A DNA stretch of 64,000 bases from Enchytraeus crypticus (Eukaryota > Annelida > Clitellata > Enchytraeida > Enchytraeidae): NCBI GenBank assembly GCA_905160935.1, contig CAJHZI010000294.1, positions 616,001-680,000 on the forward strand, written 5' to 3'. Made by a program: the position numbers and the translations under genes. The notes below the pieces were generated by a model. That model was not told where the DNA came from. It ran no database searches and saw nothing but the letters and a program-made list of their open reading frames with translations. Position 1 is the first letter of the stretch. Every line of letters starts with the position of its first letter. Positions 1-64,000 of this stretch are shown piece after piece.

Positions 1-130
1 TGATAGTTGCTGAAGACAGAAAAGAATGGAGGAATGTTACTGCCCTATGTTCTTTTCAGAACGCAAGGAACTGATGATGATGATAGACCGTAGATAACTA
101 CAAAACAATAAAAATAATTAGCCTATATAC
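1..130 (+). mobile_element. LINE 3' end fragment (RT C-terminus)
   Basis: The first 65 bases translate to the extreme C-terminus of a non-LTR reverse transcriptase ORF (AEDRKEWRN, then ALCSFQNARN) followed by a GATGATGAT tail. The same sequence recurs at 53386-53480, and similarity between the two places continues downstream through a shared ~500-bp segment to a host exon. It is therefore part of a segmental duplication and not an independent insertion. The 5' part of the LINE lies outside the window. Confidence 0.6.
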
Positions 131-1120
131 AATATTGAGGATGTTACACACAAATTACTTACAAATTCTCAATTTTTTTATATATTAACTATGGAGAGCT
201 CGAAGTCGGTTCAGACATTCTTTAGCGTAAGCAATGAGCTTTGCTGATGTTGAGTTAGTATTTAGCTCACCGTACATCAGGTTAATACCTTCAAAGAAAT
301 CTGAAAAAGTCAGAAAAATATAAGTTACGATTAAATAAGAAACAGCATGTCATAAAGCAATGATTGTAAACATAAAGCATTCCCATTGTAAGCATTCCCT
401 TAGATCCAAATCCCTAATGTTTATTAACTGAACGGCTCAATGTTAGAATGCTCACATCTAGAAGAATGGTCAATTTTTTAACTGAATCTGAACTCTAACC
501 TCTCAATCTCAAGGCGACGCTCTACTAATGTAGCATACGATAAATAAATTTAAAAATTTCTTATATATGTATATGAAAAAGGTGCTTCTAATAAAGTCCT
601 AAACGTTGTCAATATAGGCCTACACTGTTTAAAGTGAATAGAATCGGCCAAAGGCTAATATTCAACAAAAACGCTCTGTTTAATTTTAACATTTAGCATT
701 GAAAATATGATGTTGCGAAGAAATTTTAATAAATAAGGGGTCTAATTGCTAGAAATTTAGTCGACAAATGAGAGAGCTATATTTCGCATTGTGGCACTGC
801 TATAAAATGTCCATATAATTATAATGGGCATATGAATTTAAATTGATAGCGAACAAATGACAGTTTTAATTAACTTAATTATTAAAGAATCATAAATATG
901 ACGTTGTGGCGCTCAGCGTTACTTAAGACATACAAACAGGCAGAAATGGCTTTTTATAATAGACATTATAAGTATGACGATATGACGTAAGCATTATTTC
1001 AGACAGACATAACTAGCTCATCGTATTTATAACGGCAATTGAATGATGACATCGTTAATTATTATGACGACATTGGGATGATGACAATAGGCTAATGATA
1101 ATGGTATGATGATAACGGGA
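131..1120. other. Non-coding, duplicated intron-like sequence
   Basis: I see no gene here. Parts of this AT-rich stretch (for example about 300-560) match 53680-53960, so it belongs to a duplicated block that ends in the exon at 1130-1383. Confidence 0.5.
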
Positions 1121-1129
1121 TGCACTCAC

Positions 1130-1383
1130 CACTGTGTTCCGCAGACAAGGCAGTGGCTCTGTCATGAGCCTCATGGCTTCTCTGCAGCGGATGCAGAGCC
1201 ATCGCATACCGCTTGACAGACGGCAGTAATTCTGACGTGCAATTCAGCAAATTCTGGCAGTGCCTCACGTCGGCACTGCCAGAATTTGATGTTAAGACAT
1301 CATCCAGGATTAGCTTCGCCTTCAGAGATTCCTGTTTCAGAGTCGTGTACTGTTGAAAGTACAGGAACGACTGAAGGCGATAG
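1130..1383 (-). CDS. Duplicated host exon, copy 1 (KQESLKAK/LLPSVKRY family)
   Basis: On the minus strand this is an open exon bounded by an acceptor (GTTGCAG before CTATCGC) and a donor (GTGAGTGCA). It encodes YRLQSFLYFQQY, KQESLKAKLILDDV, LLPSVKRYAMALHPLQRSHE and AHDRATALSAEH. Close relatives lie at 50150, 54053, 56640-56960 and 57897, so the exon was copied repeatedly. This copy carries about 30 extra bases in the middle (around 1230-1265) forming an imperfect repeat of the GGCAGTGCC part, but the frame stays open. I do not recognise the protein family. Confidence 0.5.
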
Positions 1384-1752
1384 CTGCAACATAATACGAC
1401 AGATTGCATTTAATAGTATAAAATAACCCTGTAGAGTTCACATACACAACACACCACAAGCACAGGCAACAGAAAAAAACACAAACTAAATATGAACTAT
1501 GGTGAACTTGAGAAAAATAAGAAAAATAATTATAATAGGTGAACTTGTGCATACAATATAGGCATGGGTATAATTTTGAGATGAGATTAAAAATAAAAAT
1601 AAAATAAGAAGAAGAAGATCAGTTGAGATAGTAGGCATCTATTAAGTATTTACGTAGATTTATATTAAGCGAGTTAAAGGTCTTAGACGAGGGTACACTA
1701 TATGGTAAGGGTAGACAATATCTAGGACCATGCAGTGTTGTATTCTTCGCGG

Positions 1753-2708
1753 CTACAAGTTCTGAAATTTGGTATAGTGTATCCTGGCAGGTTTATAAAG
1801 TTCCAAATACGACAAAGGCACTATCCAATAACAGCGAATAATTTTAACATAAAGGCAGATCATTATGAGTATATCATTTATATTTTTATACAAAAATAAG
1901 CAATAGAAGAATTTATTAATATCAGATATCTTTAATATTATCAAATCTGTAAATATATTGTTCGTTTGGATACGATACTCTGCATGCTGAATAATTCGAA
2001 CTGAACGTTTTTGAAGTACTTGATCAAGGTTTTCTAAGCATTGCCCCAGAGAATATTGCAATAATTTAAATGTGGAAAAATTAGACTGTAATACACACTT
2101 AATAAACAATGTTTTTGTAGCTTTGCTTTAATGTGATAGAGTAAACCAATTGATTGAGCTAATTTTAGGGCAATATATGAAATGTGCTATTGGCATGACA
2201 ATTTTTCATCAAAGAAATACTCTTAGAAACTTAGTTTTATCTACTCTAGAACTATTAATGTTATCTTAGTCCAATTATCTGATCTTAGTCTCTTAGCTTA
2301 GTTAATGTGTACAAATATATAGCTTAATTTCTGAGAATTTCAACATTGTTATAGATAACTTATTTGTAATAATGTTGAAATTTTCTGAAATTGAGCTAAA
2401 TTTACATATTTTTGTGTGCATCCAAAAAGGATTTAATTACTTTTTTTATATAAAGGGAGAGCCTGTTCGCCTTAAACCAGTCAGAATTAAAATTCTGTAG
2501 TAACACATGTAGAGTTCATTAATTTCCAGATATCAGAGTTTGCGCAGATAATATTTGTATCATCGGCAAATAATATGAAGGTAAAAAATTTACTAGTTTC
2601 AGACATATCATTTACATAAATAAAAAATAGCAATGGTCCTAACATTGATCCTTTTGGGACACCAAAATGTATAGTCCCATAGTTTGATTCTGAATTATTG
2701 GATATCAC
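1753..2708 (-). mobile_element. Degenerate non-LTR retrotransposon RT fragment
   Basis: Minus-strand reading gives RT pieces in separated frames. At 2487-2708 there is GVPKGSMLGPLLFFIYVNDM and LFADDTNII, the RT palm with the YADD-type active site as FADD. At 1753-2109 there is LQKRSVRIIQHAEYR and LKISDINKFFYCLFLYKN, a typical C-terminal RT region of the Jockey/CR1-like group. Frame breaks between them and the lack of an endonuclease show a dead, 5'-truncated copy. Confidence 0.75.
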
Positions 2709-3134
2709 ACATTGCTTTCTATTGGTTAAATAGCTCCTTGTAAGTGTGTTTGATGCGCCTCAAAAACCATATATTTCCAACTTTTTAAGTAAAATTTCTT
2801 TGTAACTGGAAAAAAATTCCGAAAGCTAAGCACCAAATGTTTTTATATTTTGTGGATGAATATGTGAATAGATTACTACCAATACCATAGCACCATCATT
2901 AATATCATACTACCAAATATCCATCCTTAAAAACATTGAACTAAACTGGAGGTTTAGTCATTCTGAAGGCTCATTCTAGGATTTTGCAAATTTTCTTTAA
3001 TTGTTTATAGTTTTAGCATAAATTAACAACTGATTTAAGCTGATATTAAATTAATAAATTAGCACCTGTTCATCATGAAATATAAATCAACTTACAATGT
3101 GACTAAACTTGTGAAAATAACAATGTAATTTTAT

Positions 3135-3255
3135 TTGGCTGAAGCCAATGACGATGCCGGTAAGATATTCGACCGCGAATCAGTAAGTGCGGGGTTCAAA
3201 TCCTCAATTCTCCCGTCACTGACATCGCCTTCCGGTGAGGAAACTGATGTTAACA
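3135..3255 (+). mobile_element. tRNA-derived SINE, family D, copy 1
   Basis: Contains a pol III B-box-like GGTTCAAATCC (about 3191-3201) within a conserved block: GCCGGTAAGATATTCGACC, then TCACTGACATCGCCTTCC, GAGGAAACTGATGTTAACA. Matching copies lie at 16775-16852 (+), 42165-42297 (-) and 61420-61545 (-). The dispersed copies in both orientations argue for a SINE over a tRNA gene. Confidence 0.6.
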
Positions 3256-3605
3256 TTATCTTTTTTAACCTTGAAAGTATTTGTTCTAGAAGTCTAGGTG
3301 TGGAGAAAGGTGCATTTGTATTATCTACATGCAACATCTAATATGTAACTCATTTAGTAAATGATCCTTATAGTTAAATTGGTCAATTTCACATTAGCGA
3401 TTTTTGATTTTTCGAGGATCTAATCTATTCAAATATTAGCTAATAGCTACTCCAGTAGTACCTCTGGTGCTCTTTATAGTTGCATTTTTTAAGACCTAAA
3501 ATTATTTCTAACTGTTGAATATCAATTAAAATTAAATCTAAAATCATATGCAGCCTGCCAAGCTAGCTATCATTAGGTCTTTATTTAGTAAAATAGGCTA
3601 ATTAC

Positions 3606-3683
3606 CTTAGTATGATGACAATACTGTGGGGTTTGCTTTTCAATGCGAAAGTACTTTCGCATTGATATCTGCTGAACATCTCT
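3606..3683 (-). CDS. Duplicated ~78-bp host exon, copy A (MFS...IILR)
   Basis: On the minus strand a 78-bp exon sits between TTTTACAG and CTAAG|GTAATT. In the frame shared with the copies at 59213 and 59745 it reads EMFSRYQCESTFALKSKPHS followed by IVIILR. It lies upstream, in transcription order, of the exon at 1130-1383. The same order (MFS exon, then KQESLKAK exon) repeats at 58-60 kb, which supports a duplicated gene segment. Function unknown. Confidence 0.45.
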
Positions 3684-3925
3684 CTGTAAAACATCCATAT
3701 TAAATATTAATAAGAAATATGCAGATTTCATATTTTCACATATTTTAAACTTTACAATCAGTAAGTATTGCATGAAAGGCATCTTCGTTGAATTAATTAA
3801 CAAATTAACTGATTGATTGCACAGACGTTTGAGTGAACTTGAGCATGGCTGAACTGAGCAGAGTTGAAGTATTCAACAATCAGATGTGTATTTTCCACAT
3901 AATCTATTCAATCAACACAACATAT

Positions 3926-4206
3926 CATCATCATCATAATCCTCCCATGGAACCCAGTTTAACTAGGGTCGGGATACAAATAGACTGTCTCAAATCCTCT
4001 TTGCTCTACAACACACCACCAGCCAATCCCCTATTTGAGACTTCCATTCGTTAAAAGTTTTGTAGGAATTTCTGGCGCCTTGGCGCTCACCAACCGAATG
4101 CCCTTTCTGACGTTGGTATGAATCTTAGTGCTTTAATCGCCTTCTACGACACGTGCAGTCACCAGTTGGTCAATTCTTCAAACAACCCGGATACAACACG
4201 GGGAAA
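3926..4206 (+). repeat. Interspersed repeat family B, copy 1
   Basis: Begins with a CATCAT run, then CCAGTTTAACTAGGGTCGGG, AGACTGTCTCAAATCCTC, CTCACCAACCGAATGCCC and CTACGACACGTGCAG, ending in AACAACCCGGATACAACACG. It is about 80% identical by eye to 9001-9347. Probably a SINE or a non-autonomous element; no coding capacity. Confidence 0.7.
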
Positions 4207-4419
4207 ATCAACACAACATATAAACTTTTCGAATTGACTGTTCAGTTAACATAAGATGTGAACTTTTAAACCTCTGAATTAACAAAAGGATGTATTTCAA
4301 AAAACTTTTAAACATACTTGCTCGTTGTTAAAATCTCCGCTATATTTTTCTTTTTGTCGGAGATAGAGGACAATATGGCCTCTACGTAGAGCAATGCCCT
4401 CTGGTAGTGATCCGACTGC

Positions 4420-4590
4420 AATCAAGCAATTAATCAATAAATCAATAAATCAGGCAATCAATGAGCCACTCAATCAATCAGCTACTTAATCAAAATCAAA
4501 CAGCCATGCGGTCAATCAACCACCCAATCAATCAAACACTTAATCATTCAACTTACCACTCAATCAATCAATTAATCAAACAATCACTTA
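4420..4590 (+). repeat. Degenerate CAAT-rich simple repeat
   Basis: Irregular CAATCAAT/AATCAATC tetranucleotide array in an AT-rich stretch. No gene seen from here to the LINE at about 5080. Confidence 0.6.
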
Positions 4591-5077
4591 TCAATCTATC
4601 ACATAGATAATATTTAATCAAGTTTACAATAATACAGAAAGCGGAAGGCAATAAGATTTGAAGAAGACAGTAAGAAATGCTGCAATCTAAATTATGAAAA
4701 TCGTTGAAATACACTGGATTGGAACCTTTAGAAGAGAAAAGGCATAGGAGTGAATTAATTGAAGTATTCAAGATGCTAAATGGATTCAGTAAAATAAATA
4801 AAACAATTCTTTTATTACTTTAAATTTTACACACCGCAGAAAACTTACACATATACAAATAGCAAAACAGAAAGCAATAAACACATGTACACAGCTTAAA
4901 AATACTACTACAGTCTTTATATTGCATTCTAATAATTAATTATTTCAACATAAAAACTAAATATGGCATTCAGAGCAATGACTCTAATGTTATAATTCTA
5001 ATGATCAGATGCAAATTTTGGAAATATTTTGCAAGTATTATGCCGCTATGATGTTTCTAGTCTCTCTTAGTCTCTTA

Positions 5078-6000
5078 GTGCATTGCTACTGGCAGGTCCA
5101 TGGTATATAACGCCTCCACTCTTCTCTGTGTTTCGCCTTCCTCTTCATTTCCACATATGAGTGGGTCTTTAAATCATCTAACATACCTAATCTCGGCCTG
5201 CCCCTGCCTGTTTTTTCTTCCATTCTACCTTATATTACCTCTTTTAATAGACCTTCCCCCCTTAGAATGTTCCTATCCAACTCTTCTTCCTATTTCTTAA
5301 TACATTTATCAACTGTCTATCTGTGCCAAATCTCTCTAGAACTTCCTCATTTGTAGTCTTTTGAGTCCAACTAATCCTCTCCATTTTTCTCCAAATCCAC
5401 ATTTCCAGTGCCTCCAGTTTCATAATATCTTCCTTCCTTAAGGTCCATGTTTCACAACCATACAATAGCGTGGCCCAAACCAAAGTTTTCACTATCGTTA
5501 TCTTTGTATCTTTCTTCAGACTTTTTTAAAATAGTTCTCTTCTATTACCAAAGGCCGCTTTTGCTTGTGCAATCCTATTGCATATTTCGATCTCACATTT
5601 CCCGTCATCGGTTATAGTATGACCCAAATATTTGAAAATCCTTACCTGTTTCAATTTCGTACCATTTATTGTGATATTAACTTCACCTTTGTTCACCTTT
5701 GTGATATTAACTTTACTATTGGACATTCTCATAACCTTCGTCTTTTTTATATTAATCTTCATGCCATATCTCAATGCCGTGTCATTCAGCCTATCCAATA
5801 TCTTCTGCAGTCCAATCTCCCTACTTGCTATCAATCCTTGGTCATCTGCAAATCTTACATCTTGTAACAATTTCCCTCCTACTTTTATTCCTTCTTCCAT
5901 ATCTTCCATGGCTTCCTCCATCATTGCCTCAGCGTAAATGTTAAACAGCAGCGGCGAAATGCTTCAACCTTGTCTTACTCCACGTCCTGTTTCGTCCTGT
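5078..6000 (-). mobile_element. 5'-truncated non-LTR retrotransposon (LINE family L-GA)
   Basis: Minus-strand RT remnant. At 5526-5924: VRFADDQGLIA, LNDTALRYGMKINIKKTK and YLGHTITDDGKCE. At 5262-5492: LVWATLLYGCETWTLRKED and MWIWRKMERISWTQKT. Upstream (about 5925-5970) a frame reads SISPLLFNIYAEAM after an in-frame stop. The 3' end (5078-5120) is the GCCTCCA...GGCAGGTCCATGG...GGCAGT-type tail that also appears at 6655, 12775, 44995, 47700 and 50430. A frame break near 5500 and 5' truncation make it dead. The motifs fit RTE-like elements, but I cannot fix the clade. Confidence 0.8.
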
Positions 6001-6640
6001 TTCTAGTGTATATGTAGCAAAATGACCGTATAGTTAATTCACGGGTAAACCCTATTCTTTTATATTTCTTTTGTTTGCCTAGTTTGTATTTATATGTTGT
6101 CTTATTTTCCTTGCTTGTACTATTGCCACTTGTTTAACTCAAATTATCTTTAAGCGGCGGAAGAAGCCGGTGCAATACATGCTGTTTGTTACTGATGATG
6201 GAGCTAAACAATTGTACATCAGCATCGGCAGCGATATCTGTAAAAGATGGTATTCCATCATAGAAATTACATCTTGTAGCCTTCCTGATTCAGCTTGAAG
6301 GCGCTCTCTATCAGAGGTACAAAGGTAACCTAACCAAAATTGCGATGCAAATTAATTTATAATAGATTTAGAAACGGTGGCATTGTGGTTAGAATTTAGA
6401 CTCTTTGACGTTTAATAATTGATTTGAATTAGAACATTTAGAGAGAACTAGAGGTCACAAATGTAGATCAATTTAATGTAGATTTAGACTTGAGATAAGT
6501 AAGAAATTTCAATCAGAAAGGTGTTAGTGTTTGGAACGGGCTACCGGATCATAAGCAGAATCCTCCAAGAATGATGGTACATCAAAAGAAATGTTATCGA
6601 TGATTTAAAGATTTAATCGTATGTGGACATGAAGAGGAAA
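6001..6640. other. No recognisable gene
   Basis: AT-rich sequence. Near 6530 a short VWNGLPDH-like reading hints at another LINE C-terminus leading into the tail at 6650, but it is too degraded to call. Confidence 0.4.
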
Positions 6641-6649
6641 AAGGAAGAT

Positions 6650-6703
6650 TGTGATTAGTGGAGGCGTTATATACCATGGACCTCTCCATAGGCAGTGCAC
6701 TAA

Positions 6704-6755
<52 letters not shown>
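6650..6755 (+). mobile_element. LINE L-GA 3' tail with (GA)n
   Basis: GTGGAGGCGTTATATACC, then CATGGACCTCTCCATAGGC, AGTGCACTAAGAG and a pure (GA)n run at about 6710-6753. This is the 3' end signature of the LINE family seen at 5078-6000, here on the plus strand. Confidence 0.65.
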
Positions 6756-6757
<2 letters not shown>

Positions 6758-6759
6758 TG

Positions 6760-8270
6760 CCAATGTTAAAGAAATATACATGTATGTTTATTTTAGGATG
6801 GAAGTATCAACTAAAATACACTCTTGTCTCAGCATTTATTAAAGTTAAAGTTGATAGATGATACTATGACGATAAATGATTTCAAATTTAGTTTGTGTTA
6901 GTTCAGTTTTGTGGGCCTTAAAGAAGCGATTGTGCACCCTGGGCCAGTATTGTTATGTTTAAAACCAAAACTAGATATGCTAGATGTGGACTCTGTGGAG
7001 TACGTTTCGAACGTAGATTTAATTAAAAATGATGCACTCTCTGAGTATGAATCCTGCCACCTAGCAGTACTTTTTGAGGGAGAGAGATGGAGAAAGAGAA
7101 GAATGTTTATAAGAAATAATGAAATCTCACCGAGGCATCGCCCTTAAGTTTTAGCCGTCGAGCCTCCTGGCGGTATATCTCTGAATCTTGTCTGTATACG
7201 AAAACACAAAACACATCATTTTTAAGTCATAACACAATATTACACTATCTCTAATGAAAATTAATCAAAACAGTAATAAGTAATAAAAAAAAGAGTTTTG
7301 AATATGCTAACCAAGACCTGGAATCAATGATTCTTACTACAAATTTGGCAATAAGGTGGACCACATTCAAAGTAGATGCACATGTATACATAGAAGCGCA
7401 CTAAGCTTATAGTTAAATGAAATGATTCAGTGAAACATTCGTAAAGGGGTTGAGGTTTTCGGACGCTGATTATCTTCAATGTTAACCCCTAAAGTAGATC
7501 GTCAGATACCCATTGCAAAGGTGATAGGAGTTAAAACTTACTAACAGAACAAATACATCAACCAATGACAAAATACCATAAGGTTATCTAATTAAATCTA
7601 AAGAATAAATTAAATCTAATAAAATAAAAAACTTAGAACATACTTTGACTCTGTACATGAAAACAGAGACTTTTCCATCTGAACTTCTGCATTTTTCGTA
7701 TTCAGGCTAGAAATGCAAAATACAGTTAGAGTTAGAAGTTTATCAATCAATTTATCGGACTGGTTATTAATCAGTTTATCAGCAATACTACTGTTTTAAA
7801 GAAGTTTTTGTTAGCTAGTGTTAGCTGTTAAAGCAACTGAGTTGTTTAATGTGCAACTGAGCATATTTAATGCAACAAGTTGCATAATTGCCTGTATTAG
7901 CAGTTAATGCAACTGTTGCAAGATTACAGCAACTACAACTTGAAGACACACAGCCGCCGACACCAGCAACAAATACACGACTAGAGGAAAAATGATGACT
8001 AAACCTTTTTCCTGAGAAAAATAATGCATAACTAATGCAGATAAAACCTTTTCCAAGCTCTAGGTTATATATTAGTACAGAACTGGACTGAAAATACTGT
8101 TCAGATTCGCAAGAATCTGAACAACATTTTACTGACTCTTGTTCAGATATTACAACGTCAAGTAGTTAGGCAGTTTGTGGACTTGAGATCAGATGTTTAG
8201 AAATAGAAGTAAGACAACTGTATCAGCATGTGCGTTATGTCACAAGTAATTAAAAATAAATAAATGCGAA
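6760..8270. other. Intron-like or intergenic sequence
   Basis: I see no conserved coding region or repeat copy. Composition is like the introns nearby, and it lies downstream of the last recognised exon of the minus-strand gene at 8281-10583. Confidence 0.4.
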
Positions 8271-8280
8271 TAATCAATAC

Positions 8281-8876
8281 TTGAGATTTGAGCACGCCTC
8301 CGACGCTAACAATCCTTTCACATCATCAGTCTGTGTGGCAGTGGTTTTAGGACGACCACGCTGGTATCTCGACCCCGGTTCATTTCTCTCATAATCCCTG
8401 ACATGAGCTGCATCACCGCCACCTACCTCATTATTATGCCTCACTGCCTCATCCATAGAACCACTTCGGTCGCTAGCAATATGACCACCTCTGAAGTTAG
8501 GTGACCTTGACGTAGATCTTCGCCCACCTCGAGGTCTGCCATTATTATATCGGTCATTCCTGGAATCAAATCCTCTTGCCTCTCCTCTGTCAAATGAATC
8601 ACCTGATTCTGCATCAAAGTCCCGCCTACCGCCACGTCGTCGGTTAACTGGTTTGTTAGGATAACTCCGACTATCATAATGCCTCTGCTGCCATTGGTTA
8701 GTATTGGAATCTATTTCAGTAGGGGCGTAACGTAATGACGCCGCAATTGAACCCCACTGGCTGCCAATCTTCTTGTAGCTTGATTTAGGCTTATCATCGT
8801 CATCATCAGCAGCTGCAGTAGGAGTTAGGGTGACATCCAATCCAGAGGACCTGGCTCCCAGTACTGAAGGATCATA
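8281..8876 (-). CDS. Host gene exon, RG-rich C-terminal part
   Basis: Minus-strand exon bounded by ATTTTAG|TATGATCC and CTCAA|GTATTG. It encodes YDPSVLGARSSGLDV, an Asp run (AADDDDDKPKSSYKK), SQWGSIAASLRYAPTE and then a disordered, Arg/Gly-rich segment (NRRRGGRR, GRPRGGRR, NFRGGH, RGRPKT). Such RG-rich tails are common in RNA-binding proteins, but no folded domain is visible. The exon border at 60073 in the second gene copy matches this 3' border. The weak donor (GTATTG) may point to decay. Confidence 0.5.
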
Positions 8877-9000
8877 CTAAAATATTGTAGATATCAAATT
8901 CTGGGTATTAAAAAGGCAGAAGGAAATACAGTAACTAAATTTGTAAAAATATTATCACAAATTTTTAACAATTTCTTTGTGTAAGAGCTAATGACTATCA

Positions 9001-9003
9001 TCG

Positions 9004-9051
<48 letters not shown>

Positions 9052-9347
9052 CTTGAGTCCCAGTTTAACCAGGGTCGGGATACATATAGACTGTCTCAAA
9101 TCCTCTGTCCTATACCACCCCGCCAGCAAACTACAAATTGTTACAATTTAAAATAATGAAAAAGTCTCAAATCCCCTATTTGAGACTTTTTCATTATTTT
9201 AAATTGTAGCAATTTCTGGAGTCTAGGCGCTCACCAACCGAATGCCCTTTCTGATGTTGCTATGGATCTTAGTGTTTTTGTCGCCTTCTACGACACGTGC
9301 AGCCACTGGTTGGTCAATTCTTCAAACAACCCGGACCCAACACGGGG
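9001..9347 (+). repeat. Interspersed repeat family B, copy 2
   Basis: Starts with a perfect (CAT)n run at 9001-9049. The rest matches 3926-4206, with an added inverted repeat (AAATAATGAAAAAGTCTCAA, then TTGAGACTTTTTCATTATTT) at 9150-9202 that can form a 20+-bp hairpin. It lies in the intron between the exons at 8281-8876 and 9418-10060. Confidence 0.75.
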
Positions 9348-9417
9348 TGCTAATAACTATTATAACCAAATTAATCATAAATATATAAAAAATTAGATAA
9401 ATTATCAAAGCTCTCAC

Positions 9418-10060
9418 CTCCGCTTCGTCGCTCACATCAGACATCAAGTCGTCATAGGCAACCTGTGTTGGCTCAGAGGCTACTTGCGAAGATTTAGAAC
9501 TTGCATCGCTCATTTTACCAGGCGTCTCGTTACCACTGTGATCTCCATGGTAACCGCCTCTTTGACGTCGATCATTATACGAGTTATATTTATCTTCGCT
9601 GCTAGGATTCCAATGATCCCGATCATATCTTCCACCTCTACCTCGGTAACCAGACCGATCGTTATGGTTACTCCTATCTTCGTCGTAGCGATCATTCATG
9701 TGACGCTTGAAGTCATTGTGCTCTGACAAGTCTTCACCTGCGCGCTTTCTTGGTATTCTACCTTTTGGAAGATGTTTCGAGCTGTCTATTCCCATCAGAC
9801 GATTAAGCGTATCAGGGGAATAAGCAGGCTGTTTAGGGACGATGACAGCGTCGCAATCTTTACTTTCTTCCTTTACGTTGACATTAGTGAAAGACGATTT
9901 CTCGTCCTCATCAGATGAAGAAGTATCGCAAAGTTTATCTGCGGATTTGAACGGCTTCTTACCAGCAGGTCCTTTTGATTTTGAGAAATAGCTTCCTTGA
10001 ACAGTCATGTTACGAAATTCTTCTGAATTTAACGGTTCTTTTCGGATTTTTCCAGAGCTA
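9418..10060 (-). CDS. Host gene exon, acidic and RG-rich central part
   Basis: Open minus-strand frame ending at a donor GAG|GTGAGAGC near 9417. It contains NSEEFRNMTVQGSYFSKSKG, an acidic stretch (DTSSSDEDEKSS), AYSPDTLNRLMGIDSSKHL, PKGRIPRKRAGED, a Tyr/Arg/Asp-rich segment (GYRGRGGRYDRDHW) and VAYDDLMSDVSDEAEV. The AYSPDTLNRL stretch has a counterpart at about 60250-60340 (TYSPETPKRL), linking the two copies of the gene. Around 10030 the coding frame changes without a good splice site, so a frameshift or a missed intron is likely. Confidence 0.5.
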
Positions 10061-10061
10061 T

Positions 10062-10583
10062 GTTTTCATTATTAATTTTCCCCTTATTATGTTTGTGATG
10101 AGCACTCTTATTTAAGCCAGTAGTATTCTTTCCTTCAGCTGCTGTTGACTTGGCAGCCATATCAGACTTTGCATGAGTTTATAACCGGTTATAACCGGTG
10201 CTTTCTGTTTCTTTTTGTTGGTTAGTATTTGTTTCAGCCTCACTACATCCTCATCATCCTCATCATCATCGCTCTCGCTGAAGAATTCTTCGGGCCCGCT
10301 GCTGATCCCATCGTAACTAGAGTTATCGTCATCGCTGTGCCCGTTAGAACTGCCGTGGCCTGACGATGCGCACACTGTATTCCCCGAGGAAGTGGCAGCT
10401 TCTTTCAACAGTCTTTCTCGAGCAGCACTGCCACCAGTATGATGTGACACAGAGGAGGCGTGGACTGAGACATTGCTGGAGGAGTGGCATAAACGACTGT
10501 GACAGGAACCAGCACTACGACATGAATTGCTGGACCGTGATGAAGAAGACGAGGGTGACCCGTAAGCTTTATTTACGCTACTC
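10062..10583 (-). CDS. Host gene exon, Ser-rich/acidic N-terminal part, apparently frameshifted
   Basis: The minus strand starts after TCTCTCAG at about 10584 and stays open through a Ser-rich run, SVSHHTGGSAARERLLKEA, SSYDGISSGPEEFFSESDDD and VVRLKQILTNKKKQKAPVIT. A 10-bp tandem duplication (ATAACCGGTT twice, 10181-10199) then moves the reading to another frame, where MAAKSTAAEGKNTTGLNKSA follows at 10160-10100. Together with the shift near 10030 this suggests that the copy is a pseudogene or that the assembly has small errors. Confidence 0.45.
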
Positions 10584-10681
10584 TGAGAGAAAAAAGTACA
10601 AAAGAACTCAAGTAAAAGTATTAAGTAGAAGTGTCAAGTATAAGTTATCAATAGTATTGTTGCACATCAAGTATAAATCTC

Positions 10682-10970
10682 ATGTCATATCTACAACAGC
10701 ACTGTAGTAGATCAGGTGGAAGTCTCTTTTGTCATATCTACAACAGCACTGTAGTAGATCAGGTGGAAGTCTCTTTTGTCATATCTAAAACAGCACTGTA
10801 GTAGATCAGGTGGAAGTCTCTTTTGTCATATCTACAACAGCACTGTAGTAGATCAGGTGGAAGTCTCTTTTGTCATATCTACAACAGTACTGTAGTAGAT
10901 CAGGTGGAAGTCTCTTTTGTCATATCTACAACAGCACTGTAGTAGATCAAGTGAAAGTCTTTTTTGTCCT
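10682..10970 (+). repeat. 47-bp minisatellite, about six copies
   Basis: Tandem units of 47 bp built on GTCATATCTACAACAGCACT, GTAGTAGATCAGGTGGAAGT and CTCTTTT. The central copies are nearly identical and the outer ones more diverged. The array lies just upstream (minus-strand sense) of the Ser-rich exon. A single unit-like relic (AACAGTACTGCAGTACAG) at about 60640-60660 lies at the equivalent place in the second gene copy. Confidence 0.85.
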
Positions 10971-11514
10971 ATCTACAGCAGTACTGTAGTACATCAGGTA
11001 TAATTCTTGTATATCATATATGAAACATCTTGTTCAGTTTCTTCAGAAACGGGACTTTAGTACTATAACTTTAGGACTCTATTGATTAATTCATTTTTTA
11101 TTGTAATAATTAATATTTAATAATTAGCTTTATTCTAAAAATCTTTTAAGTTTATTTTCCTCATCAGCGCAACCACTTAAAACTATGTAGGTTAAAAGCA
11201 AATTAAGTATATTTAAAACTAATCATTGAATTAATTATTTCGTGAAGTAATCTGCCCATATCATACATGTATTAAGTAAAAGTGTATTTGAAAACTTCTC
11301 ATAATCATTACGTTAGATATTTAACTGCATTAAATGACTTTTATCATCCCAACAAAAATTTTAGTAAATTTCCCCAGCTGCCATCAATCATATAAAAGCA
11401 ATTAAATATATAAATTTAAATACAAACTTTGTCGATTATATATTCCTTATTTTCAATTTGTTCAAAGCTAAAAAAAAATTAAAATTACAATTTCACGCAG
11501 AAGAATATACTTAC

Positions 11515-11583
11515 ATGTTCAATTTCAGAAGTATTAGTAGACGACTCTATGGCCGTTATGAGCGGTGGCAATACACACATTTC
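11515..11583 (-). CDS. Short host exon (PPLITAIES), copy 1
   Basis: Minus-strand 69-bp exon between TTTAG|GAAATG and CAT|GTAAGTAT. It encodes CVLPPLITAIESSTNTSEIE. It is a paralogue of 61150-61221, and the similarity extends through both flanking introns (11440-11740 against 61080-61375), so this is a segmental gene duplication. Confidence 0.5.
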
Positions 11584-12079
11584 CTAAATATCAAAAATGT
11601 TACAAACGTTCACATTTATATGTCATCTGTGGACATAAGTTCTTATAAGCTTCCAAAGGCAGGTCCATACCGTCGTTTCATACATTTCGCATAATCCGCT
11701 GTGAGGTACAATGTTATTATACTGCGAAAGTTATTGCTGAGAGCCCAGCAATAAGCCTATATGCTTAATGCTGACACCAAACATGCAAAAATGAATCACT
11801 CAAGGAGATGAAGACCTCTATACGTTGAGTCTGGACCAATAAGCTTTCAAAGTACGGCATAAGCCGTCATCCATCTCAAGTCCTGGTCCTGATATTACAT
11901 ACCTCTCGTCACAGAAAATGACTTATAGTGCCACAGTAAAATAAGCGCTTTAAAGAAGAATATGAGCGCTGCTTGAATTTCAGCACCATATTTTGAAAAT
12001 TCAGATCAACAATTCAAATTCATTTTAAATGTCTATAGATCAGTCATACATGTCCTTGTGAAGGATGCATATTTGCGGA

Positions 12080-12821
12080 TGATTAGGTTTGATTGGTAGT
12101 AGCGAAGTGGATTTACAGAAAATTGTGGATGACCTAAACTTTACTGCATTAAAGTATACAATAGAATTTAACACCAAAGTGACAAGAGTGTCTAGAAAAG
12201 TGGACGACTAAATGTAGAAATAGACGGTACGAAGTTAAAACAGGTAAAGAGTTTCAGATATTTAGGTCACACATTAGCAGAAGATGTGAAACGCGGAACA
12301 AAAAGAAAATATGGTATTGTTCGGGCAAAAGAAACCTTCAGTAAGAGGACAGAATTGACAACAGAGAGTTCGAAGAAATCCACGAAGATAAAGATTGTTG
12401 GGACGTCAGTGTGGCCCACGCTACTACACAAGTGCATAACATGGACATTAAGAAAGGATGATAATTGAAAATTGGAAGCATTCGAAATATGGTTATGGAA
12501 GAGAATTGAGGATATTAATGGACTGACAGATTTACGAACAAAGAAGTGCTAGATACCGTTGGCAGAAATAGACAATTGATAGATATCATAAGGATTAGAA
12601 AGAAGAATTGGATGGGTCCTGCACTGAGATGGAATGATTTGCTGAAAGAGGTGATTCAGAGATGAGTGGAAGGAACAAGGTTATAGAAAGACCGAGACTT
12701 GGGATATCGCATGAATTGATAACAAATTCATATGTTGATAACAAGAGAAAATCAGAGAATAGAAATATGTGAAGGAGTTAAATGCCAATGGCCCTGCCAA
12801 TAGGCAGTGCACTAGAGAGAT

Positions 12822-12876
<55 letters not shown>
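12080..12876 (+). mobile_element. LINE L-GA fragment with (GA)n tail
   Basis: Plus-strand degraded RT C-terminal region. Readings such as DLQKIVDDLNFTALKY near 12110, a YLGHT-type motif near 12260 and CITWTLRKDDN at 12436-12468 match the element at 5078-6000. It ends with the GGCAGTGCACTAGAGAGA tail and a (GA)n run at about 12821-12874. Several stops and shifts. Confidence 0.7.
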
Positions 12877-12878
<2 letters not shown>

Positions 12879-13224
12879 TTACAGCTTAATTCAACTAAAT
12901 TTATTGTAAAGTAAATATTTAGCTGAGATTAAATCTATCAATACAACTGACCATACTTACAATTGTCATTAGTTTTAAACGTTTCAAAAGCAAATCCAAT
13001 TTTCTTTATTTTAATATTTATATTTATTTTTTTTAAAATTAAAAAATTAAAAAAGCGCTATAAGGTGTATAAAAAATTGAAAAGTAGACACATGTATCAA
13101 AAATTTACTTACGTGGAATATTTGACGTATGTTTGGCTCCATGGTAGTCTGAAATATGATAACAAATAACTAAAAAATACAAATGAAATATAATGTGATT
13201 TAAAAAAATTAGTTTTAAAATATA

Positions 13225-13592
13225 CTATCTCTTCTCTTCAGTGCGTTGCCAAGTGGCACGTTCAAGGTACATATTCATATTCAAAGTCTGCTTTCTCTCT
13301 CCATAAGAGCACTCCTTAGATCAACAAGTTAATCCCTTCACAAAGTCAATACCTTATTCATACCTTATGTAGCCTATAGCTTGGGAAAATATGGCTTCTG
13401 AGATGGTTTCCCGTGGCCTTCCTCAGTCAGATGGATTAATTACCATTTAATTCTGGAGAAAATATTTCATGGTGAGGTGGGCCCCCTCTTGCAATCCTTA
13501 GCTCCTGCCTTTGTCGCCTTTTACGTACACGCAGCAGTTTGTTTGCGGTTGCACTATTCTGAAGTAATCCAACCGCACCCGAGTACAACATG
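13225..13592 (+). repeat. Interspersed repeat family A, copy 1
   Basis: Starts CTCTTCTCTTCAGTGC, then AAGGTACATATTCATATTC, TTAATCCCTTCACAAAGTCA, CCTTCCTCAGTCAGATGGAT and ends GCACCCGAGTACAACATGG. About 85% like 15345-15705 by eye, with a partial copy at 63505-63650. Non-coding, same strand in all three places. Confidence 0.75.
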
Positions 13593-13937
13593 GTTTAAAT
13601 ATAAACTTCACTCATTTTAATGCACTTCACAACTTTAAGTGCTGATACAAAATGAGAAAACTCTATTTTAACAGATTTCAAAAATATATAGGCCTAAGAC
13701 AAGCTTCAAATTTCAAATTATGTAATGAAAGTATGCAAAATGAATTAATTATTGAACTTAATTAATTGTTAATATTCTCTGGCTAACGTATTAGACTAAC
13801 AATTGCGTTTCTACAGTCACCTTTGCACTGCACTTCGTATAAGCAAGGTTGAGTATGACACTTTAAAATGTCATTCTACTGATTACCCTGTCTCAAACAT
13901 ATAATTTTACTTACATGTTCATGTAGGCCTACATATG

Positions 13938-14633
13938 CAGTGATGGGAAAACTACTTTTCAAAATTATTTTGAAAATGCTAAAATAAAATGCATTTCAAC
14001 AGTATATTTGAAAATACTAAAATAAAATATATCTAAAAGTAGGCTATTTTGAAAATAGAAAATAAAATTGTATTTTGAAAATACCTTTGAAAATACGCTT
14101 ATAAAATACTTTTGCAATAGATTACCACGCCAAAGACGTGGACAAATGGCATTAAAATATGCACACAGTTGGTTCAAATTTAAAAAGAAAATATTTTAAA
14201 ATATTAAAATATTGTTTAGATACTGTTAAGATGTTAACACAAATTACACTTGAAGGCATTCTTTCATAATTTTATATATTAGAAGATGAATGTTATGTAA
14301 TTAAATTACATTAGCAATAGACTCGGTGCCTGCTAAATAATCAAGAGTAAAAACAAGTTCCTACATATATTTTAACTTTCGTTCGTTTTAGATTTTCAGA
14401 TTGGGTAAACAAAATTTAAATTAACTAAATTTCGAACAAACAATTAAGGAAAGGTATTTTGAAAAGTAAGTTTAAAATATCATAATTTAAAGTTTTTTAA
14501 ATATTTTTCTACAGTATTTTAAAAATTCTTTTGAAAATACTTTTTAAAGTACTTAGAAAACAGAAATTAAAATAGTATTTTCTATTTAGAAAATAGTTTT
14601 CTATTTTTCAAAATGCTTTAGTGCCCATCACTG
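13938..14633. mobile_element. hAT-like non-autonomous element (696 bp)
   Basis: Ends are CAGTGATGGGAAAACTAC and a matching inverted end (AGTGCCCATCACTG at 14620-14633). The CAGTG...CACTG ends and ~8-bp flanks (TACATATG left, CATATATG right, imperfect) fit hAT elements. The interior is built from AAAATATTTTGAAAATA-type repeats and has no transposase. Confidence 0.75.
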
Positions 14634-14949
14634 CATATATGAAACATTAGAGCTTAATTATATAGTGATGCTGATATTAATACCAATTTAAGACTATCTC
14701 TATACTTAAAGTTGCTGATATTTTCTCTTAATATATGCAGATTTACTCAAGTGCAATGACATTTTTATACAGTCGAATATATAAATATCTATTTACTGCA
14801 TAGTTTATACAGCACTAAATTTTTTATTTAAAATGAGTAGCATAATAAAAATATATAGTAATTAATATAATTGATTATAACTTAATATAGTAATTAATAT
14901 AATTGATTATAACTTAATATAATTTAGTGCATAGTCGAGAACATACGTA

Positions 14950-15093
14950 CTAGTAGATCCAACAGCGTGAATAATGATTTCCTAAGTGCTGGCAATAAAT
15001 TTTAATGTATAGATGCAAACTGTCAAACAAACTAGCAAACAAGAAATCTAAATATCTCAATAATCCGCCTCCAGAAGTCTTCGTCATTTTCAT
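14950..15093 (-). CDS. Possible short first exon downstream of a TATA/CCAAT promoter
   Basis: A 47-codon minus-strand ORF begins at ATG 15091-15093, about 13-20 bases after TATAAAAG, and starts MKMTKTSGGGLLRYLDF. It has no recognised homology and could equally be a 5' leader. It would lie upstream of the minus-strand gene copy at 8.3-11.6 kb. The call rests mainly on the promoter-like sequence ahead of it. Confidence 0.25.
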   Translation of the reverse strand: MKMTKTSGGGLLRYLDFLFASLFDSLHLYIKIYCQHLGNHYSRCWIY

Positions 15094-15099
15094 GCACTC

Positions 15100-15200
15100 T
15101 GCTTGCTTTTATACAATGGTTTATTAGACCAGATATCGTTACCACTGCTGTGATTGGTTGAACAGAGTCAGCGTATCCAACCAATCAAAACAGCTTGACA
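15100..15200 (-). promoter_or_regulatory. CCAAT/TATA core promoter candidate (minus strand)
   Basis: Read on the minus strand: GATTGGTTGG, then about 20 bases on CAACCAATCA, then a TATAAAAG box (complement of CTTTTATA near 15106-15114). Two opposed CCAAT boxes followed by a TATA box 40-50 bases later is a classical metazoan promoter layout. Confidence 0.5.
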
Positions 15201-15344
15201 AATTATGCCTCTTCAATATTCTAGCGTCACAATCCAAATCTCATAGCTATTTATGTTAATGTGACATCAGTGTGATGTGTCCAGTGAAATGTTGCTGAAA
15301 TTTTAAGTTTTATCTTACTTATATTATATTAGAATATAGGCCTA

Positions 15345-15705
15345 CAATCTCTCTTCTCTTCAGTGCACTGCATAGTGGCAGGTTCAAGGTACATATTCAC
15401 AGTCAAAGTCTGCTTTCTCGCTCCATAAGAGCACTAATTAGATCAACAAGTTAATCCCTTCACAAAGTCAATGCCTTATTCAAACCTTATGTAGCGTATA
15501 GCTTGGGAAAAATGGGGCTTCTGAGATGGTTCCACGTTGCCTTCCTCAGTTAGATGGATTAATTACCATTTAATCCTGGGGGGAAAATATTTAATGGTTA
15601 GGTGGGTCCCCTCTTGCCATCCTCAACTCCTACCTTAGTCGCCTCTTACGTACGCGCGGCAGATTGTTGACATATTCTGCAGTTCTTCCCAGAGCACAAC
15701 ACGTG
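15345..15705 (+). repeat. Interspersed repeat family A, copy 2
   Basis: Full-length match to 13225-13592 (TTCAGTGCACTGCATAGTGG at the start; TCGCCTCTTACGTACGCGC near the end). The AAGTGGCAGGTTCAAGGTAC core near the start may be a degenerate pol III B box. Confidence 0.75.
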
Positions 15706-16079
15706 GAATATTATATTATAATTATATTATAATTATAGCTTCTGCAACTAGCTCATGTTCTTCTTTTTTTTGTTTTTCATGTTCAACTGCACCAGTATAC
15801 AAACCTGACACTGGTGCAGCAAAACTGCGGAAAACGATACATTTCCATGAATGCATATATAAAATATTTGAATAATAATATTTGATTCAATTTTTTAAAT
15901 TCATTAATTGATTTCTGTTGGTTTGTCAGACACACTACAGATGCTTAAACGCCTTTGATACGATCAGCATCATTCCACCCCTCCATTCAAGCATTTTACT
16001 GTTCGTATAGACTTTGTGACTTGGTCACAAATAATATCAATTATCAAACAATATTTGTCGGAATGTCACACAGATAGAA

Positions 16080-16210
16080 AGTCACTCTGTCTGTGTGTCT
16101 GTCTATCTATCTATATGTCCGTCCGTCAGTTCGTCCCTCCATCCATCCGTCTCTCCATCCGCCCGCCTGCTCACCCATCCAACTTCCATCCATCCATCAA
16201 TTTCTCTTTC
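16080..16210 (+). repeat. Pyrimidine-rich simple repeat
   Basis: CTGTCTATCTATC, GTCCGTCCGTC and CCATCCATC tetranucleotide runs. Overlapping open frames through it are low-complexity artefacts. From 15710 to 16080 I see nothing. Confidence 0.6.
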
Positions 16211-16774
16211 TATCCACCTTACTATATACTTACCTATTGAGAGTAGAGTGGGCGAGAGAGACAGAGAGAGAGAGACAGAGTTGATAACAAGAACAAAGAA
16301 AAGCATTTTAGCAGAGAAAGCCATTATGCACTACCCTACAAGCTATAGGTTTATTTACTTTTGAAACCTCTAGTGAACTGCTAAAAGCTTGTAAAATTAT
16401 AATTATCCATCAACTTTTATGGCCCTGAACGTGACGATGGCTTGAGTTGATATCCGTAACTTAAGCCAACGATGAAAGCTAGAAAGTGACACCCATTGAT
16501 GGAAGTTTGAATTGTAGTAAACCCCTACCCCACGCCAAGTAATCCTACCCCTTAAAAGAATTCAATTCATTTAGTTTCTAGCAATTCTTGACAATTTATT
16601 ATTGAAAATTATTATCCGCTCTTTTAGTTCACATACATAATCATGGCATAAAACTACCATGGCACATAGGAATCATCAAATATTCACTATTGTTATCATT
16701 AAATATTCAAACAATCTAATATTCATAATTTTTGGTCTTCTATTCTATTTTCTATTTCCTATTTTTATTTGTCC

Positions 16775-16852
16775 GGAACCAGTAGCGATGTCGGTAAAAT
16801 ATTCGATCAGTGCGGGGATTTCGAGTGAGGAACTGACGTTAACATTAGATTT
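16775..16852 (+). mobile_element. SINE family D, partial copy 2
   Basis: CCAGTAGCGATGTCGGTAAA, ATATTCGATCAGTGCGGGG and GAGGAACTGACGTTAACA match the ends of the copy at 3135-3255 with the middle deleted. Confidence 0.55.
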
Positions 16853-16934
16853 TTACCTGCTTTTTTCCTTATTATCTTATCATTGTTTTTTCTTTTCCTA
16901 CATTGTTCCTTACATTCAATTATTTTAAATCAGA

Positions 16935-17225
16935 GCAGAGTTGCAAGTTTCAGACGATGGACATGATTTTAAACCGGGTCTCAATAGCGCCATGGTTAAG
17001 GGTGCAGATAACGTCATGAAGTTTGAAATGACAGACCTTGAGGTGAATCGAACTCTCTTGGGTTCGATTCCCAGCCGCGCTGATCTGAGAGTAAAATCTC
17101 GGACATTCACTAGACTGGCTACACGGAAAATGGACTAAATTGCCTAACGGATATAACATGTGGTATTAAAAGTGATAGATATCAACATAGTTGATCACTT
17201 CACTATAATGTGTGTTGGGTGTTGA
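16935..17225 (+). mobile_element. tRNA-derived SINE, family E, copy 1
   Basis: Contains ATAGCGCCATGGTTAAGGGT (A-box-like region), GGGTTCGATTCCC (B box, about 17059-17071), then GCTGATCTGAGAGTAAAATC and a unique 3' body ending AACATAGTTGATC. The copy at 52375-52605 shares all of these blocks, so this is a SINE and not a working tRNA gene. Confidence 0.7.
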
Positions 17226-17837
17226 ATCGTCTTGATCAAAATAGATTTTGGACAATTTTGTACATAGTCTAAGACACCTGCAAAAATCAATAAATTTTGT
17301 TTAATTAAATATGGATTAATATCGATAATTCATTGCATTTTTCTGTAGTGTGCTAAAACTCTCAAAACTTACCTTTTATTTATTTTATATTGTATTTATA
17401 TAATCTTTATTTTCACCAAAGTCATGACAGTAAACAAAAGCGGAAACAGACAAACAAACAAGTATCAACTACATAGACAATATAAAGACATTCCTTTTGA
17501 TCACAAATAGAACTCAATATTTACTTTAAGTAAATATTTAAACTAATATATACTTTAGTTACATATTAGAGGCTTAGTACTTTTGTTAAATAGTTTTTCT
17601 CTTCGGTTTAATATTGTAACTAATTCATAAATTGGAAAATATTTAAGAAATTGCATCGTTTGTTATAAACCAGAATTATAATTCATTTATTCTTATTTTG
17701 ACCAGTGGCCAATAATGATAATGCTAACAAATTCTACCTTATTAGTTCAATCCTTAATGTTTACCACAGGAATGGGAGTCTTTTGATATTACGTCAGGAT
17801 TGATAATTTTTACAATTATTAGTTAATGTGTGTAGCA

Positions 17838-17843
17838 TATATG
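17838..17843. repeat. Polinton target-site duplication, left
   Basis: TATATG directly before the element end AGTAGTATC. The same six bases follow the right end at 34548-34553. Six bp is the known target duplication size of Polintons. Confidence 0.85.
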
Positions 17844-18032
17844 AGTAGTATCTAATCCGGGATTACACTACCACCTGGTACTTCTGGAGCGACACCCCTT
17901 TTTATAGCGATTTATTTACTATTTTTGTCTCGCTCTCTCCCCGTTCGCTCGCCAAAAATACTAAATAAAACTCTATAAAAAATCGCTCCAGAAAGTACCA
18001 TGTAGTAGTGTAATCCCGGATTAGATACTACT
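17844..18032. repeat. 189-bp palindromic terminal unit, left
   Basis: The unit starts AGTAGTATCTAATCCGGGAT and ends with the inverse (ATCCCGGATTAGATACTACT). The arms stay complementary almost to the centre (TCTGGAGCGA against TCGCTCCAGA; ATTTTTG against CAAAAAT), broken by a few mismatches and a CACCCC bulge. A single strand could fold into one long hairpin. Confidence 0.85.
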
Positions 18033-18098
18033 AATAATAATATTTATTATTTATATTGTATCGAAACTATAGCAACATCTATTTATAATATCAACCCT

Positions 18099-18336
18099 CT
18101 AGAATACAATAGGTCTAATATGGATACCATCATCCATTACAACTCCTTTTGTATATAAAGGAGATAACCCTACTTTATTCTGTTCATATGTTTTCATCTC
18201 TTTCTTATCAAACCGAAACCCCTTATTAACACCATTAATAATCTCACTATTAAACAAGCATTGTATATATTTATCTTTATTTATAATACTACTATTATAA
18301 GTACGATTCTTCTGTATATCTTTTGATGATGCTTTT
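18099..18336 (-). pseudogene. Duplicated polB 3' end inside the left TIR
   Basis: Encodes NKDKYIQCLFNSEIINGV and GVVMDDGIHIRP, the C-terminal tail of the element's own polymerase, differing at a few residues. Upstream of 18336 the reading continues into unrelated sequence (to 18455). It is a by-product of the terminal repeat including the polB end, not a gene. Confidence 0.85.
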
Positions 18337-18769
18337 ATATTTATAGATATTCTCTTTTGCATATTAATCAATAAAATGATTGCAGACACTATATTTAGCC
18401 ACACTGCAGACTGTGATATTTCGCTTATGGCATACAGAAGACTCAACATAGTCAAAGTATATTGTCAAGGGACACTGACATTCTACTTATTACAGAAAAA
18501 GATTCCGATATAGAATTCGAAATATGAGTACTAATTCATTAGCTGAAAGTCCTACTGATAAATTTACACTTACTGTAGATGAAAGAAATAATAACAAATA
18601 TCCTCTAATTGAAGGTCATAAAATAGCTAAAACCTTTAAAATGCTTAACTAAAACCTATAAAGTAAAATATAGCTCTTTTACAATGGTGTTTTACTGTCT
18701 TTCAAAATGTGTTAAAATTATTTTGATTTTAATATAGAATGAAACTATGATTACTGCCTCTCTACATTG

Positions 18770-19102
18770 TCACTCAGGTGCTCCGTCACGAAAGTTTGCA
18801 GTTGCGGACATCATGTTACCTAAATACATATACATCTGAGAACAGAACCGAATTCTCTTATTATTATTTTCCACAGCTTGTCGATCAAGTTCACTGATTT
18901 TTGCGTCTCGTTCATCATTTGAAGAGCAAAGTTCACTGATTTTTGCGTCTCGTTTTTTATTTGCTTCTTCTTGAGCTCGTTGTTCTTCGTTTATTCTTTG
19001 CAGAATAGCCTCCCATATCGGGATATTCTCACAAGGAAATTTTTCCTCCTTCTCATTAAAATAAGTACACTTGTGTGTATGAATATCTTGCACTCCTTCC
19101 AT
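18770..19102 (-). CDS. Small coiled-coil protein, left arm (unknown)
   Basis: 110 aa, starting MEGVQDIHTHKC. The middle is charged and heptad-like with a short tandem repeat (KRDAKISELCSSN, then ERDAKISELDRQ). No family recognised. Fourteen bases before the ATG is a good splice acceptor (TTTTTTTATTACAG), and a strong donor (AAAG|GTAAGTAT) lies at 19305-19306, so the transcript probably has a ~189-nt intron in its 5' UTR. The ORF lies within the ~850-bp segment that interrupts the left terminal repeat, so it may be a late acquisition. Confidence 0.45.
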   Translation of the reverse strand: MEGVQDIHTHKCTYFNEKEEKFPCENIPIWEAILQRINEEQRAQEEANKKRDAKISELCSSNDERDAKISELDRQAVENNNKRIRFCSQMYMYLGNMMSATANFRDGAPE

Positions 19103-19116
19103 ATTTCAGTTTCAGC

Positions 19117-19305
19117 CTGTAATAAAAAAATACGGTCTGAATTATTTTCTTTTATATAATTTCAATTTTTATTAAATATCTTTATACATCTTTGATGGAT
19201 CAGGATTACATCCTGTAAAATCTTTCTTATATTAAAGTCACTTGAACAGATGTGTAATTTACTAACTCAAAACTTTAAAGAAATTTAATATCAAAATATA
19301 CTTAC
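19117..19305 (-). other. Candidate 5'-UTR intron
   Basis: On the minus strand, GTAAGTATATTTTG at the donor side and TTTTTTTATTACAG at the acceptor side, 189 nt. The 31-bp terminal-repeat relic (19187-19217) lies inside it. Confidence 0.45.
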
Positions 19306-19545
19306 CTTTCGTAATGATAAGTCCGATTTCAATCGAGTACAAATGATAAATGCAGAACGTTGCTGAAACTGCGAAGTATCACGAGTATTGTTTATAGCAA
19401 CAACTATGACAACAGTAAACATTCTACGCTTCAGTCATGCGAATCGATACATCCGTAACGATCTTTATGGCAAGTCTGGACAAGTATTCTTTACCAAAAC
19501 AATGTTCAGAATTTTAGCTAGGTCTATATTATACTAAGCCTATAA
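19306..19545. other. Left-arm non-coding or 5' leader sequence
   Basis: Holds the presumed first exon of the gene at 18770-19102 and no convincing ORF. Confidence 0.35.
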
Positions 19546-19878
19546 TTAATATGGATTAATACGAAGTCTATCAAATCGGGTTCTTCGGTCCTCTTCTTTA
19601 CTGTTTCGTTTTTCATCTTCTCTTTCTACGGCTGCTGCTGCGTCTCTTCGTTTTTGTTCTTCCTTGAGAACCTCGATTAAGCACATTAAGCTATCGATTC
19701 CACTTTGAGCTTGCGAAATTTCATCCAAAACTTGTACATTTCTGATATTATTTATAGTCGCTGTAATATTCGGCTCATTAATGTATTTACTATTTCGCAA
19801 ACAATGCCTTAATCTTCGCATTGCTAATCCTATACGTTCACATATTCCATCGAGCTTCTTTCTGCTATTCATAGACAT
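19546..19878 (-). CDS. Small charged coiled-coil protein (unknown)
   Basis: 110 aa, from MSMNSRKKLDGICERIG. The C-terminal half is helical and very charged (KEEQKRRDAAAAVEREDEKR). No motif or family recognised. It lies between the integrase 3' end and the coiled-coil ORF at 18770, on the same strand. It has no TAAATG start context, unlike most genes of the element. Confidence 0.45.
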   Translation of the reverse strand: MSMNSRKKLDGICERIGLAMRRLRHCLRNSKYINEPNITATINNIRNVQVLDEISQAQSGIDSLMCLIEVLKEEQKRRDAAAAVEREDEKRNSKEEDRRTRFDRLRINPY

Positions 19879-19883
19879 TCTCC

Positions 19884-19998
19884 AATTACAGCAAACTGTG
19901 TCAACTTTTACGATAAACTATGTCAAGTTTTCTAAACAAACGAAAAGATAGGTCAAATTTTCAAAACAAACGAAAAACTATGTCAAATTTTCAATACT
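19884..19998. repeat. ~30-bp direct repeats in the left arm
   Basis: About four units of AAACTATGTCAAATTTTC plus (T/A)AAACAAACGA, the first degenerate. They lie between the ORF at 19546-19878 and the integrase and could be protein-binding sites. Confidence 0.6.
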
Positions 19999-20160
19999 TC
20001 ATTGGCTGATATATATATAGAATAGAATGTGATGTAAATAATTTAGCCGGTGACGGTATATGATAGGGCCATGTGTTTCTAATTTATCAATAAGCGTTTA
20101 CATTACATGTACAACTGCACCAGGAAGTTTTTATTTGGCGACTAATCTAATAGTTTTTCT

Positions 20161-21150
20161 CTATATATTTGTCTTATACATATTTGTTACTGGTATCCAC
20201 TCATTAAACTTATCACTATAGCCCATCCATTTAACTAAACCATGTTCAACACCATCTATTATTTTCTTTCGTAACACTTTCTCAATTCTATATATTTCTT
20301 GCTTAGTCTTTTGTAATTCTTGTTCATAAAAACTACCCTCTAATACCTCATCCCTTGTATCTTTTAAAACATAAGTTACAGGCCTTGTTAATTTTACTTC
20401 ATGTATAGCATATACAGCTTCAGACCAATTAGGTAAATATCCTTTCTCGAAGACGCCCTTTATTCGGCTAATTCTTACTTTATCTCCAACTTTAAACTTA
20501 GGTTTCTTAAGTTTTTCTGGTGTAGGCCTAACCATATCTATGCTATCAACTAATTTACTACATTTACCTGGAGTCATACCTGTAGTGCTATGAACAGTAT
20601 TATTATACTCAGTAATTAACCTATTTAGCATATCAACCCAGTTTCTAGTATTTTCAGCTGTAAATCTTTTCCACATCTTTTCCTTTAACGTCCTATTAAA
20701 CCGTTCAACTACACATGATTTATGCTCTCCATAAGTAGAATATCTATTAATGTTATTTTCCTGTAGCCACTGATCCATATTTTTATTATAAAATTCTTTA
20801 CCTTGATCCACCCATATATGCCTAGGTCTCCTACCCGAATCCTTCACTATAGTTTTAAATGCTTCAGTCACTGTTTCACCTTTCTTATCTTTCAAAGGTA
20901 CACTCCATACATATTTTGAATATACGTCAATAACATTTAACATGTATTTATAACCTTTATTCACCTTACTCCATTCCTGCATATCGACTAAATCTGCACC
21001 CCAAATATCATCCACAGCATAAACTTCTACTTTTCTCCTTTCAAACTTCCTTCTAACAGGTTTATGTAATTCTTCAGCCAGTTGCTCAAAGGGGTCAGTT
21101 AAGACCCCTTCTTTAAGTTTTTTGAATTTATACCTAACCCAAATCTTGCT
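20161..21150 (-). CDS. Integrase (retroviral-type DDE, chromodomain), probable frameshift product
   Basis: Catalyses integration into host DNA. In the 284 codons from GTG 21015 the catalytic triad is D8 (GADLVDM), D70 (HIWVDQGKEF) and E104 (VVERFNRTLKEKMW), followed by an SH3-like part (KVGDKVRISRIKGVF) and a chromodomain at about 242-276 (IYRIEKVLRKK; VKWMGYSDKFNEWIPV). The frame is open upstream to a stop at 21151-21153 and adds typical Polinton integrase sequence (DPFEQLAEELHKPVRRKF). No in-frame ATG precedes D8; the first is codon 12. It overlaps the PLA2 ORF in the -1 frame at a slippery site, so translation by -1 frameshifting is likely. Confidence 0.93.
   Translation of the reverse strand, partial: SKIWVRYKFKKLKEGVLTDPFEQLAEELHKPVRRKFERRKVEVYAVDDIWGADLVDMQEWSKVNKGYKYMLNVIDVYSKYVWSVPLKDKKGETVTEAFKTIVKDSGRRPRHIWVDQGKEFYNKNMDQWLQENNINRYSTYGEHKSCVVERFNRTLKEKMWKRFTAENTRNWVDMLNRLITEYNNTVHSTTGMTPGKCSKLVDSIDMVRPTPEKLKKPKFKVGDKVRISRIKGVFEKGYLPNWSEAVYAIHEVKLTRPVTYVLKDTRDEVLEGSFYEQELQKTKQEIYRIEKVLRKKIIDGVEHGLVKWMGYSDKFNEWIPVTNMYKTNI
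21089..21123 (-). promoter_or_regulatory. Candidate -1 ribosomal frameshift signal (PLA2 to integrase)
   Basis: Read on the minus strand: heptamer A AAA AAC (21123-21117) in phase with the PLA2 codons, 6-nt spacer TTAAAG, then a perfect 8-bp stem AAGGGGTC / GACCCCTT with loop TTAACT (21110-21089). The PLA2 stop TAA (21101-21099) lies in the loop. A -1 slip at the heptamer enters the integrase frame. Confidence 0.75.
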
Positions 21151-21653
21151 TTATTCTTCATTATAACACTAACCAATTTTGCCATGTTTCTTTGAGTACT
21201 GTCAAATTTAGGATCATTAGAAATTTCATAGGCTCTATGCGCTAAAGCTTCATCGCTAATATTTCTACTTGCTGTATCTGTATTGTCTGTATAAAATTGA
21301 TCATGTAACTTACACATACTATCCAACTCATTAATACCCTTATACCCTTCTCTATTCCTCTGTTCATACTTTGTACCAGGACCGCAATAAGAATACTTAT
21401 TTTGATTATTAAAGGATCCATTATTTACATATTCGCCTTGATTTGATGGCAAGTGTAATTCACCAACGGTATTGCCGATTTTTGATAGAACGTCATTAAA
21501 TACACCTTGCCCACTTTTTGTACCTGCGATGAATTTACATTTTTGCTTACCACATACTGTACATACAGCAATTAACATTTTTCTGTTATTTTTAGAAATT
21601 CTTTCTTGTATATTTGTTGAGTCAGTCACGGCTCTACATTTTAAGCAGTACAT
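21099..21653 (-). CDS. Zinc-ribbon + phospholipase A2-like virion protein
   Basis: 184 aa. The N-terminus is a zinc ribbon (MYCLKC at 1-6; CTVCGKQKC at 31-39), like small zinc-ribbon domains seen in other large DNA viruses. Residues 89-94 are YCGPGT, the calcium loop of PLA2, and 111-121 (DSMCKLHDQFY) carry the His-Asp catalytic pair as HDxxY, as in the parvoviral capsid PLA2. That enzyme opens endosomal membranes during entry, and a similar role is inferred here. The start is supported by GGTAAATATG. The last codons overlap the integrase frame. Confidence 0.82.
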   Translation of the reverse strand: MYCLKCRAVTDSTNIQERISKNNRKMLIAVCTVCGKQKCKFIAGTKSGQGVFNDVLSKIGNTVGELHLPSNQGEYVNNGSFNNQNKYSYCGPGTKYEQRNREGYKGINELDSMCKLHDQFYTDNTDTASRNISDEALAHRAYEISNDPKFDSTQRNMAKLVSVIMKNKARFGLGINSKNLKKGS

Positions 21654-21716
21654 ATTTACCGGCTTTAAAACCGGGAAAGATCTGACAGACTGTCAGTATT
21701 TACAGTATAAAATTTT

Positions 21717-23084
21717 TTAATAACTTTCCATCCTAGGCGTTTGCCCATCAGATGTTAATCTAAATAATCTATCTGATATTATTATCGCATGTAGATGAGT
21801 TTCTGCAGGTATAGGTTGCTCAAATTTTAGTTCTAGACTAATGCTCATTACATTTGATCTTACCTGTTCACTCTGATGTCTTACATCAAATACTATAATA
21901 GGATATAACTCCTTGTAACTAAGTAAATTTATTTGATTGCCACCTATTAAATTATTTATTCCATAATAATCTTTCTTGAAATTTTCAGCCATTTCATAAA
22001 GTTTAACGTAATCATTCTTTGCGTAATCAATATCTATATAATCTGAGGGATATCTATCTCCATTCAACTTAACACAAGCTGAGCTTAAATTAACATGATC
22101 GAATATTGCAGGATTTTGTTCTTGGGTACGAGTCTTATCAGTTTGAAATGAAAGTATTATCCATCTTGGTTTTTCCACACCTGCTGAACTATTTAACATC
22201 CAGTTAAAGCTACGGACATTTTGAATTACAGTAGTATGCTCATCACTTCTTGCAGAAAAATGTAATGGAATAAGTGCTTTATTTTTCACTAATTCTAACA
22301 GTTGAGTTCGTTTAACTGGAGACGGTATTACTTGTGGAATAATCCATCTAATATCATTCATTAATATTTTACCTGCAGGAACACCATTTGCCCTGTGTAT
22401 TGGTAAATCATCACTACCTCTTGTGAATTTTAAAATGTGCTCCATATTATATAAGACCTTGTCATATTCTGAGAATCCGAAAATGTGAGAAAAAGGTATA
22501 ATGAATGAAAAGTTTCCTCTTGGATCAGAACTCATAAGAAGTTTCCTGCGCACATCAAAACCCTGATTAAAATTATTATTTCTAGTAGGCCTATAACCTG
22601 CTGCAGGGGCAGCCACAGATGCATTAATTTCGTTACTATCTGCACTAGAAGATGTATCTTTACTCCAACACTGTTTTAGACCTGAACTACTGTTAAAATC
22701 ATCTGGATAAATTAGATAACCTAACATTGATGTAGTTTGTCCAGGAAAATTTAAAGTTTCCATTATTTGCCCACCTAACCTGTACTCAATACTCGAAAAC
22801 ATATACATTACAGCATTATTAATTAAAGCTATTTGTGCATCAGCTGCATAAACATCATTATTATCGTTTGCTCTAACTAGCTGACCCTTTACCTCAATGT
22901 AACTTTGAGAAGGAATATAATAAGCATCGCTAGCCGGAGTTCTAATTTCAATTGTATGACCAAAGTTATTAAAATCAGCTTTACTTTGAGGAATGAAGGT
23001 CTTATAATCTTTTCTTTCAATACTGTTATCAACTTCCACTTGAGTTTGTAATATAAGTACATCGTTATCTACTTCAGTCTGCAT
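21717..23084 (-). CDS. Major capsid protein (double jelly-roll, hexon-like)
   Basis: 455 aa, the usual size for Polinton/adintovirus hexons. It forms trimeric capsomers. Marks seen are the N-terminal TPASDAYYIPSQSYIEVKG strand, MFSSIEYRLGGQIMETLNFP, SFIIPFSHIFGFSEYDKVL and IRWIIPQVIPSP between the two barrels, and a second barrel ending LELKFEQPIPAETHLHAIII. ATG 23084 is preceded by ACTAGTAA. It lies directly downstream of the small virion protein (8-nt gap). The call rests on recognised family character; no structure was computed. Confidence 0.9.
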   Translation of the reverse strand: MQTEVDNDVLILQTQVEVDNSIERKDYKTFIPQSKADFNNFGHTIEIRTPASDAYYIPSQSYIEVKGQLVRANDNNDVYAADAQIALINNAVMYMFSSIEYRLGGQIMETLNFPGQTTSMLGYLIYPDDFNSSSGLKQCWSKDTSSSADSNEINASVAAPAAGYRPTRNNNFNQGFDVRRKLLMSSDPRGNFSFIIPFSHIFGFSEYDKVLYNMEHILKFTRGSDDLPIHRANGVPAGKILMNDIRWIIPQVIPSPVKRTQLLELVKNKALIPLHFSARSDEHTTVIQNVRSFNWMLNSSAGVEKPRWIILSFQTDKTRTQEQNPAIFDHVNLSSACVKLNGDRYPSDYIDIDYAKNDYVKLYEMAENFKKDYYGINNLIGGNQINLLSYKELYPIIVFDVRHQSEQVRSNVMSISLELKFEQPIPAETHLHAIIISDRLFRLTSDGQTPRMESY

Positions 23085-23092
23085 TTACTAGT

Positions 23093-23380
23093 TTAAAATC
23101 TCTTTATACCGCTACCAGATCTTAATCTATCCAATATTTGTTGTGAATTAGGATCTAACTCCTTCTTCTTATCAGTAGAGAGTTTATTAATTAAAGCTTT
23201 ACTTCCTTCTGTAAGGGCCAAACCCCCTACTTCTCCAACAGCCTTTAACATTGGTTTAGCAATCAAATCCTTATTTTGAAAAATATATGAAGCAATCCTT
23301 TTTAGGATATCTACAAAGCCAGAACCATACACCATTTTTCTTTTGGATGTGTACATTTGATTCTTCTTTCTCACGAACAT
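23093..23380 (-). CDS. Small basic virion protein (pX/core-like)
   Basis: 95 aa with a basic N-terminus (MFVRKKNQMYTSKRKMVYGS), an amphipathic helix (FVDILKRIASYIF), a hydrophobic Gly/Ala part (KAVGEVGGLALTEGSKAL) and a basic tail (LRSGSGIKRF). VYGSG resembles adenain cleavage sites (hydrophobic-x-Gly-x-Gly). The position between minor and major capsid genes fits a pX- or core-like role. No firm homology. Confidence 0.65.
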   Translation of the reverse strand: MFVRKKNQMYTSKRKMVYGSGFVDILKRIASYIFQNKDLIAKPMLKAVGEVGGLALTEGSKALINKLSTDKKKELDPNSQQILDRLRSGSGIKRF

Positions 23381-23386
23381 CCTTAT

Positions 23387-24106
23387 TTAAACAGATATAA
23401 AAGATCTGACCTCTCTAATCAGTATATCAATTGTAATTTTTTCTCCCATTAGGTCAATAGGTTTATTATCTTGGTCCGTTAACCAGATTCTAATACTTTG
23501 TATATCAGGTCTTCCTACAACTGGAAGAAATATTAATTCAGGACTTGGTCTCTCTATTACTTTATATCCTGGACTTACTCTTTGTGTAAAGTTATATATA
23601 ACATTTGATCTAGAACTATTAACATAAGTACCAATAATAATGTCACAGTGTACCAGTATTGAGTTTACTTTTTCTATATCTATTACGTTTGGTGAATAAT
23701 GAACACCACTCCCTAATTTTTCATTTGTAAATCCTAAAGTTCTACCTATCGAATTTTCCCCTCCAAAATCTACCATATAGTTTTCATTAGGTATAACAAG
23801 TAATGTCTTAAACGTTGGTTTATAATAATCAATATCAATTTCAAAATTCGGATCTGCTACTTTTATTTTTGCATTAATTACAGCCAATTCATAAGCACCC
23901 TTATCAAATGTGATTATTTTCCAAGTAACCCCCTTATCTGTAGAGTATTTAAATTTATTATTAGTTTCTGTAATATTTGGTACAGAATTATAGGTGTGTA
24001 ATGATAAAAAGGCTGCTTCATATCTTTTGCTTGTATTAAGATATATTGGAGGATTTAGAATTGTGGTAAAATCGGTTGTATGACTGGTCAGTGTTAGTTT
24101 TGCCAT
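23387..24106 (-). CDS. Minor capsid protein (penton-like, single jelly-roll)
   Basis: 239 aa, beta-rich. LTLTSHTTDFTTILNPPIYL, RYEAAFLSLHTYNSVPNI, VDFGGENSIGRTLGF, HYSPNVIDIEKVNSILVHCD and IRIWLTDQDNKPIDLMGEKI are typical of the vertex proteins of Polinton-type capsids (IGRTLGF and QDNKPIDLNGE-like motifs recur in the family). It presumably forms pentamers at the 5-fold vertices. The ATG is 8 nt after a GCTAGTAAATA motif. Confidence 0.85.
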   Translation of the reverse strand: MAKLTLTSHTTDFTTILNPPIYLNTSKRYEAAFLSLHTYNSVPNITETNNKFKYSTDKGVTWKIITFDKGAYELAVINAKIKVADPNFEIDIDYYKPTFKTLLVIPNENYMVDFGGENSIGRTLGFTNEKLGSGVHYSPNVIDIEKVNSILVHCDIIIGTYVNSSRSNVIYNFTQRVSPGYKVIERPSPELIFLPVVGRPDIQSIRIWLTDQDNKPIDLMGEKITIDILIREVRSFISV

Positions 24107-24185
24107 TTTGTATTTACTAGCTACGAAGTTGCTAGCTGTCTTCGACAGACTGATTTAAAATCAGGAAAGACGTGACCAAAGGTCA

Positions 24186-25079
24186 CTATAAGTAAAGGTT
24201 ATTACTCTTCAAGATTTGATCATGGGTATCCTTACAGATAATTTTATTGTTCAATAATTCATCTAAAATAGTAATAATGGTATTATAAACTCCATTATTA
24301 CCAGCATGATACGATGCAATATATTCTTCCAGTTTTTGAAGTAAATCATTTGCATCATTATATACTAGAGCGTAGTTTGTTTTAGGCCTCCCTCTTCCAC
24401 ATTTCTTTTTAACAAGTTTCTTTTTCTTTTTACCCTCACCAACTACTTGTTTACTTTCCTGAATATACTTTAACCTTTTCTTATATTTATCTAAAGTGAC
24501 CCTTTGTGATTCATATATTCCTTTCTCTATATCTGTCTTCTTAGATAATCGATCTTCTCTAAATTCTTGTGCAAGACTTTTTATCTTTGTTGTAACCTCT
24601 TTTAGAATTTCAGGTATTTCACCAATGATAGAATATACTGCATGTGGAAGTGGTAAACTTAAGTCCTGTAAATTTTCTATATCTGTTTCATTAAAGCCTC
24701 TGTTTAAGTCAACTCTTGGAGCTTTAGGAGTAGATTCCTTCGGTTCTGAAAATACGTCTGAAAGACCTGACATATCTTGTATTGCTTGCCTTAATGCGAG
24801 TCTTTGGTCGTAACCTGGAAGGTTACCTGGACTTTGTCCAGCATTATCTCGAAGTGCTAAAATCTGAGCTTTGCTCAGCAGCCTATCGGCTGTATTATTT
24901 AAGCTTTGTTTCTCATCAGTGATAGTTTTCATAACTTCTTTAGTACTATTTATGATTGGTTGGAATAATTCTGATTGACTCTCATATGTTTGTTGCTTTC
25001 CAACTTTCTCATCTCTGAACATTTCCTTAACCTCATTTTTAACCTTACTATATGTTGTAGGATCAAATTTTACCAGCAT
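24186..25079 (-). CDS. AT-hook, coiled-coil protein (probable virion protein)
   Basis: 297 aa, mostly helical. Long charged helices lie at 10-75 and 155-210, and a Lys run at 217-227 (KKKKKLVKKK) leads into an AT-hook core (GRGRPKT, 228-234) that binds the minor groove of AT-rich DNA. The C-terminus is helical (DLLQKLEEYIASYH). Its place among capsid genes suggests a packaged DNA-binding or scaffold protein. No named family recognised. Confidence 0.6.
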   Translation of the reverse strand: MLVKFDPTTYSKVKNEVKEMFRDEKVGKQQTYESQSELFQPIINSTKEVMKTITDEKQSLNNTADRLLSKAQILALRDNAGQSPGNLPGYDQRLALRQAIQDMSGLSDVFSEPKESTPKAPRVDLNRGFNETDIENLQDLSLPLPHAVYSIIGEIPEILKEVTTKIKSLAQEFREDRLSKKTDIEKGIYESQRVTLDKYKKRLKYIQESKQVVGEGKKKKKLVKKKCGRGRPKTNYALVYNDANDLLQKLEEYIASYHAGNNGVYNTIITILDELLNNKIICKDTHDQILKSNNLYL

Positions 25080-25103
25080 ATTTATACACGATAAAACACA
25101 TTT

Positions 25104-25814
25104 CTATGTACTTCTATGTATTTTTATGTATTTGTTTGGAACATATAAAGTATCATAATTTAAGAGATATCGACCACATTCAGGAGGTTCCCAAAGATTG
25201 ATTACTATATATCCGTGCTTCTTAGACCAAGCTTTATCGCAAAGTTTCTCAAACTCCTCTAACCCCATATCACCTGAAATATGTGTATCATAGAAATATT
25301 TTACTGTCTTTTTATCTTGATGAAACAAAATAAATATATTAGCATTTTGGCGTATTCCATGTTTCTTTAAATGATGTAAGCTTTGACATAAATAAAATGC
25401 ATTTACATTATTATGTCTACCTCTACAAAAGTAATCTGTCATAACTTTTTGATCCTCACTCATAACATCATCGAAAACTACAATATGGGTTTTATCTTTA
25501 TCAAGTTCTTCTGGACCTACAATACTCGACTCATTAGGATTGTACAAAGTAACAATGTCAGAATCCAGTTCTGTATTAATGTCCTGTAAATATCTGTAAG
25601 CATCTTGAAAAGGTGTTGTGGTGTATATCATCACGTCATCATATTTTAAAACTTTATTTAGTAAGAAATTAAGCATCAGATTAGTTTTTCCACATCCCGT
25701 ACTGCCTGCTATTATCATAAATATATTTTTAGGAAAAATATCTGCATGTTTCTTGTGTTTTTTATTACCATATAGGGGTATTAGTATTTGTGAAAAATCT
25801 GTGTTTAGAGACAT
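25104..25814 (-). CDS. Genome-packaging ATPase (A32/FtsK-HerA type)
   Basis: 236 aa. Walker A is GSTGCGKTN (37-45) after FMIIA; Walker B is HIVVFDDVMSE (110-120), followed by FCRGRHNNVNAFYLCQSLHH, which contains the conserved arginine and sensor region of this family. It drives DNA into the procapsid. A GCTAGTAAATC motif lies about 22 nt before the ATG, and the protease stop is 8 nt upstream. Confidence 0.92.
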   Translation of the reverse strand: MSLNTDFSQILIPLYGNKKHKKHADIFPKNIFMIIAGSTGCGKTNLMLNFLLNKVLKYDDVMIYTTTPFQDAYRYLQDINTELDSDIVTLYNPNESSIVGPEELDKDKTHIVVFDDVMSEDQKVMTDYFCRGRHNNVNAFYLCQSLHHLKKHGIRQNANIFILFHQDKKTVKYFYDTHISGDMGLEEFEKLCDKAWSKKHGYIVINLWEPPECGRYLLNYDTLYVPNKYIKIHRST

Positions 25815-25821
25815 TAGTTCT

Positions 25822-26277
25822 TCAACTTTGTTCTGATTTACTAGCTACGATTTGAAACAAATGATTAAGTACATCGTGAAAACTTTTACCCTTGTTTAAT
25901 TCCCTAATAACATAGATAGAGTAATGACCGCATATGATTTCATCCCTAGCTTGTATTTTATATGTACTGAAATATCTGTTTTTTTCTGAACAATAATTCT
26001 TAACCTCTAATGGAGGTTCGAAACCAAAACTATCAAAGTAATAACAATTCTTACCCTTAACATAAAGACTAACCCAATGTGTTCCTTGACCCTCACTATC
26101 ATCCATATTTAATATTAGACTTTCGCTAGTGCTAGCCTTGCCTTTCAACTCATCTCTCATAAACACACTTTTAAAGTTTTTAATTGATTTACATTTTTCC
26201 ATAATATCAAAATTACTTAAAGGTTTTAGTGGTAAAGGAAATTTACTTAGAAATTTAGGGAAAGTTAACACTTGCAC
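25822..26277 (-). CDS. Maturation cysteine protease (adenain-like), probable frameshift product
   Basis: 151 codons from GTG 26277. The triad in adenain order is H67 (GTHWVSLYV), D82 (CYYFDSFGFEPP) and C116 (EIICGHYSIYVI). In adenoviruses this enzyme cuts capsid precursors and is activated by a peptide from pVI. There is no ATG before codon 26. The ORF overlaps the end of the pVI-like ORF by 13 nt in the -1 frame, next to a nine-A run. It could start at the internal ATG (codon 26), which still keeps the whole catalytic part. Confidence 0.9.
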   Translation of the reverse strand: MQVLTFPKFLSKFPLPLKPLSNFDIMEKCKSIKNFKSVFMRDELKGKASTSESLILNMDDSEGQGTHWVSLYVKGKNCYYFDSFGFEPPLEVKNYCSEKNRYFSTYKIQARDEIICGHYSIYVIRELNKGKSFHDVLNHLFQIVASKSEQS

Positions 26278-26290
26278 GTCTTTTTTTTTC
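26265..26290 (-). promoter_or_regulatory. Candidate -1 frameshift site (pVI-like to protease)
   Basis: Minus strand: A9 followed by G (26289-26280). A AAA AAG is in phase with the pVI-like codons, and a -1 slip enters the protease frame. The zero-frame stop is at 26267-26265. No strong downstream stem is apparent, only a weak AAGT/ACTT pairing. A one-base homopolymer error would also explain the overlap. Confidence 0.5.
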
Positions 26291-26936
26291 CTAAAAAAGA
26301 ACCTGATCCTTCTCTTTCTAAGTATAAACCGTTACCCCACACTACACCTCTAAGTCTTTTTGGATTACCTCCTAAACCAATCTTCTTTAAGAGGTCAGAT
26401 AAGATCTTTCCAACCAAGGGTATTGGCTCCACAGCATCGCTAATTATGCCTGATCCTTCTCTTTCTAAGTATAAACCTTTACCCCACTTTGCTCCTCTAA
26501 GTCCTTCTGTATTACCTTCTAAACCATATGACTTTAAGGTATTTGATAAGGGTATTCCATAAAATGATATTGGGTTAGAATTTGATATGTCTGACTCTGA
26601 TGGAGCCACCTGTTTGCTCGAATTACCTGTACCACTTGTTCCTCCCGCTAATCCTAAAAGACTTAAAGCTGCAGGAAGTAAGCGAAGGAAAGCCCCTAGG
26701 AATCCTCCAGTTTTTTCCATATGCTTAAGTTGAGTTTTACTAAGGGTTAGTTCCACACCAGCATTAGCTTGTTTAATTTTATTTAACTGAGTCTTCGTTA
26801 AAGGAAGATTGATATCTCCTGTTAAATTCTTTTTAGATAGTTTAATTACAACTTCAGTACCTTTATCACATGCATGCTTAATTTTAGTTGCTTGTCCTGA
26901 TGAAAGTGTAACACCGTGATTTATATATTGTGTCAT
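26265..26936 (-). CDS. pVI-like membrane-active minor virion protein
   Basis: 223 aa. The N-terminal part is two related units (VTLSSGQATKIKHA and LPLTKTQLNKIKQA, each followed by a second L-S/L-T strand). Next comes a hydrophobic amphipathic stretch at 78-99 (GFLGAFLRLLPAALSLLGLA) with a possible adenain site LAGG-T, and then two copies of LRGxxWGxGLYLEREGSG (146-163 and 195-212) that are also near-identical in DNA. The tail KKKTCKC is basic with cysteines, recalling the protease-activating peptide at the C-terminus of adenovirus pVI. It is divergent from the fibre-like gene across a 22-bp gap. Confidence 0.72.
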   Translation of the reverse strand: MTQYINHGVTLSSGQATKIKHACDKGTEVVIKLSKKNLTGDINLPLTKTQLNKIKQANAGVELTLSKTQLKHMEKTGGFLGAFLRLLPAALSLLGLAGGTSGTGNSSKQVAPSESDISNSNPISFYGIPLSNTLKSYGLEGNTEGLRGAKWGKGLYLEREGSGIISDAVEPIPLVGKILSDLLKKIGLGGNPKRLRGVVWGNGLYLEREGSGSFLGKKKTCKC

Positions 26937-26958
26937 TGTCCTTATTTACTCTTACTAA

Positions 26959-27936
26959 ATGAGTAACAACTCTATTTTAAAATCAGGTTCTACAGATAAA
27001 CCAAAGGTTAATGATTCTAGTTTTAAAACCTTGTATAGAATGCTGGACAAAGTCCAGGTAGCCTTTCAGGCTGCTATAGATACAAAACTTGATAGAAATA
27101 TTACTAGTGATATCAGTTTGAATAATAATAGAATAACAAATGTAAAATTACCAATTAATGATAACGATGTAGCTACAAAGGGGTATTGTGATTATATTAA
27201 AAAAGAAACTACTCTAGCAGCAGTGCAACTAGCCAATCTACATATAGAAGAAACTGTGCAACCTGTTTTAAATTCAAAACTGAATAAAAATGGGGGTTCA
27301 ATGACTGGTAACCTTGATATGAATAATAATCGTATAACTAATGTTGGAAATCCCGTTGATGCTCATGATTGTATAACAAAAGAATATTTTGAAACAAATT
27401 CCAAATTAGGGGATATGAATTCTAGTGATGTAACTAATAAATTATACGTGCTCCTTAATGGCACGTATGATAATATACTTGCTGAGAAACTTTGTAAAAT
27501 TGGAGAAGTTATTTCTTTAGTGTTAATGAAAAATAATTTACTAGATCAATACAATTCAAAGCAATTCATTAATTCCTTGACTTATGCTATATCTATGTAT
27601 AACATTTACAAGAATATCTTTGCAGGAAATATGGAAGATCTTGAGGAGAGTTCTATATTCGGGGGTTTAAAAGTTAATATGATAAAGTTGATAGAGCTTT
27701 TACCTCAAGATATATTTCAAGAGTTAAAGGCCGCTCTACTTAAAGAACAACTATTTTTAGCTCCTGAAAAAGGTACAAGGAAAAGATACAGAAGATTTTT
27801 AAATAAAACTGTAAAAGAAGTTGATCCTGATAACACTAATGAAGAACTACAACTTTTACTTTATAAAAACTTACTCATACTTGATTTAGGTTTTGTTTAT
27901 TTAAATGATTCATTGCTATATACATTACTAAAATAA
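26959..27936 (+). CDS. Fibre-like attachment protein
   Basis: 325 aa. Two tail-fibre repeats lie at 49-80 (ISLNNNRITNV, ATKGYCDYI) and 111-145 (NGGSMTGNLDMNNNRITNV, ITKEYF). This is the trimeric fibre motif known from phage long tail fibres and also present in Polinton-like elements. The remaining ~180 residues are helical, with a basic patch (KGTRKRYRRFLNK), and show no known receptor-binding fold. It is the only capsid-side gene on the plus strand; the ATG context is ACTAAATG. Confidence 0.7.
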   Translation: MSNNSILKSGSTDKPKVNDSSFKTLYRMLDKVQVAFQAAIDTKLDRNITSDISLNNNRITNVKLPINDNDVATKGYCDYIKKETTLAAVQLANLHIEETVQPVLNSKLNKNGGSMTGNLDMNNNRITNVGNPVDAHDCITKEYFETNSKLGDMNSSDVTNKLYVLLNGTYDNILAEKLCKIGEVISLVLMKNNLLDQYNSKQFINSLTYAISMYNIYKNIFAGNMEDLEESSIFGGLKVNMIKLIELLPQDIFQELKAALLKEQLFLAPEKGTRKRYRRFLNKTVKEVDPDNTNEELQLLLYKNLLILDLGFVYLNDSLLYTLLK

Positions 27937-28028
27937 TAATAATGGGAATGGAGGTGTAAATACAGAATCGTAGTCTATCATTTTGATCTATTAAAGACTT
28001 AACATTTCTCTCAAGTTTCGTTATTTCA

Positions 28029-28430
28029 CTATTCATTTATTTGCTTTTTTATATTCGCATTCATTTGTTTCATTCTAGCTTGATTTCTTCTAAATATTTT
28101 CATAGCTCTATCTCGTATTTCATTATCTGTGGAAGGAACAATTACAGTCTTATTTCTAAATTCATTTAACCTATTTTCATCAAACTTTCCTAAATTATCA
28201 ACTTTATATCTTAGTTCTTCGTTTTCTTTCTCTAACATTTCATTATCACAATCTACTAAGATTAATTGTTGGGTAACGTAATTTAAGGCTTTATGAGCTA
28301 CATATTTATCTACAACTTCATTTTTGAATCCTTGAATTTTATCTGCATCAGATAATTTACTCATTTCATTCAGTATGGGTTTTAAATCATTGGTCCATTT
28401 ACTTTTTTCTTCTAAGGGTATTAGATCCAT
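28029..28430 (-). CDS. Unknown coiled-coil protein
   Basis: 133 aa, start at CTAGTAAATG. A helical Glu/Lys/Asn-rich centre (NEMLEKENEELRYKV) predicts a coiled coil, and the tail is basic (FRRNQARMKQMNANIKK). No family recognised. First of four small minus-strand genes between the fibre-like gene and polB, probably accessory or early functions. Confidence 0.6.
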   Translation of the reverse strand: MDLIPLEEKSKWTNDLKPILNEMSKLSDADKIQGFKNEVVDKYVAHKALNYVTQQLILVDCDNEMLEKENEELRYKVDNLGKFDENRLNEFRNKTVIVPSTDNEIRDRAMKIFRRNQARMKQMNANIKKQINE

Positions 28431-28447
28431 TTACTAGTAACAAAAGT

Positions 28448-28966
28448 TTATTCAACTTGTAAATTGGCTAAACTAGTATTAATCATTTTCTCCAGTTCCT
28501 CATCTTCATACTCAACTTTGTTGAGATCCAAACCCTCTGGGTTTGCATGGTTACCTGCAACAACAAGGTCACTACGTGGTTTATGTTTTCTCCGTTTGCT
28601 CTCAATTGGTCTAGATTGGTCTGGTTTGGTCTCAAGTGGTCTAGGCACATCTGGTTTGGTCTCATTTAATCGCGTTTTGTACCCAAGTTGTTTGAGACCG
28701 GTATTCAGGGTATTATGACTTATGTGATGAGTTTTACAATATTTTGATTTACTAGTCTTCTTATCAATATTCATGTATTCATTTAGAAAAGTTATAGCAT
28801 GATCTCTGCACTTTATTAATTTCAATTCATTAAAATCTTTAGGAATATCCTTTTTATTAGTCTGAGTAAAAGATCTATGTTTATCTTTAACCTGTTGTAA
28901 TTTAGATCTTTCCCTTCTACTTTCAGAGGGTAGATAAGATTTAACTGTAATATTAGAAGTATTCAT
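28448..28966 (-). CDS. Putative helix-turn-helix protein with ETKPD repeats
   Basis: 172 aa. Residues about 66-96 (SKYCKTHHISHNTLNTGLKQ, then LGYKTR) resemble an HTH: two helices around a HISHNTL turn. A proline-rich repeat (NETKPDVPRP, LETKPDQSRP, IESKRR) and a basic patch (KRRKHKPRSD) follow. A DNA-binding regulatory role is an inference. Start context GTAAATG. Confidence 0.5.
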   Translation of the reverse strand: MNTSNITVKSYLPSESRRERSKLQQVKDKHRSFTQTNKKDIPKDFNELKLIKCRDHAITFLNEYMNIDKKTSKSKYCKTHHISHNTLNTGLKQLGYKTRLNETKPDVPRPLETKPDQSRPIESKRRKHKPRSDLVVAGNHANPEGLDLNKVEYEDEELEKMINTSLANLQVE

Positions 28967-28975
28967 TTACATGTA

Positions 28976-29404
28976 TCAAAAGTCATCACTTTCATAATAA
29001 CTGTATGCCCATTTAAATTTTTCTGTATTCTCTAATTTAGAATGTATGGCATCCGTATTATACGGCCACACATAGTAAATGAGCATTAAAGTATCCTCAG
29101 AAAGTCTATTAAAGTCGATTCCATCAAGCTGTATATGTTCAATCATTTTAAAATCGTCACCTGATATGCCTCTAGTCTTCATCAATGACAATTCAACGCA
29201 CAACTTATCGATCAAAACGTAAGTTTCGTCAGTAATGCAACTATGGTTAATTCCTCTGCAGAGTGTAACTTCCAAACGCTTAAAAACTGGCCATTTTAAA
29301 AATGATGATTTTTCGGAATGCTCCATACTCCTTAATTTTTCTAAAGTTGTATCTAGCACCTTTCTCAAAGCCATATCTTGTAGTCGATTCATTGTCGGCA
29401 CCAT
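28976..29404 (-). CDS. Unknown 142-aa protein
   Basis: Starts at ATAAATG; MVPTMNRLQDMALRKVLD, then a helical body ending WAYSYYESDDF. No motif recognised. The 9-nt gap to the next ORF suggests that the small genes are tightly packed and perhaps co-transcribed. Confidence 0.55.
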   Translation of the reverse strand: MVPTMNRLQDMALRKVLDTTLEKLRSMEHSEKSSFLKWPVFKRLEVTLCRGINHSCITDETYVLIDKLCVELSLMKTRGISGDDFKMIEHIQLDGIDFNRLSEDTLMLIYYVWPYNTDAIHSKLENTEKFKWAYSYYESDDF

Positions 29405-29517
29405 TTATAGTACACATAATTACATAAAAGAAAAAATATAGAACACTTTAAATATTGTGTTTTATATTATGTTTTATGTAATTATGTGTGTGTTTTTAAT
29501 ACTAACTTGAGAAGTAT

Positions 29518-29730
29518 TCATTTATTAGCGATGGAATTTTGGAAATGTTTATTGGATTCAATATGTCTAGAGTAATTATGAAGTGTCATGGTTTTATCAC
29601 AAATATCACAGTAATACTTTTTACTTGCATATTTCTTTACAGCTCTTATTTTAGATTGTTGTCTCTCTTCCTCTGTATCATACTTTTTAACTCTTCTAGT
29701 TATATCGCCAGATAAAATAATGGCTTCCAT
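29518..29730 (-). CDS. Small C2H2 zinc-finger protein
   Basis: 70 aa. One U1-type C2H2 finger at 39-62: YYCDICDKTMTLHNYSRH, with C41, C44, H56 and H62. Such a single-finger mini-protein is common in Polinton-like elements. Divergent from polB with a 59-bp AT-rich gap that probably holds a shared bidirectional promoter. Start context ATAAATG. Confidence 0.65.
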   Translation of the reverse strand: MEAIILSGDITRRVKKYDTEEERQQSKIRAVKKYASKKYYCDICDKTMTLHNYSRHIESNKHFQNSIANK

Positions 29731-29789
29731 TTATTTAGCAATTTATTTAATGAAAGAATTTTTCTTTTATATAATCTTTTACTTAATAA
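29731..29789. promoter_or_regulatory. Bidirectional promoter region (zinc finger / polB)
   Basis: 59 bp between divergent starts, each preceded by ATAA immediately before ATG. It contains TTTTATATAATC, a TATA-like box for polB. Confidence 0.4.
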
Positions 29790-32700
29790 ATGGTGTTGAC
29801 AAATGATGAGTTAGAAAGGCTAAAGTTATTTAATCATCTATCAGTAATGAAGGTAGAATCGATATTAGGTCGTAAAATAACAAATGATGAATTTATAAAT
29901 ATTGAAAGTATGGTAAACAATGCTTCGACATTTTCAAACGTCACGAAAAAAAGTCAAGCAGTAAAAGCTAAGGAAGGTACTAGCACTAAAGTACGTGTAA
30001 AAAGTCCAAAAAGTAATAGAAATATTGACGTAGGCGGTCGTGCATTTAAAAAGTTACTTAAAGAGGGAAAATATAAAAAAAAAAAAAAAACCAATAATTT
30101 TATAAATATAGATAATAATAAACCTGTTGCGAAAGAAGAAGAACCTAAAGCTAAAGTTTTTGTGAAAAAACCGGATAGTAAACGAAAGATTTTAGTAGGT
30201 GGTAAAGCATTTAAAGAGTTACTTAAGGAATATAGTTATGACGAAAAAACTCAGGAGTTTACTCTTCTTGACAGTAATAAAGCAAAAAAACCTAAAACTG
30301 TTTATAGTCCAGTAAGTAGAAGACAAATTCAAATAGGAGGTAAAGCATATAAAGCCTTACTTGAGGTATATGAACATGATAAAGAAAAAAATATTATGAT
30401 TCGTCGTGATGGAGCAGAAATTCCTATATTAGATGGATCATATTGGGTATTTAATGAATCAGATTCAGATAAAATAGTGAGAGAGATGGTAGCTAAAGAA
30501 AGAAATATCTATGGTGAAGAGAATGAAAGTAAATATTTAAAACTATATTGTTTCAATTATATAGATTCTTTGAATAAGATTTATGAATGTTTTGATAAAA
30601 TATATCATAAAGAAAATAATGCAATAAAACTAAATATTAGTTTTGGTTATGTAACTGATAAGGATGGAGAAATAAGTCTTTTCAAACCTGGTACTAATAA
30701 CTTATTTTTTGAGCAACTTTTTGTAGTGAAGGATCTAAATGATCTTAAACAACTAAAACATAGAGTAACAAAAGAGACAATAGAGAACCGTTTGATAGAA
30801 ACTCTTAAAGATTCTAAGACAATAATTCTTGGTATATACGCTATGGCTGTAGAAATCACTAGATTAGATTTCCTAATAGGAGCTAATATTGAGTTGCCAA
30901 CATACATTAAACAATGTAGAACTATTATAGCTTTAGAAAAGGCAGAGAACAATATGTGTTTTTGGGCATGTATAGGAATAGCTGAAGGATGTAGACCAGA
31001 TCGTTATATAGCAAGGGTGAGAGAGTTATTTACTGAGTTTTATAACGGAAGAAGAAGAATTGATACTTATACAGGTTTTGATTATATTAATGAATTAGAT
31101 CGTTATGAAGAGTTTAATAAGCGTCATGCTATAAATATAGTTAGTTATTATGAAAATGGAGCTATATCGTATGTTCGTAAATCACCATTCAATGAAACTC
31201 GAGTACCTATTTATTTAAATCTTTATCTTAATCATTTCTCATATATCACTGATATTCATAAGTTTGGTAACAAGAAATATTTATGTACAAGATGTGATAT
31301 GAGATTTAGAGATAATTGGGATTTACAAAGTCATCTTGAAACTTGTACTTTAGAACAAAAGGATATATTTAATAAGTACCCAAAGTTATGGGAAAAGAAA
31401 AGAAATATAATTGTAGAGTTATCTGATTACTATGATGTAGATGTAGACTATAAATATCCTTATATGATGGTGTTTGATTTGGAATCGCTTCTTCAGAAAA
31501 TGAGGCAACTAGTAGAGAGAGTAATAGTGAGAGATCCAGAAACTAAGAAAATGATTAAAATAGACAGCGCTAGATTTAGAAGACTGGTTAAACAATATCC
31601 TTATGATGACCAAAACAAGGTATTTTTTCCACTTGCAAAAGAAAAAGAAAGTAAATTAAGATATATTACTAGACATATACCAGTTTCGGTATCAATAGCA
31701 ACTAATGTACCAGGGTTTAATTTGGAAGAAGAAGAAGAATTTATATTGTCTAAAAACCCGAGAGATTTAGTTAAACTTATGTTTGAATATTTTGATAGAG
31801 TTGCAGCAAAGGCTAAAGAGCTAATGTTTATTCAAATGAAACCATTATTAGATCGTTTGGAAGAAAAAGATAAAGCTGAAGTTGAATCTTACTGTTCTGT
31901 TATACCGATTGTTGGGTTTAATAGTGGATTTTATGATATTAACTTACTAACTAATGAAGGATTCATAAATGAAATATTAGCTAGAGATAAAACACCTTTT
32001 GTTATTAAAGAAGGGAACAGATATAAAGGAATAAAAACGAATAGCTTTTTATTTCTGGATCAGATGAATTACTGTGCACCGGGAACAAGTTTAAGTAAGT
32101 TTATTAAGTCCTATGATATTGATGAACAGAAGGGTTGGTTTCCTTATGAATGGTTTGATAGTTATGATAAGCTGGATTACCTAGTTAAGGATTTAAAAAT
32201 AGAGGATTTCTATTCATCGTTAAAAGACGAAAAGATGAAAGAAAAAGATTTTAATAAACTTATGGAAATATGTAAGGAAAAGAAAATAGTATTAGTTAAA
32301 GATTTATTGAGATGGTATAATAATTTAGATGTTGGACCAATGTTAAAAGCATGTTTAAAACAAAAGGAATTATATTATACGTTTAAACTAGATATGTATA
32401 AAGATGCATTTTCACTTCCTGGTTTAGCTGAAAACGTTCTGTATCAGTTTCAAATATTAGGTTTTGAAGAATATTTACGAAAAGCAAAGCCACATAAAGC
32501 TGGACCTGTATTTCAATTAGATGATTTGGAATTAGAGAAGAGAATAAGTAATTATAAAAAGCAAGATGAAGATAAGAAAAGAGATTCAAGTCGAAATGTG
32601 ACAGTTGAAGATGTTAGAAATATATTCAGTAGAGATAATTGGCGTTGTCATTATTGTTGGAGTTTTCTGTGTAGAGATACTTGGTCATTAGATAGGATAG

Positions 32701-34292
32701 ATTGTAAGAAACCTCACGTTAAAAATAACTGTGTTTTATCTTGTCAGAGATGTAATAAAGCTAGATCAGATAAACCGTATAAAGAGTTTTACAGACATAA
32801 AGCGCTATTGAGATGGGAAAAGTATTATAATCCTATGATATGGTTATTTAGTGAAGAAAATAAGGATGCTTTTTATAAATTAAAACAAAATATAACTGGT
32901 GGTGCATCCATTGTATTTCATAGGTATCATGAAAAAGATAAAACGAAGATTAGTAGAGTAAATTATGATATAGGTAAAAAGGAATGGGGTTACAACAAAG
33001 AAGTAGGGAAAACAGTGAAGAAAATAGTTGGTTATGATGCAAATGCGTTGTATTTATATTGTATAGGTGAAGAAATGCCTTGTGGTAAATTATATTGGCA
33101 AGAAACTAGTGATTGGGTAAAGTATGAAAAAGAACTTATGACGGATTCCTTCTTTGGATTTATGGAAGTTGATATAGAAGTACCTGAAGATAAATGGAAT
33201 TATTTTAGTGAGATGTGTCCGATATTTCAAAATAGGGAGTATGATGAAACTATATGTGGAGAATACACACAAGCTTTACTTGAGAAGTTGGATAGAAAAC
33301 CTACGAAAAGTAAAAAACTTATGGCTACATTAAAGGCGGAAAAGATATTAATTAAATCTACAAGACTAAAATGGTTAATAGAACATGGATGTATTGTTAG
33401 TAAGTTACATGGAGTTATTGAAGCTAAGAGAGGAAGAGTACTGAAGGGTTTTATGGAATGGGTATCAGATGAAAGAAGAAAAGGAGATATAGATACAAAG
33501 TATGCAATAATTGCTGAAGGGTGTAAACTTATTGGTAATTCAGCTTTTGGAAGAACGGGTTTGAATAAGAATAAATTCAAAAAGGTTAAATATTGTACTG
33601 AAGCACAGTTCAATAGAGCTAAAAACGATCACTTTTATTATGGTGCAAAAGAATATAATGGAGTGTATGAAGTAACTAAAAGAGCTAGAAAGGTTTATCA
33701 AGATATGCCTATCCAAGTTGCATGTAGTATATATGATGATTCAAAGTTAAGGATGTTACAGTTTTATTATGATTGTATAGATAAGTATATAGATAGATCA
33801 GATTTTCAGTATATAGAGATGGATACAGATTCTGCTTATATGGCTATGACTGATGATTTTGAGAAATTAATTAAACCTGAATTAAGGGATGAGTTTGAAA
33901 AGGAAAAACATAAATGGTTTTCAACAGATAAATATTCAAATAGAACTCCAGGATTGTTTAAGATTGAATATGAAGGAGAAGGTATGGTAGCTTTATGCAG
34001 TAAAACATACTATGTATGGGGAAAAGATACAGGATGTAATCCTGATTCATCAAAGATGAACAAAAACAAAGCATCATCAAAAGGTTTACAGAAGCGTAAT
34101 AGTATTATAAATAAAGAAAAATATATACAATGCTTGTTTAATAGTGAGATTATTAATGGTGTTAATAAGGGGTTTCGGTTTGATAAGAAAGAGATGAAAA
34201 CATATGAACAGAATAAAGTAGGGTTATCTCCTTTATATACAAAAGGAGTTGTAATGGATGATGGTATCCATATTAGACCTACTGTATTCTAG
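29790..34292 (+). CDS. Protein-primed DNA polymerase B with adaptor-like repeats, zinc finger and HNH insert
   Basis: 1500 aa, replicates the element. Exo I VFDLESL (D563, E565) and Exo II GFNSGFYD (N711, D716); palm motif A YDANALYLYC (D1083), motif B KLIGNSAFG (K1246-G1254), motif C MDTDSAYM (D1345, D1347), then SKTYYVW. The N-terminus has three repeats of the PxSxRxIxVGGKAFKxLLKE type (about 67-96, 122-150, 170-198), resembling viral 2-cysteine-adaptor domains; a related fourth unit (RDPETKKMIKIDSARF) sits inside the exo region. A zinc finger YLCTRCDMRF lies at ~497. Residues ~948-1000 form an HNH-like domain (CHYC, LDRID, H976, NCVLSCQRCN). The last ~85 codons are in the right TIR. Confidence 0.95.
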   Translation: MVLTNDELERLKLFNHLSVMKVESILGRKITNDEFINIESMVNNASTFSNVTKKSQAVKAKEGTSTKVRVKSPKSNRNIDVGGRAFKKLLKEGKYKKKKKTNNFINIDNNKPVAKEEEPKAKVFVKKPDSKRKILVGGKAFKELLKEYSYDEKTQEFTLLDSNKAKKPKTVYSPVSRRQIQIGGKAYKALLEVYEHDKEKNIMIRRDGAEIPILDGSYWVFNESDSDKIVREMVAKERNIYGEENESKYLKLYCFNYIDSLNKIYECFDKIYHKENNAIKLNISFGYVTDKDGEISLFKPGTNNLFFEQLFVVKDLNDLKQLKHRVTKETIENRLIETLKDSKTIILGIYAMAVEITRLDFLIGANIELPTYIKQCRTIIALEKAENNMCFWACIGIAEGCRPDRYIARVRELFTEFYNGRRRIDTYTGFDYINELDRYEEFNKRHAINIVSYYENGAISYVRKSPFNETRVPIYLNLYLNHFSYITDIHKFGNKKYLCTRCDMRFRDNWDLQSHLETCTLEQKDIFNKYPKLWEKKRNIIVELSDYYDVDVDYKYPYMMVFDLESLLQKMRQLVERVIVRDPETKKMIKIDSARFRRLVKQYPYDDQNKVFFPLAKEKESKLRYITRHIPVSVSIATNVPGFNLEEEEEFILSKNPRDLVKLMFEYFDRVAAKAKELMFIQMKPLLDRLEEKDKAEVESYCSVIPIVGFNSGFYDINLLTNEGFINEILARDKTPFVIKEGNRYKGIKTNSFLFLDQMNYCAPGTSLSKFIKSYDIDEQKGWFPYEWFDSYDKLDYLVKDLKIEDFYSSLKDEKMKEKDFNKLMEICKEKKIVLVKDLLRWYNNLDVGPMLKACLKQKELYYTFKLDMYKDAFSLPGLAENVLYQFQILGFEEYLRKAKPHKAGPVFQLDDLELEKRISNYKKQDEDKKRDSSRNVTVEDVRNIFSRDNWRCHYCWSFLCRDTWSLDRIDCKKPHVKNNCVLSCQRCNKARSDKPYKEFYRHKALLRWEKYYNPMIWLFSEENKDAFYKLKQNITGGASIVFHRYHEKDKTKISRVNYDIGKKEWGYNKEVGKTVKKIVGYDANALYLYCIGEEMPCGKLYWQETSDWVKYEKELMTDSFFGFMEVDIEVPEDKWNYFSEMCPIFQNREYDETICGEYTQALLEKLDRKPTKSKKLMATLKAEKILIKSTRLKWLIEHGCIVSKLHGVIEAKRGRVLKGFMEWVSDERRKGDIDTKYAIIAEGCKLIGNSAFGRTGLNKNKFKKVKYCTEAQFNRAKNDHFYYGAKEYNGVYEVTKRARKVYQDMPIQVACSIYDDSKLRMLQFYYDCIDKYIDRSDFQYIEMDTDSAYMAMTDDFEKLIKPELRDEFEKEKHKWFSTDKYSNRTPGLFKIEYEGEGMVALCSKTYYVWGKDTGCNPDSSKMNKNKASSKGLQKRNSIINKEKYIQCLFNSEIINGVNKGFRFDKKEMKTYEQNKVGLSPLYTKGVVMDDGIHIRPTVF
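32634..32790 (+). other. HNH-nuclease-like domain within polB
   Basis: Codons ~948-1000: WRCHYCW (C953, C956), LDRID (D968), KPHVKNNCVLSCQRCN (H976, N980, C985, C988), then ARSDKPYKEF. The CxxC...DH-like...N...CxxC order is that of zinc-bound HNH endonucleases. It lies between the exonuclease and motif A, in frame and without stops. Confidence 0.75.
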
Positions 34293-34547
34293 AGGGTTGA
34301 TATTATAAATAGATGTTGCTATAGTTTCGATACACTATAAATAATAAATATTATTATTAGTAGTATCTAATCCGGGATTACACTACTACATGGTACTTTC
34401 TGGAGCGATTTTTTATAGAGTTTTATTTAGTATTTTTGGCGAGCGAACGGGGAGAGAGCGAGACAAAAATAGTAAATAAATCGCTATAAAAAGGGGTGTC
34501 GCTCCAGAAGTACCAGGTGGTAGTGTAATCCCGGATTAGATACTACT
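34028..34547. repeat. Right terminal inverted repeat of the Polinton
   Basis: Inverse of 17844-18336 plus 19187-19217. It covers the last ~85 codons of polB, its stop at 34290-34292 and a short 3' region. Confidence 0.9.
34359..34547. repeat. 189-bp palindromic terminal unit, right
   Basis: Same length and, as far as I can see, the same sequence as the inverse of 17844-18032; folds on itself in the same way. Confidence 0.85.
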
Positions 34548-34553
34548 TATATG
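34548..34553. repeat. Polinton target-site duplication, right
   Basis: TATATG immediately after the terminal ATACTACT; identical to 17838-17843. Confidence 0.85.
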
Positions 34554-34561
34554 TTGTATAA

Positions 34562-34622
<61 letters not shown>
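34562..34622. repeat. (TA)n microsatellite
   Basis: About 30 TA units starting a few bases outside the Polinton end. Confidence 0.95.
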
Positions 34623-34625
<3 letters not shown>

Positions 34626-34861
34626 GCTGGGCATTAAAAAGATATCCCCTATCACAATTACGATAGCTTAGCCAATTATTTATATTTCGCTTTGAAAGTT
34701 TAGAGTTCTCTTGCGGAGGAATTTAGCCACAACCTGACCAAATTTTGTAAAAATATTTCTAGCGAAACCGGATTTAATGAAGTTTTTCGAAATTTTTTAT
34801 ATTATTTAACACGAAATGTAAAACGTCAATTAGAATCAATTCGTTTTTGAAAATGTTCGGA

Positions 34862-35359
34862 CCCTGAAAAGGGCCGTTAGATGATGACGACTCTGATCTG
34901 GTGCTACAGTGTATTACACTAACACTATTCTGCCGAAACTGATTGAAGACTGCAACAAGTTAAAACCAAACGATTTCATTTTTCAACAGGACGCCGCGCC
35001 GGCTCACACTTCACGTCTTGCGCAATACTTTCTTGTACAATACAGCCCAGATTTCATAAAAATGGATGATTGGCCACCTCATTCTCCAGATTTTTAGATC
35101 CACCAGATCCACTTGATTTTTTTTGTCTGGGAAACTAAGTTAAAAAAGTACCGTGCTTTCAAGCCCAAACCCAGAAACACTATGGAATTAAAGGCTGTTC
35201 TTCGAGAGATCTGGAAAGACCTACCACAACAGTCCATTGATAGCGCAATTTTATGTGTAAGAAAAGAATTCTGGCCGGCATTAAAGCCCAGGGCGTTCAT
35301 TTCGAGACACATTGTGGCACAAAATCAGAGTCGTCATCATCTAACGGCCCTTTTCAGGG
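34862..35359 (+). pseudogene. Tc1/mariner transposase C-terminal fragment between 36-bp inverted repeats
   Basis: Plus-strand reading gives FQQDAAPAHTSRLAQYF and WPPHSPDF, the catalytic-core signature of IS630/Tc1/mariner DDE transposases, then a stop (35096). In other frames KKYRAFKPKPRNTMELKAV and EIWKDLPQQSIDSAI complete the C-terminus. The N-terminal DNA-binding half is missing. Perfect 36-bp inverted repeats bound it (34862-34897 and 35324-35359). Confidence 0.8.
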
Positions 35360-35361
35360 CC
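35346..35361 (+). other. Histone-type 3'-end stem-loop sequence
   Basis: GGCCCTTTTCAGGGCC matches the metazoan histone mRNA stem-loop (6-bp stem, TTTC-type loop) and is preceded by CTAAC and followed by AGCAC. The inverse copy lies in the other arm at about 34863-34876. No histone ORF is adjacent. Confidence 0.5.
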
Positions 35362-35367
35362 AGCACA

Positions 35368-35408
<41 letters not shown>

Positions 35409-36183
35409 CAGTGCTGTACTTGTAAAAACTGAAGTGGCGAAGCTATCGATATAAAATGCAAAGTTGCTGACGAAATATTTAATCTCAAGGGGGGGGGGGG
35501 GGGAAACTCAAGGTGAACGCATTTAGCGGGAGACTACAAGGGGGTTTGGGCTCTGGGGTCCAGGGTTAAACCCACCGGTGGGGCTCAGGGGGCGAAACCC
35601 GCTTTAGTTGAAAATGTGCATATTTTAATTTTTAAAAACTCAATGTGGAGTCACTTTGTTCTCTCTGAAACGGGCTAATAGTTTCTAAAAACTGATCAAA
35701 TTTTGCAGCTTAATAACACTATCAATTTAGAACATATCAGTACAAATTTTGCACTGCTTCTAATGAAAGAAACGACTGTTCTTCAAGATACCATTAGCAG
35801 AATACATAAGTGACGTATTCATTATTGCAAATAGATAACATTTTACTTTGCATGTAGCATCTATAAATATATGCCAAGTAAATTTTGCAGCTACAGCCCG
35901 AACAAGGCAGGGGAATGATGAGCTACAGGCTGAATGGCATTGTTACAACTTAGTTGCATAAGCCTCTTCTCAAAATCCTTACATCTAGTATTTGCAATCT
36001 CTGTAACTCCGTTATTATATGTGTAAATTAGTGTTTAATGATTTGAACTTCATAAATCGTCGCGTTACGGCCTTATATATATAAAGCCGTCCCTGACATT
36101 GCCTTATGGCGATGAACCGGACGTTAAATTCTTATTGATTGATTTGTTGATATATATATATATATACAGTATATATATTTACA

Positions 36184-36235
<52 letters not shown>

Positions 36236-36535
36236 TCTTATGTTCATCATTTCTTGGTAGAAAACACACACAGATACAATTACATTGCAACACGCGACAC
36301 AACAGCATACATATAAAAGGTGCACATAAAAGTATCACAGTTTCAATATTTTCACATACTATGCAATAATTAAAAAAGAACATTTTTAGAATAGCGCCAA
36401 AATTTATAACGAATACTCAAATAGTTATTAGAACGGAGCGCGCTCCTGCTTTATCAGCTCAGACAGCGGAGCTCCGCCCAGTGAGAAGTGACGGAGCGGC
36501 GCTCTGGCACCAAAAGGAACTCAACTATAGCACTG
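35409..36535. mobile_element. hAT-like non-autonomous element (~1.1 kb)
   Basis: Left end CAGTGCTGTACTTG; right end inverse CAACTATAGCACTG; AT-rich flanks resemble an 8-bp duplication (TATATAGG / TATATATA). Near the right end is a GC-rich part with GGAGCGCGCTCC and GCGGAGCTCCGC. No transposase. It contains a G11 run at 35490, a (TA)n run at 36150-36231 and a short relic of another repeat (36069-36125). Confidence 0.55.
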
Positions 36536-36559
36536 TATATATACATAAAAAACATAACG

Positions 36560-36835
36560 GCACACTGGGTCAGGAAGCGCGGATGCTTGTTTAAGACCCA
36601 TTTTCTCCTTCCTCTCCATGGTTATTAGTAATCGTTGCCTTTTAATGGCGCATCAATTGCAGCCGGCTCGGATTTAAGAATAACCTTCCATCACCCTGGG
36701 ATTTTTTCCTTTCTAAGCTTTAACCAACACTCGGTCTTCCAAGGTGGTCACCCACAAAGTACTAACCGAGGTCGATGGAGCTTAACTTCGATAATTGACG
36801 CGCAACTAAACCAAGTGCGCTAATCCCGCCGTCAT
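36560..36835 (-). mobile_element. 5S-rRNA-derived SINE (SINE3-like), copy 1
   Basis: Minus strand: GTTAAGCTCCATCGACCTCG, GTTAGTACTTTGTGGGTGAC and CACCTTGGAAGACCGAGTG reproduce the internal promoter half of 5S rRNA. The body ends CTGACCCAGTGTGCC. Nearly the same sequence lies on the plus strand at 55055-55330. Confidence 0.85.
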
Positions 36836-36839
36836 ATAT

Positions 36840-37540
36840 GCCCTATATCGACAGATTTTATATCTTAACAAAATTCAGATTCCAATATGTATTCCTCTTC
36901 CTGCACATGACTTATAAATGACTTATCACCACAGTAACTCAGTAGCATTAGTTTGGGCCTACTGTACATGCAGTATTTGGCTTATCTTATGGAGAGTTGC
37001 AACAAGTCCAGTAACATTAGAGTCTAAGTACGCAATGAGCAAGTCAAAGACTAACTGCAACGGTGATAAGAAAGTCTAAATTCAAGTCCAAGTCCAATGG
37101 AAAAGTTCAAGTCCGAATCTAAGTTAAAGCCCTCAGGATGCAAGTCCAATTCCAAGTCCATAATGCGATTAAAAAGCTTCGAATAATCGCATATAGATTT
37201 ACCCATACCTAGTGCAAATATTTTGAATTGAGAAATAAATGTCCGTATTAAATATTCTCATCGGCTAAGTCATACACAATCTTCATTAGCTGACAATTAA
37301 TTATTTACAAAACAAAGGTTGAACTGTTACGAGTCAACTTGTCACATTATCCTAGTCAATCAACTTATCGTACAATCATTAAACTTCAATCCTGATCAAT
37401 CAATTTATCTATCAATATTCGTCACTTCTTGTCTTAGCAATCAAATTATCATTTGATAGTGACAGATTTCAATAAAAAAGAGTACGTAGCACTCTATCTG
37501 ACATCATAGATCTGCAAGGCTTCATAAATACACCCTTGGC
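36840..37540. other. No recognisable gene
   Basis: Holds a run of AAGTCCAA/CAAGTCC-type short repeats (about 37060-37165) and AT-rich sequence. Confidence 0.4.
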
Positions 37541-37549
37541 TAATTACTA

Positions 37550-37690
37550 GAGATGGGAATCGAACCGAACCCGAACCCAGACTCTGACCGAATCCGAACC
37601 GAACCCAGACTCTGACCGAACCGAACCCAAACCCAGACTCTGGCCGAACCTGAACCGAACTCTAACCCTGGCTTCGTCCAAACCAAACTG
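37550..37690 (+). repeat. GAACC(C/G)-rich minisatellite at the edge of a repeat family
   Basis: Starts TACTAGAGATGGGAATCGAA and continues as irregular CCGAACCCGAACC units with CAGACTCTGAC spacers. Same start and units as 45325-45470. Confidence 0.7.
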
Positions 37691-38204
37691 ATCTCTTGAA
37701 GTTTCTTTCTCCTTCGCCAGCTTGAGGAGAAATTAACAATTTTCTTTTCAGCTATTTTTAAAAGGCATTAAGATATTATGGAGAATGTTTGACATTATAT
37801 AAAGATAATAAGAACAATACATAAATACATTAGTTTTTGTATTTCCATGTCTTACAGCATCTAACAGCATATATTCAGGTGAGGCTGGTTCCGACACAAG
37901 TTTTTAAATTAATAACAGATAGCGATGCAAAGGAATGGTAGCGGGAAGCTAGACTGGTCTATAGAATATAATGGATAGTTTGAATGATACGGCATTGAAA
38001 TATGGAATTAAGATTAACATCAAAGAGACAAAAGTGATGAGAGTATCCCTGAATAGAGGTGAAGGCAATATTATAATAAATGTTACGAAATTGGAGCAGA
38101 TAAGGAGTTTCAAATATTTAGGTCATACTACACCGTGTTTTTTATAGCTGATACCCCAAATTATTTTAACAATAAAGTCGTAAGAAGGGGACAGATGTTC
38201 TTGA

Positions 38205-38878
38205 AATTTACAGTACTTGACCAGCAGCCAATTCTACCAAACATAGAGAAATTTCGTTTGAATATTTTTAATAACGTGAAAGTTCTAGTTTTGTGAATAG
38301 GAGAGGGGTCAGTTAAGAAATTTCCAATACAGGATTACGAGCTTGTTACACGAAGCGTAAAATTATATCTATAAAAATAATAGCGAACACGTCACAAAAT
38401 TTCAGCAAATAGTATTTTGAAGAGCGAACACTTCTTTTAAAATGACGTAAAATACGTGCTGATATGTTCTTAATTGATAAAATTATTGAACTTTTAATGC
38501 ATGCATTGCATATCTGGGTACAACTGCTATCACCGCAAGCACTGCCGCGGCGTCCTCTAGCGCCACAGTTAAAATAACTTCTTGTTTATTCTCTTAATGC
38601 AATGCATGCATAAAAAGCACGTATTTTACGTCGTTTTGAAAAGAAATGATTGCTCTTCAAAACAGCTTTAGCAGAAATTTTATATTGCGTGTTAGATGGT
38701 ATTTTTATAGAGATAATCTACGCTAAATGTAACACGCCCGTAATCCTATAATTAGACATTTCTTATCTGACCCCTCTCCTATTCGCGAAACTGTAACTTT
38801 CACGTTATTAAATATATTCAAACGAAATTTCTCTATGTTTTGTAGAATCGGCTGCTGGTGAAGTAGTGTAAATTTCGG
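38205..38878. repeat. ~670-bp foldback inside the left TIR
   Basis: Arms from GAAATTTACAGTACTTGACC to GTGAAGTAGTGTAAATTTC. Matching inverse blocks include CATAGAGAAATTTCGTTTGA and AATAACGTGAAAGT against ACTTTCACGTTATT. The centre is near 38540. It is flanked by GAAATTTAC and its inverse and interrupts the host element's TIR. Confidence 0.75.
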
Positions 38879-39184
38879 GTGCATTAACTTAGCTCCCCCA
38901 CCATAGAATTTTAAAAATCAAATCATATCAGCGTTTTGGGCTCGTTTTGGGCTGAAATGGGCCGTTGAAATTTCGTTTTGGGCTAGCACCGTTTCAGAGT
39001 TATTAATGATTCTTTGGTGGGGGGGGCTAAGTTAATGCTAGCCCCCCCCACCACCTCCGATTTCAATAAAACTTATACCATCGTTTTGAGCTCGTTTTGG
39101 GCTGAAATGGGCCGTTGAAATTTCGTTTTGGGCTAGCACCGTTTCGGAGTTATTCCTGATTATATGGTGGGGGCTCGCATTAAT

Positions 39185-39191
39185 TTGTATA

Positions 39192-39261
<70 letters not shown>

Positions 39262-39284
39262 TTTCTATATATATATATATATAG

Positions 39285-39334
<50 letters not shown>

Positions 39335-39344
39335 ATATATTATA

Positions 39345-39375
<31 letters not shown>

Positions 39376-39376
39376 T
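39185..39376. repeat. (TA)n microsatellite block
   Basis: Nearly 190 bp of TA repeats with a short GACACATTTC interruption. The Tyr/Ile-alternating reading frames here are artefacts. Confidence 0.95.
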
Positions 39377-40114
39377 ATAAGTATAGCTGTAGATGTAACA
39401 CTGGAAAATTACTTTTCATTGAATGGTGGTTAATTACAGATTACTTGAAAATGATACTATACATATCGTTTGTTATGTCCGGATCACTGAAGAATAAACC
39501 AACTGTTAACTGATTTTGTAGTGAAACTGAGTAAGGCAACGGGAAGTCACCACGACTTAGCGCAGCATGTTCAATATCTAGTTATCTAGTTGAGATGTTG
39601 ATTATTTAAATGTACTTTTAAGACGGCATTTTGACAGAACTCAATAGAGATAAATACATATCATTCTGTCGACACAAAATTGAAATATGATTTCCTTAGA
39701 TATTTCGTATATTCTGCCTTGCTAGTTTTTCTACTAATTTTACATTTTAGACAAACTTTGAAGTAAGAGTCCTTTACTTCCAACTGAATATGAAATGCTT
39801 AATTAACATGGATTGTGTTATATAAATGTTATATCTTGATAATTTCATACGTAGAAAAGAGACTAGTAGTTAATATCGATAAAGTCAGTATACATTATCA
39901 AACAGAAAATCAACAATTAACGGTGAAATATTGATTGAACTACTGCCTTTGTGGCAGTATATTTACAGAATATTATTTCACAGTAAGCTAGCTTCCACTA
40001 TTTTTGCAAATAATATTTTATAACTCGATTCAGGGACTCCCTGTACCATTCCACCATCTCTATAGGCCTATTTGAAATTGTTCTGCACCGCTCACCCTGC
40101 ACAATTATATTTAC

Positions 40115-40732
40115 TCATTGCAGGATATATAATAATAAATTGCACTGAATTAACTTTGATCGTGAGCAAATCTGGACATTCTTACTCAGATCATTGTAGC
40201 ATTCCCAATGATCTCCTAATCGTCGGCTAAATGCTACGTAGGGTCCAATGCTGGATAACTTGACAGATCCGTAATTTGAAAAGCCAACTGCGCCGGCCAG
40301 CATATATTATTTGTCCTGAAGGTTTAATTGTGTAGGAATATCTCCCAAGGCCACTACAACATCGGTAGCAATGTCAGATGTTCTTGAAGAGATTAATAAA
40401 GGTTCAATTATTAGCGAAGAAGAAAGTTCCCAACAGTGCTCTCTTTGAGAATCACAACCCGCGCATTTGCTTCTGTTGAGTGTAATCTGGTTGGTGATAT
40501 TTTCTTGAATTCTGCATAAATTCCCCTCAGTTAAGGTTATGCTTATGACAGCTTGTGTATAAGAATAGTTTCCCGCGCAAGTAGAGTTTGTCACGCAAGT
40601 TGCTGTTTCTCTATTGCAAAGAGGAACTGGCAGAATTTTTGACACCATATCTTTTGCTGTGCACTCTACTGACACTTGTATTAACCCTAGCTGTAAATAA
40701 GTAAGAGTAACTAGTTCGCGAAGAAGTAACAT
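40115..40732 (-). pseudogene. Ubiquitin-specific-protease-like (C19) C-terminal fragment
   Basis: Minus strand: Cys-rich segment (ATCVTNSTCAGNYSY), zinc-finger-like KCAGCDSQREHCWELSSSL, then ITLTEGN-type strands. After an in-frame TAA (about 40305) it continues MLAGAVGFSNYG and GPYVAFSRRLGDHWECYNDL. The last block is the His-box region of USP-type peptidases (usually G-H-Y-V-A); here the His is Pro. It is inside the TA-flanked element, so probably a captured, dead gene piece. Family call is by eye. Confidence 0.5.
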
Positions 40733-41372
40733 CCGAAGTCTGTATGTTCGAGAAGTGACCCCTTTGACAGCAATCTCCTTAATTAATTGAAGTAATTTTT
40801 CTTACTGTAAACGGAGGTGGTGGGGGGCTAAGTTAATTCTAGCCCACACCAAAGAATTATGAATAACTCCGAAACGGTGCTAGCCCAAAACGAAATTTCA
40901 ACGGCCCATTTCAGCCCAAAACCCAAAACGAGCCCAGAACGCTGATATGATTTGATTTTTAAAATTCCATGGTGGGGGGGGGGGTCTAAGTTAATGCACC
41001 CGTAAATTTCAAGAACATCGGTCAACTTCTTGCGACTTTATTGTTGAAACAATTTGGGGTATCAGCTATAAAAAACAGTGTATTACAGATGATGGGAGAT
41101 GTGAGACTGCAATATATAGTAGGATTGCACAAGCAAAAGAAGTCTTCGATAATAGGAAAGAACTTTTAACAAAAGGCCTAAAGAAAGACACTAAGATAAG
41201 GATAGCGAAAACCTTGGTATGAACCACGCTATTTTATGGATGTGAAACATGGACATGAAGGAAAGAAAATATCAAGAGCCTAGAGGCATTGGAAATGTGG
41301 ATATGGAAATTGGAAAGGATTAGCTGGACTCAAATAAACTATTAGTTTCAAATTTGAAACCCTAAGAAACCT

Positions 41373-41567
41373 ATGTGGCCCATCAACTCTCTCGCATCAG
41401 ACTTTATTGACGAAATAGGCAGGAGGACCAGCGCCATTACTGGTGATAAGCGCGAAAAATCTTTTCTGTGGCAGCGACTGTCTATTGCTCTCCAGCGATT
41501 CAATGCAGTCTGCTTCAGTGGCACTTTGGATAAAGCGGCTTCCCAGAGTGCAGAGGAATTATTTTAA
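41373..41567 (+). pseudogene. Short conserved TE-like ORF fragment
   Basis: Reads FIDEIGRRTSAITGDKREKS, then LWQRLSIALQRFNAVCFSGT. Similar C-terminal segments occur in RT-containing invertebrate elements as I remember them, but I cannot name the family. It follows the LINE fragment and precedes a segment (41640-41800) that recurs at 46005-46150. Confidence 0.3.
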
Positions 41568-42164
41568 TCGCTTTTTAAAAAACTTTTAATTAAATAAAGT
41601 CTCTTTTATCTTATTTTTAGCCCAGGGCCCTTTACAGCCCAGGGCATTAAAAAACCCTAAGATAAATTCTGAAGTTTATTACTGGTTCAGTTGATTGCAA
41701 AAGGTATATAATTATTGTGATAATTTTTCTGTGGAAGTACAAATGTTTTCAAAATCGTCCTTATTTAACATTTTTATGTTCATAAATTACGCTTTGTATC
41801 TGAAATATTTGATTAACGTAGATATTCTGGCTTAACGTAGATAAGTTGTAACCAGTTCTAACAGTTGTTTACCATTTCTTGTAAATTTAAGAATAGGCCT
41901 AATAATTTCGTGCATCGTTGAACTTAAATGAGGAAGACTATATTTTTGTTGTAATAGTGAAATTAAATGTTAAATAAATTTATTTCATTCTTCAAAACTT
42001 TACATGACCTTTGATCATCAGTCAGCGGCGCACGTCTGTGCGCGACACAGCTATTCACTGTATTTACTATATTAATTAACTACCCAACTGTAGCAATTCC
42101 ACCGAGTGACTGATTAAATGCTTTATTATATCAGGGGAGGCCCTGATTGACTAGAGCAGCCTTG

Positions 42165-42297
42165 TAGTGGTAAAGCTAATGTTAACTTCAGTTTCCTCAT
42201 CCGAAAGCGATGTCAGTGACGGGCGAGCATAGGATTTGAATCCCGCACATACGGATCCGCGGTCGAATATCTTATCGACTTCGCCACTGGCTACAAC
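42165..42297 (-). mobile_element. SINE family D, copy 3
   Basis: The minus strand gives AGTGGCGAAGTCGATAAGAT, CGCGGATCCGTATGTGCGGG and TCACTGACATCGCTTTCGG, with B-box-like GGGATTCAAATCC. Confidence 0.65.
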
Positions 42298-42509
42298 CGT
42301 TGCTAGCTAGTGGCTAGGTTTGTGGAATTAAAGCTGTCTAATTATTCCTTGAAAACGACAACTTTCTCTAGATAGTCTCCGCATAGCTGCCGAAAATGAT
42401 CAGCCTTTTATACAGATAGCAAGAAATATAGGCCGGTGGCAACAGGAAGAACTAAATTAACAGAGACATAACCCGCAAGTGTGCAAATTAAAACTCAAAT
42501 CGAAACTTC

Positions 42510-43960
42510 CACAGAAAAACATAATATAGTCTGCGTCGTGTGCAATTAAATTGGATCTAATTTAAACTCACTGCAATGTGGGTCTTGCGAACTGTTTTAC
42601 CATTTCAATTGCTGTGGAATGAAACCGTACAGCATGATTACAATGATAATGAATTGAGTCGTAAAATATGCCTAGATGATATGAAAAATCATATTAATAA
42701 ATTGCGAGAATCTGTTGCGGCACTTGAAAAGAAAGAAATCCAAATCCAAAACAAAGGAAAACGGCCTCAAAGAACAGTGTAGACTGTCCTATGTTCTCAT
42801 TGCATTTACACCACGGCTCAAAATGTAGATGATGTACATGCACACGTAGACACTATGGATACATATAATAATAATAATATATTATTATTATTATTATTAA
42901 TATTACTAATATTAATAATAATATTAATATTAATATTAATAATAAAGGTTTAACGTCCGTTTCCTCATACAATATGTTCAAGTTACATGAAATCAAGTGA
43001 GCCAGAATAATCTAAGCTACGATAACGCTGTTAAACTTGTTCAAGAATCTATTACTGAAGTAAACTTTCTAACAGAAGAATGTAATTGCCTGTAGTTTAC
43101 AAGAAAATGTTGGTACTTATGAAGCTGGTGCATTTAGTCAACTATTTGAATAAAATCTCGGGAGTAAAGCCTTTTATACAACCGAAGGTACTAAGAGGTT
43201 GGGAAAAGCTCCTAGTACCTGGTAAGGGTGTCAGAAAGCTGCTGGTAAGATTATCATCGGTGAAGGTATCGATTGACATTCAGCAAAGAACCTAAGAAAT
43301 CATGTAACGCCTACATGCCGAATAACGTCTATATTAATCTCACTCAAGACGAGGCAAAGTTTACATTTGAGAGTAGACAGTCCAAAATAAATAGAATGAA
43401 AGAAGGGAATAAAGAACGTGCTAACAAGCTATACCTGCTATACAGTTTCCATTGTAAATCAGTTCAAATTATATAAAAAATCTATCTCCTTTGTAAATAG
43501 ATCGAGAAGAACCAATGTTACTTCAACTGATCCTACTGTACTATGGATAATCAACAATGACCAAGAGATTAATCGTATTCATCGGCTCATTCAAACTGTA
43601 CGAAAAACTTAAAGTATCCACTATCATTAAGATAATAAAGGGCGCAAATGATTCAACATTATCTCCCTCTAAATTAAATTAGATGTAAATGCGCGAGAGT
43701 TTAAGTCACATTCAACAAACTCAACAACAACGGTGGACTTGCAATTACTAATTCACAACCTTTAACCGTTAATTGACTAATTCGGCCCAGTATTGTAGGA
43801 AACAAATCGATTGAAGCAATCTGGAATAATCAACCTAAGGAAATGCTACCGTTTGCATACTTTAATGCAAGTAGTCTAAAGAATAATCTATCAGACTTAT
43901 ATCGTCTAAATTATTGTGAAACATCAGCGCATATCGTGAAACATCAGCGCATATCACTTG
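42510..43960 (+). mobile_element. Degenerate LINE: ORF1 (PHD-like) and start of endonuclease
   Basis: At 42535-42620 the readings VCVVCN and SLQCGSCELFYHFNCCGMK form a PHD-type zinc finger as found in ORF1 of several CR1/L2-like LINEs. A coiled-coil follows (NHINKLRESVAALEKKEI). Around 43850-43910 a FAYFNASSLKNNLSDLYRL reading resembles the start of the APE endonuclease. A palindromic (AAT)n/(ATT)n block lies at 42867-42945. Many stops. Confidence 0.5.
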
Positions 43961-44811
43961 TGTCAAGGAGTCTTAGTGAAATGAGTCTACATGTATAACG
44001 GACTCTTTGATCGACCGAAAAGAGTGGTCTGCTGTATTTAAAATATTATACATGTAGAAGTGACAGGAAGGAAAATTAGACGGAGCGTCTTCGTCCTCAT
44101 ATAGGCCTATAAGTTAATTGAACTAAAGCGAATCTGTCAAAAAATGGACTCCTTCAAACTTAGCGGGTAAGTTTGTTTTAATTTTATTGTTTATGTTTGT
44201 TTTGATTATCTTTGTTTGATAATACTCATATATATATGATATTGTTTGCTACTTCTACATGGTATTGAATTATACAATAACTTTGTTTCAGTAGTTAGGA
44301 AACGTACGAAAATTAAATCTATTAATTCTGAATGTGGAGACATTCAACTGTCTTGGTATTTATTGTCTATAAGTGGCCCCCCACCTAAATTATTGATTAG
44401 TGCGGAGGAGCTTGGGCACCCGGGGCCCTAAAGAGTCGCCGCGCCTGACCATAATTATAAATAATTAAAAATAATTATGCAATAATAGACATAATTATAC
44501 TCAATATGAAGCGTTAATGGCTTCAAAAGTCAATAATTTGTATTAAAAATGGCTTAATAGATAGAGACAGGGAATTAAACAATTAACTGAAATAGTGGAA
44601 TTTTGAAGTGTAAAAAAAGTGTTTTGTGATTAGTTTAAAGACGCTCCATATTGTTTACAGTTATAGTATAATGATGTATAAATATCAATTATAGCATAAT
44701 TAATTATGTATACTTATTATTTCTTACATCTCGAAACAATCATGATCGCCTACTTAACGAATTAACCATATTAATCATAATCAACTCTGACAAATAATTT
44801 AAAAATGTCTT

Positions 44812-45041
44812 AGTTGGTTCCCCGTTGCCTTCTTCAGATCTCAGCATTGTCGCCTCTTACGACATTTGCATTTAACGGTTGGTCTATTCTTCAGCGTATC
44901 GGGCGTATCACGGGAAATAGTTATAATAAAAGTGCTATTTTTCCAAAGCAACATGTAATAAACACTTTACAGCTACATATAAGACAGAGAAGAGTGGAGG
45001 CGTTATATATCATGGACCTACCCGTACCTACCCGTAGGCAG

Positions 45042-45085
<44 letters not shown>
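44812..45085 (+). mobile_element. Repeat fragment plus LINE L-GA tail
   Basis: 44812-44925 has TTGGTTCCCCGTTGCCTTCT and GTCGCCTCTTACGACATTTG, related to repeat families A/B. 44995-45083 is the GAGGCGTTATATATCATGG...GGCAGTGCAGAGA tail with (GA)n. Confidence 0.6.
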
Positions 45086-45090
<5 letters not shown>

Positions 45091-45324
45091 TGTACGTCTA
45101 AGGTATTGATAAGGCATTGCCTCCTTTTCTGAAGTTATTAATTTTTTATCCATAGATTGCTCTTAAGGGATCGTGAAAACAAATTCTTACAGTAAATATG
45201 TACCATGAACCTGCCACAGAACACTAGAGAAAAATTATAACTGGAAATCATTATAGCTACAATTATAATGTATGAGTGGCGAGGTTATAATTGGTACCAC
45301 AGAATAGGCTAAAGGGTATATTTA

Positions 45325-46775
45325 CTAGAGATGGGAGTCGAACCGAACTCGAACCGAACCGAACCCTAAAATCTAGAATTTTGACCGAACCGAACTCGAA
45401 CCCAGACTCTGACTGAACCCGAACCGAACCCGAACCCAGACTCTGGCAGAACCGAACTGAACCAAACTCTTGTAGTTCCTTTCTTCTTCACCAGCCTGAC
45501 ATTAAATAAAGATAGTAAGAACAATACAAATATATACTAGTTTTTGCATTTACATGTCTTGCAGTATCTAACAGCATATATTCAGGTAAGGCTGGTTCCG
45601 ACACAAATTTTAAAATGGTAGCGGTACAAAGGAATGGTAGCGGGAAGCGAGACGGGCCTACAGAAGATAATGGATAGTCTGAATGATACGGTGGATAGTC
45701 TGAATGATACGGCATTGCAATATGGAATGAAGATTAGAAGCAAAGAAACAAAAGTGATGAGAGTATTCCATAAAATCTGAAAATGCTTGACTCGATATAG
45801 GTGGATTTGTTCTTGTTAAGTTCAAATTATGAATTTTTTTCTAATTTTAGTGTGCTACCTTAATATATTTACAGTCATATTTACAAATAATTATATTTGA
45901 CATTCTATATGTGTTAAGGCTATCTGGAATAAATAATTTTGCACCATAACAATGCAATAATTTCATAGCTATTTTCGTAACTTCATAATTGATCTTAGAG
46001 TTTAAAATTTGAAACCCTAAGGTAAATTATGAAGCTTATTACTGGTCAGTTGATAGCAAAGGGTGTATATTATGATCATTTTTCTATGGAAGTACACGTG
46101 TTTACCAAATCATCTTTATTTGACAAGTTTATGTTAAAAATTGCACCTTGTCTGTGAAATATTGGATCAAAGTTTAGCCAAGACTTTTCCACTTAATTAT
46201 AAATATATCTAATATTTAGGCATATAGTGACAAAAAAATTAAAAATTGATGAAGTATTCTATTTGCTCGTTATAATCAAGGAGAATATTTCAGATACAAT
46301 AATATTGCTAAATATCTATATTATGAACATTTGTCGGTCAACTTACAATATTTTAAGAAATGTACAGGAATAAATATCACTTCTCTCCTTTTTTCATCGT
46401 CATATTTTTACCCAGGTGAAAAAAGGTGGCAGCTATTATGACTTAATGAATTTTAAAGCATATTTACCATAAATCATTTTAAACATGTTTATCATAACCA
46501 TGATTATTATAATTAAAGTTAAAACAATTGCAACATTATCCAAATCAAACCATTTCGAACTCGAATCGAACTCTTGCGAGTGGGAAAGTAAGCCGAACCC
46601 GAACCGAACCCGAACCCTTGTTAGAACCGAACCCGAACCGAACTTTCATTTTCAACGAACCGAACCGAACTCTCAAATTGTCAACTGCTAACCGAACCCC
46701 AACCGAACCGAACTTTCATTTTCTACGAACAGAACCGAACCCGAACTCTGGAAAGTCATAAAATTCCCATCTCTA
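45325..46775. mobile_element. GAACC-ended repeat element (~1.45 kb)
   Basis: Starts TACTAGAGATGGGAGTCGAA and ends AAATTCCCATCTCTAATATT, so short inverted ends (AGAGATGGGA). Both ends carry CGAACC-type minisatellites (45340-45470; 46550-46760). It contains a LINE L-GA scrap (GTCTGAATGATACGGCATTG at 45693) and a unique body. Internal parts recur in the 37550-42000 region, so the two are copies of one family. Confidence 0.6.
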
Positions 46776-46867
46776 ATATTTACCTAATTATGATTTAACG
46801 CTCCAGATTACATACATACGACTATAAATACATACGTAGTCATCAACTTCAGCTAATAGATATGTGT

Positions 46868-47010
46868 TCTGCTTAGAGTTTATGAATGTTTATGAAGAGT
46901 TTATGAAGAGTTTATGAATAGTTTATGAATAGTTTATGAATAGTTAATGAATAGTTTATGAAGAGTTTATGAAGAGTTTATGAAGAGTTTATGAAGAGTT
47001 TATGAATGTT
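46868..47010 (+). repeat. 12-bp minisatellite
   Basis: About ten units of AGTTTATGAAGA / AGTTTATGAATA. Confidence 0.85.
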
Positions 47011-47680
47011 GGAAGTTATAGCTGCTAAATTCATTGAAAAATCTTGAGAAACTAAAGTGGAATACCAGATTAAAATATCTACAACTTTTACTATTGAACC
47101 TAAGAAATATTTCGTTGACCCTAAGAAAACTAACTCTAGAACCCGAAAAATTTAACAAACAAGTAATAGAAGTCTTACGCAACAGTCTTTAATATGAAAT
47201 AATGCTTCAAAAGCGACACGATTTCAGTTTAATATACAGAAGGCACATGGAGACAGATAAACCGGACGTAAGAACAGACATTAGGCCCACTTAAATTTTT
47301 TGTTACAATACAATTTTTGAATGAGAACTATGAAAAAGCATAATCTCACGTTACGAAAAAACAATTTCTTACCAGATTTACCCAATAAAGATCAATATTA
47401 TCTAACAGAGCTTAGTTCTCTAATATTTTGTTACATTATCAATTAACACAGTGCTTTATATTATCACGAATGTCAGAAGCAGTTTAATTGTCTTTATTAT
47501 TATAATGGACAAAGTGTAATTCCTTATTACTGGGAAGTAACATAACCACCGATATTTATAATCTATTAATGATTGATTATGAACTAAATGTTCGTGGTAG
47601 GACTGAGTTGTTCATCTCGGATTCGAATTTCAATCCTTTCAAAGAGAAAAATACAATGAAATGAATGAAGAATATACAAC
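47011..47680. other. No recognisable gene
   Basis: AT-rich sequence; nothing supported. Confidence 0.4.
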
Positions 47681-47684
47681 TCTC

Positions 47685-48345
47685 TCTCTCTCTCTATGCT
47701 TGGTCTACTGGCAGGTCCATGGCATTTAATTCCTCCAAATATCATAATTAAATCATTTAGCATCACAAGTTTCGGTCCTCCTCTAATTTTGTTTCCTTCT
47801 TTTTTTCTTTAATTACCAATATACAAGATTGGCTCTCAGGACAAGGCCCACTCAGTTCTTCATTTTATTCCTTGTGATATTTATCGAGTGTCTATTTGTT
47901 TTATTATTCATTTCTCTTTTTGAAATTCTTAGTTTGTAATTTTGCCAGTCCATTTAATCTATTCCATTCTTTTCCATAACCTTTTAATGTTACAGTCAGA
48001 ACAATGGAGTGAGAACAATGGAAACAGCAGTTTGCAGCTGAAACTAAACACTGCAGTTAGCATTTGACGAAGCTTTGTTTATTGCTATTGTTACGTGCCT
48101 GGTTGTACGAGCACTCTGATCTCTACGTTGCCCCGGACATCGCCTTTGGATGATGAATAATACCTCGAATGCTTCGAGTTTCATGATATCCTCCGTTCCT
48201 AACGTCTGCGTTTCACAACCGTACAGGAGCGTGGTCCACACTAAATTCTTTACTATTTTAATCTTCGTGGATTTCTTCAAACTTTTTGTTAGCTGTTTTG
48301 CTCATGCTGAAGACCTCTTTTGCTTGAGTAATTCTACATTTCTAT
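47685..48345 (-). mobile_element. LINE L-GA fragment with internal insertion
   Basis: Tail at 47685-47745 ((CT)n, TGGCAGGTCCATGG) and RT C-terminus at 48150-48280 (KKSTKIKIVKNLVWTTLLYG, CETQTLGTEDIMKLEAFE) on the minus strand. The 48000-48150 piece is unrelated and separates them. Confidence 0.7.
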
Positions 48346-50110
48346 TTCACATTTCCCATCTTCTAATATAGGCCTAGTGTGTCAAAATTATCTGAAAATT
48401 TTTACTTATTCTAACATCATAGAGACTATTTTTCTATTGACTACTTTTTCTTTTCTGGACACTTTCGGTAATTTTGTTTTCTTTATATTGGAGCAGAACC
48501 TGCGCACAGTGCACCGTGAAGGTTTATCTGACAATATAACGAACTTAGAGCTAGCTTTACTAATTACTTGATGAGCCTTGGAAAAGTTTCGTTCACAATT
48601 TGCTTCATCATAGTTTAGAACTCCTTTAGCATGAAAATTTACTTGTTGATTGCAAAAGGCCGGTAGACACTGAAGGACTTAACTCTCGAGAGTCGACTAT
48701 TGTTTCAGGCGTTATTTAACACAAGGAATGAGCTTTGATGTAGTCGAGTCATTGTGTAGTTGATCGTATATCGTGTTGAAACTTTCAAAGAAATCTGAAA
48801 AAATATCAGAAAATAGAAGGTTATGATTAGATTCAAAAACAGCATAGTCACTAAGAAATAATCATACACATTTCCATAAATCCGCATCATTGATATATAC
48901 TAACTGTATGGCTCGAGGTTAATAGTGTTATTTAATAATGAGGACAAAGTTACCAAGAAAATGGCTATGATTTAATTTATTTATTAATGATTAATTAATT
49001 AATTAATTAATTAATTAATGATTAATATGATTAATAATTAATTATTAATATGATTTAATCTGCTGTGATAAATACATCATTGGATTTACCGTAACATAAA
49101 GCATTACCAGATCAATGAACAGCAGGCAACAATGCAATGCCAATTGATGCCATGTGTATGAATGACAAAAATAACGATAATGTCATAATGATAGTGTGGT
49201 AAAGTGCAGTATAGAGAGGCCTGGAATTATATGTAAAGTGATTATGAATGTCATATAAAGTGATGTTTTTTAGCGCATTGCATGCTTTCCGGGAAACCGT
49301 TAATTATGTTATTTAATCATACTAATTAATTGACCCTGGGAAACTGCGTAGTTGTGTAATGCATGAGGTGTTGTTTGAACACTGTGTCTATAGAATGATT
49401 TCTATTATTAGTTACTTTGCATAGTTACAGCAATGGTATTGGTTGCTGTAGAACATATGATACTGTGAGTAATCTCTCCATATAATCCTAATGCAGAATA
49501 ACTCTGCGCGCATTTGTGCAATGAAAGCGATGTAACAGTCCGTTGTAGTTTGTGGCCGTTTGATGGCGAAGCCTTCGGGCTTAAGGCCGCGATGGTGCCT
49601 TTGGCAAAATGCACCCGGCCGCAATGGTGCCTTTGGGAAAATCGATGTAGAAATTAACTGTCAGCGCCTAATTGCTGTACAATCTTGTAACTTAATATAG
49701 ATTAATTCTAAAGTACTGAAATGAAATAATAAAATAAAATAGAAGAATAAAGTATCTCTCACGTTAAGTGTCTTATTTTCACGTCTCTCATATTATCAGC
49801 GGCCTGTCTGGCTATAATGACAGCGGATCACCCGTACCTGACATCTACTGCTAGTTACCCCAGCGACATCATCGTCGTCTTCCGACACCGACGTTAAACC
49901 ATGTACCTCTCTTCTACTTACTATACGACAATAGCGAGATGAAGGGATAATGTGCAAATAGGTTATGGATCATGTTGATGGGTGATGATGAGATGATGGG
50001 ATAGTAGTTATGAGAAGTGGTGGGATAAATAAAATAAACATGTGATGATTATTAAGTAATATTAATTGGATGATGATATTATTATGACGACATTGGGAAG
50101 ATGACAAAAG
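48346..50110. other. No recognisable gene; duplicated block at the right end
   Basis: Contains a (TTAA)n-rich run (48975-49050) and a short tandem duplication (ATGGTGCCTTTGG twice, about 49591-49640). Part of 48700-48900 resembles 215-380, i.e. the segmental duplication. Confidence 0.4.
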
Positions 50111-50149
50111 GCTAATGATAATGGTATGATGATAACGGGATACACTCAC

Positions 50150-50373
50150 CAGTGTGTTCAACAGACAAGGCAGTAGCTCTGTCATGAGCCTCGTGGCTCC
50201 TCTGCAGCGGGCGCAGAGCCATGACGTAGCGCTTGACAGATGGAAGAAGCCGCACGTCGGCACTGCCATCAGACTTTGATATGCAAACATCATCTAGGAT
50301 TCGCTTAGCCTTCAGTGACTCCTGTTTCATAATCGTGTACTGTTGAAAGTACAAGAACGACTGAAGGCGATAG
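50150..50373 (-). CDS. Duplicated host exon, copy 2 (KQESLKAK family)
   Basis: 224-bp open exon with intact borders (GTTGCAG before CTATCGC; ACTG|GTGAGTG). It encodes RLQSFLYFQQYTIMKQESLK, ILDDVCISKSDGSADVRLLP and VKRYVMALRPLQRSHEAHDR. The cleanest copy in the window. Confidence 0.6.
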
Positions 50374-50424
50374 CTGCAACATAACACGACAGATCAGCTT
50401 TATTAGTATAAGAATACAAAGAAG

Positions 50425-50480
50425 ATTGGAGGCGTTATACACAATGGACTTTCCAATAGGCAGTGAACTAAGAGAAAGAG
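50425..50480 (+). mobile_element. LINE L-GA 3' tail scrap
   Basis: GATTGGAGGCGTTATACACA, then CTTTCCAATAGGCAGTGAAC; lies inside the intron next to the exon. Confidence 0.55.
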
Positions 50481-50659
50481 AAATGGATAAATGTCAATTG
50501 TAATAATACATATATTAGCCTAGTATTAACTATTAGGTACATGATCATGAGCATTCCGAAATATGCGAAATAGTAATTCTAAATAATTAATTATAATATT
50601 ATCAGGCCTGTTCTTCGAAGTACTCATTATTATAGGCCTACTACAAGAGGTACAACCAA

Positions 50660-52290
50660 CTACAGTTGAAGATGAGAATATTGAACATTGGGTAATATAT
50701 CCATGCAAGAAGTAGAAGCTGTTATAAGGTGATTTACGAACAATAAGGCTCCAGGAGAAGAACAGATAACATAGGAGTTATTAAAACTGATAACTTGATG
50801 AAGGAAAGCTTAGTCTATGCGCATCCAATTATTGTGAAGCATTTAACAAACCTTTTTACATGCATTGCTACGCAGAGATGTGTTCCTGATGGCTTCTGCT
50901 CTGGGGTTATTGTACCAATTATTAAAGATATGCTAGGTGACAAAAATGACTCCAATAATTATAGAGGCATTGCCTTAGTACCTCTTATCTCGAAATTATT
51001 TGAATTAGTCATACTTGAAATTTGGAAAGATTATCTCACTACTAATGACCTTCAGTTTGGTTTCAACGCGAATTTTGGGTGTAATCAGGCAATCTTCGTG
51101 ATGACTGAAATCGTAAAATATTTCTTAGACAAAGGAAATAGTATATTCCTAGCTGCTCTTGACCTCAGAAAAGCTTTTGACAGAGTTAATCACTTTAAAC
51201 TCTTTACTAGTTTATTAATTAGAGGCATGCCCTTATGGGTAGTCTTAGTGCTTCAAGATTGGTACTCTAATTTAATTGTCTGTGTTTGATGGAATCTAGC
51301 ATACTATTTTAACTCTTTGATAAAAAGTGGCGTAAGCAGGGTAGTCTGCTCTCACCTGCACTGTTTAACATTTTTGTCGATTCGTGCATAGAAGAGTTAA
51401 AGAATACTAAAACTGGCTGTGCATTTGAGCCCCTTTTCGCAGGAGTATTAATGTATGCTGATGACTTGTTGTTAATCTCACCGACAGTTTTAGGCCTACA
51501 GAAGTTACTAGATCAATATTCTCTGTCGTTCAGTCGTCTAAATTTAGAATTTAACACTAATAAATCTATGTGCATTCCTATTGGCTCAGCATCGAATTTC
51601 ACCATCAAGCCGATGATTTTACAAGTTAACGCTTTAAAGTGGGTTAAGCGAATAAGTACTCAATCGCTACTAAGTACTTAATTAAGTACTTAGGTGTTAA
51701 TTTCAAAGCAGACAACGTACTGCATGTGGATACTGATGTTATTAGAAGATTTTACTCTAGCAGTAATAGCATTTTAAATAAATCTTTACATATGAATGAT
51801 CTCACTTGATTATACCTTCTTGAAACCCACTGCTTGCCCATATTATCTTTTGCTACTGTTATTTAAAATGCTATTACTAAATGATAAACCTATTATGGCG
51901 GGTCTAGGAATATTAGATTTCAGACATATTAGAAGTTAGAAATAAACTTTCTAAGAAAGAACTGCATGTTACTCAGTAATGGTGTTGTAAAACATATTGC
52001 ATTTAGGAATATTATCGTCAACTTTGACAATCTGTGCAAGACATTTAATTTGCCTTTTAGGTACCCTACTATGTTATCAAACAATATATCCTACTGTCAA
52101 ACTATGCACTTTTATACAAGTCTTTTACAAGTCGGTGTGGCTAATTTTTTTCAATTACATGTATATGTTGATTTGCTTACTATTATGTGCAATGTTGACT
52201 TTTTGTTTTACTATTAGTATTATTGGATTTTTGTTTTGTTTGTTTTCTATTTCCCTTCTATCCGATGATGACGGATAAGGAAGTAGATGT
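50660..52290 (+). mobile_element. Non-LTR retrotransposon RT fragment
   Basis: RT fingers and palm: DSNNYRGIALVPLISKLFEL, FGFNANFGCNQAIFVMTEIV, AALDLRKAFDRVNHFKLF (50795-51289). A second frame has LMYADDLLLISPTVLGLQKL (51451-51681) with the YADD active site. The frame breaks near 51290 and again after 51680. No tail recognised. A family different from L-GA. Confidence 0.8.
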
Positions 52291-52374
52291 AGGCCTACGC
52301 TCAATAATAGAATTTATGAAGTGACTAGTTTGATCCAATTAGGCTTACTGTAAATCTGTGTAATTGGTGTAATT

Positions 52375-52605
52375 ATGTCTTAATAGCGTAGGGGTAACGC
52401 CTTGAAGTTTGAAATGACAAATCCTGAGGTGAATTGAACTCTCGTGGGTTCGAATCCCGGCTGCGCTGATCTGAGAGTAAAATCTCAGACATTCACTGGA
52501 CTGGTTATTCGAAAAAGGGTCTAAGTTCCCCAACGGTTTAAACATGTGATTTTAAAAGTGATAGATATCAACATAGTTGATTATTCACTATAATGCGTGT
52601 TTACA
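52375..52605 (+). mobile_element. tRNA-derived SINE, family E, copy 2
   Basis: GGGTTCGAATCCCGGCTGCG (perfect B box) and GCTGATCTGAGAGTAAAATC, ending ATAGTTGATTATTCAC; matches 16935-17225. The A-box side is weaker (TAGCGTAGGGGTAACGCC). Confidence 0.75.
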
Positions 52606-52739
52606 TTTTGGTGGTGGTTTAATTTTTTGTCCTACTTTTTATGTCTATGATGTTCTGTTTCTACTATTCCTGTCAAGTGTTGACGAATAAAGAAGTTGAT
52701 AAATATATATTAAAACGTGGGTCAACTGTTGTAATAAAT

Positions 52740-53480
52740 AAATTAACCACCTTGTTCAACACCATTTGGAAAACAATGAGCATACCTAAGGGTTGAAGGT
52801 GTGGTACAATTGTTAAGCTACCCAAAAATGGAGATTTGAGTAATTGAAATAATTGGAGAGATATAACATTGCTATCAATACCAGGAAAAGTCTTCTGTTA
52901 TGTAATACTTGAAAGAATAAAAATAGAAATAGACACAAAGTTAAGAGAACATCAAGCTGGCTTCGGGAGCAATAGATCATGCAGCGAACAAATTTTCAGT
53001 TTGCGTCATATTATTCAACAGAGTATAGAATTTCAACAAGATATCTACATAAATGTCATTGACTTCAAAAAAGCATTTGATAGTATTCATAGGGACACTT
53101 CATGGAAAACGACAAGGCACTATGGAATTCCTCAGAAATTCACCAAGTTGTTTAAATTTAAGTTGTTTTACGAGATTTCCCCCTCCAATATAAAAAAAAC
53201 CAACAAGGGTCACCTACTCTTTCAATATTTCAACAGGAGTCAGACAAGGATTTATTTTGTCGCCATTCCTTAATGTTTAATTTTGTATTAAGAAAATATT
53301 TCGATGAAAGGGAATGGGGAATAAATTTGGGTCATAGGAAATTAGCTGACCTTGATTTTTCGGACGTCTTGGATGCAGTTTTCGTTGCTGAAGACAGATA
53401 AGAATGGAGGAATGTTGCTGCCCTATGTTCTTTTCAGAATGCAAGGAACTGATGATGACGATGATGATGATGCTGATAGA
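52740..53480 (+). mobile_element. LINE RT fragment (RTE-like)
   Basis: LLSIPGKVFCYVILERIKIE, REHQAGFGSNRSCSEQIF, INVIDFKKAFDSIHRDT and RHYGIPQKFTKLF: the N-terminal RT half. It then jumps, with deletions, to the C-terminal AEDR-EWRNVAALCSFQNAR block at 53388-53450. Stops and frame changes throughout. Confidence 0.8.
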
Positions 53481-53485
53481 CCTAC

Positions 53486-53488
<3 letters not shown>

Positions 53489-53541
<53 letters not shown>

Positions 53542-53552
53542 ATATTTATAGA
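53489..53552. repeat. (TA)n microsatellite
   Basis: TA run with TATTTATA interruptions, inserted in the segment that is otherwise shared with the window start. Confidence 0.95.
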
Positions 53553-54052
53553 TAATTACAAAACAATAAGAATAATTAGCCTATGTACAATATTGAGGAT
53601 CAACAATCACAATTTTTTAACTTCCACCCATGCTTCTTCTTAGCCCTTTATAATTAAAATTACTATTTTTTGTTAATAACGCCTTCAAAGAAATTTGAAA
53701 ATATCAGAAAAATAGTAATAATAATAATAGATAAAAATTAGAAAAAGTTCCGATTAAATAAGAAACAGCATGTCACCAAGAAATGATAGTAAACATTCCC
53801 TTAAATCCGCATTCTTAAAGTTTATTAACTGAACCGATCAAGGTTAGAATGCACAATCTAGAAGAATGGTCAATTTGAACTGAATCTGGATTTGAACTCT
53901 AATCTCTCAAGGCGACGTTCTACTAATGTAGCATACGATAAATCAATTTAAAAATTTCTAATTGGATGATGACATTGGTAATTATTATGACGACATTGGG
54001 ATGATGACAATAGCCTAATGATAGTGGTATGATGATAACGGGATATACTCAC

Positions 54053-54265
54053 CAGTGTGCTCAGCAGACAAGGCAGTGGCTCTGTCACGAGCCTCATGGC
54101 TTCTCTGCAGCGGATGCAGAGCCATCACATACCTCTTGACAGACGGCAGTAGCCTCACGTCGGCACTGCCAGAATTTGATGTGAAGACATCATCCAGGAT
54201 TAGCTTCGCTTTCAGAGATTCCTGTTTCATAATCTCATACCGTTTAAAGTTCAGGAACGACCGAT
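54053..54265 (-). CDS. Duplicated host exon, copy 3 (KQESLKAK family)
   Basis: Minus strand: DRSFLNFKRYEIMKQESLKA, LILDDVFTSNSGSADVRLLP, SVKRYVMALHPLQRSHEARD, with donor CACTG|GTGAGTATA. The acceptor side differs from the other copies (GGTTAGATTAG before ATCGGTCG). Confidence 0.5.
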
Positions 54266-54392
54266 CTAATCTAACCAATTTATCACAACATACACAATTT
54301 ATCACAACATACAGAATAATAAGTCAGACACAGTCGGAAAGATATCTAGTGAATCAAAAATAGAGCGGTGAGAAAAAAAACAAATTAAAACA

Positions 54393-54665
54393 CTATGCGC
54401 ATTTTAATTTAATATCAAGGTATATGCCAGATTTAAAATGGTCAATCGATTCCGCTTCAATAGTGTGAGTTGGTAACACACTCCAAGCATTAACGCTATG
54501 TGCATCTATTTCTAAATATATATCAATCTTTGTTATTTCTAAAAGGATTAACATAGAGTGAAGCCCCATTATTTTTATTACGTAATTCTTATTTTTATCA
54601 ACAAGAATTGCAAGTACTTTAAACGGAAGACCACGCAAGATACCGCTACTCAAAATTTTATGCAT
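54393..54665 (-). mobile_element. LINE RT C-terminal scrap
   Basis: AHSVNAWSVLPTHTIEAESI followed by DHFKSGIYLDI is the characteristic end of CR1/Jockey-type ORF2 proteins. Nothing of the rest remains nearby. Confidence 0.6.
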
Positions 54666-54669
54666 TGAC

Positions 54670-55050
54670 GAGTAACTGTAAATCGAATAGAGATCATTGA
54701 AACAATTAAAATTACTCGACTATTCAGGAGTTAGCCAATGCTCCTGTAGAAATCTTACATTAGACTCATAGGTACTACACAAGGATTTCAGCTAAGTTAT
54801 CCCTTGATTAAAGCCATGCATGTTATAGCTGACTAACCGAATTGTTTTATGCTTATATCACTCATATTGAACGAAGCTTTACCGACACGATCAGAATTCT
54901 CACACGCCATTGCTGTTCGATTCTTCTACAGTAATTATATTTCCTATACAATTCTCACTATCAACAACAACAACAATTAGAGTGCGACAGTCATCAATGA
55001 CAACATCGAGCATAATTGAGATAAAATCAAGCCGGCAAGCAAAAAGAAGG
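54670..55050. other. No recognisable gene
   Basis: Nothing supported between the LINE scrap and the SINE. Confidence 0.4.
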
Positions 55051-55054
55051 ACCA

Positions 55055-55330
55055 AAACGGCGGGATTAGCGCACTTGGTTTAGTTGCGCGTCAATTATCG
55101 AAGTTAAGCTGCATCGACCTCGGTTAGTACTTTGTGGGTGACAACCTTGGAAGATCGAGTGTTGATAAAAGCTTAGGAAGGAAAAATCCCAGGGTGATTG
55201 AAGATTATTCTTAAATCCGCGCCGGCTGCAATTGATGCGCCATCAAAGGCAACGATTACTAATAACCATGGAGAGGAAGGAGGAAATGGGTCTTAAACAA
55301 GCATCTGTGCTTCCTGACCCAGTTTGCCGT
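55055..55330 (+). mobile_element. 5S-rRNA-derived SINE (SINE3-like), copy 2
   Basis: GAAGTTAAGCTGCATCGACC, TCGGTTAGTACTTTGTGGGT and CAACCTTGGAAGATCGAGTG give the 5S promoter region, with the same body as 36560-36835. It sits next to an ORF1-like fragment. Confidence 0.85.
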
Positions 55331-55479
55331 TTGTTAAAACGGCGTAAAACAATATCAATATCAAAATCAATATCACCCTCAGTACAACCCATCAGTCTCC
55401 ATCTCACCCTGTTTTCTTCTGATTCTGAATTCCTTATTACCATCCATCTAAACGACCGGGATAGTGGAGCAGTGGTTCG

Positions 55480-56125
55480 AGGCTGATTTGCATCTTTAGA
55501 AGCGTGTGCTAGACCAGACTTAATACCATTATTTACAGCTTGCGAATAAGACGATTTAGGGCGGATATTATTAATTCTCTTTTTCTTGCTGACCATTACT
55601 AACTATCACATTGTCTATAGGAGATATCTCGACATCTTTAGCTGAACATTTTTAGAGCGGCGACACAATTTGGTATATCCTGTGTCGTCTGATTCCTTTA
55701 CTTTAGGGGTCATCGTAATTGAACCCCACCGATCAGAAAATTCAGCGTCGCTTTGGGGGGCTTCACTTACTATACTATCGCAGACCGTGACACATTTCAT
55801 AGCTGCAAGTGACACTTCAATGGGCGGACGGACCTGTCGTGTTTACTTCTGTAGGCCTACCTGCAGAACTATGTGGCTTGCTGTTATTCCTCAATAGAGT
55901 AAAGTTGGCTGACATCTGTCGAATCTCCTCAACGTTCAAAGAATTGTCACACACCTGTTTTATGTATGCCTCAAGTTTGTCCATCCTCGCCCACAACATC
56001 TCCATATCTCCCTTCAGTAGTCTCGTCGAAGGCATGTAGTCAGGATGGTCGGCCACATATATCGGTAGATCCTTCAGATGAGCTTGTTCATTCAGGAACG
56101 AAATAATAAGCGAAATGTCATCCAA
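55480..56125 (-). pseudogene. LINE ORF1-like fragment
   Basis: Three minus-strand frames in order: IYVADHPDYMPSTRLLKGDM and EMLWARMDKLEAYIKQVCD (56125-55817); EAPQSDAEFSDRWGSITMTP (55815-55615); NNIRPKSSYSQAVNNGIKSG (55596-55480). The VADxPDxMPSxRLxxGDM block followed by a coiled coil is what I would expect in ORF1 of CR1/L2-like LINEs. Two frame changes. Alternatively a decayed host gene. Confidence 0.4.
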
Positions 56126-56439
56126 CTCCGTGGAAGGGTTAGACGTGCTGTCTCGTCTCCTACATATAGCCTTGGAAAGTTCGCGATATCCATATCATTG
56201 ACAGTATCCATCGATAATCCTTCCGCATTAATGATTTGCTTATTAAGATAAAATTCCAAAGTGACTGATTTCAGAGTACTTTTAGCTGAACATCCAAATT
56301 TATTAAAAGGAAAACATCAACAGTTCGAAACTAGTAATTTTCGAGCTGCTATCATGCAACGCTACCATCTTTTATTAGCATCTAGATTAGCATCTTTATT
56401 GGCATCTTTTATTGTCATCTATGATCTTTTATTGGCAGC

Positions 56440-56640
56440 TGGATTCATTTGCTAGTTCGTAGTCCACAAGTGCTTTGCATTTAGAACATTTTGCAGAACC
56501 GCACTGTTAGATTTATTCTCAATCGAATAGCTGTGAATAGCTTAGCATCATCTACATAGAGATAGAGAGAGACAGGTTAGGACAACAAATGCTGATGTCA
56601 TTTATATAGATCATAAAAAGAATGGATATGCACCTCGTTG
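56440..56640. repeat. Tandem-duplicated spacer, unit 1
   Basis: CATTTGCTAGTTCGTAGTCC to GGTATGCACCTCG-type end; repeated at 57700-57890. It precedes (in coordinates) an exon copy both times, so a ~1.25-kb unit was duplicated. Confidence 0.65.
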
Positions 56641-56960
56641 TCATGTGCTTCGCGACTCCTCTTCAGCGGTGTAGAGCCATCACGTACCGTTTGACTGACG
56701 GCATTAGCCTAACGTCTGCACTGCCATCAGATTTTGATGTACAGATCACCACTGTGTTGAGAAGACAAGGCAGTAGCTCTCTCGTGTGCCTCGTGGCTCC
56801 TCTGCGGATGGTGCAGAGCCATGACGTAGCGCTTGACAGATGGAAGAAGCCGCGCATCGGCACTGCTAGACTTTGATGTGAACACATCATCTAACTAGCT
56901 TCGCCTTCAGTGACTCCTGTTTCATCAGCATATACTGTTGGTAGTACAGGAACGACCGAT
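56640..56960 (-). pseudogene. Host exon copies 4 and 5 (KQESLKAK family), degenerate
   Basis: Two head-to-tail exon remnants: 56640-56745 (LMPSVKRYVMALH-like) and 56748-56960 (SDGSADVR, AHDRATAL-equivalent). The donor is GTGATC in place of GTGAGT and there are small deletions near 56890, so both look inactive. Confidence 0.45.
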
Positions 56961-57394
56961 CTAATCTAATCAATTTATCACAACATACAAACATATAAGA
57001 AGTCATAAACATAAACATATAAGAAGTCGGACACAGACGGAAAGGTACATTACAAAATAGCAGAGTGAAGCGGTAATAATGGCTAAAAGATTAGCACTTA
57101 AATATTCCGTAATTATGTGAATATAAAATTAGCCAATAATGTACCATTTTTCATTTAAAAAGTAGGCAATTGTAAAATTAAAATAAGACCTATATTACAA
57201 CATCGGCATACAGACAAATTTATAAAGAGAATCAAAGATTGATAGGTGAGAAAAAAAGACAAATTACAAAAATATACGGAGTTCCATAGGCTCAGAGCAA
57301 AGGACTACTAGAATCTGTGGGTAGCTCAAGTCGCCTAAACCGTTGAAACGTTTGGTAACGCCTTTGTACTTACTCCATCTTTTCAATATCGGAT

Positions 57395-57694
57395 TTACAG
57401 TAAGGGCTCCAAATGTTAGAGCAATAGGCCTATTCCAGGGTCGGCCTAACGAAAATAGTGAAGGCTTTAGAAAAGATCTTTGTTTCTAGATTTCAAAGAG
57501 TTTAGGATAATGAATGATTTGCACCTCGCTTTATTACATATATTTTTAATGTTACACGAAAGGAGCAGGATTTGAGTAAATAGAACCCCCAAGTCATGAA
57601 CATCATTTACTTTTTCAAGTATTTCATCACTTATCGAGTTTGTATAATCGATAATCTTTTCTTTAGCAAATTGCAGAAAGAGATTTAATGACAT
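57395..57694 (-). mobile_element. LINE RT fragment
   Basis: Reads FLQFAKEKIIDYTNSISDEI and VNDVHDLGVLFTQ, the post-palm region of CR1/Jockey-like RT (DLGVxF motif). Surrounded by the duplicated spacer. Confidence 0.55.
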
Positions 57695-57896
57695 TTATTG
57701 GCGACTAGATCCATTTGCTAGTTCGTAGTCCAAAAGTGCATTGCATTTAGAGCATTTTGCAGAACCACACAGTTACATTTATCCTCAATCGCTGTCATCT
57801 GCATAGAGATAGAGAGAGACAGGGCTGGGACAACAAATGCTAACGTCAATTATATATACCATAAAAAGAATGGGTATGCACCTCGTTGTCATATGC

Positions 57897-58085
57897 CTAG
57901 TGACTCCTCTGCAGCGGATGTAGAGCCATCACGTACCGTTTGACTGACGGCATTAGCCTAACGTCTGCACTGCCATCAGACTTTGATGTGCAGACAGCAT
58001 CTATCACTAGCTTAGCCTTCAGTGACTCCTGTTTCATAATCGTGTACTGTTGAAAGTACGAGAACGACTGAAGGCGATAGCTGCA
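57897..58085 (-). CDS. Duplicated host exon, copy 6 (KQESLKAK family)
   Basis: YRLQSFSYFQQYTIMKQESL, LVIDAVCTSKSDGSADVRLM, PSVKRYVMALHPLQRSH, with the usual acceptor (ACGTTGCAG). No donor seen at its 3' end; it continues as CTAGGCATATGACAACG, so it is probably truncated. Confidence 0.45.
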   Translation of the reverse strand, partial: CSYRLQSFSYFQQYTIMKQESLKAKLVIDAVCTSKSDGSADVRLMPSVKRYVMALHPLQRSH

Positions 58086-58632
58086 ACGTAATACGACAGA
58101 TCGCATTTAATAGTATAAAATGACCCTGTAGAGTTCACATACACAATACACCACAACACTTGCAATAGGAAAAAAACACAAACTAAATGTGAACTTGAAG
58201 AAAAATAAGCTAAACAATGATAATAGGTGAACTTGTGCATACAAAATAGGCAGGGATTTAATTTTTAATTGAGATTTAAAAATGAAAAATTCAAATGTGA
58301 CTAGCCATGGCAAAATAACAACTCACTTTATAGTCCATGTAAATTCAAGTCCTAAAAGTCTAAATGCTGAGAAAAGTGTATTTTTACTAAGCTCTACATC
58401 AACCAATACGTAACCCATGAAGTAAATTATGTCTAGAAATAAATCCGTCAATTTTGAAATTAGCGATATTTGAACTTTATGGCTATTCGGGATCCCTGAA
58501 GCTCTTTATAGTTGCATTTAAAACTGAAAGTTATTTCTAACATTTGAATTTCAATTCAAATGAAATTTTAAATCATATACGGCCTGGCAAGCTATCATTA
58601 AGTGTACATGTTAGTTGAAATTGGCTGCTTAC

Positions 58633-58712
58633 CTTAGTATAATGGCAACGTAAAGCGTCGTTTGCCTTCCACTTGACACTTCCATGCATGATGGCACCTG
58701 TTGAATATATCT
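58633..58712 (-). pseudogene. ~78-bp exon, copy B
   Basis: Same borders (TTTTACAG; CTAAG|GTAAGCAG), but 80 bp, so a frame change inside: starts DIFNRC, ends VAIILR-like in another frame. Confidence 0.4.
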
Positions 58713-59212
58713 CTGTAAAACATCCATATTAAGTATTAAAATAAGAAATGCATTTTATATATACGTATATTTATTGCAATTTTTAATGGAAAAACACAGG
58801 TCTATGCGCTTAATACGCCTCTAAAGTGAAGCGAAGGGTTAGCAAAGTCAAATTCAGGCTCTAAGCATCATTATTGGTACCGTTATGAAGTATAATAAAA
58901 ATACTAAATCACAATGTAAGCCAAATTAGTTTCTACATAATACAACGAAGTAATCAGTGAAGTAATCAAAGCGTTAGACTCGCTCGCAGTGCGCTACTAG
59001 ATGCAGATTGATGGTATATTATATAGAAGCTTACGATCATATAGAAGCTAATTGCTACTCTAGTAGTACCTTTGGAGCTCTTTATAGTTGCATTTTAAAA
59101 CCTAAAATAATTTCTAACAGTTGAATTTCAATTAAAACTAAATCTAATATCATATGTGGCCTACCATGCTGGCTATCATTAGGCCTTTATTATGGTAAAA
59201 TAGGCTACTTAC

Positions 59213-59281
59213 CTCAGTATAACGGCAATCCTAAAGCGTTTTTCTTTCTGCTGCATTGTTTGCAATGTGCTGAACATATCC
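59213..59281 (-). CDS. ~78-bp exon, copy C
   Basis: 69 bp, frame kept: DMFSTLQTMQQKEKRFRIAV ending ILR, with TTTTACAG before and CTGAG|GTAAGTAG after. Confidence 0.5.
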
Positions 59282-59744
59282 CTGTAAAACATCCGTATTA
59301 GATATTAATAACAAATGTGCAGATTTCATATTTTCACATAGTTTATACTTAATTATATCCGTAAGTATTGCATGAAGGGCATCTTCGTTACACTTATCAA
59401 TCTAAAAATGCAAAACCATTTCTTAAATACGCGTCTCAAGTGAAGCAAATGATGTGCAGAATCGTATTTAGGCTTTAAACATCAGCACAACAATGAAATC
59501 ATAGCGTCAGACTCACTCTCTGTGTACTACTAGATGCAGATCGATGGATATTATATAGAAGCTTATGACCATATAGAAGCTTATTGCTACTCATCTCGTA
59601 CCTCTGGAGCTCTTTTTAGTTGCATTTTAAAACCTAAAATTATTTCTAAGGGTTGAATTTCAATTAAAATTAAATATAAAATCATATGGGGCTTACCATG
59701 CTAGCTTTCATTAGGTCTTTATTAAATAAAAAGAGGCTACTTAC

Positions 59745-59822
59745 CTTAGTATAATGGCAATACTACGGCGTTTGTCTTTCGATGCGAGAGTATTTTCGCA
59801 TTGATATCTGCTGAACATATCT
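59745..59822 (-). CDS. ~78-bp exon, copy D
   Basis: 78 bp: DMFSRYQCENTLASKDKRRS, then IAIILR, with TTTTACAG before and CTAAG|GTAAGTAG after. Closest to copy A at 3606. Variable middle, conserved ends. Confidence 0.5.
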
Positions 59823-60072
59823 CTGTAAAACATCCATATTAGGTATTAATAACAAACATGCAGATTTCATATTTTCACATATTTTAAACTTTACAATCGT
59901 ATCCGAAAAGTATTGAATGAAGGGCATATCGTTAGACTTATTTGTTCAAGAATGTGAATCATAATCTGTACATACTGCAAAGTCAGGCAATTGGGCAGTT
60001 TGTGCATTGGAGATCAGAGTTACGTACTCTCACGTGTAATTATGAGAATAAATAAATACGAGCAATACGTAC

Positions 60073-60345
60073 TTGAGATGGCACTCCTACGACGATAATT
60101 AATTTTGGCTCTTTGCTTCCTGGAGCATTTTTGTTATAAACCCGTTTCGAAAGTAATGATTTCCTTCCAAATTTCGCCTTCGATATTTCACCAATGCTAC
60201 TTTCACCTTTCTCCTTATCCAAAGTAGGCGCGATCTCGCAATGCTTTTTCGGTATTTTACCCGTAGATATCTGCTTCAAGATTCTTCAGCAATCGCTTGG
60301 GCGTTTCAGGAGAGTAGGTAGGATGTTTAGGGGCATATGGCGCCA
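60073..60345 (-). pseudogene. Second-copy counterpart of the 9.4-10.0 kb exon
   Basis: AYSPDTLNRL is matched by TYSPETPKRLLKNLEADIYG, after which the frame changes to STGKIPKKHCEIAPTLDKEK and GPSQ-type end. The border ATCTCAA|GTACGTATT matches the exon end at 8281. The RG-rich part is missing, so this is a rearranged, probably broken copy. Confidence 0.4.
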
Positions 60346-61149
60346 GACCGCTTGCTCGCTCTCAACAGGGGAACAAATCCCCCTCAGTATTTTCTTTCAA
60401 ATCGATTCTAATTCACGGGATGTCGCCGTGTTCTGAGCCAAAAGCCAAACCTGATACCCAAGAAAGGCGCGGTCACATTTACGGGGATGGATTTGCAAGC
60501 TATGGCACTTTCAGCGTTGATACAGGGGTTGGAACTATGGGACGAATAGCAGCACGTGAAGTAGCCGGCAAGGGCGATCAGTTCCTAATAGGTAAGATAC
60601 CCTGAGAGAAAAAAATACAAAGAGAAATTAAGCATTAGTACTAGTAACAGTACTGCAGTACAGTTATATATCATGTGTGAGCCACAATGTCATACACGTA
60701 TATGAAACATTTATAGTCGAGCTATTGGAACGATCGATTTATTAATTCCTTTCTTTGAATAAGCAATTGTTAATATTTAATTTGAGTTTTTGCAATCAGT
60801 AACGTTGATTATGTTATGTTATATTTGCCACAAGCCATTGAATTCATTATTTTATCCATTAGTCCACATTTACAAGCAAAAACGTATTTAGCAAAAGTGT
60901 ATATGCAAACTTCTAAAAAATATTAGGAGAGATAATAACAGAATTTCAATAGCCTTTAGCATCCCGAGCATATATGTTTCACTAAATATCCAAACATGCA
61001 AGTAGATCAGTTCACAACTTGTGAATATCTTAAAACATAAATATGACGAATCAAATACAGAATTTTTCCATTGTATATTCCATCATTTTCAATTTGTTCA
61101 AAGTTGAAAAAAAACTTAATTACAACTTCAAGCAGAATAATATACTTAC

Positions 61150-61221
61150 ATTTTCAGTTCTCGCAGAATTAATTGGCGACTCTATAGCCGTTATGAGCGG
61201 TGGCAGTGGTGCACATATTTC
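61150..61221 (-). CDS. Short host exon (PPLITAIES), copy 2
   Basis: 72 bp between TTTAG|GAAATATG and GAAAAT|GTAAGTAT; EICAPLPPLITAIESPINSA. Paralogue of 11515-11583, with its introns also conserved. Confidence 0.5.
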
Positions 61222-61419
61222 CTAAATATCAAAAATATTACAAACATACACATTTATACGTCATCTGTGTACATCAGTTTTTACCCACTACCTGCCCAAA
61301 GGCAGGTCCATACAATCGTTTCATACATATTATCCGTTGTGCAGTACAATGATAGTATAGAAGTTATTGCTCTAGGCTTAGAATGATATTCTTAATGCTG
61401 CCACCATAAAACAGGTAAA

Positions 61420-61545
61420 GCTGATGATAACGTCAGTTTCTTCACTCGTAAGCGATGTCAGTGACGGCAGAGCCCAGGACTTGAACCCCTCACATACTGA
61501 TCCGTGGTCGAATATCTTACCGTCATCGCCACTGGCTCTACCAAA
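61420..61545 (-). mobile_element. SINE family D, copy 4
   Basis: AGAGCCAGTGGCGATGACGG, GGGGTTCAAGTCCTGGGCTC (B box) and TCACTGACATCGCTTACGAG on the minus strand. The best preserved copy. Confidence 0.7.
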
Positions 61546-61683
61546 ACGATCCATCATAGGCCATTTCATAGATCTAAATGTCAATCTAAATTTCATAGAT
61601 TGACTCATTTTTTCTAGATACTTGATATAATAAAACATTAAATTTATGAAAATGATGTTAAACTTTAATGAAGACAAACTGAC

Positions 61684-61860
61684 CAATTCAGGAGGTTTCA
61701 CGACCTCAACATGGGCAGGCACTGATGTTTCGTAGTTACGGTACAGTAATGTATCGAAGTACATCACATTTTGACGACTCTCCATGAACGTCCTCGCTTC
61801 CAACTGCCGCAGCTGCCTCGCCTTCTCCCGCAGCATATTGACGCTAGATTTCTGCTCCAT
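61684..61860 (-). CDS. ATG-containing exon array, copy 1
   Basis: MEQKSSVNMLREKARQLRQL, EARTFMESRQNVMYFDTLLY, TSVPAHVEVVKPPEL, donor GAATTG|GTCAGT. Copies 2-4 lie upstream at 62306, 62724 and 63144. No domain recognised; an N-terminal basic helix is evident. Confidence 0.5.
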
Positions 61861-62305
61861 TACTAAATACGGTAATACAATTAAAGAAACAGTTTCGCGA
61901 ATTATTTGATACTCTCAGTGAATAATTAAAACTTCAAAAACTGCAATGATCCAAATGTAAAAAATTAAAGAAACAGTGAAACATTATTTATATTACACTT
62001 ATAAGCTGCGTCTAAGAGTCCGTTATTGCTAATTCGAGATATCTTATAGCCTATAAATTAATACATGTCTAATTTGAGAAAATAAGGTCAAATATTAGAT
62101 AAAAAAGACTATTTCATTGAAAGAAAGATGAAAAACATATTTAAAATAGTTCCTCTACGCTCCGAGAGGCCGCATTCGCCAATGTGCCACGAACGTAGAC
62201 AGCATTAAAACGCTCGAGTGCCATAGATAGGCGCTGCCATAGAAAGGCTTTTTCACCGTTGGTCGCCGTTGGTCAAATATTAATGGAGATTTTAAAATAA
62301 CTTAC

Positions 62306-62476
62306 TAATTCCGGAGGTCCCTCCACATGATCGGGCACTGAAGGGTCGTAACGACTGTCCAGTAATTTTTCAAAATATACTAAATTTTGACGACACTTCA
62401 TGAAAGTCTTCGCTTCTATCTGTCGCTGCTGCCTAGCCTTCTCTCTCAGTATATCCATGTTTGATCTCTGCTCCAT
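62306..62476 (-). CDS. ATG-containing exon array, copy 2
   Basis: MEQRSNMDILREKARQQRQI, FMKCRQNLVYFEKLLDSRYD, VPDHVEGPPELV, donor GTAAGT. Lacks the VVK of copies 1 and 4. Confidence 0.5.
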
Positions 62477-62723
62477 TACTAAATATTAGTTAAATAAACA
62501 GTTTCACAAAGCACTTGATAGTCTAGTTGAATAATTAAAACTTCATCAGCTGCAATAATCCAAATCTAAAAAATAAAAGAAACAGTGAACTATTATTTAT
62601 ATTACACTTATAAGCTGCATCTAAGAGACCTTATTGCTAATTTGAGACATCTAATATAAAATAATACACATATAATTTTAGAAAACAAGGTAAAATACTA
62701 TTGGAGATTGGAAACTAACATAC

Positions 62724-62894
62724 TAGTTCCGGAGGTTCCTCAACATTAGTGGGCACTGAAGAGTCGTAATGACTGTCCAGTAATTTGTCAAAATATACTA
62801 AATTTTGAAGACTCTTCATGAAAGTCTTCGATTCCATCTGTCGCTGCTGCCTAGCCTTCTCTCTCAGTATATCCATGTTTGATCTCTGCTCCAT
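62724..62894 (-). CDS. ATG-containing exon array, copy 3
   Basis: Begins MEQRSNMDILREKARQQRQM, later YFDKLLDSHYDSSVPTNVEE and PPEL, donor GTATGT. Open throughout; nearest to copy 2. Confidence 0.5.
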
Positions 62895-63143
62895 TACTAA
62901 ATATCAGTTAAATAAACAGTTTCACAAAGTACTTGATAGTCTCGTTGAATAATTAAAACTTCATCAGCTGCAATAATCCAAATATAAAATTATAAAAGAA
63001 ACAGTGAAACATTATTAACATTACACTTATAAGCTGCGTCTACGAGTCCCTTATTACTAATTTGAGACATCTGATATAAAATAATGCACATCTAATTTTA
63101 GAATACAAGGTAAAATATTAATGGAGATTGGAAAATAACTTGC

Positions 63144-63301
63144 AATTCCGGAGGTTTCACGACCTCAATATTGACGGGCACTGATGTTTCGTAATTTCGA
63201 TACAATAAGGTATCGAAGTACATCAAATTTGGACGACTTTTTATGAAACTCCTGGCTTCTATCTGTCGTTGTTGCCTCGCCTTCTCCCTCAGTACATCCA
63301 T
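63144..63301 (-). CDS. ATG-containing exon array, copy 4
   Basis: The first ATG (MEQK) is followed by TAA. The next ATG gives MDVLREKARQQRQIEARSFI, YFDTLLYRNYETSVPVNIEV, PPEL. The donor is GCAAGT, so either a rare GC-AG intron or a lost site. Confidence 0.45.
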
Positions 63302-63504
63302 GTTTTATTTCTGCTCCATTGTTTGTTGGGAATTGATCAAATATGTAGAGTTGACAAATACCACTCAGTATCAGTCAAATAAAGTATTTCAGGGTGTACG
63401 TGTACTTGATGTTCTCCCTGAATAAATATTACATCATAGATTGCAATGATCAAAGTCGTATATATGCAATATCAGCGTTTCGCTGTAGGCACTATAATAG
63501 AGAT

Positions 63505-63650
63505 CTCTCTCTTCAGTGCACTGCCAAGTGGCAGGTTCAAGGTACATATTCATACTCAATGTCTGCTTTCTCGCTCCATAAGAGCAATCCTTAGATTAAC
63601 AAGTTAATCCCTTCACAAAGTCTATGCTTTATCCATACCATATGTAGCCT
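63505..63650 (+). repeat. Interspersed repeat family A, copy 3 (5' part)
   Basis: TCTTCAGTGCACTGCCAAGT to CACAAAGTCTATGCTTTATC; stops where copies 1 and 2 continue with TGGGAAAA. After it, to 64000, I see nothing. Confidence 0.65.
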
Positions 63651-64000
63651 AATAAGATAACTAATTAAATTACACGTAGTATGATTCGCGAAGCATGGTT
63701 AAACTCAGATCATCTAATAATATTCTGTATTATACTTGAAGTAGTAATTTCTAATGAAATTTCGAGATTAACATTTGTATTATTAACTGTGTTCGCGATT
63801 TACCTTAATTATAATTTGTTTCAAGTAATAGCTAGATCGTAATTAGCGATTTCATGACTCCGTGAGAAACTAGATACACGGTTTTATTAAAATTGTGCGT
63901 AATTGCTACCAAAATAAGACTACCTCTTAACATTGAAACATAGTTGCAGAATATGAATATAAATTGAGCACATAAATTTGTGTATTTTAAACTGAGGTTA

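Follow-up and report, generated by a model that had tools for sequence, protein, structure and literature searches.

The window, that is the whole 64-kb stretch of DNA analysed here, contains a Polinton/Maverick-type element of 16.7 kb (17844-34547) with near-identical terminal inverted repeats (TIRs). On either side of it stands a direct repeat of 6 bp, TATATG (17838-17843 and 34548-34553). The inverted arms (17839-18294 and 34097-34552) are 99% identical. Polinton/Maverick elements are recognised by long TIRs together with a 6-bp target duplication, and both are found here. The element also encodes an rve integrase (PF00665), a double jelly-roll capsid protein (PF21738, 2.6e-45) and an A32-like ATPase (PF04665, 3.9e-09). 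An ORF at 25822-26277 matches the adenovirus-type protease weakly and below the cut-off (PF00770, E 0.0032). The 1,500-aa ORF at 29790-34292 has a PolB-like size, yet gave no polymerase match. Two further ORFs are worth recording: one on the minus strand (26265-26936) contains an internal repeat whose two copies, RGAKWGKGLYLEREGSG and RGVVWGNGLYLEREGSG, match imperfectly, and one on the plus strand (26959-27936), surrounded by genes of the minus strand, has a match to the phage tail-fibre N-terminal model PF03906 (6.9e-07).

The subject of this analysis is a pair of overlapping frames on the minus strand. The upstream ORF (21653-21099, 184 aa) is a DUF5679 plus phospholipase A2 (PLA2)-like protein (PF18930, 3.4e-11; PF08398, 1.1e-07), with YCGPGT and HD motifs. 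The second frame (21150-20161, 329 codons) encodes an integrase with an rve core (PF00665, 6.1e-14) and a chromo-like domain (PF00385, 5.9e-05, below its cut-off). It lies at -1 relative to the PLA2 frame, overlaps it by 52 nt (21099-21150), is closed just upstream by an in-frame TAA (21153-21151) and ends at its own stop (20163-20161). It has no ATG ahead of the first catalytic Asp, and no Cys ahead of the core.

Within the overlap is a slippery heptamer, A_AAA_AAC (21123-21117), in the phase of the PLA2 frame, which is the zero frame of the shift, and read as TC[A AAA AAC]. A 6-nt spacer (21116-21111) separates it from a putative stimulatory hairpin (21089-21110), the arms of which (21110-21103 with 21096-21089) form 8 Watson-Crick pairs, including 5 G-C. 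The 6-nt loop (21102-21097) contains the PLA2 stop TAA (21101-21099). A weak candidate for a second, pseudoknot stem would pair the loop (21102-21098) with GUUAG (21057-21053) through 5 bp, one being G-U; an H-type pseudoknot is a frequent but not obligatory part of such sites. The locus thus presents an X_XXY_YYZ heptamer in zero-frame phase within a -1 overlap, a stable 3' structure within the 5-9 nt spacing looked for, and a downstream ORF without an AUG start of its own. The first-pass annotation had described this same arrangement of heptamer, spacer, stem and stop-holding loop, with an integrase frame lacking an ATG before its first catalytic Asp and overlapping PLA2 at -1; its anatomy is exact to the base.

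RNAfold gives the site -17.4 kcal/mol and adds a ninth pair (G-U) to the stem. Compared with 200 dinucleotide shuffles, of which 2 fold equally well, the hairpin has a z-score of -3.37. On both strands of the window there are 683 heptamers of the form XXXYYYZ (YYY being AAA or TTT, and Z not G), and a perfect 8-bp stem, with at least 4 G-C pairs, a spacer of 5-9 and a loop of 4-12, stands behind only one, that of the PLA2/integrase overlap. When the overlap and its 3' flank were shuffled (dinucleotides preserved), the in-phase heptamer with the stem appeared in 0 of 20,000 sequences and the in-phase heptamer alone in 4,697 of the 20,000, so that the heptamer by itself is unremarkable. What is rare is the combination of heptamer and stem. 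An Rfam search returned two matches, both far under their gathering scores.

In the 524-Mb host assembly, 40 of 387 candidates were scored, and the junction was read at 40 loci, the window included. Counting the window, the gene pair is present in at least 28 copies at 99-100% identity, and 12 are identical across 1,561 nt; ten further copies have diverged to 86-91%. Both heptamer and loop TAA are kept at all 40 loci, which rules out a private mutation of the window. The overlap is 52 nt long in 38 loci, the exceptions being L026 (103 nt) and L033 (28 nt). The integrase frame has at least 326 codons in 35 of the 40 and is shorter in 5; the PLA2 frame has at least 176 codons in 38 and is shorter in 2. 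No Met precedes the integrase catalytic motif at any of the 36 loci in which that motif was found. In both genes, third codon positions vary 2.5 to 5 times more than first and second positions.

The codon that holds the first A of the heptamer is TCA in 35 loci, GCA in 2, ACA in 1 and GAA in 1, its last A being kept in these 39. The fortieth, L033, is truncated at a contig end and has a TAA in the PLA2 frame directly 5' of the heptamer; therefore no in-phase ribosome would reach the heptamer, and no shift is possible there. In L025 the integrase frame carries a TGA directly 5' of the heptamer, which leaves the slip site, or a point beyond it, as the only way into that frame; the frame breaks 138 codons on. 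Both of these loci have seven A in the run, and the six-A and seven-A loci share one phase.

Among 13 distinct copies, stem pairing holds in 103 of 104 cells, the single mismatch being at the second pair in L022. One stem pair has standard variants (U-A in 6, U-G in 6 and C-G in 1), of which C-G is a change on both sides; the shuffle control for covariation is uninformative (263/500). The candidate pseudoknot stem can pair in 13 of 13 copies, its sequence being nearly invariant, so that this is no real test. Conservation of the 35-nt signal region among the diverged copies is only moderate (rank 283 of 1,043 windows), and of 1,071 blocks of seven bases, 186 match the heptamer in invariance. 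The genome copies, read as sequence, indicate that the signal persists; strong selection is not demonstrated by the copies alone. It is worth adding that a contig barely longer than the element (C502 of G000, 18,158 bases) carries a near-identical copy, and that several other copies lie less than 10 kb from a contig start. These may be unplaced repeats or an extrachromosomal form.

An integrase search scored 4,518 proteins. Among the 120 matches listed, 46 carry PLA2 and integrase in a single ORF, and this one-ORF form, as read from the protein sequences, is an addition to the picture in the first-pass annotation. Of the 74 integrase-only ORFs listed, 58 start within or past a conserved ELHKP motif, the ends of metagenome ORFs being as called and possibly contig ends; this fits an integrase N-terminus that lies in another frame. 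The other 16 start ahead of ELHKP, 15 of them with M, so some relatives may start the integrase independently. Two of these early starters (P0042 and P0061) contain FKKL, which is also what the heptamer gives when read in the -1 frame.

A distant relative, L041, could be read as DNA, and was the only relative that a genome-contig search gave. It is a PLA2-integrase fusion (PF08398, 8.3e-11; PF00665, 1.3e-11), its PLA2 part being 31% identical over 97 positions. The fusion (912-2582) is on a contig catalogued under a bacterial MAG (uncultured Muriicola) and is followed by a 149-aa ORF that by eye is cysteine-protease-like; L041 is likely to be a eukaryotic element among bacterial contigs. Scans of viral contigs with the integrase, PLA2 and both alignments found no relative, nor did phage records, and the integrase N-terminus, used by itself as the query, gave no match. 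A profile search against solved structures matched mainly leucine-rich-repeat proteins around the linker, and these matches were taken as spurious.

In fusions P0013, P0030 and P0079 the linker between DUF5679 and PLA2 reads MKGAG-F, IVGSG-L and LKGEG-F, respectively, which we take to resemble the adenovirus-protease consensus. The protein may be cleaved at this linker; that a GxG motif where PLA2 meets integrase is also a protease site is speculation.

With PLA2 as the query, 549 proteins were scored; only lengths of 101-322 aa were admitted, so that no fusion of this size could appear among the 120 listed. In 108 of these 120 PLA2-only relatives the tail contains the dipeptide KN. The residue ahead of KN is S in 95, P in 4, T in 3, L in 2 and Q, I, K or A in one each, and every one of these residues has some codon ending in A. 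The linker ahead of KN has 0-16 residues, and most of those listed have xK[KR]G behind KN at a constant spacing; in 17 the protein ends exactly at KN. The 12 of the 120 without KN include two with SLN instead (P0226 and P0227), compatible with U_UUA_AAC, five that terminate before the KN place (P0130, P0145, P0153, P0167 and P0218), and others with SKQK (P0160, P0174 and P0219), TEN (P0157) or AKTPKK (P0172) there.

The PLA2 tail of the window is predicted to be disordered (pLDDT below 50 for residues 175-184, in a model whose mean is only 64.7), and the fold therefore does not explain the conservation of KN. KN is also nearly absent from the linkers of the one-ORF fusions, being found in 3 of the 46 listed (P0021 as SKN, P0078 as QKN, and P0090), which means that it is not invariably the mark of a shift. 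A conserved KN, a free preceding residue that some codon ending in A encodes, and the rarity of KN in one-ORF fusions together form the trace that A_AAA_AAC would be expected to leave; for the PLA2 genes of other species we infer the heptamer from the protein rather than from codons. Pairing PLA2 with integrase ORFs by parent contigs of matching size gave eight coincidences. At the distinctive sizes 10594, 5121, 3554 and 2468 an SKN tail is matched with a late-starting integrase; at 1511 the partner is a one-ORF fusion, probably by chance, and we give these pairs little weight.

Other routes to an integrase from this locus have to be considered. It might be started separately, from a non-AUG codon or by re-initiation past the PLA2 stop, and both the in-frame GTG at 21015 and the 16 listed relatives that begin ahead of ELHKP lean this way. 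We nevertheless regard a separate start as very unlikely: the catalytic Asp has no ATG ahead of it here, initiation at the GTG would lose the conserved ELHKP region, and the heptamer and hairpin would be unaccounted for. Splicing is if anything a little less likely still. It would need an intron across or upstream of 21.1 kb, joining the frames or supplying another integrase N-terminus, and CCCCTTTGAG, in the region of the 3' arm, looks to the eye slightly like an acceptor; but the 46 listed relatives make the joined protein in one ORF, therefore no exon need be lacking, and splicing leaves the conserved KN tail and the hairpin unexplained.

The high frequency of one-ORF fusions among the relatives, and the fact that several host copies are broken elsewhere, could suggest decay, in which an ancestral one-ORF fusion has lost a base, the element is dead and the signal is coincidental. 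Against this are the common phase of all 40 loci, including the ten at 86-91% identity, the 28 copies at 99-100% with 12 identical over 1,561 nt, the excess of third-position variation in both genes, and the many PLA2-only ORFs with the same tail, and we place decay lower again. Slippage of RNA polymerase on the six or seven A, instead of slippage of the ribosome, is highly improbable, since ribosomal sites are typified by a 3' structure behind a spacer of 6-9 nt (PMC3835772) and this run is short. Least probable of all, and close to negligible, is that the assembly dropped one A from a homopolymer: the slip site is an A run, but the six-A and seven-A loci agree in phase and the metagenome PLA2 proteins share the same tail.

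We therefore return to the -1 frameshift put forward in the first-pass annotation. It has been strengthened by the signal kept in the host copies, the one-ORF relatives and the KN tails, support that is comparative in kind and that we consider strong. Very probably, on the sequence evidence, a programmed -1 ribosomal frameshift yields a DUF5679-PLA2-integrase protein beside free PLA2. Most ribosomes would terminate in the hairpin loop, releasing the free DUF5679-PLA2 protein. The hairpin would stall some of them, which would slip back by one base on A_AAA_AAC (we infer both the slippage and its rate) and read on in the integrase frame to give DUF5679-PLA2-integrase. This fusion would be the source of the integrase, for which no other start is evident. 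Elsewhere in the family, Polintons make the joined protein from a single ORF, and the shift version would add a surplus of free PLA2.

The fusion may serve to package the integrase via PLA2, to lend DUF5679 to the integrase, or to set dose. PLA2-type lipases have been suggested as Polinton entry enzymes (PMC4642659). By likeness to parvovirus VP1 and to Gag-Pol, PLA2 may plausibly be a virion protein, through which the integrase would be packaged. More tentatively, and with some doubt on balance, we suggest that a large Polinton/adintovirus-type family joins its integrase to DUF5679-PLA2, either in one ORF or by a conserved -1 shift, with PLA2 anchoring a few integrases in the capsid for a retrovirus-like delivery and the zinc-ribbon-like DUF5679 replacing a missing N-terminal domain.

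If the frameshift is correct, a eukaryotic DNA transposon or virus would use a retrovirus-style recoding switch, setting how much phospholipase is made relative to integrase. The late integrase starts that gene callers give in many Polintons would be accounted for, and it would become testable whether Polintons form particles with their integrase inside. The occurrence of one-ORF and frameshift architectures within one family provides a natural comparison.

The mechanism of frameshifting is itself known, and its use between PLA2 and integrase appears new. A literature search, with most subscription journals outside its coverage, found neither a fusion of PLA2 to integrase nor a PLA2-integrase frameshift reported for Polintons, and the statement to this effect in the first-pass annotation held within that search. 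The nearest report is an adintovirus preprint (PMC11071296), on a related class of viruses with an rve-chromo integrase and with -1 shifts predicted using KnotInFrame. There, however, the shifts are proposed for hexon-adenain and, in penton ORFs, close to the 3' end, and the accessible text of the preprint does not mention PLA2. The insect elements Sf Maverick 1 and 2 likewise have a PLA2 'CAP' protein and a chromo-domain integrase in one element, but in separate ORFs, and the part of the paper available describes neither a fusion nor a programmed frameshift (PMC5803895).

Frameshifting into an overlapping catalytic transposase frame, often at -1, is found in the OrfA-OrfB genes of the IS3 family (IS911 and others), where the upstream protein is generally DNA-binding (PMC5009743). 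These elements differ from ours in being bacterial and in having an upstream protein other than DUF5679-PLA2. A_AAA_AAC and U_UUA_AAC are among the most shift-prone heptamers on mammalian ribosomes (PMC5009743), and the gag-pro junctions of MMTV, HTLV-1 and BLV are listed with AAAAAAC and, a few bases further, a 3' structure (table in PMC3835772). The site described here resembles retroviral gag-pro in its AAAAAAC and 3' structure, and in having an enzyme as the extension of an upstream protein. In contrast to gag-pro, it lies in a DNA element, the upstream protein is DUF5679-PLA2, the integrase follows directly, and the structure is a simple hairpin, with a pseudoknot as a candidate only.
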